Assembly: GCA_034359265.1 (NCBI GenBank)
Contig: CP136895.1
Span: 7,256,501-7,320,500 of the forward strand
Direction: 5' to 3'
DNA from: Canna indica
Taxonomy: Eukaryota; Streptophyta; Magnoliopsida; Zingiberales; Cannaceae
DNA: 64,000 nt
Of this stretch, positions 1 to 64,000 are shown piece after piece (position 1 is the stretch's first letter; every line of letters begins with the position of its first letter). A program made the translations under genes and the position numbers. Below the pieces are notes generated by a model. That model saw nothing but the letters and a program-made list of their open reading frames with translations, did not search any database and was not told where the DNA came from.

Positions 1-667
1 CAGATATTGATCCTTCAACAGCTGCGGTGTTCTTTACTTTTTTCTTCAGACGGTTCATGTATCTTTCAAATAAGTACATCCACCGATATTGAACGGGGCC
101 ACCAACTCGTGCCTCGTATGCCAAGTGTATCGGTAGATGCTCCATCGAGTCAAAAAATGCAGGAGGGAAAAACTGCTCCAGCTTGCATATGATTTCAATA
201 ATATTATTTTCAAGTGTTGACATATCTTCGACTCGAAGGACATTTGCACAGATGTTTCTAAAAAACATACTTAATTCAGTCAACGGACCCCAAATATTAT
301 CAGGTAGAAGATCTCGAAATGCGATCGAAAGTAATCTCTGCATGAATACATGACAATCATGGCTCTTCATCCCTGATATTTTGCAATCATCGACGTTCAC
401 ACATCGAGATAAGTTTGAAGCATATCCATCGGGTAATCTGAGTTCTTTTACCCATTGACAAACATCTTTGATCTGTTGTTTATTTAACACATATAGGGCC
501 TTCGGTTTCAGATATCGTCCGTTGACCTCTTGTAACTCCAATTCTGGTCTTTTGCAAAGTATTTTCATATCATGTCGGGTTTTGACATTATCTTTAGTTT
601 TTCCGGAAATATCCATCAAAGTGTTCAAAATATTATCAAACACATTTTTTTTCAATGTGCATGACAT
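1..667 (-). CDS. TNP2-type transposase, C-terminal part (second frame), partial
   Basis: This is the start of the downstream frame of the element 1 transposase, cut by the window edge. It begins at an ATG at 667 that overlaps the end of the upstream frame. The visible protein corresponds to the region after the DVMHIEK motif: a helical stretch and most of a DUF4218-like block (motif MKSHDCHVFMQRLL, then DNIWGPLTELSMFF and FERYMNRLKKKVKN). The sequence is effectively identical to 7044-7710 of element A. It is not an independent gene: it is the continuation of the transposase beyond an eight-A run carrying one extra base. A protein from the ATG alone would lack the catalytic part. Confidence 0.8.
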   Translation of the reverse strand, partial: MSCTLKKNVFDNILNTLMDISGKTKDNVKTRHDMKILCKRPELELQEVNGRYLKPKALYVLNKQQIKDVCQWVKELRLPDGYASNLSRCVNVDDCKISGMKSHDCHVFMQRLLSIAFRDLLPDNIWGPLTELSMFFRNICANVLRVEDMSTLENNIIEIICKLEQFFPPAFFDSMEHLPIHLAYEARVGGPVQYRWMYLFERYMNRLKKKVKNTAAVEGSIS

Positions 668-2408
668 CTAAATTATGTCGAATCAATAATGAACTCCAAT
701 AGGGCAATTCCCAAAAGATAATTTTTTTCACCCAGTTATGTGTTTGGCTAAAACCTGACACTCTTTCATTGCGACCAAATACTATATCTGGAAGTGCTGA
801 AACACGTGCTAACATTTGTTCACCAGACAACATCGGTGGTGGCCCATCTCTTTCGACTCTGCCCTTAGTAAATTTATTATGATTCCTTCGATACTGATGA
901 TTAACCGGTAGGAATCGACGATGACAATCAAAGAATGAGATTTTTCGTCCGTTCTGAAGACTGATTGATTTAGAGTGTTCCATACAATACGGACAAGAGA
1001 GTCGGTCGTGAGTGCTCCAACCCGACAACATGCCGTACGCCGGGAAATCATTGATTGTCCACAAGACCGCGGCCTTTAAATTGAAGTTTTGCTTCCGATG
1101 ACAATCATAAGTGACAGCTCCCTCAGTCCACAATGTTTTCAATTCATCTATCAAGGGTCTGAGAAATATGTCAATTTCTTTTCGCGGACCCTTAGGACCC
1201 GGAATAATCATCGAAAGATAAATAAATTCATCTTTCATGCACATTGACGGTGGCAAATTATAAACTGTCAGCAACACTGGCCAAACTGAATAAGGAGTTG
1301 CAGAATGTCCAAACGGATTATAACCATCTGTGCACAATCCCAATCTGATATTTCTAGTATCCCTAGCAAATGAAGGATAACATGTATCCAAATGTTTCCA
1401 TGCTTCACTGTCAGATGGATGAGTCATTACTGTATCATCACGACTTCTTGCATGCCAACTCATGTAGGGGGCTGTCTTTTCCGACATGAATAATCTTTGA
1501 AGTCTCGGTGTTAGTGGAAAATACCGAAGCACCTTAAACGGGATATTTTTTTGTCGGACCGATTTCTTCTCCTTGTAACGAGGATGTTGACATACAGGGC
1601 ATTTATCCAACTGCACATTTTCTTTATAATATAAAATGCAGTTATTTTGGCACGCGTGTATTTTTTCGTACCCAAGCCCCAATTTTCTCATTAGCTTTTT
1701 AGTCTTATAAAAAGTTGGCTCAAACTTGTTATCAGTAGGCAGCATTCCATTAATCAATCCAGCAATCCGATCATACGCAACTCCGCTGATATTACAATCG
1801 GCATTGATGTTTAAGAGTTGTGTCATTGCTGCAAACCTAGTGTATTTAGGATAATTCTTATACAAAGGTTCATCGGCAGCTTTCAACATCTCGTAAAATT
1901 CTGCAGCTTCTTTATTCGGTAATTCAATCTCTACCGCAGTTTGTACTTCTGTGATATCAACCGCTGTAGTATCTGGTGGGACTGATGTCTGAAGAACTGG
2001 CCGATCAACATTATCATTCAGGTGGAATTGACCCCCAAGACTATCAAGTATCATAGTTCTATAGGGATTACATTGATTGGATGAAGAAGCACCAGCAGAG
2101 GAAGATTCACCATATGTCTGAACGACAGGATTGCTCGATGTCCCGACTTCGCGTGACTCCCCGTGACAAGTCCATAGAAAATATCTTGGTGCAAATCCTT
2201 TGGTATATAGATGCAGAGTGACAGTCTCCCGATCCAAAAATCGTCCATTCGAACAAATGCGGCACGGACATCGGATTTGATCACTGATGCTAACGAAATT
2301 CCGGTTCGAATAGGCGAAATTTAGGAAGTACGTTATGCCTAATCGAAACTCATTCGTTAAAGCTCCACGATCAAGACGTCGGTACATCAAACTTCGATCA
2401 GTCGACAT
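636..2408 (-). CDS. TNP2-type CACTA transposase, N-terminal and catalytic part (first frame)
   Basis: This is the transposase of CACTA elements, a DDE-type nuclease that cuts the element ends. The frame opens at ATG 2408; an upstream in-frame TTG lengthens the open frame by seven codons but is not a likely start. Domains: a Transpos_assoc-like N-terminus (about residues 5-80, with paired cysteines CPCRIC), then the Transposase_21/Tnp2 core (about residues 320-590), which includes RLGLCTDGYNPFG, WPVLLTVYNLPP, PGPKGPRKEIDIFLRP, NDFPAYGMLSGWSTHDRLSCPYC and the end motif DVMHIEK. The frame then ends early because the A run at the motif has eight As where seven keep the frame. It is almost residue-for-residue the same as the element A copy (Leu for Trp a few residues after the start). 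Product is probably inactive unless the frame is recoded. Confidence 0.9.
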   Translation of the reverse strand: MSTDRSLMYRRLDRGALTNEFRLGITYFLNFAYSNRNFVSISDQIRCPCRICSNGRFLDRETVTLHLYTKGFAPRYFLWTCHGESREVGTSSNPVVQTYGESSSAGASSSNQCNPYRTMILDSLGGQFHLNDNVDRPVLQTSVPPDTTAVDITEVQTAVEIELPNKEAAEFYEMLKAADEPLYKNYPKYTRFAAMTQLLNINADCNISGVAYDRIAGLINGMLPTDNKFEPTFYKTKKLMRKLGLGYEKIHACQNNCILYYKENVQLDKCPVCQHPRYKEKKSVRQKNIPFKVLRYFPLTPRLQRLFMSEKTAPYMSWHARSRDDTVMTHPSDSEAWKHLDTCYPSFARDTRNIRLGLCTDGYNPFGHSATPYSVWPVLLTVYNLPPSMCMKDEFIYLSMIIPGPKGPRKEIDIFLRPLIDELKTLWTEGAVTYDCHRKQNFNLKAAVLWTINDFPAYGMLSGWSTHDRLSCPYCMEHSKSISLQNGRKISFFDCHRRFLPVNHQYRRNHNKFTKGRVERDGPPPMLSGEQMLARVSALPDIVFGRNERVSGFSQTHNWVKKIIFWELPYWSSLLIRHNLDVMHIEKKCV

Positions 2409-2482
2409 GATTCTGTCAATCAATGACAATTTCTTTGGTTAATGTCTTTAGGTGAGATTGTCCTATTCCATTCGGGGTTTAT

Positions 2483-2673
2483 GTTATTTATATTGCACTA
2501 AGTACTTATTTTAACCGTTAACTTCATTCTAAATTTCGGCAGCATCTCTCTACAGTTCTCCGAATACGCATATCATCTGGGCGCGTATCGGAGAACAAGA
2601 GAGATGTTGCCGAAATTTAAAATAATTAATTAGTTAACAGTTAAAAGAAAAATGTAAGTGCAGTACAAATAAC
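2483..2673 (-). other. Long hairpin upstream of transposase, element 1 copy
   Basis: This is a near-perfect inverted repeat, about 87 bases per arm, around a 13-base loop (GCCCAGATGATAT on the minus strand). It ends about 75 bases before the transposase ATG. In this copy the CATCTCTCT/AGAGAGATG stem segment is fully paired, whereas in element A the same position is a T-G wobble and in element C a C-G pair. The same structure occurs in elements A, C and D. Confidence 0.85.
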
Positions 2674-2874
2674 TATATTCCCAAATTGTCCAATCAGGGA
2701 CAATTCAAGAATTGTACGTCGTATAACAGATCATCTACTTCTTTTACACGAACATACAATCCCCGAACGGATCTAAGGTTTTGCTAAATCATATCCGACT
2801 CGTCGATGCGTACGTGAAACATATCAACTCGTCGGATGGATGATTATTTTCTAAATGTTTCGAGACAGTTCGAG

Positions 2875-2945
2875 TTCATATTGGACGATTCCGGCAGGAG
2901 TCCGAAGTGGACGATTCCGGCGCGCGTCCGAAGTGGATAATTCCG
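2875..2945 (-). repeat. 26 bp subterminal tandem repeats (about 3 units), element 1
   Basis: Three degenerate units of the family CGTCCACTTCGGACGCGCGC (first 20 bases of the unit, minus strand) stand where element A has nine. Subterminal repeats of this kind are typical binding sites of the CACTA accessory protein (TNPA in En/Spm); the assignment of function is by analogy. Confidence 0.85.
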
Positions 2946-3381
2946 AAATTAATCTAAACCCTAAAAATTAATCTAACAAATTAAACAATTAATCTAAATA
3001 ATTAATTAATAATTAATTAACAATTAAAAAATAATTAAAAAATAATATTAATCTACAAATTCCGGCGTCGGAGTCAGGTGGACTCCGGCGCCGGCGTACA
3101 GTGGCCGGATACATTGTCCGGCCAATGTACAAGGTCCGGCGGTGGCCATCGGCCGACCGCCGCCGGCCGAAACCCTATTTTTAGGGTTTTGGTCAGATTT
3201 TCCGCCGGCCGCAACGGGAAGAGACGGCCGGCCGGAGTTTACCTGACAGTGTCGGCAGCAGCGGGAAGAGGAAGAGGCATCGTCGGCGTCGGCAGCGGCG
3301 GTGAGAGGCAGGAGGAGGAGGCGGAGGCGGCGGCGGCAGCAGCGGGAGGAAGAAGGGTCGGGCGCGTTTTGTGACCTATAC

Positions 3382-3670
3382 AAACTTATCAGCAACGGCT
3401 CACTCGCCCGTTAGAAAGCCGTTGCTAATAAGTTATCATCAGCAACGGCTCACTTGTCCGTTAGCAAGCCGTTGCTAATAAGTTATCATTCGCAATGACT
3501 CACTTGTCTGTTAGAAAGCCGTTGCTGATAATTAACATCATCAGCAACGGCTCGCATGTCCGTTAGAAAGCCGTTGCAGATACAACATATCTGCAACGGC
3601 TCGAGCGGCCGTAAGAATGCCGTTGCAAATAGCAACGGCTTGAGCGGCCGTTGCTGATAGCCGTTGCTGA
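3382..3670 (-). repeat. Terminal palindrome array (AGCAACGGCT...AGCCGTTGCT), element 1
   Basis: About five imperfect palindromes of roughly 35-55 bp are built from CAGCAACGGCT and AGCCGTTGCTGAT halves that flank a variable centre. Each could extrude as a hairpin. The array lies just inside the CACTA terminus, as in elements A, B and C. Confidence 0.88.
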
Positions 3671-3690
3671 AGACCAAATTTCTAGTAGTG

Positions 3691-3907
3691 CGTGGATGCT
3701 AACAAAGATGTTAACTTTACACGTGGCGCATATGCAGAGAGCAACTTGCCACGTAAGCGACACATAAGAAATCGAAAACAAAAAATTTAGAAAATAAAAT
3801 CTGAAATTGGAACCATCAAATAATCGATTAATCGGAAAATTTGGTTCGGAACAAAAAATTGGGTTTTCAATTAACTGAATTTTTGAGTATTTCAATTAAC
3901 GTCATTA
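3691..3907. other. 217 bp spacer between two head-to-head CACTA elements
   Basis: This is non-transposon sequence between the terminus of element 1 (ends 3690) and that of element A (starts 3908). It includes the left TTA target duplication of element A at 3905-3907. It is AT-rich with no open frame worth reporting. Confidence 0.8.
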
Positions 3908-3930
3908 CACTACTAGAAATTGAGTCTTCA

Positions 3931-4212
3931 GCAACGGCTATCAGCAACGGCCGCTCAAGCCGTTGCTATTTGCAACGGCGTTCTTACGGCCGCTCGAGCC
4001 GTTGCAGATATTTGTATCTGCAATGGCGTTCTAATGGACACGCGAGCCATTGCGGATTATTTTAATTATCCGCAATGGCTTTCTGACGGAAAGGCGAGCC
4101 ATTGCTGATATTTTAATTATCAGCAATGGCTTTCTAACGGACAAGTGAGCCGTTGCTGATGATAAGTTATTAGCAACGGCTTTCTAATGAGCGAGTGAGC
4201 CGTTGCTGATAA
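3931..4212 (+). repeat. 5' terminal palindrome array, element A
   Basis: Successive palindromes are made from CAGCAACGGCT and AGCCGTTGCTGAT halves, with the centre and the spacer varying and some halves changed to AGCAATGGCT/AGCCATTGCT. In that variant both halves carry the change, which keeps the pairing. Confidence 0.9.
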
Positions 4213-4215
4213 GTT

Positions 4216-4222
4216 TATATAG
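4216..4222 (+). promoter_or_regulatory. TATA-like box of element A
   Basis: TATATAG lies immediately after the palindrome array and before a GC-rich, CT-rich leader of about 150 bp. The same box is at the same place in element C, but is degraded in elements 1 and B. It is the likely promoter of the transposase transcript, about 1.1 kb upstream of the ATG. Confidence 0.55.
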
Positions 4223-4613
4223 GGCACGCAGTCGCGCCCGACCCTTCTTCCTCCCGCTGCTGTCGCCGCCGTCTCCTGCTGCCGCCTGTCGCCGCCGCTA
4301 CCGACGCCGACGACGCCGATGATGCCTCTTTCTCCTCTCGCTGCTGCCGACATTTTCAAGTATGCCTCGCCGGCCGGCCGTCTCTTCCCGTTGCGGCCGG
4401 CGGGAAATCCGACCGATGGCCGCCGCCGGACCTTGTACAGTGGCCGGACAGTGTGTCCGGCCACTGTACGCCGGCGTCGGAGTCCACCTGACTCCGGCGA
4501 CAGAATTTATAGATTTATATATAATTTTCTATTGTTTTTAAATTTTTAATTAATTATTTAGATTAATTGTTTAATTTGTTAGATTAATTATTAGGGTTTA
4601 GATTAATTTCGGA

Positions 4614-4845
4614 ATTGTCCACTTCGGACGCGCGCCGGAATCGTCCACTTCGGACGAGCGCCGAAATCGTCCACTTCGGACGCGCGCCGGAATCGTCCAC
4701 TTTGGACGCGCGCCAGAATCGTCCACTTCGGACGCGCACGCGCCGGAATCGTCCACTTCGGACGCGCGCCAAAATCGTCAACTTCGGACGCGCACCGGAA
4801 TCGTCCACTTCGGACGCACGTCAAAATCGTCCAATATGGACTCGA
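4614..4845 (+). repeat. 26 bp subterminal tandem repeats (9 units), element A
   Basis: Eight units plus a partial ninth have consensus ATCGTCCACTTCGGACGCGC followed by GCCGGA. The fifth unit is 28 bp long through an extra GC-containing dinucleotide. Most differences between units fall at a few positions (for example CGGACG to TGGACG). The units are likely recognition sites for the element's DNA-binding protein. Confidence 0.92.
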
Positions 4846-5041
4846 ACTATCTCGAAACATTTAGAAAATAATCATGCATCCGACGAGTTCATATGTTTCA
4901 CGTACGCATCGACGAGTCGGATATGATTTAGCAAAACCTTAGATCCGTTCGGAGATTGTATGTTCGTGTAAAAGAAGTAGATGATCTGTTATACGATGTA
5001 CAATTCTTGAATTGTCCCTGATTGGACAATTTGGGAATATA

Positions 5042-5228
5042 GTTATTTGTACTGCACTTACGTTTTTATTTTAACTGTTAACTAATCATTCTAAATTTCG
5101 GCAACATCTCTCTTGTTCTTCGATACGCGCCCAGATGATATGCGTATTCGGAGAACTGTAGGGAGATGCTGCCGAAATTTAGAATGAAGTTAACGGTTAA
5201 AATAAGTACTTAGTGCAATATAAATAAC
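5042..5228 (+). other. Long hairpin upstream of transposase, element A copy
   Basis: The left arm 5042-5128 pairs with the right arm 5142-5228 around the loop 5129-5141 (GCCCAGATGATAT). Pairing is strong over about 55 bp nearest the loop (GTTAACT...TTCTAAATTTCGGC and its complement) and looser outside. It ends 75 bp before the transposase ATG and so should be in the transcript leader. It resembles a miRNA or siRNA precursor more than a simple terminal repeat. The DNA shows the fold potential; transcription and processing are inference. Confidence 0.87.
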
Positions 5229-5302
5229 ATAAATCCCGAATGGAATAGGACAATCTCACCTAAAGACATTAACCAAAGAAATTGTCATTGATTGACAGAA
5301 TC

Positions 5303-7075
5303 ATGTCGACTGATCGAAGTTGGATGTACCGACGTCTTGATCGTGGAGCTTTAACGAATGAGTTTCGATTAGGCATAACGTACTTCCTAAATTTCGCCTA
5401 TTCGAACCGGAATTTCGTTAGCATCAGTGATCAAATCCGATGTCCGTGCCGCATTTGTTCGAATGGACGATTTTTGGATCGGGAGACTGTCACTCTGCAT
5501 CTATATACCAAAGGATTTGCACCAAGATATTTTCTATGGACTTGTCACGGGGAGTCACGCGAAGTCGGGACATCGAGCAATCCTGTCGTTCAGACATATG
5601 GTGAATCTTCCTCTGCTGGTGCTTCTTCATCCAATCAATGTAATCCCTATAGAACTATGATACTTGATAGTCTTGGGGGTCAATTCCACCTGAATGATAA
5701 TGTTGATCGGCCAGTTCTTCAGACATCAGTCCCACCAGATACTACAGCGGTTGATATCACAGAAGTACAAACTGCGGTAGAGATTGAATTACCGAATAAA
5801 GAAGCTGCAGAATTTTACGAGATGTTGAAAGCTGCCGATGAACCTTTGTATAAGAATTATCCTAAATACACTAGGTTTGCAGCAATGACACAACTCTTAA
5901 ACATCAATGCCGATTGTAATATCAGCGGAGTTGCGTATGATCGGATTGCTGGATTGATTAATGGAATGCTGCCTACTGATAACAAGTTTGAGCCAACTTT
6001 TTATAAGACTAAAAAGCTAATGAGAAAATTGGGGCTTGGGTACGAAAAAATACACGCGTGCCAAAATAACTGCATTTTATATTATAAAGAAAATGTGCAG
6101 TTGGATAAATGCCCTGTATGTCAACATCCTCGTTACAAGGAGAAGAAATCGGTCCGACAAAAAAATATCCCGTTTAAGGTGCTTCGGTATTTTCCACTAA
6201 CACCGAGACTTCAAAGATTATTCATGTCGGAAAAGACAGCCCCCTACATGAGTTGGCATGCAAGAAGTCGTGATGATACAGTAATGACTCATCCATCTGA
6301 CAGTGAAGCATGGAAACATTTGGATACATGTTATCCTTCATTTGCTAGGGATACTAGAAATATCAGATTGGGATTGTGCACAGATGGTTATAATCCGTTT
6401 GGACATTCTGCAACTCCTTATTCAGTTTGGCCAGTGTTGCTGACAGTTTATAATTTGCCACCGTCAATGTGCATGAAAGATGAATTTATTTATCTTTCGA
6501 TGATTATTCCGGGTCCTAAGGGTCCGCGAAAAGAAATTGACATATTTCTCAGACCCTTGATAGATGAATTGAAAACATTGTGGACTGAGGGAGCTGTCAC
6601 TTATGATTGTCATCGGAAGCAAAACTTCAATTTAAAGGCCGCGGTCTTGTGGACAATCAATGATTTCCCGGCGTACGGCATGTTGTCGGGTTGGAGCACT
6701 CACGACCGACTCTCTTGTCCGTATTGTATGGAACACTCTAAATCAATCAGTCTTCAGAACGGACGAAAAATCTCATTCTTTGATTGTCATCGTCGATTCC
6801 TACCGGTTAATCATCAGTATCGAAGGAATCATAATAAATTTACTAAGGGCAGAGTCGAAAGAGATGGGCCACCACCGATGTTGTCTGGTGAACAAATGTT
6901 AGCACGTGTTTCAGCACTTCCAGATATAGTATTTGGTCGCAATGAAAGAGTGTCAGGTTTTAGCCAAACACATAACTGGGTGAAAAAAATTATCTTTTGG
7001 GAATTGCCCTATTGGAGTTCATTATTGATTCGACATAATTTAGATGTCATGCACATTGAAAAAAAATGTGTTTGA
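5303..7075 (+). CDS. TNP2-type CACTA transposase, N-terminal and catalytic part (first frame)
   Basis: The ATG at 5303 is chosen over an in-frame TTG 21 bases upstream. The 590-residue product has a Transpos_assoc-like N-terminus (about residues 5-80: MYRRLDRGALTNEF, CPCRICSNGRF), a linker rich in Ser and acidic residues, a zinc-ribbon-like CPVCQHPRYKEKKS at about 270-285 and the Transposase_21/Tnp2 core to the end. Candidate catalytic acids are in LCTDGYNPF and NDFPAYG. The protein stops at HIEKKCV because of an eight-A run (7059-7066); in the +1 frame the next residues would be those of the usual HIEKNV motif. The rest of the protein lies in the overlapping frame 7044-8789. It acts in the nucleus on the element ends if made. 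Confidence 0.92.
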   Translation: MSTDRSWMYRRLDRGALTNEFRLGITYFLNFAYSNRNFVSISDQIRCPCRICSNGRFLDRETVTLHLYTKGFAPRYFLWTCHGESREVGTSSNPVVQTYGESSSAGASSSNQCNPYRTMILDSLGGQFHLNDNVDRPVLQTSVPPDTTAVDITEVQTAVEIELPNKEAAEFYEMLKAADEPLYKNYPKYTRFAAMTQLLNINADCNISGVAYDRIAGLINGMLPTDNKFEPTFYKTKKLMRKLGLGYEKIHACQNNCILYYKENVQLDKCPVCQHPRYKEKKSVRQKNIPFKVLRYFPLTPRLQRLFMSEKTAPYMSWHARSRDDTVMTHPSDSEAWKHLDTCYPSFARDTRNIRLGLCTDGYNPFGHSATPYSVWPVLLTVYNLPPSMCMKDEFIYLSMIIPGPKGPRKEIDIFLRPLIDELKTLWTEGAVTYDCHRKQNFNLKAAVLWTINDFPAYGMLSGWSTHDRLSCPYCMEHSKSISLQNGRKISFFDCHRRFLPVNHQYRRNHNKFTKGRVERDGPPPMLSGEQMLARVSALPDIVFGRNERVSGFSQTHNWVKKIIFWELPYWSSLLIRHNLDVMHIEKKCV

Positions 7076-8789
7076 TAATATTTTGAACACTTTGATGGAT
7101 ATTTCCGGAAAAACTAAAGATAATGTCAAAACCCGACATGATATGAAAATACTTTGCAAAAGACCAGAATTGGAGTTACAAGAGGTCAACGGACGATATC
7201 TGAAACCGAAGGCCCTATATGTGTTAAATAAACAACAGATCAAAGATGTTTGTCAATGGGTAAAAGAACTCAGATTACCCGATGGATATGCTTCAAACTT
7301 ATCTCGATGTGTGAACGTCGATGATTGCAAAATATCAGGGATGAAGAGCCATGATTGTCATGTATTCATGCAGAGATTACTTTCGATCGCATTTCGAGAT
7401 CTTCTACCTGATAATATTTGGGGTCCGTTGACTGAATTAAGTATGTTTTTTAGAAACATCTGTGCAAATGTCCTTCGAGTCGAAGATATGTCAACACTTG
7501 AAAATAATATTATTGAAATCATATGCAAGCTGGAGCAGTTTTTCCCTCCTGCATTTTTTGACTCGATGGAGCATCTACCGATACACTTGGCATACGAGGC
7601 ACGAGTTGGTGGCCCCGTTCAATATCGGTGGATGTACTTATTTGAAAGATACATGAACCGTCTGAAGAAAAAAGTAAAGAACACCGCAGCTGTTGAAGGA
7701 TCAATATCTGAATCGTATATCATCCAAGAAATTTCAACATTCTGCTCATTTTACTTTGAATGGACAGTACAGACAAGATTTGATCGTCTTCCACGTAACG
7801 ACGATGGGGGTGTTCGACATTCAGATGGACGTTTAAATATATTTTGTCACTCTAGTCGTGCTTTTGGTTCTCGTCCATCTCGACACTTAAGCGATGAAGA
7901 GTATCATTTGGCACACTTGTATGTATTACTCAATTGTCCAGAGATTGAACAATTCATTGAAATATTTGACATTGAGATGGTGAAAAAATACTCTATTCAC
8001 AACGATGAAGAATTGGAGAGATTACGGAATCGTGATTTCCCTACTTGGATTCAGACTTACAGCAAAGATCACAGAGCTGAAATAGATGAAAGAATATTTG
8101 AGTTTGTTAGTGGACCGTCGCGACTTGTGTCGTGCTATAGCGGATATTTTGTTAACGGGTATAAATTTCAAACGGTTGAATATTCATTTTCAAAGAAGAC
8201 GATGAATGCTGGGGTTTGCGCGAAAGGGACAACCTATGTTGAATGTGATATGGATTTTTATGGACTGGTGGAAGAAGTGATAGAGTTGCACTACTTCGGC
8301 TTAAAATCAGTTATCCTATTTAGATGTCATTTGTTCGATACAACGGAAAGAGGCATGAAAGTTCATCCAAAATACAAACTTGTTGAGGTTAATTACAAAT
8401 CGAAATTCGCAGCAAATGGGCCTTTTATATTGGCATCACAAGCCGAACAAGTATATTACGCGAAGTATCCGGCTCGAAATCAAGATAGAGCAGATTGGCG
8501 TGTAGTCTGTAAGACAAAAGGTAGAGGAAAAATTGATCCGATAGTAGGAGAAAATGAGCTGATACCTGATATGACACATGGTTTCTATCAAGAAGATGAT
8601 CCTCCTGCTGTAGATCGTATTATTCCAATACTCGAGGATGCAGACACAACGTCAATTCAATTAGAAGTTGAATATGCTGATGATGACGATCATGAAATTG
8701 AGGAAGCTGGAGATGAAGAAGATGAAGAAGAGGAAGAAGAGGAAGAAGATGAAGAATTCGAAGACTATTATTCAGATGATGAGGAATAA
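7044..8789 (+). CDS. TNP2-type CACTA transposase, C-terminal part (second frame)
   Basis: This is the continuation of the transposase in the +1 frame. The in-frame ATG at 7044 sits inside the overlap and gives MSCTLKKN, which is not conserved; the homology starts at NVFDN (about 7065). Domains: a DUF4218-like block (about residues 75-230, MKSHDCHVFMQRLLS, FFPPAFFDSMEHLPIHL), a DUF4216-like block (about 375-480, SGYFVNGYKFQT, VHPKYKLVEVNYKSKFA, ILASQAEQVYYAKYP) and a very acidic tail ending YYSDDEE. Together with the first frame it would make a protein of about 1160 residues, a normal size for the family. There is no other stop, so this part has stayed open despite the frame break. Confidence 0.88.
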   Translation: MSCTLKKNVFDNILNTLMDISGKTKDNVKTRHDMKILCKRPELELQEVNGRYLKPKALYVLNKQQIKDVCQWVKELRLPDGYASNLSRCVNVDDCKISGMKSHDCHVFMQRLLSIAFRDLLPDNIWGPLTELSMFFRNICANVLRVEDMSTLENNIIEIICKLEQFFPPAFFDSMEHLPIHLAYEARVGGPVQYRWMYLFERYMNRLKKKVKNTAAVEGSISESYIIQEISTFCSFYFEWTVQTRFDRLPRNDDGGVRHSDGRLNIFCHSSRAFGSRPSRHLSDEEYHLAHLYVLLNCPEIEQFIEIFDIEMVKKYSIHNDEELERLRNRDFPTWIQTYSKDHRAEIDERIFEFVSGPSRLVSCYSGYFVNGYKFQTVEYSFSKKTMNAGVCAKGTTYVECDMDFYGLVEEVIELHYFGLKSVILFRCHLFDTTERGMKVHPKYKLVEVNYKSKFAANGPFILASQAEQVYYAKYPARNQDRADWRVVCKTKGRGKIDPIVGENELIPDMTHGFYQEDDPPAVDRIIPILEDADTTSIQLEVEYADDDDHEIEEAGDEEDEEEEEEEEDEEFEDYYSDDEE

Positions 8790-8864
8790 TTGTAAAGTAT
8801 ATATTTTATTAAATATATCTCTACTATTTATACAATAATCTGATTATATGTCTGTTCCACAGAT

Positions 8865-10396
8865 ATGTCTGGTCGTGGTTATCGATGCAGGAGAGCTTCG
8901 GAGTCTCCGATCGGTGAGACTCCAGCACTTACTCATGCTGTTGATCCTCCTGTTGCTGATCCTCATGCGGATGATACTGCCGAGGCTAGTACATCCAGAC
9001 GTAGGCGGCCACGCGGGCCGAACAGGTGGCAGCCTCCACCAGCCACAGAGTCACGTAGATTGATTAGCGTGATTGGGGAGCGGTAATATATCATGAATTA
9101 TGAATCATTACAAATTCATTATATCATAAATATAATATTAAAATTTATTTTTGTTGTGCAGGTTCGAGCAAGAAGAAGTGCCGAGGAGCATTTCTTCTAC
9201 TATTCGACGATACATGCACGGGGCATGGCCTACGTGGTCTCACATGCCTAGCTAGCACGTTGACATGTTATGGCGCGAGTTTGAGGCACGTATTATTATT
9301 TTTTTTACATGCATGATGATTAATATTGGTACTGATATTATTATTTTGCAGGCTCGCTATACATGGGCCGAGGACCAAAGGCCCTTCATTTACGCTGCCT
9401 AGGAGGCTATTTCCCGGGCAAGGTACAACGGGCAGCCTGCCCGGTCCCAAGCGATGGCCCGAGCTGGGACCACTAACATCGCGGAGACTCGGGGATACGG
9501 CCCCGGTTGGATTACTCTGGATATATGGGACCAGCTCGTGGGAATATGGTCGACGGATCGATGGCAGGAGGTTTCTTGGAATGCGGTTAGAAATCGCATA
9601 TCGGGGGAAGCGGCGCGTCACACCGGCGGCTCTGTTGCATTTGTAGTGCACGCGAACCGTATGGTAAGTATATTTTTTGATTATATATTTTATTTGTTAC
9701 TATGTGTACTAATTAATGTATTTGTTTTGTAAATGTAGACGACGGTGTCGGATGACGGGACTGTCCAGCGACCCTCCCCGATGGCGGTGTTTGAGCGGAC
9801 TCACCGTCGAGCACATGGGACGGGGGAGTACATCGACAACCGCGCTGCATACATTATGGTAATTATATATTTGTTTAAATTATTCATTATATATTTATAA
9901 TTTAAAATTTATGATAAATATTAAACAAAAAATCAAACTCGAGTAGGAGACCTACAGCCAGACGGTGGTGCAGCGCGGGGGTACCCCCGAGGACTTTGAC
10001 GCAGCATCGTGGGTCGAGGCCGCAGGTGGCTGGGACCATGGCCGCGTATATGGCTTCGCAGATAGTGGTCATGCGCGAGCCGTACTAGGGCCACTTGGGG
10101 CACCGACCCCTCCGGTCGCTGGTGAGCGGCCGTCCACCTCTAGATCCAGTTATGATCATAGTAGCAGAATAAGGACTCTAGATGACACGGTCACGCGTCA
10201 GACTGAGATAATGGAGCGTCAGAGTCAGATGATGACGGATATACAAGCTATGCTACGCAACATGTCAGGTCATCCCGAAGCAGGCATCTCTTCGGCATCA
10301 TCTAATCCATCGTCCGCGAGTCAGTCCACGCCGGTGTACACTCAAGCACTCCAGACCCCGCCATATGATCCAGACCATCCTCCATCGTCATCGTGA
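8865..10396 (+). pseudogene. TNPA-like second CACTA gene (Transposase_24 type), five exons, two in-frame stops
   Basis: Exons inferred from splice sites and from copies B and D: 8865-9082, 9162-9285, 9352-9663, 9739-9858 and 9947-10396, which join to 408 codons with all phases consistent. The protein starts MSGRGYRCRRA, has a central block ARYTWAEDQR, IWDQLVGIWSTDRWQEVS and ARHTGGSVAF, then RVYGF and a C-terminal coiled-coil-like stretch (IRTLDDTVTRQTEIMERQSQ). This layout matches the plant Ptta/En/Spm accessory protein family that binds subterminal repeats. Two TAG codons interrupt it, at 9253-9255 and at 9400-9402; at the second, copy B encodes Trp. The second intron has a GC donor. As it stands it would give only a fragment. 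Confidence 0.8.
9286..9351 (+). other. Predicted GC-AG intron in the TNPA-like gene
   Basis: The exon ends GAG and the intron begins GCACGTATT and ends TTTTGCAG. Only a break at this point joins FE to ARYTW in frame. Copy B has the same GC donor; the divergent copy D has GTACGTAG at the same position, so the GC form arose in the A/B lineage or was lost in D. Confidence 0.65.
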
Positions 10397-10671
10397 GATT
10401 TTGTTTATATTGACTTTGTTACTGAGATATTGAACTTGTTTAACTTATTTTGTTTGGATATTGATACTTTAATTTTGTATTTGAATTATTTTTATACTAT
10501 CGTGGATAATTATCAATATAAATATAATTGTTTTGATGTATATCTTGGTGTGTTTGTGATGTGTGAATGAATGTGTGTATGAGTGTATGGGTGTGTGAGT
10601 TATGTATCAGATAATGTATCAATGTATCAATGGAAATTTTAAATTTTAAATTTTTTCGTTACCAGGTTCAC
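10397..10671 (+). other. 3' non-coding region of element A
   Basis: This AT-rich stretch between the second gene's stop and the 3' palindrome array contains TGTGTG/TGTATG-rich simple sequence near 10540-10620. I see no gene in it. Confidence 0.6.
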
Positions 10672-10985
10672 ATCATCAGCAACGGCTTTCCCACGGCCGT
10701 CCGTGGGAAAGCCGTTGCTGATGACCTACAGCAACGGCTTAGCGACGGGCTTTTACTAACGGCGCTGCTACGGACTCAGCGGCCGTTGCTATTAATGTTA
10801 TCAGCAACGGCTCCGAGTCCGTGGCAAAACCGTTGCTGATAATATTTTTAGCAACGGCCCGAGCGGTCGTTGCTGATCCGTTGCTAAGTTATCAGCAACG
10901 CGAATTTCTGTCACGGCTCTATTGCAACGGCTCGGCCGTTGCTGATGCTCTTCAGCAACGGCTGATGCCGTTGCTGATGCCCATT
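10672..10985 (+). repeat. 3' terminal palindrome array, element A
   Basis: Repeated AGCAACGG/CCGTTGCT palindromes lead to the 3' terminus. They share the half-site with the 5' array but have different centres (for example CCCACGGCCGTCCGTGGG). Confidence 0.88.
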
Positions 10986-11000
10986 TTTCTAGTAGTGTTA

Positions 11001-11893
11001 GTCACAGTCATCAGTCACGTTAGCTCTGTTATCTTTCAATTAACATTGTTTATCTATAGGAATATTTTTGTACCCAATTTCATAACGTAAGAGGTATTTT
11101 TTATCTCAATAAAACCTTAGGGGCATTTTAGTACCCGTGAAAAAATATTAGGGGCATTTTTATACATTTTCCCTATATTATATATAGAGTTTAGTATTTT
11201 ACTACATAAATGCATTAAATTGTTCCTTCTGAAAATATTGTAAAATGCCATTTTCTTGTATGATTTTATATTTTGCCCCTCCTGAGATGATTTCCTAGCT
11301 TCACCCTACGCTTAAGGAGTATGATGGAGTATGAAGGTGTACAAATAAATATGTAGCTAAGTCAGGTATCAAAATCAAGATAGACAGACTTAAAATCTAC
11401 AAATGATCAATCACATATAATTGCCAAAATAAATATATTTTTCAAAAAAAAATTCACTGCATTATACATAAAAGTCAATAAATATTATCCAAATATAATT
11501 TATAAGCATAAAAACATATCTTAAAATTTTAAACTTAAAACAAATTACAATTCTTCTCGATAAGATTTCATGCGTTGATATCATTGCATAATTGATTTCA
11601 TTGTTAATTATATTGAAAATATCTTTATTAATAAATGTGCTACAAGAGTTGGTAAGTTGTGTTGCACGATGGGCTGCATGCAAGGTCGAGTCACCAAGGG
11701 CTATGCGTGGAGCCGCAACATATTGCTAAGGCCACATGCAATCACACATAGGTGGGGCCGAGGCACAATGACAATAGCATGTGAAGGTGTGAGCGTGAGA
11801 GTGAGAATGAGACCACTTAAACAATGTTGGAAGAGGAGAAAGGAACAAAGGATGATGATAAAAGTTAGGAATCGAATTCTTTAAATTTAGAGA

Positions 11894-11941
<48 letters not shown>

Positions 11942-14886
11942 TCTCTTCATGAATAGTTTGAAGGTTTTATTTTCATTAAAATCAATGTCTCATCACTATA
12001 ACAAGAACCAATTATAAAACATTGTATTGGACGACAAAATTATAAACACCCTACCCTAATAATATGGAAAGGTAACCAACATGGCACATTTGCATCAACA
12101 TTTCTCACATATAAGAATTCTCAAATTTAGCATTTTCAAATGTCATAACCTTTATTTTTAGTGATTGAACTTGAACAATGGTATAAGAAAAAAAGAATGT
12201 AAAACATACAAAATTAATACAAAATTAATGTCTTTTGGCTTGTCCTTGTAAGATGACAAAAGTCAAAAGATATGGTCAAATTTCAAAATTCTCAATTTAC
12301 TTGAAATCTTGTGAGAGGAAAAATCAATTAGGATCATAAAATAATTAAGAGCAATCAATCTTTCTTATGGGTCAATGTTCCATAAGCTCTAACCACGAAG
12401 AAAAATGTTTTTATGAAAGAAATAACATAAGCAAACATGATCATCATTGGAGAATTGAAAGTTAGGTATTGGTGTGTGGTCTACATATATATACCCCTAC
12501 TTTGTGACCTAGGGATGACTTAAACCACTTAAAAACATCATTGCATCTCAACATTACTCTTCCTTGTGACAACCAAAGTTGATTAATTGTGAAATTATAT
12601 ATGCCCTATTGATATGGCCCCAAACGCTTAGTCATAGATTTGAAGACAAGATGGGCCATGTCGTTATGATTTCCACGTAAAAAAACGTCGAGTTGATGAG
12701 ACCTTCATTTTTTGCCACCGGCTAGTAATACCATTTTTAGTCTACTTTTTTTTAATATATAATTCTATTTTTAGAAAGTCAAAGAGTATAAATGTTAGGA
12801 GGTGTGCATAAGTATTGGATAGATTCGAAACCCATAGGAATCCATCTGATCGAATAGATTTTGGATAGACTCGAATTAAATTCGGATAAAATATAGAATA
12901 AAAATTAAGAAATTAGTTTAAGATCAATTTCGATTCCAAGTCCAACACATCAAGTAATCGAAATTGAAATTGAAATCGGTATTAGAAATCTATACTGAAA
13001 TTTATAAATGAACATATTCAATTTCCAACCGAATATCTTGAATTTGTATCATAGAATTTGTAAATGAACAAGTTCAAATAAGGTACTCGAAACTTGTACC
13101 CTAAAATTTATAAATGAATAAATTTCAATAGGATATTCAAAATTTGTACTAGATCATAAATCTTAGATAAAGTCTGATTATAGGTCCCAATATGACAAAG
13201 TCTAATTCTAAAATTTAAAATTTGATTCTATATAAGATATAATTTGAATATCATAAAAAATATAGGATACTCGGACCTGCTCACTCCTCGTTAATCTTTG
13301 CCCTTAAATACTAATTTGATTTTCGCTACGTATAAAAAATAAATTGAATTTTTAAAAAAATCTGTTTGATTCGATATATCTTTTAAATTAAACTGAAATT
13401 TGGACAGCCGTATAAAAAAATATAAAACAGAGCCACGAGAATTTATATCTGCACATCAAAATTAATCGACGGGAAGATATCAGGACGCACTAATTTCAAG
13501 AAAAATCAATGGCTGCAGCAAATGATGAAACCTCCAGGTGTAAACGAGAGATGTTTATTAAACATGACATGAAATGATGTCCATGCGAGTACACGTCATC
13601 CTTCAATTGGACAAAGGAGGAGGCGCGCAGAAACCTGCACCAGAGAGAGAAAGAAGGCGACAAATCGAGCGTAAGAAAGTGGCCGGCGGCATCTGCGGGG
13701 AGGTCTCGGTTCACGAGAAGGGCGATGAAGACGACCGATCCGGCGAAAGCTTTTTCCGCACGTTCGCGTCTCTTCGCACAATCGCCACCGTCCATTGCAT
13801 ACTTAATTAAATCCTAATTTTTTAGAACTGAGATATATAATAATGCGTAAAACTATAATTTTGTCCTTTTTAATTATAGTCGTGAAAGAGACAAAAACAC
13901 AGGACAATAGGAAATCGACCAATTTAATTTAATAGGATGAAAAGGAAGTGAAGGAGTCCTCTTATATACGCAAGTTGACTGAATACGTGGGTTAAGTTTC
14001 GGCCATGCAATTAACCGGAGGAGGTTTCTCAATGACCGCCGTTTGGGTAGCTATCGATCTTCGTCAGCTTAGTAATCACAGCAACAGCATGCATGTCAGC
14101 ATTAATTAAATAATTTAATTTCCCAGCAATTCTACTTCTACAGTTCTACGGCAGATTCCAGAGAGAATTGTTTACCTTGTTTATCCTGTGCACGCAATCA
14201 TGGATAATTTGTTGGCGAACCTTCAACTCCTTGTTTGCTTGCATGATGGTTAATTTTCCTCTGTTCACGTACAGTAGGGCATCTTATTTACGGGTCCTGT
14301 GCTGGGATATTGACCACTTCAAGCCAATCCATATGCAGCAGTTTGATTTGTCTTGATTAGACCAGATATTAATGGAATTATATAGCTAGTATGAAATTTA
14401 ACCTTTTTTCAGAGTTGGGTCATCGGTTAAATCATTTTCAGTCATCGAACGAATTAGTTCTTGACCAGATTGATCTCCCCAAGATGGTGATGTGAATAAG
14501 TTGGTGCTAGATAGAGCTGGAATTAGGAAATACAAACACTCTGTCGGATTATCTTGTATGCGTGTTCGACACACCACGGACACCAACACACGAAGAGACT
14601 CGCCCGACACACGTGTTCCACGTGTCCAAGAGTGTCTTGATCAGTTATTTTTTTGTCCGGACACGACCTGAAAGTCCGAACATGATCAATCATGCGTCTT
14701 TTTTTTTAAAAAAAAAAAATTCAATGAAGAAGATAGTGAAATTCTAGTTAACTTTTTTATTGGTTGTACGTGACTAGTTCTACTAAAACATGCTCATTTA
14801 AAAAAAAATTGAGAGATGTCAATAGATATTGTGCCTCATGCTTTTAGAAGTGACTTAAAAATAATAAGTATTAACACAAGAAATTA
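11001..14886. other. Non-coding, AT-rich region
   Basis: I see no gene in this stretch. It has an AAT microsatellite (11895-11940), A/T-rich degenerate repeats around 12780-13300 in which AAATTTATAAATGAA-like phrases recur, and a more GC-rich patch at 13600-13800 with open frames on both strands that match nothing I recognise. A TATATACG box near 13963 could be a promoter, but nothing convincing follows it. Confidence 0.5.
11895..11940. repeat. (TAA)n microsatellite
   Basis: About 15 perfect TAA units. Confidence 0.95.
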
Positions 14887-15595
14887 GAAATGCATATTTG
14901 GTCCTATAAATTTTCAATTTTTTGGACTTTGATCCTATAAATTTTATTTTGATATTTTCAGTCTTATAAATTTGCTCCGTAGCATAGATTTAATCTTATC
15001 CGTGACGGCCCGTTAAATCTCCGTGAATGTGGACTAACGTTATTCATACACGTTGACAGATTTGATCCTATAAATTTCATTTCGAAATTTTCAGCTCTAT
15101 ATGCTTTATGTGTAGCACATATTTGATCCTATATATTTGTCATATATCACATATTTGGTCCTATCCGCGACGATCCATTAACTCTCCGTCCATAAAAAAA
15201 TAAACAACGTTATGTCCATGTTGACGGAGTTAACAGATCGTCGTGGATATGACCAAATTTGGTCATATCCACGACGGTATGTTAACTCCGTCAACATGGA
15301 CATAACGTTGTTTATTTTTTCATGAACGAAGAGTTAACGAATCATCACGGATATAATCAAATTTGTGCTACGAGACAAACATATAAGATTAAAAATTTCG
15401 AAATAAAACTTATAGGACCAAATATGTCAACATGTATGAACGACGTTAGTCCACATTGAGGGAGAGTTAACGAACTGTCACGGATATGACCAAATTTGTA
15501 CTATAGAGCAAACTTCTAGGACTGAAAATATCTAAATAAATTTTATGAACTAAAATCCAAAAAATTAAAAACTTATAGGACCAAATTTGCACTTC
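14887..15595. mobile_element. Foldback (long inverted-repeat) element, about 0.7 kb
   Basis: The two halves are reverse complements around a centre at about 15256 (GACCAAATTTGGTC). Outer ends read GAAATGCATATTTGGTCC on the left and, on the opposite strand, GAAGTGCAAATTTGGTCC on the right. The inner arms (GACGGAGTTAAC, CATAACGTTGTTTATTTTT) are almost perfect. There is no open frame and no clear target duplication. It is a MITE-like element whose transcript would fold into one hairpin of about 350 bp. Confidence 0.8.
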
Positions 15596-15802
15596 TCCCG
15601 TATATAATGCTTCATATTGAAAAAGGCATTGAAAAAAATTAAAAATTAAAAGTTTGACATCAATTAAAATATGATGATATTATTATAAATCTTGAACTAT
15701 ACATGTGATATGAATTATGAAATATATATATATATATTGTGTTTGTGTCATGTAAATTTTTGAAGTTAATGTATTTTCGTGTTCGTATATATCTTGTATC
15801 TC

Positions 15803-15840
15803 GTGTCAGTGTCAGTGTCAGTGTCAGTGTCAGTGTCAGT
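15803..15840. repeat. (GTGTCA)n hexamer repeat
   Basis: Six perfect units of GTGTCA followed by a partial one. Confidence 0.95.
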
Positions 15841-17765
15841 CCATCCGAAGCGGGAACACTCAAGTAAAGCCCCGTGGAACTTGAAAGAGAAAACACTAAA
15901 TTAGTAGTGAGCTAATATAGAAAAAGGAGTTGTAGTACTGTAGTCTTTATAGTAATATAGTATTGTTAAGCTAAAATGGCATCATTTGATGTAATGATGT
16001 CCGAGTGGGGATGGTGAAGCAAAAAGGAGTCTTAAAAGCTTCAAGTTCGGATTGGTTTGCAAAGAAGATAAGATAGAAAGGGGCAGTAAAGAAAAAACAT
16101 ATTATAATTTCCAGCCTGATAAGACAACACGATGGGCATATTAATGGATTAAAAAATAGGTTACAAGTGCTTTCCATCGTTTTCCACTCAAACATGCTGA
16201 TCCAAACTCCAGGAGAAGCTGATTAATTACGTTTTTTTGGTTGAAACTTAATTATATATATATTAGAAGGTCATTTTCACATGCAGACAAGAGTGCTTCC
16301 TTTGATGCATACAATGAGTGTGACAATGGGCCAATTTTGCCTCTCCTTGTGGGCTTATAATTCATACAAAGTTGGGTTGGGAGTGACTGGACCAAGCAAA
16401 ATTTCATTAATTAATATATTGGTTAAAGCTAACTTTTCAGTATCAGGTTCATTTAATCATGAATCAATTGTTTTCCACATGAATTTTAATGCTAATATCT
16501 AATAATCAATTACCTAATCCACATGCTAAAGTGGAAAAATACTCATATTTGGACATTCCTCTTCATTTATACTACTAGTAGCAATGGAATGTCTCAAGAA
16601 CTTGCAGGTAATGCATGACAGTAAATTCTTAACCTCACAAAGCACTTTCAACATGATTGGATCAGTAAGCTACAAACTTGAATCAGTGACCTACAAGGCT
16701 ACAAAGTTACCACAATGATTGATAGATAAACCACCAATCTATCTGTCATTATATATCCAACTTTGACACAGTCATTCCTGAGAGGGTGGTAATCACAGTT
16801 ACCATAGTGTTTTATGGGGCACCATGCCAGCTCCAGCCTTTAGGTCCACCTCAAAAACATAAGGAAAACTGTGACATCTACAGAACATGGAACCACCAAA
16901 TGTCCATATTTCACTTGGACAACTGCAGAGAGATTAATTATATCATCTATCAATCAAAATACATCTAGTTCTGGATCTACTGAGATCACATGGATCTATG
17001 AGTGGCTTAAAGGGAAAGAAAGGTCTAGTTAAAGTGGGGAGTCTGAGCTCTTTCATTTCATCCTTCCAGGGGAATCCAGCCAGACTGTAAGCTATATTAC
17101 TGGATACTGCTCCATTTTGTCCCCCTTCACCCCATGTTTCCCACTTGGAACAATGGGCATGACCTGCATACTTTTGCCCTTTTCCCCTTATTCTAATTGT
17201 CTTGCAAAATATTCCCTCCTTTAGAGGAAGAGAATAAATAACTCTTACTGCATGTTTAGCATGCAGTAAGCCAGTAATCCATCCTATAATGAAATGACAA
17301 TTATAGCCTATACATTACTTGGAATGATCATTACAATATCATGAAATTTTATTCTCAACCTCTTCTTTGGAATGAGTTATTACATTATGTAATGAAAATT
17401 CTCCTTCAATACTCTTTGCTTTCTTCAAATATTATATTTCTATCAATAATATACTATTATAATATAATATAATATTAGATCATTAATGATTAACTATTAT
17501 ATTTAATCCTTATATTAATTATATCGTATTATTATCTTTTATTATTGTTCTAAATTGGGAGTATTTTGAACATTTGATATGTTTTGTTTTCGTTCCTAAC
17601 TGCAATTCTTTATTCCATTTTGTTAAATCCAAATTATAAAGTTCATTCCATTAAGCTTCATTTCATTACAACATACCAAATAATCCATTAGCTTCTTTGC
17701 AATCGAGGAAAAGAAACTCAAGCCATTTTCTTTGTAATGATAACTCTTAGAAGGATAATTCTGAC
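15841..17765. other. Non-coding region
   Basis: No gene recognised. The sequence is intergenic in composition, with (TA)n runs and short unconserved open frames. Confidence 0.5.
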
Positions 17766-18219
17766 TACGGGTGGAAATAGGTAGGCGGCCTACCAGGAGC
17801 CTGTGGCCTAGCTTGTATTTGGCCTGGCCTGATCTATTTAAAAATAAAACAAGGCTCGAGCTTTGAAATATGCATGTTTTCCTTATCAGGCCAAGCCCAT
17901 ACTCAATTTAAAGCCTATTGAGCCTAATAGGCCGGCCTGGGCCTCCTAAGGTGATGTGCACTGTATATATATAAATATATAATGAAAACATGCCTTATAA
18001 GCAGACCACAGGCCGACAGACTCAATTTTTATATTGGAAGCATGTTTTATAAACGAGCTTCAGGCTTTATATTAGAAGCAAACTTTATAAACATGCCACA
18101 GGCCAAACCAGGCTAATAAACAAGTCAGGCTTAGCAAAAAAAAGCCTATAACAGGCCACAAGCCAGGCTTAGGCCAATTTATTACTATACAGGCTCGGTG
18201 TGGCATGTTTCCACCCCTA
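17766..18219. mobile_element. hAT-type non-autonomous element (454 bp)
   Basis: The 12 bp ends TACGGGTGGAAA and TTTCCACCCCTA pair at 11 of 12 positions and are flanked by a perfect 8 bp duplication ATTCTGAC (17758-17765 and 18220-18227). The interior is full of GGCCT/AGGCC phrases and has no transposase frame. Confidence 0.85.
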
Positions 18220-18227
18220 ATTCTGAC

Positions 18228-21200
18228 CTTATAGCACTTGAACCTTTCTAAATTTTGACATCTCATTGCCAGGAAGAATGACTTGGCTCTTAATAGAAAT
18301 CCTATCCTGTACCCCAAAACAGGAAAAGAACAGAGTAAAGGGTAATGATTTACTTCTAATACAATCTTAATGTCATTATCAAAAAATCTACTTTTTAGGG
18401 ATTATGATACTATTTGTTCTGCACAAATTTTTTCTTTAACTGTTTAAGATGTACAAAAATTCCTTTGATGTTTTTCCTTCACATCACTGGATCTGCTTCC
18501 AGACCTTATCTTGTATCAAGTTCTCGCTGGATCTAATTTTTTCCTGGCATCGCCATTCCACTTCAGAGATTTTCATTTGTCCACCATGAGAAAATTATAT
18601 ATATGAAACTTGCAGAATTTATTCTTGTTGACTAATAAAGCTATAAGTCATTTAGTTGAATGATATGGTTTCTGCACACTGATAAATTATACTTTAGCAT
18701 TAAAAATTGAATGTTTTCAGTAATGGTTTCCTATGATTAATTGAGAACAAATAACTTTATTCCTCCTATTTCCCTACTCTTAAACTGAGGATCTCACAAT
18801 ACGGATCATGCATGGAGACCAATTTTGATTGGCATCTCTCTGTTGGTAATCAATGTGAATAATCTCACCTTCCATGCACTCAATCAGTACAACTATGATT
18901 AATCTATCAAGTGTGTTGGAAGCATGCATTTTTCAAGGCTAACTAGTTTTTCTTTTCAGTACAAGAGTAATGAACATTCTATGTCAAAGTTAGATATAAG
19001 CAAATTAAGTATAGGAGAGAACAGGAATAAGACTCTGTCATGTTAAGAAAATTAAATTACAGCAATATGCTTTAAATAAAGAATAATTAAGATGCTTGAG
19101 CAGCACGCACCTTCACCATTTGATCAGTACTTGAAGAGATTCCAAGGTTCAAAAGTGTTAACCACACGTTGGTGAGGACCTACTTCAAGGAAGCTCTTCT
19201 TTTCTTTTTTCCTTTTCCTTGGCATGAGTACAATGCTAAATAAATGTCTCTTTGTATATGCTAGGAAATCTAAGCCCTAGTCACCTGGATTTTGATATTG
19301 CAGCCAATATTCTAGAGATGATAAACTGCTACTTGCTATAAGCTTAGCAGTGCAACAGCAAACCCAGTCTAATTAAGTTCCACTTGCCTCCACCTCAGCA
19401 AAGGGATTGCACTCTAATGGTAAGTGGAAACCGAGTGCAACTTCTATGGGTGGGCAGCCCATGAAAATATATGAACGAGTGCACATGGGTAGAAAAGCAA
19501 TGAACATGAATAGAAAATGAATGAACATGAATTTATATTCAATAAATTCATTTAACCATATTCATTCTCTAAGGTATGCTATGAAGTATGAACTGCATCT
19601 AGGTGGATGATGGCATTTTCCTACATTATGGATCTCTATTTAAAAAACCATAAATTATACATGAACCAAATTAAGCATCTAAACATGTCTTGCGGCTAAT
19701 TTAAGAATAATTATGAACTAGGAGATAGCAAAGAAAGATACTTCTTTGTACATGACTACATTGATACATTCCTTGTTAATTATTTTCTCCTAATTGATTC
19801 AAGATTCTAACAGATAACTAGCTAAACGGATCCAATTAAATTCTGTCTATAAACTAGAAGATAGGAGCACCAGTTAATCAAGAAAAGAGTATGAGCATTG
19901 TTGGGATATCAACAAATTCAATGGTTAGAAGATCACAAGGATGATTAAGATGCTTAGTGCATGGAACCTTCCTTGGAATTAGATTTTCAATGAAGTTATG
20001 GAGAGGTCACATACCATGGACTCAAACCATTGACAAAGAAAAGGTCAGTTATCCTTTATCTCCCAATCCTATGCCATAAACTGCGAATTGAACTCAAGGA
20101 AAGTAAATTATCAAACACATTTCTAGTTATATGGAACAGCATTTGGCATTACAAACTAAAACAGAATGGTTTCTATAACTTATACCATCAAACCACAGAA
20201 TTAAAGTTGGCAGTCAGATAACAGCAACCTGCACTTCCAGAAAATATCACCCTAACTGAGTCAAGGTAGATTACTCTTTTGACTCCCAAACTTACTAATC
20301 TTTTTGCTCAAGTATACATTTAATATTTTTACTGAAAAAAAAAAGTAGAACGACAAAGTGGGTAGGAATCCAGAATTAAAGGTTTACAACAGATTTGAAC
20401 ATGGTAAATGGAAGAATAAGTAGTAGAAGAAGAAGGGTTTGAGTGGTCTTATTGCATGGTTTAGTTAGTCTTGTTTTACTTTATTTTTTCTTATTGTAAG
20501 GTTTGAAAGGTAAAATAGTCTTTTCTCTTTTTAAGTGGTTAGAAAGTTTATAAATAGTAAGATAAGGTCGGATGTAACTGAACCCAGAAGTTAAAACAGT
20601 CTCTATTTTTCTTTTCTCTCTTCTTTTCCTATCCATGTACTGATCATCATCCAAAGAGCCAACATAGGCAAGAAGAGGGACAAAGACCTGCTCCAGCCTA
20701 GTGCTGAGGAGGTTTCAAATCCAGATTGTGGACTAACCAGCCTTGATTCAGAGTTTTCCAGACCCAGAACAAGGCTACAAACCAAGAACTCTGACAGAGA
20801 CTAGTCCTCAAGGTGCGAAGTGAATGAAGTAAAACAAAAATTACCATAATAAGCTCAGCTGACTTCCTAGAGATCCATACATTGATTGCAAGGCTGATCT
20901 TTGCAACAATCAGCAATTCAAACACATGCAGAAGTAGAGAAAAACTGCCACAATGCATAAGATGCAAAGTCAAGCACTTTTCAAGCTGAAAAGAACAATA
21001 GAAAATAGTCACTTATCATCCTACACTGTTTACATGTTGATTATCTACCCTCATAAAATACATAAAAATTTCGAATAGACTCTTTTGAACTACCTCTATA
21101 GCCTCCTCAGACTGTCACAAAGCGCATAGAACCTTAGAAGAATGGTCATGCTATGTTGGAGAATACAAGAGGCAGATGGTGAATGAACATTTATATATAG

Positions 21201-23690
21201 TAGATATTTTATTTGTATTTAAGTTCAAGTACATACAAATGTGATCAAACAAGTCGAAAAAACCATGCTATAGAATTGAATAGCTATAGAATAGCATCTT
21301 TAGAAACTATGCACAAAGATATTGAAAACTCAACTAGGCGCCTTCATCAAAGTAGCATGAGTTGCTTCTCTACTTCATCATGACATGCTTTACAATCCCT
21401 TAGCTCATCAGTGTCTGACTTCAGACTTAAAAGTACCAATTACTGAGATTGTCTTGCGCCAAAAAAACATCTACATGAATATAGTTGATCATGCATGATA
21501 AGATAAGCTGCTATCCTAAAGAACAGCACAGTTATAAACTAAATATTCTTAAGAAAAGAAGGTACTAAAGACCAAAAAGAAAATCGAAGAAATGACCCCA
21601 AAAAAACATCATAGAAATTAGATGAACTATGAAGTAGGGAGTAGGAGAAAATTTTGATGAAGAAGGAAATTGCTGTATAGGAGCTTGGATTTTACATTCT
21701 TAATGAGAACAAAGAAGAAAAACAGATCCCTAATAGCTACTTGCATTTTAATCTTAAAGTATAAAGCTATTGATCAAGTTGATGGATCATGTCAAGATGC
21801 CCGACCACGACATAATCATTCCATCACCAATTGAGGGTTGAGCTGAGATGAATATAGAAGTAAATTGTTCTGACTAGAAAATTTTTCCACAGGTTGCTAT
21901 TACGTATGCAACTATATAAACACAAGTAAAAACTAGTGAATTACTCAGTGTCATGGATACATTATTATTAGAGCATGTATCAGCCACCACCCCCCCCCCC
22001 GCCAATCTAACATACAGTTGAAATTAAAAGAGAATGCACTAACAAGATTTCAATATGCTCGCTAATAAAGGACTTCAACCTATATGTTTCCACTGTCAAC
22101 AGAACAGAGAAATCAGAAAATGCACTAGACTTAAATAAAAATGTATTATTTCTGTTGGAGTGCAGAGAAATCAACAACTACTCTGAATCAAACAATTAGG
22201 AGAAAAGTACCAGGAAAAGAACCAAGCACCACATAAAAAAAACCTCTACCTTTGAATCCAATTTCCACCAATTTAATTTTTTTTTCTCAGCTGTCTTTTT
22301 CTTCTAAACATGTTAACAGGAAAGGAGCTAGACTCCTACAAGGCTACAATAATAGCTTAAACAAGATATTATAGATAAAATACCTTTTAGCAGATTGATA
22401 TATACCTATTTGAACACAAATGGAAAATAATGCCCCACAAAATGCTGACCTGGTTATCTGTATGAGTAAAAAATTGTTCATAGTTTTAAATAAATAAATA
22501 CATAAATAAACTCTTACACGTGCATATTGTAACAATAGGGCTTGTGCCATTTGTTAGTTCGTTCATCAAAAACATAACAAGGACGCAAAGAGCTAGAGGC
22601 ACAAACGAGCATCCTTACATTTAGACGTTCAGTTCGTTTTATTGTCTCAAGTATCAGCATTTACAAACTCTAGATTAATCTCCTATGCTCAAAGTATTCA
22701 ACAATGGAACAGTTCATTGCCTAAAAAGAGAACAATTACCAAAAAGGATCTGAAGACATTTTCAATATCGATATCTGAAGCCATCGGACAAAGAGCCTCA
22801 CCCTGTCGTGTTCTGCTGCGTGAAGGCGATAAGCAACGACAAAAACCTGGAAAAGAAGCTTTCTTTAAGTAATGTCAAACTACACAATAAGCATCATTAA
22901 TGACAATTAGGTCAAGTTAAAACGGAGAAACTTGTGACTCAACGTGACGTCGCAAAGAGGGCTGGCTCTATCACGTTCAACTGCGTGAAGACGATGCGCG
23001 CCTATTAGAAGTTTGGAGCTTTCTTGAATCCGAGAAGCTAGGGATCCGATCTGAAGGCAAAAGTGGAAAAGAGAGAGCCCTGTCACGAACTGGCGCCTGA
23101 CGCCGAATCTGCCGCGGAGGAGAGCGACTCGTCTCTCCAAGGAATCTACGACTACGAGGGTCTTAAGGTAGAGTGTGAGTTAGAAACATGCCGCTACATA
23201 TTGGCCGACCCCCGGAGAATACCCAAACATACCGTAGCATATTTGCATAGGATGGTAATTATCAGGGGCTTTCAGGTACCGGAGAATACCCAAACATAAT
23301 TGGGGTAGGTAATTACACTACATGAGCATCTCTTGAGGATCGTGTGGTAGGTAATTACGAATTAAATGATACTTTTTTAATTCAAAACTTAATTTAATTT
23401 TGAATTAAAAATGACTACTTTACTAATAATTGTGTGCAATATATTTTTAGATATTAGGACGTGGAATTGTATGCAATGGTAGACACAGAACTTTAACCGA
23501 AAGATCCAATTAAAAATATAAATATTTATTATTTTAATCGTTCAACTTTAAATTTTTAATTAAAATCATAATTTATAACTAATAAAAATTTCTTTATCTA
23601 TGTACATATTTTAAAAATATTACTAAAGTTTTTAAAATAAAAATAACTATGTTATTACACTCTTCAAAGAGAATTCTTTCATTGGGGTGT
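18228..23690. other. Non-coding region, 5.5 kb
   Basis: No convincing gene on either strand. A TTTATAAATAG box near 20549, followed by a CT-rich leader, resembles an LTR or gene promoter but has no partner copy here. A C12-like homopolymer is near 21990. Two similar GC-richer blocks at about 22780-22870 and 22950-23030 (sharing GCGTGAAG and CTTTCTT phrases) look like a diverged duplication. A 78-codon frame at 23063-23299 is unsupported. Confidence 0.4.
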
Positions 23691-23691
23691 A

Positions 23692-23870
23692 ATTAAGTCG
23701 AGCCGAGTCGAGTCAGCCGAGCCGAGCTTGTCTGTGCTCGAGCTCAACTCGTTTAAGAAATGTTGAACTCGAGCTCGATCAAGCTTCGATCTCTAAGCTC
23801 GAGCTCGGCTTAAGTTATACTCTAGCAACTCGAGCGCGGCTCGTTAGGCTCATTTATTTTTTTCTATACC
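23692..23870. mobile_element. Fragment of a GAGCTCGAGCTCG-rich MITE-like element
   Basis: The segment begins GGGTGTAATTAAGTCGAGCC and consists of overlapping CGAGCT/AGCTCG phrases, the composition of a common class of plant non-autonomous elements. The other end is not visible; it abuts a CACTA end fragment, so it is probably truncated. Confidence 0.4.
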
Positions 23871-23879
23871 AAGCTACGG

Positions 23880-24387
23880 TAGGAGAGGAGAAGGAGGGAG
23901 TGGCGGCGTACCTGGGCAATGGGAACCAACGGCGAGTGGCGACGGTGAGCAGCGGAGATCGGCTAGAATCGGCGGCGAGTGGCGATGGTGAGCAGCTGAG
24001 ATCGGCGAGAGTCGGCGGCGAAGAACGACGGCATGGAGAAGATGAAGAAGAAGAGGGAAGAGGGCGCGATCGCGGGGGTAATAAAAAGACTTATAAGCGA
24101 CGGTCACCACAGCCGTCGCAACGCTGTCGCTGATAAGTTTTGTAGTTTGATGTCGCGTCCGCGCCCTCTACCTATCAGCAACGATTTCGAGCGGCCGTCG
24201 ATGAACCGTCGCACATGTTTGTGTAATTAGCGACTGTAGAGGCTGTCGTCCCTCAACCGTCGTAGATGTTGCGTGTATCATTAGCTAGCGACAGTTCCTG
24301 CGGCCGTAAATAAGTCGTAGCCATTAACGACAATATTACGTGGGTCGTTACTGACAACCATAATAATTGAACTATTTTTTAGTAGTG
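23880..24387 (-). mobile_element. CACTA transposon end fragment (solo 5' end)
   Basis: The right edge TTTTTTAGTAGTG (ending 24387) is a CACTA terminus read from the minus strand. Inside it are palindromes with GCGACGG/CCGTCGC halves, then a GC-rich leader resembling the element 1 and A leaders (GGCGGCG, AGAAGAGGGAAGAGG). Nothing of the transposase follows, so only the first 0.5 kb of an element is left. Half-sites differ from the A family (GCGAC instead of GCAAC). Confidence 0.65.
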
Positions 24388-24920
24388 ATAGCACATGGGC
24401 ACAGAAGATATCTCATGAGAAGAACACTGACCAACAAAGGAGGATGAGAGGTCCTTGTTTCTCATGAGCTTTGCTTGAGGCAGTGGCTTTGCTGTACGAA
24501 ATTGACGATATATCTCACAGTAGCTCCTTCGGCACTTTGCCCAATTTTAATTAATTAGCACCGACACATTGATAGATAAGCATGTGGTGCTTCACCATCT
24601 AACTAGACTTAGCAACAATATATGGCTTCTTTTAAGGTTAAACATCCTTTTAACCCTCATCTAAAGTTACTCTTCTTATATTTCAGAGCAAAGCAATATA
24701 TCATGCAAATTAAATACGTATCAATTGACATAACACAACAGATGAATAAAAAGATACCTTCATTAAATTAACAATTTTACTATATTATTATTATTATTAT
24801 TATCTTTTTCCAAAAGAACAAGCTAGATGAGGCTAAGACTTTGCTCAATCTCCATGGGTAAGAGGGGCATTGGTTCCTGGACGCACCCTCCGCCACTTCA
24901 TACTGAGCATTACACTTATC
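24388..24920. other. Non-coding region before the LINE remnant
   Basis: No gene seen. It contains a short (TTA)n stretch near 24785. Confidence 0.5.
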
Positions 24921-26432
24921 CTATCTAGTATCATTAATTATTCTAATATGAATGTCTTTATCAGATTCAGAAAGAACCAACTCCAGATGTAAACAACCCG
25001 CACCATTTACATAAGGTGGAGGAACAAACTCACGGCCTAAAATGATTTCATTCCTAGGCATTACATCACCAACACTAAATGCTTCATTACTAGAAACAAT
25101 ATCTAACTCTTCATTATTCAACGCTAAAACATTATCAACGTTAAGTATAGTACGCTCAAAATCACTATTAGTTACAGATTTGTTTGAAGCTATCATCTCT
25201 CTGTTGATGTACAAATAGCTTGTAGAGTCTTCATCTAAAGTTGAAACAAAATATTCCCAATCAACCAAGCTTGGAAACTTCAAAGATACAGATGTTAATC
25301 CAAATTTTGCAAGGAAGTGAGCTCTGCTATTTTCCTCTCTTTTTAGATGAAACCAACCATTGACCTTTACCTTACTTGCCAACTGCAAAATGTCATTCAC
25401 TAGCTCTTTTGAATTCCAAGGGGTTTTCATTTTTCTTTGCAGAATATCCAGCCAAATGGAATTAAGTTCTGCAGATAGTACATTTGAAGAAAAATAATTA
25501 TGAAAACTCATTAAGCATTCCTTTCTCCTTATTCAAAAAATGGTAACCCAAATCAGATTTATTGTTATGTTTTACCCAAGCTGCATCACAATAAACTCAG
25601 TAGTTGGTATTGGAGTATTCAGTGAAGTCTCTTTGAAGTGAAAAAAACTAGTAAATGACAATTGAAGGGGAACATTATAAGTTGATTGAAGTGGAAACTC
25701 ATCACTAATAGGGTTTAGCTTACAAGAATTCATAAAAGAACATTCAGCAAGCAATCGAAAAACCAAAGTATTGAAACCACAATCGTTCGCATTAAAACAT
25801 ATATCATTCCTATTCTTCCAGAGGAACCAAAGATCAGCTACTATACAACTGGTAAAATTATTTCTCCTGTTTTTATCCAAATGTTTCCCTTCCTCTATCC
25901 ACTTTCCAGTATACCAAAGGTTTCTGAACTCAAAATTATAGTTCAATGCTCTTTCCAAGGTATTTCAGAATTTGTTAGCAAAACAACAACTAAACAGGAA
26001 ATGGTTGCTACTGTCCAATCCTTCTTCGCAAGTGAAATAATTTTGCTTTGAAATCTTACTTATTTTTGCAAGCAATTCAGAGGTAGGAAGTCTATTATGT
26101 ACAAGTTTCCAAATAAATACCTTGACCTTAGGAAGCACCTTTAAGCTCCAAAGAGACCTCCAATCAAAATTAAGACCAGCAGGATCCATATCCTCTTGTT
26201 TCAAGAAATTACATGCAACTTTACAACTTAAACTTTCTTTATTGTTAAGGGTCCAGATCCACTTGTCAAGGGGCTTTGCTCTTGGTATGTGAATCTGTCT
26301 TATAGCATTACATAGCTCATCATTGAAAAGCTCTTTAAGAAGCTCTACATTCCACTCCACGTTAATAAGATCACTAACCATCTTCACTTCATTTAGTTTA
26401 TCCATATTAATCATAATTGGCAATCTGTTCAA
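24921..26432 (-). pseudogene. LINE (non-LTR retrotransposon) ORF2 remnant: zinc-binding RT tail and RNase H
   Basis: Three consecutive minus-strand frames (26432-25965, 25958-25572, 25511-24921) form one broken protein. The first has the plant RVT zinc-binding block (WIWTLNNKESLSCKVACNFL, WRSLWSLKVLPKVKVFIWKL, HNRLPTSELL and Cys/His residues in FTCEEGLDSSNHFLFSC). The second has ADLWFLWKNRNDICFN, typical of the linker to RNase H. The third carries the end of a RNase H-like domain (VNGWFHLKREENSRAHFLAK). No reverse transcriptase catalytic part is present, so the copy is 5'-truncated, as LINEs often are, and frame-broken. It could also be a domesticated fragment, but nothing suggests that. Confidence 0.68.
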
Positions 26433-26892
26433 AGGAATACAACTGATCCATGGATCCTGCTAGATGTTGATGTTCATGTCATCTCCTAACTTGAGTTTTA
26501 AACCTTCTCTTAAAACTATGTTAGTTAAATAATTTTACTTTTAAAAAAATTATTTAACTTTGTTGGAAAGTTTATAACAAAATCATGTTATATGATACTT
26601 TACCATTAAATTTGCTTGATGCTCATAAACTTCTAAGCTATGGACTTGAAAGGAAATCCTTTACATTTGTAAGCTGCAGATTTAAAACTTAATTTGTAGT
26701 ATGTTTAAAGTGAAATTATATGGACTTCTACCATGATCAAAATAATTATGAAAGCAATTCTCACTCTAAAATTAATGTTTCATCATGCCTTAAAAGTCAA
26801 TCCATTAATGTGTCTAACCACCAAGGAACATCTCTTTCTAGATTTTGCTAAAATATTATTTTAAAGAAATAAAAGAATTGGAAGCGTGGGAC
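26433..26892. other. Non-coding region
   Basis: AT-rich, no gene seen. It lies between the LINE remnant and a hAT-type element. Confidence 0.5.
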
Positions 26893-26900
26893 CAAACACG

Positions 26901-27272
26901 TAGGACTGAGCAAAACTTGATTCAACTCAAAAAATTTGAAAAAATTGATTCAAAAATTTATTTCGATCGGATTATTCGGGTATATCAGGTCGGATCGGGT
27001 TACATTTTTAAAAATTTTATCTCGATTTTAAGTTAAATACATATTTATGTATAAATATATTGATAAAAGATGATTTTGGTTTTGTGGTTAGAAGGTTAGA
27101 GATAAAATTTAGTAACTTTTGAGTTCAAGTCCTACTAGAGTTATAATTGTTCATCTTTTTTATCACTATTTTAAAGTTGAATTTTATTTATTTTATTTTC
27201 CTAAACCGAATTCGGATTAATCAGATCAGGGCCCGATTTTTTCGAGTTATTCGGGTCGGATGCTCAGCCCTA
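26901..27272. mobile_element. hAT-type non-autonomous element (372 bp)
   Basis: Ends TAGGACTGAGC and GCTCAGCCCTA pair at 10 of 11 positions. The flanking octamers CAAACACG (26893-26900) and CAAACACA (27273-27280) match at 7 of 8. The interior has repeated TCGGGT/ATTCGG phrases and no gene. Confidence 0.72.
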
Positions 27273-27650
27273 CAAACACATGCCGAAATACTCCATCACC
27301 GTCAACAGAATAAATATAGAAAATCAAATAAGCCAAGAAATATATTATTACATTTTCGGCAGCTTTATAATTTTCAAATAAGTCAAGTCCTACGAGAGTT
27401 ATAATTTTAATTCAATAGTTCATCTTTTTATCACCATTTTCAAGATGAATTTTATTATTTTTATTTTTCTAAACCGAATTCGAGTTAATCAGATCGGAGC
27501 TCAATTTTTTTGAGTTATTCAGGTCGGATGCTCAGCCCTACAAACACATGCCGAAACACTCCATCACCGTCAACAAAATAAATATAGAAAAAACAAATAA
27601 GCCAAGAAATATATTATTACGTTTTCGGTAGCTTTATGAACAGGAGGATA
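27126..27650. repeat. Tandem duplication, two units of about 260 bp
   Basis: Unit 1 (about 27126-27381) and unit 2 (about 27382-27650) both start CAAGTCCTAC, run through AAACCGAATTCG and GGATGCTCAGCCCTAC and end near TTTCGG.AGCTTTAT. The unit contains the right half of the neighbouring hAT-type element and its flank, so the duplication followed that insertion. Confidence 0.8.
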
Positions 27651-27699
27651 TACAGATTATTTATTTGTATTTTTTCTATTAAAATAAAGAAAAACTAGT

Positions 27700-28860
27700 T
27701 AATCTAATAAAAAAAATCATATGAGTTTTAACGAATATATCACACTTTTTAATTTACCACAAATCTAGCTCGGACTATAGAATTAATAATAATTATATCT
27801 CGTTAGATACTGGTTAATGAAATCATTTGTTGCTGACGTGACAGCACAGTCAACATCAAGAATAATATTTTTTATTATATTTTTCGTTAGAGTTGCCACC
27901 TCAGCATACTCGGTTATTAGTAAAAAAATGAAAAATTAATAAATCTAGTCATAACTATAGGAGTTTTAATAAATCTACTCCACTTTTTAATCTGCCCCCA
28001 AATCTAACCCGAACTATAGAATAGACAACAATGATAAGTCGTCGCCAAATACTCGTTAATGAAATTGTTTGTTGCTAACATGACATCACAATCAACATCA
28101 AGAATAATATATACATATATAGAGCTGTCAGTCCAGCATTCCTTGCCGGTGTTACATGACAAAATATGGTTTTCTTATTATTATTCTCAAGGTTTTTCTT
28201 ATATTTGAACATATATCATTATTATTTTTCAACGTCATCTCTCTCTTAGGTTGCATTTTTTGCCATCAACGTATATATGACGAATATCTTCAAGCATATA
28301 TATCAATTACATGCTTTGTTCTAGTTTTCAAAATGTATCAATTGAATGTCTCGCTTAAATTATTTATAATTGTATCACATTTACAATTTATACCTAAAAG
28401 AATTTCACAAAATTTTTGCACATTGATAGGAAAGTCCTGATGTGCTCGTGCTGAAATAGTTGCAAGTTCATTCAAAGCTCGATTAAAGTCCGACTCAGTT
28501 GTGCATCTAACAATTTCTCAAAAGCATATGACTTAGCGCATGCCCTTTGGGTTTCAGGCTAGATTTATGACAAATTAAAAGATTATTAGATTTGTTAAAA
28601 CTCCTATAATTTGAATTAGATTTATTAATTTTATCTTTTTTATTAATAATCGAGTATGCTAAGGTGATAACTCTAACGAAAAAGAGAATAAAAAATATTG
28701 ATTGTGCTCCACATTAATAACAAACGATTTCATCAAGGGGTATTTAAAGACGGGTTATAATTATTATTAATTTTATAATTTGAGTTAGATTTGTAATAAA
28801 TTAAAAAATAGATTAGATTTGTTAAAAAAATTAATATTTGAATTAAATTTATTAATTTAT
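27700..28860. repeat. Degenerate inverted and direct repeats of one family
   Basis: A block at 27720-27930 (with GTTAGAGTTGCCACCTCAGC and ACTCGGTTATTA) recurs diverged at 27940-28110 in direct orientation and at 28565-28740 inverted. This looks like the remains of a TIR transposon family. No coding capacity. A frame at 28156-28440 between the copies is low-complexity and hydrophobic, with no recognisable family. Confidence 0.5.
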
Positions 28861-29123
28861 CAACTATGAGTTTTAGGTAATTTTTAAAAATATGAAATTG
28901 AGTCGAAGAATATTCCAAAAGGGGGCCCTTCCAAAAGGTTGCCGCTAACCATTTCAATGTGTCCATCACGACAGCATTAATAACCTCCCTAGATCACCAC
29001 CAAGCCATCAACAACTGACGTCCTGATCCATACGAACCATTTATATCGCAATAATGGCACACTCCCTACTCCATCGCATCATCAACGATTAATTAATGCC
29101 TATTGCCCTCAATATTCCAACGC

Positions 29124-29129
29124 TATAAA
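29124..29129 (+). promoter_or_regulatory. TATA box of the protein kinase gene
   Basis: TATAAA lies 98 bp upstream of the ATG at 29222. It is followed by a CT-rich stretch (CCACTGTCTCTACTC, TTCTCTTTCTTTTC) typical of plant transcription starts and short leaders. Confidence 0.7.
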
Positions 29130-29221
29130 ATTCCCAATTTCCATTCCAACCACTGTCTCTACTCGATTCCTTCTCTTTCTTTTCTCGCCGCCGCTAGGCT
29201 TCACTCTTGTTTCCCCTAACA

Positions 29222-30405
29222 ATGGATCTCCCCGTGGTAATCGGCCTCCTCTCGGCGGCCCTCCTCTTACACGTTGCTCTCGCTTCCTTCGCCTACATGA
29301 TCAGGTTGTTCCGCAGGCACAAGATACCCTTCGCCTGCGTCCACGATGACCCGGAGCTCGGCCTGGTCGCCAAACCGCAGCCCGACGCGCCACGCCAGTT
29401 CGGGTGGGCGGAGGTCGAGTCGCTCACCGGAAACTTCGCCCCCTCCGCCGTGATCGGGGAAGGCGGCTTCAGCACCGTCTACCTCGCCCGCCTCCCCCCC
29501 GACGCCGTCCCCGTCGCCCTCAAACTCCACCGCTCCAGCGAGCGCCTTCACCGCGCCTTCCGCCAGGAGCTCGACGTCCTCCTCCGCCTCCGCCACCCCC
29601 ACATTGTTCCCCTCCTCGGCTACTGCGACGACCGCGGTACGTCTTTCCTCCCCCGCCGCCGCGAAATCAGTCTCTCTCTGCTCCCTCCCTAACTGTTTGT
29701 GCTTTTGTTTCCTCGAATGAAATTGCAGAAGAAGGGGTTCTGGTGTTTGAGTTCGTGCCGAACGGGAGCCTCCACGAGAAGCTCCACGGCGACAGCTCGT
29801 CGGTGCTGCCGTGGGCCCGGCGGATGGCCATCGCGTACCAGCTCGCGCAGGCCCTAGACTACCTCCACGACGGGTGCAACGTCCAAATCGTGCACGGCGA
29901 CGTCAAGGCGTCGAACGTCCTCCTCGACGGCCGGCTCGAGCCGAAGCTGTGCGACTTCGGATCCGCCCGAGTGGGCTTCTCCGCCGCCGTCCTCCCGCGG
30001 GCCGTGCACCCGATGCTCGGGTCACCCGGCTACATCGACCCGCACTACCTCCGGACGGGGATGGTCACCAAGAAGAGCGACGTCTACAGCTTCGGGGTGC
30101 TGCTCCTGGAGCTAATCACCGGAACGGAGGCCTTCGACTCGGCGGCGGAGCGGATGCTGACGGCCGCGGTGGGGCCGGCGTTACGAGATCCGGAAAACAA
30201 TGCTGGGGAGCTGGTGGATCGTAGACTGGCCGGGGAGTACGACGCAGCAGAGGCGGCTGCGGCGGCGTCGATGGCGGCTGCGTGCATTGGAGCGAATCCC
30301 AGTCTCCGGCCCTCCACGGCTGAGTTGGTGCGAGGCATGGCCGAGAAGGTGTCATCTTCGATCGCTACCGTCGGTGCGACATCAGACGACAAAAGAGATG
30401 TATGA
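29222..30405 (+). CDS. Membrane-anchored receptor-like protein kinase, non-RD (At1g33260-like)
   Basis: Two exons, 29222-29636 and 29729-30405, joined through a GTACGT...TTGCAG intron of 92 bp (phase 1), encode 363 residues. The ATG at 29222 is used because the five codons before it begin with TTG. A hydrophobic segment at residues 4-28 with RLFRRHK after it makes an N-terminal membrane anchor, with no real ectodomain. Kinase landmarks: glycine loop [10 protein letters not shown] (78-87), Lys101 in VALK, catalytic loop HGDVKASN (194-201) with Gly in place of the usual Arg before Asp196, DFG at 214-216, GSPGYIDP (236-243). All catalytic residues are present, so activity is expected. The non-RD loop means regulation is probably not by activation-loop phosphorylation. 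Resemblance to the Arabidopsis At1g33260-type RLCKs is from memory of the family; substrate is unknown. Exons are strikingly GC-rich. Confidence 0.92.
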
Positions 30406-30587
30406 ATCGTTTGATCTGACACCTGAATACACTTTTCCAGTTTTGCAATTGGCTGAAGCGGGCGCTTCGTACAAAAGTTGGGCATGTATTCAGTGCGATG
30501 ATGATGATGACCGAACCAGCTGCCAATTCGCGTCGCAACCTGTTCGCCAAAAGGTTTGAAGTGATGTCATCTGCATACCCTTCTTTT

Positions 30588-30593
30588 AATAAA
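30588..30593 (+). terminator. Candidate polyadenylation signal of the kinase gene
   Basis: AATAAA lies 183 bp after the stop codon, in T-rich surroundings. It is a plausible near-upstream element; no transcript end is visible from the sequence. Confidence 0.45.
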
Positions 30594-30609
30594 GAAGATA
30601 AGATCGTCA

Positions 30610-31516
30610 CAACTGGGAAATTGCCTCATGAACTGGGCGGAATGGAGAGTAGTGCGTCGCTAATGATGAATGATGCGGGGAGAAAGTGAGGAAATTGAGT
30701 TGGGACTGAGACTTGTGAATGCGATACTTCATTTGCTGCATTATTGAAAGAGTTGGATCTTCATCCCAGAGTGGCACAGCAGAACTGATGCATTTCTTGC
30801 TTCTTTTGCTATTAGTCTTATTATTATCTGCAGTCAACAAAAGACTCATGCATGGAAATTTTATAATATTAAGGTATATTCTCTATATTTGCGAAGAGAT
30901 TTGGCTTTAGTTTGAACTTTATTGTGCTAATAATTAATCTTTGATATTGTGTGCCACTGGTTGTTTGGTTTATTGTATCCATCTTAAAGAAGATAAAGGA
31001 CAGTCTTCTTTATGACATGGTTGGTGACAGAACAGTAAAGATGGTGGGCCGTACTATTGTTCCTTTTGTCTCTAACTTTGGTGGTAAATTTTTTGCAAAT
31101 ATATTGATGCTCAAATTAAGATGCCGTATTAAAAAGTAATTACGCCCATGAATAAATGTCGCACTTCCTACCTCTCGAAATTATGGCAGGCAGTCATTTA
31201 ATTGACAACTTGGATTGAGCTGTTCTTACATTGAATTGCATACACTGTTCAGCACATAATTTAACTTTGATGCCATCCGCGAACCCACTTGCGCTCAAGT
31301 GATAATAACATAAGGGTATATTGCGATATGTTATCGGTAAGTCTTGGATTCGATCCTTTATTATAGAGCTAAACGTGCCTTATGCGTATATTGTCACGTG
31401 TATGTTTTGTAATTGTTATATTATAAAGTTACTTTTTTTATAAAAAAAACTTTGATGCCATCATACTTTGTGGCTATAGTACAATTATGGCTATAATGGG
31501 TGAGAGTAAGAAGACG
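30610..31516. other. Non-coding region downstream of the kinase gene
   Basis: No gene recognised. AT-rich with short unsupported frames. Confidence 0.5.
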
Positions 31517-32392
31517 TTGTTTGGTATGCAATAATTTATTGCATTATTGATAAAGTGATTTTTAAATATTTAGGATCCACACGTTATTATATTTGGTTCG
31601 AATATTTATTGATAATTTAAGTTACCTCGATAACCACGTTACTATCAAATGGAAGATGAGTACGTGGATTGTCATCTAATGGTAATCCTAAATCTCAATA
31701 TTGTTATTCTCTTTCATATATTTTTCTCCATGCAATGTGCCATCATATATGTTGTCACCAATATTTTAGTCGCCACAATCGTCGGACTCAATCACCACTG
31801 CCATCGACAGTCGCCACCACCACATCGTCCCAGCCATCATCACACACTCATCTTCTTCTCTCCCCTTTAGGTAACCCAAAATAAAAAACGTTGAATATCT
31901 CAATGCTTCAAAATCAAAGTATAACTTCGATTGAAGCAGGGGGCTTAGCTTGAAAATGCTTTGCCTAAAGTTGCTTCGCCTCGAAGCCCCATGTACTTTG
32001 AAATCGAAGCACAACAGCTCTTGTGAAGCACAAGAAAAATGGGAGGAGGAAAAAGAAGAGTTGAGAGGCGACGACAAGAGTGGCGAAGATGGGCTGACAG
32101 CGAGAGCGGCGAAGGTGGTCTGACAGAAAAACGACGAAGAGGGACTGACGGCAGGAGCGATGTAGCAAGTTGATGTTAAAGATGATGATTAGAGTTTGTA
32201 GAGGAAAGAAAGACGAAAGAATATTTTGATAAGATTTTTTTTTGTAAAATTAAAAAATACAAAATTATATTGCGCGTCATTTATGATTATCAAATATGTC
32301 AAATAAAAAATATTATATTATCGATAAATTGAATATAATAATTTATCTTATGATAATGTATATTATCATTATAATAATATGTATCAAACACA
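31517..32392. mobile_element. Possible TIR element (weak)
   Basis: Left end TTGTTTGGTATGCAATAATT and right end ATAATATGTATCAAACACAA are imperfect reverse complements. The interior is low-complexity on both strands (CCACCACCACATCG, GAAGAAGAG). No clear target duplication, so this is a suggestion only. Confidence 0.3.
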
Positions 32393-33100
32393 AGTTTAAG
32401 GAAAATGAATTACTCCAAATTTAAACTTTGCCGCTCGAACGTTGGATCGTTCATTTGACTCGAGGATTGCAGAGAGGGAATTAATGAGGAAGCCTCTGCT
32501 GCATGCCCGCATATGGGACGCATGTGAGAGGTCATGGCATTACTTCCCCACAGCAGTTGTCGACATTAAAATAATGGGCTCTCCATTAAAGAGGAGGCAA
32601 TGAGAGCAGAAGGACAGCGAAGGACTCTCGACAATAGCAATTAATACACTCTTCCAATGGCTTCTCATGATTAGTTCCAGTGCGGTTCATGTGCTCGTCA
32701 CGTGAAGAGAGGACAACCAGCAACTCAAGTCCCATAGCAGAATCCCCTGCTTCGCTTGGCAAACGCTTGACTCGGCAATGGCGGCATTCTAACTCTGGTT
32801 CAACGTGCGCGCGAGGAAGACGAGGACGTGGGGCGCATAACGTAGAAGGTTGCTACTTTGAAAACATGCATCCCCTCCACGCTTTACTTTAATTGCATGC
32901 TACTGTGACTTCTTGTAATTTTCTTCGTGCCCCCCTGCATGCTTTTCTGCTCAATTACTTTCTAATTTCTACCCTGCAACTGCAAGCAGCATCATTGCTT
33001 AGCTTTTAATACATCAAAAGCAATGCGTGCGTAGTCTGAAGTGTTGGTCCCCAATCTTGACTACCACAATTTAAGCAGACGGTCAATCTTCCATCACAAT
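32393..33100. other. Non-coding region
   Basis: No gene recognised. Several ATGCATG/GCATGC phrases occur at 32480-32950. Confidence 0.45.
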
Positions 33101-33239
33101 GAGATTAATACATTAAAAAATTATAAAATTTATAAAAATTTTACGTTCTATTCGTGATTTCAAATTTAATCGATAAATGCATAATTTTTAGTTTCGTTTA
33201 TGTCATCTACCAAATCGTGAGTATGTGATTTTCGAGTGG

Positions 33240-33620
33240 CCCCACAACACGTACGTACACCAATCCAACCTTGCCCTCCTCCCCCGCTCGATCCTTCTGC
33301 GCAGCCACTGTCGCAACCGCCCAATTCGACCTTGCCCACTCCATCTCCACCGATCTCCTCAAGCTCTCCGCTCCCTCCTTCGCTGATCGCTCCTTGGATG
33401 AGTCGCTCTCCCTCCTTGGTCGCCGCAAACTTCTTTCTTTTTTTCGCCTCTTCTTTCTCCTCTTTCTCACGCCATTGGAGACTCTCATCCAACTTCTGCG
33501 ATGATCTCCAGACAGAGTACAGTGACATCTTCAAGGTCAACCTCGAACATGAGGGAGACTGTGAGGAATTTGATCGAACATCTTGGTTATTTGAGAAGGC
33601 ACCAATCATATATATATAAT
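33240..33620. other. GC-rich segment of unknown origin inside the TIR element
   Basis: Open frames run on both strands (for example 33271-33504 and 33236-33619 on plus). The composition is exon-like compared with the AT-rich flanks. I cannot identify the parent gene; it is a candidate third captured fragment. Confidence 0.35.
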
Positions 33621-33770
33621 CTGGAGCTCAAATGAAAGCTTGAGGGTGGGAGGATCAAGGATGAGTACAAGTCAAATTTTCTTAAAGAAATTGCATCTAA
33701 TTGCTAGTCTTCTTCTTCTATTTTGCATGCAATTTAAGTCAACTTTCTTCTTTTTTACTTTTTTTTCTTT

Positions 33771-34269
33771 GGGTAAATATCTGAATACATCATGAACTTT
33801 GAATATTTTTTCATTTGTGACCAAATTCGAAATAATACCAAATTATATCCTGAACTTTGACATTGATCTCAATTATATCCTCTCGTCATCTCTTCGTCGT
33901 TTTCCCTGTTAACTGCATGACGTGGCATGCCCATGTGGAATAAAATATTATTATTTTTTATACATCATTAAAAAAAATTATTTTTTTTAAAAAAGAAAAA
34001 CCTTTATTTTAAAAAAAAATTATTTACCACGAGGAAGGATTTTTTTAAAAAATAATAATAATTTATTTTTAATGATATGTAAAAAATAATAATATTTTAT
34101 TCAACGTGGGCATGCCACGTCATGCAGTTAACGGAGATGACGACAGAGAGATGACAGGAAGCTATAATTGAGATCAATGTCAAAGTTCAGGATATAATTT
34201 GGTATTATTTCAGATTTGGTCACAAATGAGAAAATATCCAAAATTCAGAATATATTTTGGTATTTATCC
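33771..34269. mobile_element. Foldback MITE nested in the TIR element (499 bp)
   Basis: The left end GGGTAAATATCTGAATAC and the reverse complement of the right end GGATAAATACCAAAATA begin two arms that stay paired almost to the centre (ATGACGTGGCATGCCCA, GACATTGATCTCAATTATA). The centre is a poly-A/T stretch. No coding capacity. Confidence 0.8.
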
Positions 34270-34353
34270 TTTTTCTTTTAATTTTGTTGTCTTCTTCTCC
34301 AACGTCCAATTCTCTCTCTCTCTCCTCTGTTTTTTTGCTACTTGAGCTCGATA

Positions 34354-34488
34354 ATGAAGGATTTCCTCGACGCAACTCCCCACAGTCACGACCTCAGTTG
34401 GAGTCCGGTCACCAATATCTGCAGCAATTGGATCGGCGTCACCTACGCCGCCGATGGCTCCCACGTCATCGTCGTAGCAATTGAAGAG
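34354..34488 (+). pseudogene. Captured LRR receptor-kinase N-terminal fragment (LRRNT)
   Basis: The frame reads MKDFLDATPHSHDLSWSPV, then NICSNWIGVTYAADGSHVIV, the N-terminal leucine-rich-repeat cap (LRRNT_2) that precedes the LRRs in LRR receptor-like kinases of the At5g58300 type. The second Cys of the usual pair is replaced by Tyr (VTY). Homology stops after about 45 residues and neither the LRRs nor the kinase follow. It is a captured exon piece, not a gene. Confidence 0.65.
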
Positions 34489-34532
34489 AGAGATCTTGTT
34501 GACGATGAAAACACTATCTTGTTTGTTATCTA

Positions 34533-35000
34533 ACTTGGAGGGCAGCCAGATCTGCAGTTGATGGTGATGGAACCGGCGTCGTCGCCGTCGCCTGTCTTGA
34601 GTACGATATCCTTGTGGTACATCTCCTTGCGGTGCTCATTCCTCACGGCGACTCCACCGATCTCGCCGAAGTTGGCCGAAACATTGAAGCTTGCTTCGTA
34701 CTTTGCAGTGTCGGCCGACTGCCCCACTTGCCTTACCAGGGTCAAGCTCGATGCTGACGAGCTCGAGCTGGAGCGATTTGATGAGCAAATCGCCGATGTC
34801 GTCGAGCCCATGCGTGACGCTGAGGTGCGCGAAGACCCCACCGACAGCCAGCTATACGCTGACGACAGCCTTTACAGTCACCGGCTGCCTCTTGCAGCTG
34901 ACCACCTGCGCTAGCACAGCCTCCTCGAGCGTGCAGTAGATCTGCCGCCGCCGCCTCGAGGCGGCGAGATAGATGGTGGCCATCGAGGTGGACAGCGGTA
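34533..35000 (-). pseudogene. Captured lipoxygenase fragment (PLAT/LH2 domain, 13-LOX type)
   Basis: On the minus strand, three frames contain consecutive parts of the start of a plant lipoxygenase: a possible transit-peptide end and VTVKAVVSV, then GLDDIGDLLIKSLQLELVS, then AKYEASFNVSANFGEIGGVA and NEHRKEMYHKDIVLK. These are hallmark PLAT-domain phrases of plastid type-2 lipoxygenases. Frameshifts separate the parts, and the catalytic iron-binding domain is absent. It is divergently oriented to the LRRNT fragment, so the two were captured from different loci. Confidence 0.72.
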
Positions 35001-35319
35001 GCGCCGGGTAGTGGTCAGTCAACTCTTTGGGATGGAGGAGGAGGACGAGAAGAAGAAAAAGAGGAAATGAGAAAAAGATGACAGCAGCTCGAAGGAAGAA
35101 AAGAATAGAGAGAAAAAATATGGGGTCATCAGCCACGTATGAAGCCGGCATCCATGCAAGCGTCTTTTACCTCCCACATCAGCTAAGTTGAGACGACGCG
35201 TGACGATTTGGTAGATGACATAAACGGAAGTAAATGTTGTACATTTACAGACTAAATTTAAAATCACGAGTAGAACATAAAATTTTTACAAATCTTGTAA
35301 TTTTTTAATCTATTATCCC

Positions 35320-35779
35320 ATATAATTTTTAAGAAACTACGTAGTTATTTCTACAAAATTAAGAATAATAGATAGTAGGATCGACCATAATTTATAACAT
35401 GAATGAAAAATCAAAACAACTTTCCAGCATAATTACCAAATATAGACTTATATGAAAATTGTCACCATAGTAAATCTGGTGAAAATTTTACTTACCAAGT
35501 GATACATAATAGTCACTCATCTCAAAATGGATTTATTTATCGGCTCTGTTTGGTTAGCAAAATTAAATCTATTTGTATGATTTCAATTTCACTAAAAGTA
35601 AAACCGTTTATGAGAATATGTTTGGTTCGACCTCATGAAACTAAATTGAAATTGAAGTAAAAACGAGTTCCAAGGAACTAGTTTTCTTAAGAAAAATGAA
35701 AAAGCCAAAATTTATCTTTTTATAATTTTGAGATTGTCGATTTTAATATTAAAATTCAATGGAAAAATTATAATTATAA
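35320..35779. other. Non-coding region
   Basis: AT-rich sequence with TGTTTGGTTNG phrases at about 35547 and 35620 that may be ends of small TIR elements; no gene. Confidence 0.4.
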
Positions 35780-36123
35780 ATAGATTGGGTTAGCACCTTT
35801 GGGTTCGGTCGGATCATGCCCAGAAGCACCCACACACACTGGGATCAACCTTGATCCAATTAATTTGAGAAACATCCCTACGAGATTACCCAGCGGCATC
35901 ATTGTCAATCTACCCTCATCCTGCAATATAAACATGACACACCTCAGATACCGTATATTCAAATTTCTATTATCTTCACCTCGAGCATATTTGACTTGAG
36001 CGTCAGAGTGTCTTTTGCAGGTCCTCTCATTGGAGTTGCACCGGGCCGGACCGCATCGCTCCGACTTCATGCAAGAACATTTGGCACCCATCGCGGGGCC
36101 GGGTAAATTTTACTTGTCTGGCA

Positions 36124-36531
36124 ATGGTTAGTACCCGGAGTCAGGCGAACGCCACCACATGTAGGCAGCACCCTAGCAACGACGTTCCCCCGCTACCTGG
36201 AGATGTTGAAATAGTGAGGAGTGACGCTCTGACACCAACCAATCTCTCACCAGAAGAATCTCAACATCTGATAAACAACCTTCGGGCGGAGAACCGACGG
36301 TTAGCAGCCCAGGTTGAGATGTTGACACGGTCCCGAGAACAACGATCGGCCAAACACGAGCGCCATTACTCAGAACACGAAGAAGACAACCACTTGGAAA
36401 GGAGGAGACTAGTTTCCACCCTTTTGAACGAGGTCTACCACACACATCATCAGAGAGAAGAGGACACTAGAGTCACAGAGGCCATCCTCCTCTCACTATC
36501 GATTCAGAATCTTTCGTCGAGCACATCATAA
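36124..36531 (+). pseudogene. Gypsy gag N-terminal part
   Basis: The 135-residue frame starts MVSTRSQANA and includes an EESQHLINNLRAENRRLAAQ coiled coil and a charged stretch, as in plant gypsy gag starts. A stop follows; the next part of gag appears in another frame as MAIFRSMMLLNGATNP at 36609-36656, where the LTR-like insertion interrupts it. Confidence 0.65.
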
Positions 36532-36656
36532 CAGTCTGTCTTCCCCCCAAATTCAAACTATCAACCACACTCTAGCCCTACAACGACACGAGTGATCCAA
36601 CCACACACATGGCGATATTCAGGTCCATGATGCTCCTCAACGGAGCAACCAATCCC

Positions 36657-38264
36657 TGTTGGCCTAAAATTTTCAACCTTGGTCTTAATCACGGTTTTGA
36701 TGATAACAAATATGGAATTAATGATTTCGTGGAGAAATATTTTCAGGTTTGGTTTGCGGGCGACGTCCCGATTGGAAAAATTAGAGAAATCGTCAAGGAC
36801 GCTCATTAACGCTCGGGATTCATCGGGAAGGTTGATGCTAGGTCTAGAGTTTCTAGATTATATGTATATCGTCTATATGATGCAAAGAAATCCGAACCTT
36901 AAAATATGAAAACTCGAAAAATCTGAAAACAACCTAATAATTCTCTAAGCCTAGGGATCTCATTGGAGGGCTACATGATTTAGACTTTTTCTTGGCACCA
37001 AAAGTCCCAATAATTGTTCCTTAGGTAAAAACAAGTTAAAGACATATTTTAAAGAAATTTTGGAAACCTTTAACCTATTCATATTTGACACGAAAGATTA
37101 TAAAATTTCTAATTTTCGCAAATTTGTACTATACCCCAAAAGTTAGATTTTTATTCTTAAGAATTTTGATTTTTTAGATATTTTTATTGAATCCAAATTA
37201 GAGGTAATCCTCATTTAACATTTATGTTTTAAAGTTACTAACTTAAAGTTAAGAAATATTAAATAAGACTTGTGAAGAATCAGCGAACCAAAAAAATCAA
37301 CAAACTGACAAAACTGCCAGTTATCGATAGAATCTCGGCCGATCCTCGGTCGATCGACGATTGCCCGAGGATCGACTGAAAGGGTTCTAGAAAGTTTTTA
37401 GAACATGTTTGGCTTACCTTCGATCAAATCTCGACCGCCCGAGGGTTGCCCGACGGTCTATTAAAAGCCCCAACGGATCATTTTGAGCCACTATCTTTGG
37501 GATCTTTATAAATAGACCCTAAACTTGCCTTCCCAGCTACGTAATGCTTCATTGAGACAATCCTTCACCTTTGCTATGCTTTCTTGAGCCTTTCTTTGAG
37601 CAAACCCTAGTTTCATAATAAAACCTTGATTTGGCTTTCATCCTTCATTGATTCATCATCAAAAGATATCAAGAGGACTAGGGATCTTGTGTTGGAGCTA
37701 AGTATAAGTTGCTTTGTTTATTTTCTCCATTACTTTTATATTTTTGTAGCTTATTTCATTGTATTTAAGTTTGTGTTAGACCTAGAGTGTAGGTCTTGAA
37801 ATTTGATGATAGCCTTGGTGTTTGAGGCTTAAATCCACCGGTGTAAACTTAGTTTGCTAGGATTAATGACCGTTGTCTCTTTGGGTTGAGGTGAAAGAGT
37901 GCTCTTGGTAGGAAGGCGAAGACTTCCGAGTGTGGAAGTGCCTTCGGTGTGAGAGCGGAGACTCTTCGGGTAAAAGGTCCTCATTTTAAGGGAAATGATA
38001 TAATCTAGTAAAATTAATTAAGTTTGGAAATCTTAAGTGGGATGCTTAAGTAGTGGAGTTGGCATTGGGGCCGAACCACTATAAATCATTGTGTTTGTAT
38101 TATCTCTCTTGTGTTTGCTTAATTACCTTATTAATTGTTTCCGCTCGTTGATTGAAATAGAGAATTGCCCAAGAAATCAAGAATTGATTAAAATCGAAAT
38201 TAGGCTAAAGATTTTAGTGAACACACTATTCACCCCCTCTTTATTGTAAGTTATTCGACTTACA
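36657..38264 (+). mobile_element. Probable solo LTR inserted in gypsy gag (about 1.6 kb)
   Basis: The insert starts TGTTGGCCTAAAATTTTC and ends TTATTCGACTTACA. It contains a TTTATAAATAG promoter box (37505-37515) and a CACCCCCTCTTTATTG tail of the kind found at the end of long copia LTRs. The gag frame before it (GATNP) and after it (KAALPWFSSLP) belong together with a few codons missing, and no 5 bp duplication is seen (ATCCC versus AGGCC). So it may be a solo LTR with a small deletion, or its edges may be slightly off. Confidence 0.5.
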
Positions 38265-38990
38265 AGGCCGCACTACCGTGGTTCTCTTCCCTTCCACCAA
38301 GGTTTATACACACCTTCGAGAAGCTCTCCCACGCCTTCACCAGCTAGTTCTTCTCATCACAAATCTACTCCAAAATCGAAGACGCCCCACTACATCAAGC
38401 AAGGGCAACATGAGTTGTTAAGGGACTACATGAAGAGATTCCAGGCCACAACCATGGAGACCCTGAACCTTGACCCACACGTCGAGTTATTTTCCATCAA
38501 GCACAGGTTGAAGCTTAGACACTTCGTAGATCAGATCGCCCTAGCAAAGTTTAAGGACATGACCTAGTTTAGGGAGAAAGCCATGAACCATATAGAGATG
38601 GAAGAACTTCGAGAACCCAGAAAGGCTGACAGGCAGAGCGTTAAAGATGTTGCCGAAGACAAGAAATTCAAAAGGCCCCAACAGGAAGGGCGACGATAGA
38701 GACCATCGCAACTAAGACCACGACAGGAGAGGGAGGCTACCCTACCGACCTATCCCCAGGTTCGACAAGTACACTCCTCTAAACACCAAGCGAGATATCA
38801 TCCTTCAGGAGATCGATTATCTGCAGTTGCTTAGACCTCCCAGCAGTCTAGAGAGGCCAAAACTCTAATCTAATATCGACAATAGCAAAAGGTACGAGTT
38901 CCACCGAACCTATGGACACACCATCGAGGAGTGTTTGGTGCTTCAGGATCAAATCGATCACCTAATCAGAGAAGGCCGCCTTGACCGCTA
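38265..38990 (+). pseudogene. Gypsy gag middle and nucleocapsid region
   Basis: Broken frames contain KAALPWFSSLP, FIHTFEKLSHAF, HELLRDYMKRFQATTMETLN and, further on, FHRTYGHTIEECLVLQDQI, which match the retrotransposon gag domain and the stretch before the zinc knuckle in plant gypsy elements. Several stops and frameshifts make it non-functional. Confidence 0.65.
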
Positions 38991-39139
38991 CATCTGTCGC
39001 AGACAAAGTCGCGACCAAGACTGACAAAACTACTACCACAAATGCCAAAGTCGGAGTAGGACACGACACCATGCGACACGACAAGCAATCATGATGACCG
39101 TAGAGCTGAGCAGTCGAACATCGAAAACCATGGAGTCAT

Positions 39140-39331
39140 TAGAGGTGGGAATGGGCTGGGCCCGACCCGACTATGGGTCATGCTTGACCCGGCCTGACTC
39201 TGGGCCGGGCCGGGCACAACCCGCATGTGCCCAAGGGACGGGTTGGGCTCACCCCCTGGGCACGTGGGCCAGGCACGACTTAAAGGTGGCTAGGCTTGGG
39301 TCGGCCTAGGCACAGGCCATTGCCACCTCTA
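39140..39331. mobile_element. hAT-type non-autonomous element (192 bp)
   Basis: Perfect 9 bp ends TAGAGGTGG and CCACCTCTA; flanking octamers GGAGTCAT (39132-39139) and TGAGTCAT (39332-39339) match at 7 of 8. The interior is very GC-rich (GGGCCGGGCC) without coding capacity. It is inserted in the gypsy remnant. Confidence 0.75.
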
Positions 39332-39489
39332 TGAGTCATCGACTATATAGCGAGTGGATTCACCGAAGGAGGTGAGACGAGCTTAGCTAGAACGGAATCA
39401 CTCTAAGCCGCCATCATGACAATCGAAGATGCAACTCGTCCACAAATATCGCGCGCGCCTACCCTGGTAATATTTTTTTATGAAACTGA

Positions 39490-39700
39490 CTTCTAAGGAA
39501 TTGATAGAAATTTGCATGACCCAATTGTTATCTTTGTAATCGCTTGTGATTTCATTGTCAAGAAAGTCGTAGTAGACCAGGAGAGCTCAGTCGATGCCCT
39601 ATACTATTCGACACTCGAAAAGATGCGCATCAGCGAAATTTCACTCCATCCTTACCATGAAGACCTCATTGGATTCTCAGGAATTGAGCAAACACATGGT
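39490..39700 (+). pseudogene. Gypsy aspartic protease remnant
   Basis: The frame contains HDPIVIFVIACDFIVKKVVV followed by DQESSVDALYYSTLEKM, the retropepsin region. The usual Asp-x-Gly-Ser triad appears as Asp-Gln-Glu-Ser, so the glycine is lost. Homology ends at about 39700. Confidence 0.6.
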
Positions 39701-39780
39701 GATATATGTGTTCAAAAATACATATATAAGCAGTTAAATAGAAATTGCCAATATAACTTTAATTATATAAATGAATAAAT

Positions 39781-40097
39781 TTGGCAGGAATTTGCATATA
39801 TTATAAAAAAATTATGATTTTAACAAATACTATAAAATATTTATGATTTTACCAATAAATAATTAAATCATAAAAAATTTATAATTTTCTCAAAAAATTT
39901 AATATTACAATTTTCTTTTTCATGCATTATTCAATCCCAATCAACCATTCCAAGTCGACTCCTCAGTAGGACAGACGACCAATGTTCTGACACTATATAG
40001 CATATTTTACTAAAATCTTTAGAATAGTATACTCATCGTAAATCAAACTAATAATACACTATGTATCATCATTAATTAGATATAATTCTAATAGTAT
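39781..40097. other. Non-coding region between gypsy remnant and element B
   Basis: Strongly AT-rich, no gene. The last three bases before element B, AGT (40098-40100), form its target duplication. Confidence 0.5.
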
Positions 40098-40119
40098 AGT
40101 CACTATTGGAATAACAAGC

Positions 40120-40562
40120 ATCAGCAACTACTCCAACCGTTGCTGAAAGCCATCAGCAACGACGTGCAACGGCCCGGCCCGTTGCAATGCAGCAGTGGCA
40201 AAAAATCGTGTTGCTGATAACTTAGCCATGGATCAACAACGATCAGAGCGACCGTTGCTAATAACATTATCACCAACGGTTCTGCTATGGGTCAGTGTCG
40301 TTGTTGCTATGCTTATCAACAACGACTATGTAACGACGCACAACTGTTGCTGATATTAGTATCAGCAACGGTTCTACCACGACTACAGGGCTGTTGTAGA
40401 TATATACATCAGCAACAGCCAGGTTATCGTGGCAAGACCGTTAGTGAAAGCCCGTTGCTAAGCCGTTGTTGTAGCAATGACTTTGAGGTTGCGGCCCAAA
40501 AAATACGATACACTTTCAGTAATGACTTTCCCACGGACAACCGTGGGAAAGCCGTTGCTGAT
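40120..40562 (-). repeat. 3' terminal palindrome array, element B
   Basis: GCAACGG/CCGTTGC-type palindromes are degenerated by many substitutions but still recognisable. The inner end (CCCACGGACAACCGTGGG) matches the start of the 3' array in element A. Confidence 0.8.
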
Positions 40563-40849
40563 GATGTTAACTTGTAACTGAAAAGTTTTAAATTTTCTAA
40601 TTTCCATTAATACATTGATACATTTAACCTGATACATAACTCACACACTCATACATACATCCATTCACATACACATCATAAATACACCCAGATATACATC
40701 AAAACAATTATACTTATATTTATAATTATCCACAATCATATAAAAACTATTCAAATTTAAAACTATCGTAACAATATCCAAACAAAACAAGTCAATCAAG
40801 TAGTATCCAAATAACAAAGTCAATATCCAAACAAAATAATAAACCTTAC

Positions 40850-42956
40850 GACGACGGTGGAGGAAGGTCTAGATCATAATATGGTGAGTTTGGAGTGCTT
40901 GGGTGTACACCGACGTGGATTGGCTCGAGACCGATGGATCTGATGAAGTCGAAGGGATGCCTACTCCGGTATGAGCTAAGATGTTGTGTAGCATAGCATG
41001 CATCTCCGCCATCATCTGACTCTGACGCTCTATTATCTCACTCTGACGCGCGACCGTCTCCTCTAGTGTCCTTATCCTGCTGCTCTGATCATAATTAGTC
41101 TTGGAGGTGGACGGGCGCTCACCAGCGACCAGAGGGGTTGGTGTCCCAAGTGGTCCGAGCACTCGCGCATGACCACAGTCTGCAAAGCCATATACGCAGC
41201 CGTGGTCCCAGCTACCTGTACCCTCGACCTACGCTCCTACGTCAAAGTCCTTGGGGGTGCCCCTGCGCTGCGTCACCGTTTAAGTGTAGGTCTCCTACTC
41301 GAGTTTGATTTTTTGTTTCATATTTTTACTAAAAATTTAAATTATAAATAAATAATGAATAATTTAAACAAATATACTTACCATAATGATTGCAACGTGA
41401 GTGTCGATGTACTCCCCCGCCCCATGTCCTCGACGATGAGTCCGCTCAAACACCTCCATCGAGGAGGGTTGCTGGACAGTCCCGTCATCCATCATCATCC
41501 TCTATATTTACAAAACAAATACATTATTTATTACACAGAGTAACAAATTAAATATATAATTGAATTTAAGGTATAATACTTACCATACGACGAGCGTGCA
41601 CTATAAATGATATTGAGCCTCCAGTGTGACACGCTCCTCCCCCGGACATGCGGTTTCTAGCCGCAGTCCTAGAAACCTCCTGCCATTGATCCATCGACCA
41701 TAACACCATGAGCTGGTCCCATATATTCGGAGTAATCCAATCGGGGTCGTATCCCCGAGTCTCCGTGATGTTTGTGGTCCCAGCTAGGGATGAAAAAAAA
41801 CCCGTTTAGGCGGGTACCCGCGGGTATTTACCCGTTTATGATGGATATGGGGGGTAGTTTTCTACCCGTGGGTATTTCGCGGGTAATTTTTCATACACAT
41901 TTATTAAACAGGGTGGGTATGGGTATCATAGTACCCGTGAGAATTAATAAATTATTATTTTACCCTTAATACATATACTAAAAAACCCTAAGTTCCTAAC
42001 CTAATTCAATAGTCAATACCCATTATCCCCTACCTACCAATTGAAGTGTATTTAATTGTTTATATTTGAAGTTGTTATCAAAATATTGTGTGTTTATTTG
42101 AAAAGAGTTTATATTTGAAATTCTTATCAAAATGTCAAAGTTTACATTTTTTAAAACTGTCATGGGTACCTGTCAATACCCGTGGGTATCCGTCCCCTCG
42201 CGGGTAATAAAATGGGTACCTATTTTTAATACCCGCGGGGAATAAACGGGTAGCGGGTATCCATTTATTTCGCGGGGTGGGTAGTGGGTAGGCACCCCCC
42301 GTACCCGCCCCGCCTCGTTGACATCCCTGGTCCCAGCTCGAGCCATCGCTTGGGACTGGGCCTGCCCCAGTTGGCCGTTGTACCTCTGCCGGAAAATAGC
42401 CTCCCAAGCAGTGTAAATGAAGGACCTCTGGTCCTCAGCCCATGTATAACGAGTCTGCAAAATAATAATATTAGTATCAATATTAATCATCATGTATAAT
42501 TTTTTTTAATACGTGCCTCAAACTCGCGCCATAACATGTCGGCGTGCTCATGGGGCACGTGAGACCACGTGGGCCAATCCCCACGCATGTATCGTCGGAT
42601 CGTAGAAGGTATGGTCCTCGGCACATCCTCTTGCTCGAACCTGCACAACAAAAATAAAGTTCAATATTATATTATGATATAATGAATTTATAATAATTCA
42701 TAATTCATGATACATTACCGCCCCCCAATCACACCAATGAGTCTATGTGACTCCATGGCTGGCGGAGGCTACCACATGTTCGGCCCGTGTGGCCACCTGC
42801 GTCTCGATGAACTAGCCTTAGCGACATGAGGATCAACGGCAGGAGTATCATCGGCAGGAGGATCAGCAACAGGAGGAAGTGTTGTAGTTCGGAGACTCCG
42901 AAGCTCTCGTCCGACGATAATCACGACCCACCATATCTGTCGAATAAGCATATAAT
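40850..42956 (-). pseudogene. TNPA-like second CACTA gene of element B
   Basis: Read on the minus strand the exons mirror those of element A: a start near 42947, the TWSHVPHEHADMLWREFE exon (about 42515-42640), the ARYTWAEDQRSF exon (interrupted by the hAT insertion), the MMDDGTVQQPS exon near 41500 and the last exon (41162-40869: GPLGTPTPLVAGERPSTS, then RIRTLEETVARQSEIIERQS). Codons that are TAG in element A are sense here (Glu and Trp). Frameshifts in the first exon, the insertion and a shortened C-terminus make it a pseudogene. It has the same GC intron donor as element A. Confidence 0.7.
41785..42329. mobile_element. hAT-type non-autonomous element (545 bp) inside element B
   Basis: The ends TAGGGATG and CATCCCTG are flanked by a perfect 8 bp duplication GTCCCAGC (41777-41784 and 42330-42337). 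The interior is packed with overlapping GGGTACCCG/CGGGTA phrases at both ends, with an AT-rich centre and no transposase. The insertion splits an exon of the TNPA-like gene. Confidence 0.88.
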
Positions 42957-43015
42957 TAGATTATATATATAGTAGAGATAGATTTAATAGAAGATATACT
43001 TTACAATTATTCCTC

Positions 43016-43145
43016 ATCATCTGAGTAATAGTCTTCGAATTCTTCTTTTTCATCATCTTCATCTCCAGCTTTCTCAACTTCATGATCATCATCATCAACA
43101 TATTCAACTTCTAATTGAACTAACGTTGTGTCCGCATCAATGAGT
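43016..43145 (-). pseudogene. Last part of TNP2 transposase in element B
   Basis: Only the acidic C-terminal tail and stop remain (coding strand ends GAGGAATAA). Upstream coding sequence stops at the deletion junction near 43145. Confidence 0.75.
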
Positions 43146-43197
43146 ATTGGAACTCGTCAGATGGATGATTATTTTCTAAATATTTTGATGCCGGTTC

Positions 43198-43300
43198 GAG
43201 TCCATGGTGGACGATTCCGACACGAGTCCAAAGTGGACGATTCCGATGCGAGTCCAAAGAGGACGATTCCGGCGTGAGTCCGAAGTGGACGATTCTAATT
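43198..43300 (-). repeat. 26 bp subterminal tandem repeats (4 units), element B
   Basis: Four units of the same family as in elements 1, A and C, with the core diverged (GGACGATTCCGACACGAGTC on the plus strand). Confidence 0.85.
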
Positions 43301-43785
43301 AATCTAAATCTAAAGGTTAACAATGAAATTAATCTAAATTAATCTAATCTAAACATTTATCTAAATTAATCTAAATTAGTCTAATCTAATCTAAATATCT
43401 AAATTAACCTAAACATTTAATTAATCTAAACATCTAAGATTTAATTAATCTAAACATCTAAATTTACCATTAAAACATTTAATTAATCTAGAATTAGGAT
43501 TTAATAAAAGAAAAAAAGGGTTTAAAAAAACCCTAAATATTAACTCATTTTTTCGGCGCCGGAGTCCAGTGTCCGACATATGTCGGACACTAGACAATGC
43601 TCCGGCCGCCGATTGCTGGCCGAAACTCTAAACCTAGGGTTTCAGCCGGTTTTGCAATAAATAGGGGGGCGCTGAAGTTACCTGGAGCGGGTGGCAGCGG
43701 CGAGTGGCGTCGGCGGGCGTGCGGAGATTGGCGGTGGCAACAACAAGGAAGAAGAAGGAGCAAGGAAGGGGTCGAGTTAAATAAA

Positions 43786-44085
43786 CTTATCAGCAATGAC
43801 TCACTTATCTGTTAGAAAGCCGTTGCTGATAAGTAACATCATCAGTAACGGCTCACTCGTCCGTTAGTACGCCGTTGCTGATAAGTATTTTATTTTCACA
43901 CCGCGAGCGCGCGATCGGCTAAAGAGTGACAGATGCAGTAGTCGTTGCTAATGTGATAATATATCTGCAACAACTCGAGTGGCCGTAACAAAGCCGTTGC
44001 AGATATATCACATCTACAACGGTCCGAGCGATTGTAAGAATGTCATTAGAAATTACAACGGCTTGAGCGGCCGTTGCTGAATAAC
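43786..44085 (-). repeat. 5' terminal palindrome array, element B
   Basis: Palindromes with AGCAACGG/CCGTTGCT halves follow the GC-rich leader. The TATA position reads TTATTTA on the coding strand, so the promoter box is altered. Confidence 0.82.
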
Positions 44086-44187
44086 ATGTTTCTAATAGTG
44101 AGTGTGTAGGGCCCTTATTCTTTAATTTGTTTTTCCAAAAAGGTCGTAGTTTCATTCAAAGAATGAAGAGGAGATTGAGAATAAAAC

Positions 44188-44413
44188 TTCTATGGAGCCG
44201 GACTCCATAGAAATTTCTATGGAGCCCCTCCTATGAGTGAACCTAGATTTACTAATATTGAACCTAGTATAATTTATACTGAACCTAAAGTAAGAGTGAA
44301 CCTATATAACAAACGAGTGAACCTAGTATTTTCACTTCAGGTTCAATATTAATGATCCTAGGTTCAATATTAAAAAATCTAGATTCACTCATAGGGAGAG
44401 GCTCCATGGAACT
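44188..44413. mobile_element. Small foldback MITE
   Basis: Left TTCTATGGAGCCCCTCC and right GGAGAGGCTCCATGGAA pair as ends, with GAGTGAACCTAGATTT and AATATTGAACCTAG repeated inside in inverted orientation. A separate 25 bp palindrome (TTCTATGGAGCC/GGACTCCATAGAA) sits at the left edge. Confidence 0.65.
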
Positions 44414-44458
44414 AGATTGATATATACTCCAAAGGAGTTACATAGATATACATCCAAC

Positions 44459-45010
44459 CACTAATAAAAAAATAGCTTTTTGCGACGACACGGTATGCGA
44501 TCGCAGATGCGACGGGTTTGCGACCGTTGTCCATTGTGGTCGCAGACTGGCAATGGGGCGATGGATTTTGCGACCGCCTTTAGTGCCGTCGCATAATAAC
44601 GACGACACTGCGACCGCATATAGTGTCGTCGCAATATGACGACGGGTTTGGCGACCATTTGCGACTGTTAATTACGACCGTTAAGGCCATCGCAAAATGG
44701 TATTAAATTCCCGCCCTAACCCTTTTTTTCTCTTCGATCCCCTGCTCAACCCGATCTCCCTCTCTTTCTCTACCGTGTGCCTCCCTCTCTTTCTCTATCG
44801 CGCGCCTCACTCGTTCTCTCTGCCGTTGCCTCACTCGTTATCTCTACCGCCGCACGTCGCACATGGACCGCCGCCCACTGCTCGTCGCCCGCCGCAAACA
44901 GGCCTCGCCGCTGCTCGACTGTTCAACCGCCGGTATCCTCCTCCTCCTCCTCCTCCTCCTCCTCTCTCTCTCTCTCTCTCTCTCTCTCGTCCGAAACTCT
45001 AGCCGACGGC
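44459..45010 (+). mobile_element. CACTA-like 5' end of a different subfamily
   Basis: Begins CACTAATAAAAAAATAGC, followed by palindromes built on GCGAC/GTCGC halves (TGCGACGACAC, GTGCCGTCGCA, GTGTCGTCGCA) to about 44690, then a GC-rich, CT-rich leader and a CT microsatellite. The layout copies that of element A, with other sequences. No matching 3' end is identified. It may be a stand-alone fragment or the real 5' end of element D; the second would require about 3.9 kb of extra sequence in D's leader. Confidence 0.55.
44936..44988. repeat. (CTC)n(CT)n microsatellite
   Basis: About nine CTC units pass into about twelve CT units. Confidence 0.93.
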
Positions 45011-45061
45011 TAGGGTTTATACTTGAAACCCGATAACCACTTGGGAGGTTAGCACGGGAAA

Positions 45062-45116
45062 ATAAAAATGGGGAAGAAGGGAGGTTGAGGTTTCCTTCCT
45101 TCTTCCCCATTTTTAT
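45062..45116. repeat. Perfect 19 bp inverted repeat (hairpin)
   Basis: ATAAAAATGGGGAAGAAGG at 45062-45080 is exactly complementary to 45098-45116, with a 17-base loop. It has no transposon ends around it. Confidence 0.8.
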
Positions 45117-45119
45117 AAT

Positions 45120-45711
45120 TATTTAAAGTTGGAATTAGTTTGGGAGTCATTCTTTCTCACTATAGACACCCAAATCTATTAATGAAGAAACTATTTATAG
45201 TACATCAATGAAGAAACTATTTCACTTCATTGGTTTCTCTAACATTTTTTCCTTAATTTCTTTTGTTGTAAACTTGAATATATGGACTGGTTTTGTTTCA
45301 TACAAGAAGCTATTTGGTTAAGTGATCCACCCAATACAGGACTTCTATATTGGTGACTGCATGGGAGTGGTTTAGACAAAGAAAATGAGTGGTTATAATG
45401 ACTTTTTAGGTCTTCACAACATTTTTACTCTGTGGGAAGTCACCAATGACAAGGCAAGCTTCATTAAGATTAATTAGTGCTAGTACAAACATCTCCTTCT
45501 TGGCTAGATGTATGCTTGTTGAAGCTCATTTACTGGCTATATGAATTTGGATATCCATTTTGTTTAAATAAATTTTGTATGCATTGATAACTGTTGATAA
45601 ACTCAGAATATGCCTTGATCTTCTCCAAATGAGCTGCAGTTGCTAGGTTTTTATTATCATGCTATATAACATTTTGTCTTTGTTGGATGTTCAAACATGT
45701 GTCCATGTCTT

Positions 45712-45762
<51 letters not shown>

Positions 45763-48700
45763 TGTGAGAGCTTTGAGTCGCACCAAATTTCAGATGGGTG
45801 AAAGGAAAATGAGCCAAGTAGTGGGGGAAGCAAAGGAATCCTCCACCAAAAGGCTATAGAACAAAGCTGATAAGGGCAAAAATGAGGGCTCCATTCCAGT
45901 GGTGGTTTGGCATAGCGTGTTAGGAATGTCTCACATCAATCAAACTATCAAACTTCTTCCTTAGGAAATGACTTAGATACATGAACTTTCAAGAATTCTA
46001 CAATTGATAATGGAGTAGAATCAGTCGCTCCATACTTTAAATTCATCATCACTCCCCAATAACTTGTGTGTTCTGGACATGTGCCCTGGAACAAGCATGG
46101 CTGGAAAGTGTACCATACTTTAAATTCATCATCACTCCCCAATAAACGTTTGACTTGGATTCAAATGTACAGATAATTACTCTTTCATCATACTGACTAC
46201 ACCCTCTAATGTATCAATGAGGTTCTTAGTCTTCATAATCCTATGGCTCAGTGGCCAAAGGCCTTGCCATGTGGGCTGACTCAGAGATGCTTTAGACATA
46301 AAGATGAAAGCTTTACACTGTTTTTCTCACTAAAATTATTTAACCCCAAGAGAAACTGTAGGAGAATTCTAATTTGTCATGTTTTCTTGCTGTTTATTAG
46401 ACTTCAGTAATATAATTAAACATAGGGTTGCCAATATCAAATCTCCTAATAAATACAGGGATTGCTTTGTCAAACAATTTAGCTGAATATGATTATATCC
46501 ATAAATCATAGCATGTAAGATGCTGCCAATTCTAAGTTGAAGTAGAATACTTTTTTGCAATTCTAAGATGCTGCTAATCATGTCAGGACTACTATTGTCT
46601 ATGGCATCTTCTAATGTTAGAATTAGGTGGATATGTATATATATGCATATACTTGAGATCATGTATCCTGTTGATTGGCATGATGATGGTACACTAGTTG
46701 TCTTTTAGCTTCAAAAAGTTACACTCTACATGATTGTCTTAAATGATATTCTTTTACTTATTGAAAGAATCAATCAACTCCTAATTTCGTTTAACCATGA
46801 TGAGATGATTAGGGGTTAATTTCGTCAGATACCCAATTATCTTTTATATGTGATTCTTGTTAATTACTTTGTGGCACAAAGAAGATGATACATGGCTTAA
46901 CTCCTTTTTTCTTTTTGGTAGTTCTGAGATCTGGGACTGGGAAGCTGAAACTAAAGATATCTGTGAGTGTTATTTCATTTAATGCTCTTTGACTACTATT
47001 TTATTTAAAAGATCTGAAATGTGTTATGTGAATCATATGCATGTATTTGATCCATTATCATCTAGCAGTAGTCAAAGCATGCTCTTTGACTACTGTTTCA
47101 TTTAATCTAGGTTAATTAGTCCTAATTGTGTTATGTGAATCATATGCATATATTTGATCTAAGATATGAAATTTTCTGGTTGTACATTTCTAAATTGGGG
47201 CAATCATATATATGCATCATGATATAATGTAAACATTGAATTTAGGGTTTCTAAATATAATCCCCATTTTAATCAGAAATCTGTATTTCATTAATCAAAT
47301 TAAATAGTTGAAATATTAGGACCTAAAACCAGCCGAAACATATTTTAGGGAATAAGAATCCTAGACTGACATCACTAAACAAAATAAAGTAGATGATTAA
47401 GATTTCAATAAGCAAAAGAAGCTTTCTTAAGAAAGATCAAAGAATGACTTATATATGATTTCAATTAAAGGCCAATATAGGAGAAGGTATCACTAATAAA
47501 TTATACAAGGAAAAAATATATATTTTATGTTGCTTTCAATCTACAAGGATAACACTTGTCCATGGCAAAAACAAAGTATATATGCATACAAATCAAGGAC
47601 TAGTTCAATTAATTACTACATAATATTCTAATCATTCTTATGTGAAGTTAATCATCTCTATTTCAAGTTCACATTGTCTCGAAGAAACTCATTAGAAAAT
47701 CTATTGCTGAAATAGAGGTTTGATATTATCTAAGAATAAATATACTTCATTGCAATGTCTTAAAATTTTCATACCATATTCATATTTTGTGTCATTGGTT
47801 ATTTGGCAATATTTAAAACTAAACTAGACTATAATTAGGTGTCATCTAATTTACTGTGGGTGTAATCTAACAACTCGCTTCATTTGAACAAATATTTACA
47901 ACATGTATAATCTCACCAAACAAGGGCAGGTTAATTATTTTAATCAGCCAGATGTCTATGCCACTTGCGTTGCATTTTTCTGGTTTATTTTTATTCTTAC
48001 TGCTAGTTGGAACTTAACATTTCATTTGCATCATTTCTTGCACAACTAATCTAATATTTAAAAGAAAATTGTCTTCTTGTTGCTGATTTAGTGATTTGTA
48101 ACTAATGCATCTATATAGAAAATTTAATATCTTCTTAGGTTATAACAATTTTACCTTCTCATCTATCAAGTAAATGCTAAAGGAACATTTATTTAATCTT
48201 CCTAAAGACACTGTATGGAAGCAGGAGAAGTATAATTCATTTGTCACTAATTAATAGTATTGACCTTGCACACATCAAGTCTAACTCACTTCACGAAGGA
48301 GCCGAAAATAGCGTCTGATGGACCACTTGAGGTGATCACCCAAATATAGGGAAGAAAAGAAGATTGCATTCTCCTCCTACTACTTTAATTTGGAAATAAT
48401 AGAGATGGATTTGGATAAGTGGCTAATTCATCAAGCGCAAATTTGACATGAGGTACAATATTTAAGTTTATAACGATTTAATGATAACAGATAGTCACCC
48501 AATATTTATAGTGCAATATACAAGGACAAAACTGTGGGAAACAAGAAACAAAAGCATGGAAATGTATAAGGTCAAGAAGACAAGAATTGTACCCAAAAAA
48601 AATCTATGAGATGGTAAAGAAATGTATATTTTTGACATCATTTTCCTCAGTCACTGACATAAAAGTAAGTGCCTCATTTTCCTCTCTACCTTTATCACTT

Positions 48701-48974
48701 AGTTTCCTCAGTCACTGACACATCTGATACCTATTTTAATTAATTTATATTAGTTTCCTCATTTTCCTCAATCACTGACAGTGAAAGTAAGTGTTACATC
48801 TAATCAAAAGTCCACAGATCAATCTATATTAATCAGATGACACATCTGATACCTATTTTAATTAATTTATTGGACTATTCAATCAATCCTCTTTGCAGCA
48901 TCTAATTTCCTTTTAGCTCTTGTTGGGTTCATTTTACATCCATCTATTACTTTCTTATTGTTCCATAATAATAT
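45120..48974. other. Non-coding region, 3.9 kb
   Basis: No gene recognised on either strand. It holds a (GA)n microsatellite, a 33 bp perfect direct repeat (46030-46062 and 46113-46145, starting CCATACTTTAAATTC), a diverged repeat at about 46985-47060 and 47085-47165 (GCTCTTTGACTACT, GTGTTATGTGAATCATATGC) and another at 48690-48860 (CATCTGATACCTATTTTAAT). Composition is intron-like or intergenic. Confidence 0.5.
45716..45760. repeat. (GA)n microsatellite
   Basis: About 22 perfect AG units. Confidence 0.95.
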
Positions 48975-49142
48975 TATGATTCACGAGTTGATAAAATGAC
49001 ACGGACTTATCGACCGTTGGATCATAATTTTTTTTACAATACCTTAGATCTGTTCGGAGATCGTATCGTTGTCTATAAGAAGTACAAAACTTATAGATTC
49101 TTTACGATTTTTGAATTGTTCTTGATCGAATAATTTGAGATC

Positions 49143-49332
49143 AAAATTATTTTAATTGCAGTTAAATATTTTTTTAATATTCATTTCAGTTTGAAATTCT
49201 AGTAGATATCCATTGTTCTCCAAGTATGCGCCCAGATAATATGCATACTTGGAGAACTGTATGAAAATACTGCCGGAATTTCAACTGAAATTGAATGTTA
49301 AAAAAAATATTTAAATGCAAGTAGAATAATTT
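49143..49332 (+). other. Long hairpin upstream of transposase, divergent element D copy
   Basis: Arms 49143-49229 and 49243-49332 surround the loop 49230-49242 (GCCCAGATAATAT, 12 of 13 bases as in element A). The stem sequence differs greatly from A but still pairs: the 14 bp next to the loop (TTCTCCAAGTATGC and its complement) are perfect. The C-G pair of element A's TACGC/GCGTA is here T-A (TATGC/GCATA). Confidence 0.85.
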
Positions 49333-49366
49333 GATTCCCGAATGGAATAGGACCACCCCACCTATG

Positions 49367-49629
49367 TGTCAGCCCAAGAAGATTACAGAAGAAAGAAAAT
49401 CTTATAATAACAAGTTGTAATTGAAGAAACAGATGATGATCTTTCTCATTACTTCAAAGAAATCTAGTACATCATTTTATATGTAAAAGAAGCTACCAGT
49501 TTACAACCATATATGGTTGGGAACGTTTTCAATGAAACTAAGTAACAGATACAACTTCATATAAAGAATTCTATTTATATGCAGGATCTCTGAGCTTCTG
49601 TGAAGAATATGAGTCACTAATTCTTAACA
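49367..49629 (-). repeat. 3' LTR of the Ty1/copia element
   Basis: 263 bp, TG...CA ends; differs from the 5' LTR at two sites (T/C and G/T on the plus strand). The polypurine tract abuts it at 49630. Confidence 0.96.
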
Positions 49630-49642
49630 CCCCCTCCTTGAC

Positions 49643-52600
49643 TCATATTTTCATAACACCCAGCTTATATCTAAAGTTTTGAAATGAGTCAACAGACAAT
49701 GGTTTTGTAAATATGTCAGCGATCTGATCCTTACTCCTACAGAAAAGCAATTCAACCTTTTTCTCTGTTACAAGTTCCCGTATAAAATGAAGCCTTGTAT
49801 CTATGTGCCTTGACTTAGAATGGAACACAGGATTCCTTGTCATAGCCAGGGCAGATTGATTGTCACATAAGATTTATGTTGGATCTTTACACTTGTATCC
49901 CAAATCAGCTAAGATTCTTCTCAACCATACTGCCTGACAAGCTGCAGTAGTCAAAGCTACATACTCAGCTTCAGCAGTAGACAATGCGGTAGATGCCTGC
50001 TTCTTTGACCCCCAGCTGATTGACCCTGTTCCACAATTGAAAACAAAGCCAGAAGTGCTCCTTCGATCATCTATAGATCCTGCCCAGTCTGAATCAGAGT
50101 AACCAAACAGTTCAAAAGAAATATTTTTCTGATAAACCAAGCCATAATCCAAAGTACCCTTGATATATCTTAGGATCCTTTTTGCAGCCATCAAATGTTG
50201 AGTTCTAGGCTTGTGCATGAACCTTGAAAGCATGTTTACAGGAAATACTAAGTCAGGCCTTGAGTGAGTTAAATACATGAGACATCCAATAATACTTCTG
50301 TATTGACATGCATCAATAACTTCACCTTCTGATAAGCCAAGCTTAGTTCCCAAACTCATAGGTGTTAGCACAGGTTTACAATCACTCATTCCAAATCTAA
50401 GCAATAAATCCTTGGCATACTTGGATTGAGATATGCTTACCCAGGTTTCATGATGAGTGATTTCGAGACCAAGGAAATAGCTCAACTCCCCTAGGTCAGT
50501 CATCTCAAATTCCATGAATAACTTTTCCTTAAAAACAGCCATGACTTCTTTGTTGTTACCTGCAAGTATCAGGTCATCCACATACAAGCAAATCACCAAA
50601 CTATGTTGATCATCATGACGAGTATAAAGAGTATGATCATGAACACTGCGTATCAATCCACATGATACAAAATAACTATCTATCTTTGAGTACCAGGCCC
50701 TTGGAGCCTGCTTTAGGCCATACAATGCCTTTTTCAACAAGTAGACTTTGCCTTCTTCTTTGATAAAACCCTCCGGCTGCTGAACATAAACCTCCTCTCT
50801 CAATTCCCCATTAAGAAATGCAGATTTAACATCTAACTGTGACAATACCCAGTGTTTATATACAGCATAAGCAATTACTGTTCTGATAGTGTCGATTCTA
50901 GCAACTGGAGCAAAAGTCTCTAGGTAATCAACCCCTTCCTGCTGCATAAACCCTCTTGCAACAAGTCTTGCCTTGTACTTGCAGACAGACCCATCAGAGT
51001 TATACTTGATTTTAAAAATCCACTTCAAATCAACAGCTTGTTTATCTTCCGGCAAATCCACAAGCTCCCAAGTACCATGTTTTTCAATAGAATCAAACTC
51101 CTCCTTCATGACTTGTTTCCATTTCAGATTACTGACAGCTTCTTGGTAATTCAAAGGTTCACTGATCTGAGCTGAGTTACATTCCTGGGTTTGAGCATAG
51201 ATTTCCTGCAAGCTCCTCAACTTCCGAGGTGGAGAATTTTCACTAGAGCTGCTTGAGGTTAGTTGTTCTTCAAAGCTTCCTACATCATCTTCATTCATGG
51301 TGTCAATATCAGAATTAGACACCTCAGGTCCAGATACTGACTCAGAGTTACTTGTTTCAGGACACAAGTTTTTATCATTAGTGCTGGTTTTCAATTTCCA
51401 ATCCCAACACTTGTTTTCATCAATCTTTACATCTCTGCTGATTACAATTCTCATTGTAACAGGATTGAATAGTCTATATGCTTTAGACTCTTGACTGTAG
51501 CCAACAAGAACACAACATACAGAATTGTCATCCAATTTCTTCCTAATTTGATTAGGAATTAAAGAATATGCTATACTACCAAATACCCTGAAATGAGCAA
51601 CTTGAGGTTTGCGTTTAAACAGAGCTTCAAAAGGAGTTTTATCTCCAACTGCAGAAGAGAAGCACCTGTTCAACAAATATACTGCAGTTTGAGCAGCTTC
51701 AGCCCACAAAAATTTGGGTAATTGTTTATCTTTCAGCATGCACTTCACCATTTCAACAATAACTCGATTTTTCCTCTCAGCCACGCCATTTTGCTGAGGA
51801 GAATAGGCTGTGGTGAGTTGTCTTTTGATACCATTTATACTACAGAAATCTTCAAACATGTGTGAAGTGAATTCCCCTCCCCTATCAGTACGAAGACACT
51901 TGACAGACTTGCCTAATTCTTTTTCACATTTGACTTTGAATTCTTTGAACTTGTCAAAGGCTTCATTTTTGTTTTTGATAAAGGCAATCCAGGAAAATCT
52001 ACTATAGTCATCAATGAAAAGAATGTAGTACTGATTACCACTGTAGGAAGGCTCCTGAAATGGTCCGCAAAGATCTGAATGTATCAACTCTAGTGGTTCA
52101 GTAGCTCGAAATTCAGCTTTCTTTGGAAAAGAGGATCTGCTCATCTTTCCTAGAACACAGCTCTCACAGGTGTAGCCGAGGGTTCCCTTAATATGATCAA
52201 GGCCAATTACCATGGATTTATCTTTTAATCTCTTTATATAATCCAAATTGACATGACCATATCTACAATGCCATAATTTTTCAGTGTCACTGATTTCTGC
52301 CTTGAGAGCACAACTTACTTCATGAGGATTAAAAGAAAACAAATTGTTTTCGGCAACCTTAACTTTTATCAATTCAGAAGTTCTAGTGTTATCAGTGTAA
52401 ACAACACAATTATTACCTTCAAAAACCAAAGTGAAGCCTTCCTTCATTAGTTGACCAACGCTCAGTAAACTTGAATCAAGATCAGGAACAAAGAGGACAT
52501 TTTTTATGGTCTTCTTTTGCTGTTCATCAACACAGATGTCACCTCGTCCAAGTGCTTTTCTGATGTTGCCATCACCGAACTTGACATTTGCTGTATGAGT

Positions 52601-53611
52601 CTTGTCTAATCTCAAGAACCAGTCTTCCTGTGCTGTCATGTGGTTGCTGCAACCACTATCAAGATACCAATTTGATTTTGACTTTTTGTTTTCTTGGATG
52701 CTTGCCATTAAGATGACTTCATCCTCCTTCTTTTCTTCCGCAAGATTGGCCTGATTCATATGACGGGCTTTCAAACGGCAAAACCTTTCAATGTGTCCGA
52801 ATTTTTTACAATAAAAGCATTGAATTTTCCTTTTATTTGCTGATCGAGAGTTCCCAGCTTGAGCTTTCTGATTATTTTGATCATCTTCATCATCAGTGGA
52901 ATCTTCAGCAACAGCATTTCCTCTGGAACTTGACTCAGACTTGAAATAATGCTTCTGCCTTTTGCTATCTTCTTTGTGACTGGTTTTCAAAGCCTGTTCA
53001 ACTCTTCTTTCTTCATGGCGCTTCATCCTCTCAAAATGTGAAAGAAGAGAACCAAGCAGCTCGTCAGAGGACATCTCCTCAATATCGTTCCCTTCCTCGA
53101 TTGTAGCTACTATATGGTCGAATTTTTCAGGCATACTGCGAAGGATTTTCTCAACAATTCGCAGTTCAGTCACATCTTCTCCATAACGCTTCATCTGGTT
53201 CGCCATTTCCATGACAAGAGCATAATATCCATTGATGTCTTCGTCTTCTTTCATAAAAAGACTCTCAAACTGACGCCTCAAAGTCTGACGCTTCACTTTT
53301 TGCACCTTGGTGGTGCCTTGGTAAGTAGTTTTGAGAATACACCAAGCATCATTAGCTGTTTCAGCAGAGGAAATGCGTTTGAATACCTTGGTGTCGACGG
53401 CCTGTTGAATATGGCTTAGAGCCTTTGCGTCTTTCTTTCGAGTTTCACGAAGAGCGCCAGCAGTCAGTCCTTCCTCCGAGTAACCAATACTCACTAGCTC
53501 CCAGAGATCTTGAGAGATGAAGAAGGTGCGCATCATGATGCTCCAATCTCCAAACTCTACACCATCAAATCTTGGGACGGATGGATTCACCTGATTTGCT
53601 GCTGAGGCCAT
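49643..53611 (-). CDS. Ty1/copia gag-pol polyprotein with one in-frame stop
   Basis: The frame starts at ATG 53611 (MASAANQ) and runs 1245 codons to a TAA at 49876-49874, then continues in the same frame for 76 codons to 49643. Order: UBN2-type gag (FGDWSIMMRTFF), zinc knuckle CFYCKKFGHIERFC (about 263-276), protease motif DSGCSNHM (about 315), integrase zinc-binding part (WHCRYGHVN...CESC, about 447-490) and catalytic part with DLCGPF, DDYSRFSWI and DRGGEFTS, reverse transcriptase (QLDVKSAFLNGEL, YVDDLILAG at about 1010) and RNase H (GYSDSDWAGSIDDRRSTSGF, LSTAEAEYVAL). The stop falls just before the RNase H CDNQSAL motif, so translation would lose the C-terminus. Everything else is intact. 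Length is usual for copia. Confidence 0.95.
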
Positions 53612-53627
53612 CGGAAACAATCTCCTT

Positions 53628-53639
53628 GCTCTGATACCA
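53628..53639 (-). other. Primer binding site of the Ty1/copia element
   Basis: TGGTATCAGAGC on the minus strand is complementary to the 3' end of plant initiator tRNA-Met. Confidence 0.93.
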
Positions 53640-53641
53640 AA

Positions 53642-53904
53642 TGTCAGCCCAAGAAGATTACAGAAGAAAGAAAATCTTACAATAACAAGTTGTAATTGAA
53701 GAAACAGATGATGATCTTTCTCATTACTTCAAAGAAATCTAGTACATCATTTTATATGTAAAAGAAGCTACCAGTTTACAACCATATATGGTTGGGAACG
53801 TTTTCAATGAAACTAAGTAACATATACAACTTCATATAAAGAATTCTATTTATATGCAGGATCTCTGAGCTTCTGTGAAGAATATGAGTCACTAATTCTT
53901 AACA
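53642..53904 (-). repeat. 5' LTR of the Ty1/copia element
   Basis: 263 bp partner of the LTR at 49367-49629; it carries the promoter for the minus-strand transcript. Confidence 0.96.
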
Positions 53905-53959
53905 CTATGAAGATTTTTAGAGAAGTAATTATTGTGATATATATATCACGTACAGAATT

Positions 53960-56900
53960 ATGACGGAAGATCGTAGTTGGATGTACCGTCGGATGTACCG
54001 TGGAGGTTTACTTGAAGAATTCAAGAGCGGTGTTCAGAAATTTTTGAACTTCGCATATTCAAATCCGCAATTTGTCAGTGTTGACAAAATCAGATGTTCG
54101 TGTCGTCGGTGTGTCAACTTATTTTTCCTAGACCGACAGGCAGTGACATTGCACCTATACAAAAATGGTTTCATGAATCATTACTATCGATGGATTTCAC
54201 ATGGGGAGTCATTCATAGGCATGTCATCGTATGAATTAGGAGGCCAGTCATCTAATATTGGATCTTCGTCTGCAACTCATACAACATCCGTTGAGCAGCC
54301 GTATCGAAATATGGTATTGGATGCTCTGGGCGGTCGTGAATTCCAAAGGTTGCCAATGCCTCACACATAATTAGGAGGTCAGTCGTCAAGTACTGAAGTG
54401 ACAATGGATATGGAGTGTGAGCCACAAGTAGAATCGGAAATTCAAATGGAATTACCAAATCTAGAAGCAGCATAGTTTTATGATTTACTGAAAGCTACAG
54501 ATGAACCATTATATGAAGGCTGTGATGAATATTCAAAGTTGTCAATAATGACTCAAATGTTAAACATTAAGTCCGATTGCAACATAACTGAGATAGCATA
54601 TAATCGATTTTCCGAGCTCTTTCACAAAGCGTTGCCTAAAGATAACAAACTTGAGGACAGTTTCTATAAGATGAAAAAGATGATGAAGAGACTTGATCTA
54701 GGGTATTAGAAAATTCATGCATGTCAGAACAACTGCATTCTCTATTACCGTGAATACGCAGACTTGACCCAGTGTCCAACATGTGAACATCAGCGGTACA
54801 AAGAGAAATCTTCGAGTAGGCAGAAAGATATACCGTTTAAGGTTCTTCGGTATTTCTCGATAATTCCCAGATTGAAGCGGTTGTTCATGTCTGAAAAAAT
54901 AGCCTAACATATGATATGACATGCTAAGAGTCGTGATCCGAATGTTATGACTCACCCGTCTGACAGTGAAGCATGGAAACATCTTGATCGATGTTATCCA
55001 TCATTTGCAAGTGATCCTAGAAATGCCAGAGTAGGGTTATGTACCGATGGGTTCAATCCATTCGGTCAATCATCCACTTAATTCATATTCTATTTGGCCG
55101 GTGCTCCTCACAATCTACAATTTGCCGCCATCGATGTGCATGAAAGATGATTTCATATTTTTGAGTATGGTAATCCCAGGACCAAGGTGACCAAGAAAAG
55201 AATTGGATGTGTTCCTTCGATCGTTAATTGACGATTTAAAGAACTTGTGGGACGACGGAGTCATCACTTATGATATTCATCAAAAAAGAAATTTCAACTT
55301 AAGGGCCGCATTGTTGTGGACAATTAGTGACTTCCCGGCATATGCTATATTGACTGTCATCGTCAATTTTTGCCACTTGATCATCCATACCGGAGAAATA
55401 GAGATAAATTCATGAGGGGCGGAGTGGAAAAAGACGGACCACCTCCGCGTTTGTCTGGTAATCAAATGTTAGCTCGGGTTGCTGTGTTACCGGATATCAC
55501 ATTCGGAGAGGTTGACATAATTAGTGGTTTCGAAGAAAGACACAATTGTGTCTATTCTGTGAACTGCCTTACTGTAGCTCATTACTAGTTCGGCACAATT
55601 TGGATGTGATGCACATTGAAAAGAATTAATGTGTTTGAGAATATTTTTAATACAGTGATGGATTTTGCAGGAAAAATAAAAAATAATGTGAAGGCAAGAA
55701 TGGATTTAAAAGTATATTGCAAACGTCCAGATTTAGATCTACAGGAGGTGAACGACAAACAAGTGAAACCGAAAACCTCTTATGTTCTCAGTAAGCAACA
55801 ACAAAAAGATATTTACCAGTGGATAAAAGATCTCAAATTACCAGATGGTTATGCATCTAATTTAGCTCGATGCGTCAATGTAGACGAAGGTAAAATATCA
55901 GGAATGAAAAGTCATGATTGTCATGTGTTCATGCAGAGACTACTCCCTATTGCATTCTGCAATATTTTACCAGACAAAATTTGGGGTCCGTTAACGGAGC
56001 TTAGTTTGTTCTTCAAAGATATCTGCGCCAATGCCCTCCGTATCGAAGATATGGAAAAGCTAGAAAAAAACATTGTAGAAATTCTTTGCAAATTAGAGCA
56101 TATATTTCCACCTGGATTTTTTAATTCGATGGAGCATCTACCGGTTCACTTAGCATACGAGGCAAGAGTTTGTGGTCCGGTTCAGTATCGGTGGATGTAT
56201 TTATTCGAAAGGTATACGTAGAGGTTAAAAAGGAAAATAAAAAATACAGCTGCGGTGGAAGGTTCAATAAGTAAAGCTTATATAATTCAAGAAATATCAA
56301 CTTTCTGTTCTTTCTATTTCGAGTCCAGTGTGCACAGAAGGTTGACTCGTCTTCCCCGAAATGATGATGGGGGAAATGTGAATGTTGTAGATTATCTACC
56401 AATATTTTGTTTTCCTGGTCGTGGTTTGGGCTCACGTCCACCGAGATATTTAACTGAAGATGAGTACCATCTTGCACAATTATATGTACTGATGAATTGC
56501 CCCAAGGTTGATCCTTTCATTCAAAAATTTGACACAGAAGTTCGTACACAAACACCGAATATATCCGAGGAAGAATTACAAGATAAACGTAGCACATAAT
56601 TTTTAAATTGGTTCAAAACTTGGTCGAGTGAACATATTCAAGAAATAGACAACAAATTACTCGAGTTAGCATGTAGACCGTCACGACTAGTCTTATGCTA
56701 TAACGGATACTTTGTGAATGAATATAAATTTCATACAAAGGAGTACTCAACCACAAAGAAGACAATGAATGTTGTTGTTTGTGTCAAAGGCTCTACTTGG
56801 ATTGATTGTGATTGTGATTTCTATGCACTGCTTGAGGAAGTACTTGAGCTTCAATATATTGGGTGCAAAAAAATAGTGATATTCAAATGTCACTGGTTTG

Positions 56901-57352
56901 ACACATCATCTCGAGGGAGTCAAATTCATCCAAAGTATAAGCTTGTTGACGTTAATTTCAAATCAAAGTTAGCGTCGAACGAGCCTTTTATTTTGGCATC
57001 ACAAGCGCAACAAGTATATTACGCAAAATATCCAGGTAGACGAAGAGATAGATCGGAATGGCGGGCAGCGTGTAAGACTAAGGCACGATTGAGGATTGAT
57101 CCAATGGCAGAGGATAATGATACTACAAGATTTGTATTAGACGATTTTTATCAAGAGGATAATCCTCCAGTAGTTAAAGTTGTGGATCAAACACTTGAAG
57201 ATGAAAATTTAGTCGTTGCACAAGGTTTGGCTGAAGAAAGTGTTGATGTTGAACCAGATGATGCAGAAGATGAGAATAGTTGTGAAGATGAAGAGACAAG
57301 TGAAGAAGAAAACGACTCAATCGATTATTATTCAGATGATATCGATGATTAA
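53960..57352 (+). pseudogene. TNP2-type transposase of element D, multiply broken
   Basis: The ATG at 53960 opens MTEDRSWMYRRMYRGGLLEEF, the counterpart of the element A start. Homology then continues across at least six stops or shifts (stops at about 54370, 54475, 54706, 54905, 56221 and 56599; a shift near 55080) and a small loss at the SGWSTHD motif. Recognisable parts: Transpos_assoc-like start with CSCRRC, Tnp2 core (VLLTIYNLPP, NLRAALLWTISDFPAYA), HIEKN then a frame change, DUF4218-like block (55616-56221) and DUF4216-like block (56714-57352), ending in an acidic tail and YYSDDIDD. It cannot make transposase. Confidence 0.88.
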
Positions 57353-58639
57353 TGTATAATATATATATATATATTTCATCTTTTTTCTATTAATTTATAT
57401 TATATTATTGGTTGACATCACTAATCAACATTTATATCTGTAGATGTCGCGTGCCCGTTCTAGGGTTCATCGCACAAGTTTACCTCGGCCGCCGCCGCCC
57501 GCGACAGCACCACCACCACCACCTGCGCCAGCCCGTGGCGGATGTTGTACCACCACCAGCTCGAGGTCGTCGTAGGCCTCATGGGCCTAATGGGGGGGGG
57601 AGGGGGGTTGATGCACCTTCATCGTCCGACTAGCGTCGGCGGATATCGCTGAATGGTTTAAAGTAAGTAAACTAATTTATTTATTATAATTGTTAATAAT
57701 TAATTATTACTTATAATGTTATTATACTTGAGTTGTAGATTTGAGCAGGATGATGTCGCCCGCACCATGACCGTTATGCTCAAGAGTTTCTTTCATGAGC
57801 CGTGGATTTCATGGACCAGGGCGTCGAACCATTATCATAATTTATTATGGAATGAGTTCGAGGTACGTAGTTCAAGTTACTTTGATTTAATGAATGATCA
57901 AATCCATACTGTAGTTCAAGTTACCATAACAGTCTGCCCTTTACTGCCAGTAGATCATTTATCTAGTAGAGGCATTTAGAATAAAATGGATATTTGATTT
58001 GTGCAGAAATGAGAAATGTGCTGCTTGTACTTGTCACCTATCTTCATCTTTTCCCTAATATGATAAAAACTTGAAAATACTACTACTGCTTCTTTTTCTT
58101 AATGTGAAGTTGGTAATAAATTGATTATTGTACCATTTAAGATGAGTGCTTGTAGTCGCTAAGTGCTTACTGAAAGTAGACCTTCCTCATTCGTTACTTG
58201 TTTTGACATGTTTACATACATAGATGCATACTCCTCTGTTGGAAAGTAGCCTGTGTTTGGTTGGTCCTTTTGCTATTATCTTGTCAGGTTCTATTTCATG
58301 AATGCATTGAACAAGTCCTTTAGGCCATCATGCAACACTATCCAGATGAGGAGGAAAGACATCAACCACTTGTCACAGGAATAGGAGTTTTCTAGCATCA
58401 CAATGTGTAGATGTTGCTTGATATGGGTAATGCTCATGCTAGAGCATTACTTTGGCATTTAGGAGACCTCGAAGAATTGATTCAAAACTTATTTATTTGT
58501 TTCATAGAATTAATATAAGCTGAAGTATTCATCAAGCTATGTGAGAAGGTAAGCTCTATGTGTTGGCATCATGTGTGGAAGTAGTCCAATGTTCCAGACC
58601 AGACACTGTTGTCTTGGCCTCTCACTGGAACAAAGATTT

Positions 58640-58720
58640 TGGTACAATGGCCAGAGGAATGATAGCTTATGGTACAATGGTACAATGGCCAGAGGAATGA
58701 TAGCTTATGGTACAATGACC
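58640..58720. repeat. Direct repeat, two units of about 40 bp
   Basis: The phrase GGCCAGAGGAATGATAGCTT with TATGGTACAATG after it occurs twice, back to back apart from a short GGTACAATGG link. Confidence 0.85.
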
Positions 58721-59029
58721 ATGCTGCAGATTGTTGGATCCACATCATTTTCAAGGGTGCTAAGAGCATCATATTATTTTATTTCATTGAATGACTTGAT
58801 CCCCTGATCCTTGAGGGAGGTTGCTAACCTAGTGCAATGCTATTATGGGTAAAATGGTAAATGCTGATTCGGGTGATGAAAGCTCTCAACCTCTAAATAC
58901 TGTCGGTTGGATATAAATATATGCATTATATTTTTCTTAAGTAAAAGATTTTGTGGAGAACCTGGATGCTTCATGTAATGCCATTGTTATGCTTGCCTTA
59001 ATAATGGTCAAGAGAAAGCAATTCTATCA

Positions 59030-59110
59030 GTTGATCAGTATCAGTTAAACTGATACTGATCAGTATCAGTTAAATACTGATCAGTATCAGTTAAATACTG
59101 ATCAGTGTCC
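59030..59110. repeat. TGATCAGTATCAGTTAA tandem and palindromic repeat
   Basis: Four copies of GATCAGTATCAGTTAA or its variant, partly with the inverted AACTGATACTGATC, form a cluster of TGATCA palindromes. Confidence 0.85.
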
Positions 59111-59586
59111 CAATGCCAAGTAATCTTAGATTTCATTCAACATTACAAGATATAATAATCAAACATGTAGATGAAGTAATTAAGTAATTGGTTGCTGGAT
59201 CAATTGATGATCTGCAATGAAAGCTTAGGAGTGAAGAACATGAATGACTTGCCCCTATCATAGCTACTATGGTTCGTTTGTACTTCCTATGCATAAGTAA
59301 ATATATAAAACTAGTTTTAACTTGTAAACTACCTTGTGGACGTGAACTGTTAACATGTAAATAGATCTCTAATCATGGCTGGTGAATGCTTAAGGATCCA
59401 AATCAAATTGGAGCCTATGGAGGGAGGATCAGACTGATCAGTATAGATATGCTTAACCTTGTTATAGTTGCAAGGTCAATTTTTGCATTTTTTAAAAAGA
59501 GCATTCAATTGTGTGAGGTTCCTGTCTATATCAGCCTATGATGCTTGAGGGGATGGTTTCTCTTACTTACATTGATAGTTACCAAA

Positions 59587-59688
59587 ATTCAGCATGCTGC
59601 TGAGAATTCATCAGCATGCTGAATTCTCAGCATGCTAAGTGTATGAGAACACTCAGCATGCTGATGAATTCTCAGCAGCATGCTGAAT
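59587..59688. repeat. Perfect 36 bp inverted repeat built from CAGCATGCTG palindromes
   Basis: 59587-59622 is the exact reverse complement of 59653-59688 with a 30-base spacer. Each arm holds two CAGCATGCTG palindromes and a GAATTC; a fifth copy (CAGCATGCTA) is in the spacer. Confidence 0.88.
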
Positions 59689-59739
59689 TCCCCATTCTTT
59701 TCCTTCATGCTTAATTCTGTTTATGTTCTTCCACAGAAA

Positions 59740-59922
59740 CTAAAAGGAATTTGCAATGAAAGCTTTCGGTTTATTTTCAGAGTCCTTCTCATACTCTTCT
59801 CCCTCTTTCAGCCAATCTCCATTAATCCACCCATCTTTAAACCTAAATTTTAAGTCTAACTGGTTCTCAACATGTACCCAATAAATGAGTGCAGAATATA
59901 ATTGCAGAATAGGAATTTGCAA
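59740..59922 (-). pseudogene. Possible LINE linker fragment
   Basis: The minus-strand frame includes RFKDGWINGDWLKEGEEYEK and ENKPKAFIANSF, which resembles the region between the RT zinc-binding tail and RNase H seen in the LINE remnant at 25572-25958 (KWIEEGKHLDKN...ADLWFLW). Short and without flanking support. Confidence 0.35.
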
Positions 59923-61406
59923 AAATATGCTTGATCTAGGTTACCTTTTTGGTTCAACCCCCTAGTTCTTATACCGTGGCTCGTAGTATACTACATATAC
60001 TCAAGAGATTAATGAAGAAAAAGGCAAGATGAGAGAAAAAATTGAGAAACAATTTTATTTAAGTCTTGAATTAGCTACTACATATGAAACTTTTCTGTTG
60101 TGGAATCATGTGTTTATTTATCTCAATATTTTTATATTCAATTGAATCCTTATTGGTGCAAGTCAATTTGAATCATGTGTTTATTAAAATGATTGTATTA
60201 ATGATTTCTTTTTGTAGGCCCGATACACCTGGATCCTGCCATTCAGGTTCAGGTGGAGGATGCTTGGGAAGCTTACAATAAGAAGCTTTCCAAGGATATC
60301 CTCCACCGTGCACAGGATGAGGCGCGGGCAAATGTAGGCAGTAATCGGGATACGTACGCCTATGGATGCGCTGAAGGGAAATGAGCCCAATTGGATAACG
60401 AGACACGTATGGGATCAACTATGTGACATCTGGGCGTCCAAGGAGTGGCAGGGTGCCTCCCGAACGGCGCACCGGAACCGGATGATGCTAGTTGAGGGAT
60501 CCGTGGCCCGACATACCGGTGGATCCATCCCATTTACCAGTCACGAGCGTCGCTTGATAAGTAATTTAATAATAGTTTTTATTATTTATTATAGAAAAAC
60601 TAATTATTTATTTTATTGCAGGGGACGCAAGACGAGCAAGGGATGCTCATTCCGGCTTATCCTTTGAGGGTCTTCGAGGAGACACATAGATATAAACATG
60701 GTCCTCGCCAGGGTGAGTTCATCAGCGGGAGGCCAGAGACGATCATAGTAAGTTAATATTTAATAAAGTTTATATTTTAAAAAAATTATATTAGTTCAAT
60801 TATGTAAAATTAATTTAATTAATCAATCTTTAAATGCCACGTATTCTGAGTTGGTGACCCAGCAGGGAGGTGATCCTGCGCAGCATCAGCTTGATGTTGA
60901 CACATGGATGCGGGTGACAGGAGTCGACCACGGCCGTGTATATGGCATTTGCACAACGGCCCACGCACGGACGTTGTTGCAGCCACATGGTGCGGGGTCG
61001 TCTGCCTTCACCTCTTCCACCGCTGGTCCATCAACTTCACATGTGGGCCAGGATCGATTTGCAGCCTTAGAGGCTTCGCACACATAATTACAAGCTTCTC
61101 ATGCATGCCTCATCAGTGAGGTGGCCGCTATGAGGGAGTACATGACACATATTGTTTCTTACATGGCTGGTGCTCCGACCCCTCCGCCTCCCTCGTCATT
61201 CGATGCGACGCCAGCTGATGTCGTCCCGACGCAGCCCCTCTCCTCGCCGCATCCGTCACCGCCACATGATGTGCATCATGATTGATGTATTTTATTTTCT
61301 ATTTTGATGTAAACATGTTTTGATACGATGTAAATATTATATTTTGATATAATAATATGTATAAACATTATAATTTGATGTACGTCACTACTACAAACTT
61401 GGTCTT

Positions 61407-61690
61407 CAGCAACGGCTATCAGCAACGGCCGCTCAAGCCGTTGCTATTTGCAACGGCGTTCTTACGGCCGCTCGAGCCGTTGCAGATATCTGTATCTGCA
61501 ACGGCGTTCTAACTTACAACCGAGCCGTTGCGGATTATTTTAATTATCAGCAACGGCTTTCTGACGGAAAGGCGAGCCGTTGCTAATTATTTAATCTTCA
61601 GCAACGGCTTACTAACGGATAAGTGAGCCGTTGCTGATGATAACTTATCAGCAACGGCGTTCTAACGGGCGAGTGAGCCGTTGCTGATAA
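61407..61690 (+). repeat. 5' terminal palindrome array, element C
   Basis: Same CAGCAACGGCT/AGCCGTTGCTGAT palindromes as in element A, better preserved (no AGCAATGGCT variants in most units). Confidence 0.9.
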
Positions 61691-61693
61691 GTT

Positions 61694-61700
61694 TATATAG
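61694..61700 (+). promoter_or_regulatory. TATA-like box of element C
   Basis: TATATAG is in the same context (AAGTT before, GGCACGC after) as in element A. Confidence 0.55.
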
Positions 61701-62147
61701 GGCACGCTCTCGCGCCCGACCCTTCTTCCTCCCGCTTCTGCCGCCGCCGCTCCTGCCGACTCCTCTCGCCGCCGCTGCTGCCGACGCCGACGCCTCTCGC
61801 CGCCGCGCCGCTGCCGGAATGTTGATCGGCCGGCCTATACAGTTTCGGCCGGAGATGCTAAAATCCGACCGAAACCCTATTTCTAGGGTTTCGGCCGGCG
61901 GCGATCGCCCTATGGCCGCCGCCGAACCTTCTACAGTGGCCGGACAGTGTGTCCGGCCACTGTACGCCAGCGCCGGAGGGTGGACTCCGGCGCCGGAGGG
62001 TGGACTCCGGCGCCGGAGGGTGGACTCCGGCGCCGGAATATATATATATTGTTTTGAAATTGTTAATTAATTATTTTATAAATGTTAATTAAATATTTAG
62101 ATTAATTGTTTAATTTGTTAGATTAATTATTAGGGTTTAGATTAATT

Positions 62148-62368
62148 TCGGACGCGCGCCGGAATCGTCCACTTCGGACGCGCGCCGGAATCGTCCAATT
62201 TGGACTCGCGCCGGAATCATCCACTTCGGATGCGCGCCGGAATCGTCCAATTCGGACTCGCGTCGGAATCGTCCAATTCGGACTCGCGCCGGAATCGTCC
62301 ACTTCGGACTCGCGCCGGAATCATCCACTTCGGACGCGCGCCGAAATCGTCCAATATGGACTCGAACT
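62148..62368 (+). repeat. 26 bp subterminal tandem repeats (about 9 units), element C
   Basis: Units alternate between GGACGCGCGCC and GGACTCGCGCC forms; the final unit (CCAATATGGACTCGAACTG) is shared with element A and marks the inner edge. Confidence 0.9.
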
Positions 62369-62561
62369 GTCTCGAAACATTTAGAAAATAATCATCCATC
62401 CGACGAGTTGATATGTTTCACGTACGCATCGACGAATCGGATATGATTTAGCAAAACCTTAGATCCGTTCGGGGATTGTATGTTCGTGTAAAAGAAGTAG
62501 ATGATCTTTTATACGACGTACAATTCTTGAATTGTCCCTGATTGGACAATTTGGGAATATA

Positions 62562-62751
62562 GTTATTTGTACTGCACTTACGTTTTTATTTTAACTGTTA
62601 ACTAATTATTCTAAAATTCGACAACATCTCCCTTGTTCTCCGATACGCGCCCAGATGATATGCGTATTCGGAGAACTGTAGGGAGATGCTGTCGAAATTT
62701 AGAATAATTAGTTAACAGTTAAAATAAAAACGTAAGTGCAGTACGAATAAC
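62562..62751 (+). other. Long hairpin upstream of transposase, element C copy
   Basis: Arms 62562-62648 and 62662-62751 around the loop 62649-62661 (GCCCAGATGATAT). It is the most complete pairing of all copies: the outer part (GTACTGCACTTACGTTTTTA) also matches its partner exactly, unlike in element A. CGGC/GCCG of A is CGAC/GTCG here, a compensated G-C to A-T change. Confidence 0.88.
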
Positions 62752-62825
62752 ATAAATCCCGAATGGAATAGGACAATCTCACCTAAAGACATTAACCAAA
62801 GAAATTGTCATTGATTGACAGAATC

Positions 62826-64000
62826 ATGTCGGCTGATCGAAGTTGGATGTACCGACGTTTTGATCGTGGAGCTTTAACGAATGAGTTTCGATTAGGCGTA
62901 ACGTACTTCCTAAATTTCGCCTATTCGAATCGGAATTTCGTTAGCATGGGTGATCAAATCCGATGTCTGTGCCGCATTTGTTCGAATGGACGATTTTTGG
63001 ATCGGGAGACTGTCACTCTGCATCTATATACCAAAGGATTTACACCAAGATATTTTCTATGGACTTGTCACGGGGAGTCACGCGAAGTCGGGACGTCGAG
63101 CAATCCTATCGTTCAGACATATGGTGAATCTTCCTCTGCTGGTGCTTCTTCATCCAGTCAATGTAATCCCTATAGAACTATGATACTTGATAGTCTTGGG
63201 GGTCAATTCCACCTGAATGATAAGGTTGATCGGCCAGTTCTTCAGACATCAGTCCCACCAGATACTACAGCGGTTGATATCACAGAAGTAGGGGCTGCGG
63301 TAGAGATTGAATTACCGAATAAAGAAGCTGCAGAATTTTACAAGATGTTGAAAGCTGCCGATGAACCTTTGTATGAGAATTGTCCTAAATACACTAGGTT
63401 TTCAGCAATGACACAGCTCTTAAACATCAAGGCCGATTGTAATATCAGCGGAGTTGCGTATGATCGGATTGCTGGATTGATTAATGGAATGCTGCCTACT
63501 GATAACAAGTTTGAGCCTACTTTTTATAAGACTAAAAAGCTAATGAGAAAATTGGGGCTTGGGTACGAAAAAATACACGCGTGCCAAAATAACTGCATTT
63601 TATATTATAAAGAAAATGTGCAGTTGGATAAATGCCCTGTATGTCAACACCCTCGTTACAAGGAGAAGAAATCGGTCCGACAGAAAAATATCCCGTTTAA
63701 GGTGCTTCGGTATTTTCCACTAACACCGAGGCTTCAAAGATTATTCATGTCGGAAAAGACAGCCCCCTACATGAGTTGGCATGCAAGAAGTCGTGATGAT
63801 ACAGTAATGACTCATCCATCTGACAGTGAAGCATGGAAACATTTGGATACATGTTATCCTTCATTTGCTATGGATACTAGAAATATCAGATTGGGATTGT
63901 GCACAGATGGTTTTAATCCGTTTGAACATTCTGCAACTCCTTATTCAGTTTGGCCAGTGCTGCTGACAGTTTATAATTTGCCACCGTCAATGTGCATGAA
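62826..64000 (+). CDS. TNP2-type CACTA transposase of element C, 5' part, open to window end
   Basis: From ATG 62826 (MSADRSWMYRRFDRG) the frame is open for 391 codons to the edge of the window. It covers the Transpos_assoc-like start, the CPVCQHPRYKEKKS ribbon and the start of the Tnp2 core (HARSRDDTVMTHPSDSEAWK, LGLCTDGFNPF, LLTVYNLPP). Differences from element A are scattered, with no stop so far. The eight-A site that breaks the frame in elements 1 and A lies about 600 bp beyond the edge, so it cannot be said whether this copy is intact. Confidence 0.92.
   Translation, partial: MSADRSWMYRRFDRGALTNEFRLGVTYFLNFAYSNRNFVSMGDQIRCLCRICSNGRFLDRETVTLHLYTKGFTPRYFLWTCHGESREVGTSSNPIVQTYGESSSAGASSSSQCNPYRTMILDSLGGQFHLNDKVDRPVLQTSVPPDTTAVDITEVGAAVEIELPNKEAAEFYKMLKAADEPLYENCPKYTRFSAMTQLLNIKADCNISGVAYDRIAGLINGMLPTDNKFEPTFYKTKKLMRKLGLGYEKIHACQNNCILYYKENVQLDKCPVCQHPRYKEKKSVRQKNIPFKVLRYFPLTPRLQRLFMSEKTAPYMSWHARSRDDTVMTHPSDSEAWKHLDTCYPSFAMDTRNIRLGLCTDGFNPFEHSATPYSVWPVLLTVYNLPPSMCM

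Follow-up and report, generated by a model that had tools for sequence, protein, structure and literature searches.

The transposase genes of four CACTA elements in the 64-kb stretch of DNA analysed here (the window) are preceded by one shared, predicted branched fold, and the coupled changes seen between the paired strands of its stems suggest that this branched shape matters. The initial annotation had described a long hairpin just upstream of TNP2 in elements 1, A, C and D; these hairpins are real, and each is one arm of a larger structure. When the approximately 415 nt upstream of TNP2 were folded separately for each copy, RNA folding gave a single multibranch common to 1, A, C and D, in which a helix, P1 (CCTTAGATCYGTTCGG paired with CCCGAATGGAATAGG), closes three hairpins, HP1, HP2 and HP3, with a further hairpin, HP0, located directly upstream of P1. 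HP3 is the hairpin reported before; HP0, HP1, HP2 and P1 were absent from that account.

Element A can be delimited as a whole (3908..10997, plus strand): it ends in CACTACTAGAA and TTCTAGTAGTG and is flanked by the target-site duplication TTA. The terminal inverted repeats and 3-bp duplication that define CACTA elements were thus found for A, and element E carries ACT on both sides; for D, neither CACTA ends nor a target-site duplication was found within the window, and the far ends of elements 1 and C lie beyond its edges. Elements 1 (1-3690) and A are arranged head to head, with 217 bases between them. The TNP2 gene of A (5303..8789, plus strand) encodes the domains Transpos_assoc, Transposase_21, DUF4218 and DUF4216, the TNP2 transposase family PF02992 being recognized in this element with an E value of 1.9e-85. 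Two overlapping frames, meeting near 7060, make up this gene; in both A and 1 the split falls at a run of eight A residues (7044-7075 in A) and may reflect a mutation, an error of assembly or slippage. A protein search with the piece 5303-7072 returned 2700 matches, the best of which, among the matches listed, shows 54% identity (Hevea), while the same piece met six pattern-matching stretches and no relative in viral contigs. The second ORF of A is presumably TNPA, as its position and a resemblance to TNPA would indicate. In D, DUF4218 is present and the coding sequence aligns to TNP2 of A, and a Copia retrotransposon (49367..53904, minus strand, duplication CTATG) is inserted between the D module and the start of its TNP2. 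Element E (~40101-44100, minus strand, CACTATT ends, duplication ACT) is a deletion derivative in which the leader is joined to the TNP2 C-terminus, without the module and most of TNP2. Since E lacks the module and is nevertheless flanked by ACT, a module-less derivative may have moved, and the module is perhaps dispensable in cis for movement. G+C-rich palindromes stand in the leaders of A (4430-4500), C (61930-62030) and E (43560-43620) as well, and on visual inspection their two arms seem to vary in concert. A protein-kinase ORF at 29350-30405 is probably a host gene or a fragment of one.

In element A the whole module spans 4938..5249 on the plus strand, with boundaries drawn from the sequence by separate folding and by a four-row alignment, hereafter A4. 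The 5′ and 3′ strands of P1 occupy ~4938-4953 and 5235-5249, and they enclose HP1 (~4955-5003), HP2 (~5004-5036) and HP3 (~5042-5228, or 5028..5242 with its extended base), all on the plus strand; HP0 lies at 4870..4929, just 5′ of P1. The counterparts are found at 2462..2777 on the minus strand in element 1 (HP3, 2483-2673), at 62458..62772 on the plus strand in C, the best-paired copy (HP3, 62562-62751), and at 49043..49351 on the plus strand in D, the diverged one (HP3, 49143-49332). The module is ~310-316 nt long and its 3′ end is placed ~50 nt before the TNP2 ATG and a putative 3′ splice site. For C, the segment 62457-62776 has an MFE of −181.4. Stability is not confined to the long hairpin: with HP3 removed, none of 300 shuffles was as stable as the remaining module in any copy (z −6.0 in A, −8.2 in 1, −8.3 in C and −3.9 in D), HP0 being weaker (z −2.1, −4.1, −2.5 and −4.5 in A, 1, C and D). 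One fold ran contrary to this picture, namely a 403-nt cut of A (4900-5302) that kept HP2 and HP3 but lost P1 and HP1; C and 1 retained both helices in the same alternative-cut folding. The junction may be able to rearrange, as TCCCGAAT is predicted to pair either with the P1 5′ strand or with the HP3 base, and the basal strands of HP3 likewise have two predicted options, mutual pairing or pairing to strands of P1 and HP2. A profile search of the window with nhmmer gave eight hits, corresponding to the four modules and four HP3 self-complements, and no fifth copy. The core TAYGCGCCCAGATRATATGCRTA occurred 0 times in viral contigs and 0 times in prokaryote genome contigs, a result that speaks for those two groups only.

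The four hairpins of the initial annotation were recovered where they had been placed, with the qualification that the one in element 1 is encoded on the minus strand and is not independent of that of A. RNA folding of A 5028-5242 and D 49131-49346 gave −109.1 kcal/mol (z −16.2) and −84.4 kcal/mol (z −13.7), respectively, with 0 of 200 shuffles equally stable in either case; this shuffle test covered A and D, and for 1 and C the fold alone was computed. Once the extended base is included, the arms of HP3 reach ~100 bases. Elements 1, A and C share the loop GCCCAGATGATAT, and D has GCCCAGATAATAT in its place, in agreement with the earlier description, although the loop pattern by itself is not rare among shuffles when three mismatches are allowed. 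D and the other copies also have in common an asymmetric bulge in which TTG faces CTGTA (A4, by eye). The compensated changes singled out before can be located in A4. The replacement of TACGC/GCGTA by TATGC/GCATA in D is seen at pair 195-213, which turns from C-G to U-A, and the position described as T-A, T-G or C-G is pair 179-231, with U-A in element 1, U-G in A and C-G in C. The change of CGGC/GCCG to CGAC/GTCG in C likewise corresponds to a G-C to A-U replacement at pair 169-241, but the same pair is A-C, and unpaired, in D. The statement that the D stem has diverged strongly and still pairs is borne out by the shared fold and its compensations, and needs to be tempered, since numerous pairs are broken midway along HP3 in this copy. 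Pair decay also affects the basal stem of HP3 in A and 1: a comparison of C with A finds 41 of 41 positions identical on the basal 5′ arm and 33 of 40 on the 3′ arm. The apical stem, by comparison, has no broken cell over its 15 pairs, two of which are compensated, and C and D agree at 37 of 43 apical positions.

The relationships among the copies determine how these changes may be counted. Elements 1 and A are inverted copies of each other, 100% complementary over 2632 bases (1-2632 in element 1 and 5079-7710 in A), the whole 3′ arm included; they are therefore not independent, and the data amount to two lineages, {1, A, C} and D. The edge of this identity lies inside the 5′ arm of HP3, with ~94% identity beyond it, and the pair looks like the product of a recent duplication or of a conversion with its edge in the hairpin. 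A and C share 97.4% of coding positions, 95.1% of the module and 84.6% of the leader that precedes it, while A and D share 68.3% of module positions (278/407) and 64.5% of the compared TNP2 stretch (752/1166). Upstream of position 4927, no A-D match over 80 bases was found at an E value of 1e-8.

Covariation was assessed on four sequences from two lineages and one window, too few for R-scape, by imposing a structure derived from C alone on an alignment made from sequence only, in which 147 pairs have letters in D. On this structure, 88 pairs are unchanged in D, 10 one-sided changes keep pairing and 19 break it, whereas 23 two-sided changes are kept and 7 are broken. The 23 kept double changes compare with 8.6 expected, and none of 20000 permutations came as high as 23 when the 3′ letters of D were shuffled among pairs of the same type, a scheme that does not preserve relatedness. 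HP3 alone contributes 14 kept double changes (4.9 expected), and HP0, P1, HP1 and HP2 together contribute 9 (3.8 expected, p 0.0011). The excess does not depend on the choice of C: the structure of D gives 25 against 6.0 when applied to C, and those of 1 and A give 18 against 7.5 and 18 against 7.8 when applied to D. In A4, with its four rows and 132 pairs, 20 pairs show two-sided changes versus 7.6 expected (0 of 500 shuffles), and this number falls to 0 to 5 if the partner is slid by 1 to 3 columns. P1 behaves differently in being nearly invariant, with 12 of 14 pairs constant in A4, so that its support is conservation and complementarity without covariation. Within these two lineages, the data support the earlier proposal that selection keeps the fold, and they extend it beyond HP3.

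Should the sense TNP2 RNA be the molecule that counts, G-U pairs would be tolerated and A-C mismatches would not. The ratio of G-U to A-C is 15:3 in A, 16:4 in 1, 13:3 in C and 16:3 in D, or 29:8 for distinct column states; by helix, it is 3:2 in HP0, 4:0 in P1, 4:0 in HP1, 5:0 in HP2 and 13:6 in HP3. The selection of the small helices by RNA folding, which itself favors G-U, inflates this lean. HP3, originally recognized as a DNA repeat, stands at 13:6 with p 0.17, or 11:6 with p 0.33 after two alignment slips are merged. Control palindromes elsewhere in the window gave 11:10, 7:19, 4:11 (overlapping the previous one), 0:4, 3:0 and 2:2, so the measure can lean either way. A strand bias linked to transcription was considered as a cause of the G-U excess and set aside, as the polarized transitions in TNP2 show no matching lean (8 versus 10, small numbers). 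The sense strand has the lower MFE in all four modules; among three control stretches the two strands gave −333/−393, −65/−78 and −270/−266, and two of these three also differ clearly. The antisense of P1+HP1+HP2 is likewise more stable than every one of the 300 shuffles for A, 1 and C, at a smaller folding energy than the sense strand; for D it is matched by 36 of 300. We regard these observations as suggestive only of a sense RNA as the acting molecule. The window also contains a nested palindrome at 14909-15574 with arms of 224 and 139 nt, whose outer arm shows A-C 19 times versus G-U 7 times on the plus strand and whose minus strand folds better by 60 kcal/mol, and an inverted repeat at 33771-34269 with 235-nt arms that are 83% complementary.

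Candidate splice sites surround the module. In A, a TATA-like stretch at ~4214-4222 is followed downstream by a CT-rich stretch (both by eye), and the top donor, scored like all sites with splice-site weights, is a putative 5′ splice site at 4360..4361 on the plus strand (CAA/GTATGC, the slash marking the junction; score 6.4). At the matching place, element 1 has a putative donor at 3242 (minus strand, CAG/GTAAAC, 7.9) and element E one at 43681 (minus strand, CAG/GTAACT, 8.9), each the top donor of its copy. This agreement has exceptions: a rival donor in A, within HP1, scores 6.3; C has no donor at the matching place, its top donor (7.8) being inside HP3 at 62732; and no exon 1 was found for D. 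On the acceptor side, a putative 3′ splice site of A at 5297..5298 (plus strand, ...GACAG/AATCATG) stands ahead of the TNP2 ATG. Its counterpart in D (...TACAG/AATTATG) is found past the Copia insertion and is preceded by different letters, and ACAG/AATYATG is present ahead of TNP2 in 1, A, C and D. For A and 1 this site ranks only 5th among the listed acceptors, and for C only 4th; it is thus a putative acceptor, backed by common letters and place and not by its score. A further putative 3′ splice site of A precedes the second ORF (8861..8862, plus strand, ...CACAG/ATATG), and its counterpart before the second ORF of E reads ...GACAG/ATATG, ACAG/ATATG being common to both. These sites are suggestive only of a leader intron that would hold the module between a short non-coding exon 1 and the TNP2 exon.

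As the best of the readings considered, though one that we would not yet bet on, we tentatively propose that the module is a cis-acting pre-mRNA fold in the leader intron that sets the splicing of TNP2 versus TNPA. HP3 would be the longest arm of a branched domain in the sense CACTA transcript, and the module would sit in the leader intron, ~50 nt short of the TNP2 3′ splice site. Being beside the TNP2 acceptor, the fold could act in cis on the pre-mRNA and would set the share of exon 1 that is joined to TNP2 as opposed to skipping to the TNPA exons, a division that would parallel the alternative splicing of tnpD and tnpA in maize Spm. What the sequences show is the common predicted fold and the coupled changes between two lineages; it is the effect of the fold on splicing that we infer, and our confidence in this reading is reduced because the TNP2 acceptors are not top-ranked and the strand ratio of HP3 alone is not significant. 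A bolder version, in which a conserved branched RNA switch in plant CACTA transposase pre-mRNA uses a two-fold junction to set the TNP2:TNPA ratio, perhaps by sensing TNPA, is in our estimation a long shot.

The same module could instead operate in translation, as the initial annotation had also suggested: in an unspliced leader, the fold might block scanning or guide ribosomes, by shunting or internal entry, to the TNP2 ATG. Its end ~50 nt ahead of that ATG would suit such a role, and in 1, A and C a 12-codon uORF and a 2-codon uORF nested in it terminate 6 nt ahead of the first P1 pair, a spacing similar to that in RTBV and RTSV, where 7 and 8 nt separate the uORF stop from the stem (PMC5902531); control of a bacterial transposase by a 5′ UTR fold is also on record (PMC8450116). 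However, with the transcript start assumed by eye, the unspliced leaders of A, C and 1 contain 16, 14 and 13 ATGs ahead of TNP2, and the putative splice sites would excise the module altogether, which together make an intronic place more likely than translation control. Ribosome shunting, for which a short 5′-proximal uORF ending near the stem is characteristic, is not favored, since the uORF is missing in D and is not the first in 1, A and C, where earlier upstream ATGs follow the assumed start. We consider translation control possible but unlikely. An unlikely alternative of comparable standing is that the element keeps a DNA palindrome, acting as a cruciform, a nested foldback or a protein-binding site, with arms held alike by strand switching or arm conversion. 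Palindromic subterminal repeats able to form stem-loops are described for soybean CACTA elements (PMC2613891, PMC4219821), the window holds further palindromes, and the G-U lean of HP3 taken alone is compatible with chance. In A, the 3′ basal arm has drifted while the 5′ arm has stayed unrepaired; these one-arm changes make an arm-conversion palindrome mildly disfavored. D moreover shares the asymmetric bulge and a conserved loop, the coupled changes extend beyond HP3, and the subterminal motif AGCAACGG is absent from all four modules. G-U also exceeds A-C overall, but this bias comes mostly from helices chosen by RNA folding, and the cruciform put forward earlier is for that reason only mildly disfavored.

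HP3 could also serve as a source of small RNAs, cut by Dicer-like enzymes into siRNAs or a miRNA directed against the element itself or a host gene, and we judge this somewhat unlikely. It is long and nearly perfect, and it has the foldback expected of a plant miRNA precursor (<300 nt, few mismatches). Precedents exist in rice miR820, located in CACTA elements and with OsDRM2 as its target (PMC3459959), and in miRNA-like structures of maize transposable elements, CACTA included, which correlate with small RNAs and methylation (PMC10760457). Rfam offered plant miRNA matches below threshold, among them MIR2630 at 84.6 bits in C and 32.8 in D against a gathering score of 144, and no family reached its gathering score in the 64-kb window. 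These scores shift with the stretch supplied (84.6 and then 43.3 bits for C), the MIR2630 match is on the minus strand in C and on the plus strand in D, and in four inspected alignments, the 84.6-bit one not among them, the pairing is alike more than the letters. MIR2630, MIR530 and the other weak hits were accordingly judged to be generic long-hairpin matches. A conserved miRNA is expected to keep its 21-mer and lose its loop, but the best-conserved stem of HP3 varies by compensation and keeps no 21-mer, whereas its loop is conserved; P1, HP1 and HP2, in addition, would be superfluous for a small-RNA source. Within the window, the best targets of HP3 from A, C and D have 2-4 mismatches compared with 3-4 in six shuffles per copy, and the 2-mismatch sites, at 3009 (C) and 13341 (D), are one mismatch better than the shuffles and composed of A+T only or nearly so, which leaves nothing convincing. 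The compensation, the kept loop, the multibranch and the outcome of the Rfam and target searches weaken the earlier suggestion of a miRNA: a conserved miRNA is less likely, while diced siRNAs from HP3 as a by-product are quite possible.

If the cis-acting splicing fold is real, a selected structure at the transposase acceptor would provide a direct and mutable handle on how autonomous CACTA elements balance a scarce transposase transcript against TNPA, and a DNA transposon would carry a selected RNA structure that goes beyond silencing-attracting hairpins.

Among the matches listed in a search of open-licence titles and abstract openings, none describes a branched RNA conserved in the leader of CACTA elements, which is weak evidence of absence; what is already known are CACTA stem-loops in the form of subterminal repeats (PMC2613891, PMC4219821). 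In soybean, Tgm1, Tgmt* and TgmR* resemble the present elements in having inverted motifs able to form stem-loops, and these are described in the excerpts considered as short repeats near the element ends. The module, by contrast, is a single domain ~1 kb inside the element that adjoins TNP2, shows coupled changes and is without the subterminal motif. Rice miR820 provides another example of a hairpin within a CACTA element; its precursor resembles OsDRM2 and, according to the parts of PMC3459959 drawn on here, is known only from rice, whereas HP3 is common to copies at 64.5% coding identity and has a conserved loop within a branched fold. The shunt leaders of Caulimoviridae are likewise long and have a big stem-loop with a short uORF just before it, as in 1, A and C, but the uORF found here is neither 5′-proximal nor present in D, and the module is probably intronic. 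In maize, Spm produces tnpA to tnpD from one unit by alternative splicing (PMC1636069, PMC8195511). Element A has the same layout as En/Spm, with a TNP2-type gene, a second gene behind it in the same orientation, a single promoter-like region, a putative common exon 1 and putative acceptors before each ATG, and it differs by the branched RNA domain ahead of the tnpD-like gene, which is not mentioned in the portions of the En/Spm literature considered. RNA motifs at plant splice sites (PMC12218528) are, in the sections of that paper considered, mostly hairpins in host genes, and its main text contains 'transpos' and 'CACTA' 0 times; the module would share with these motifs a conserved fold beside alternative splice sites.
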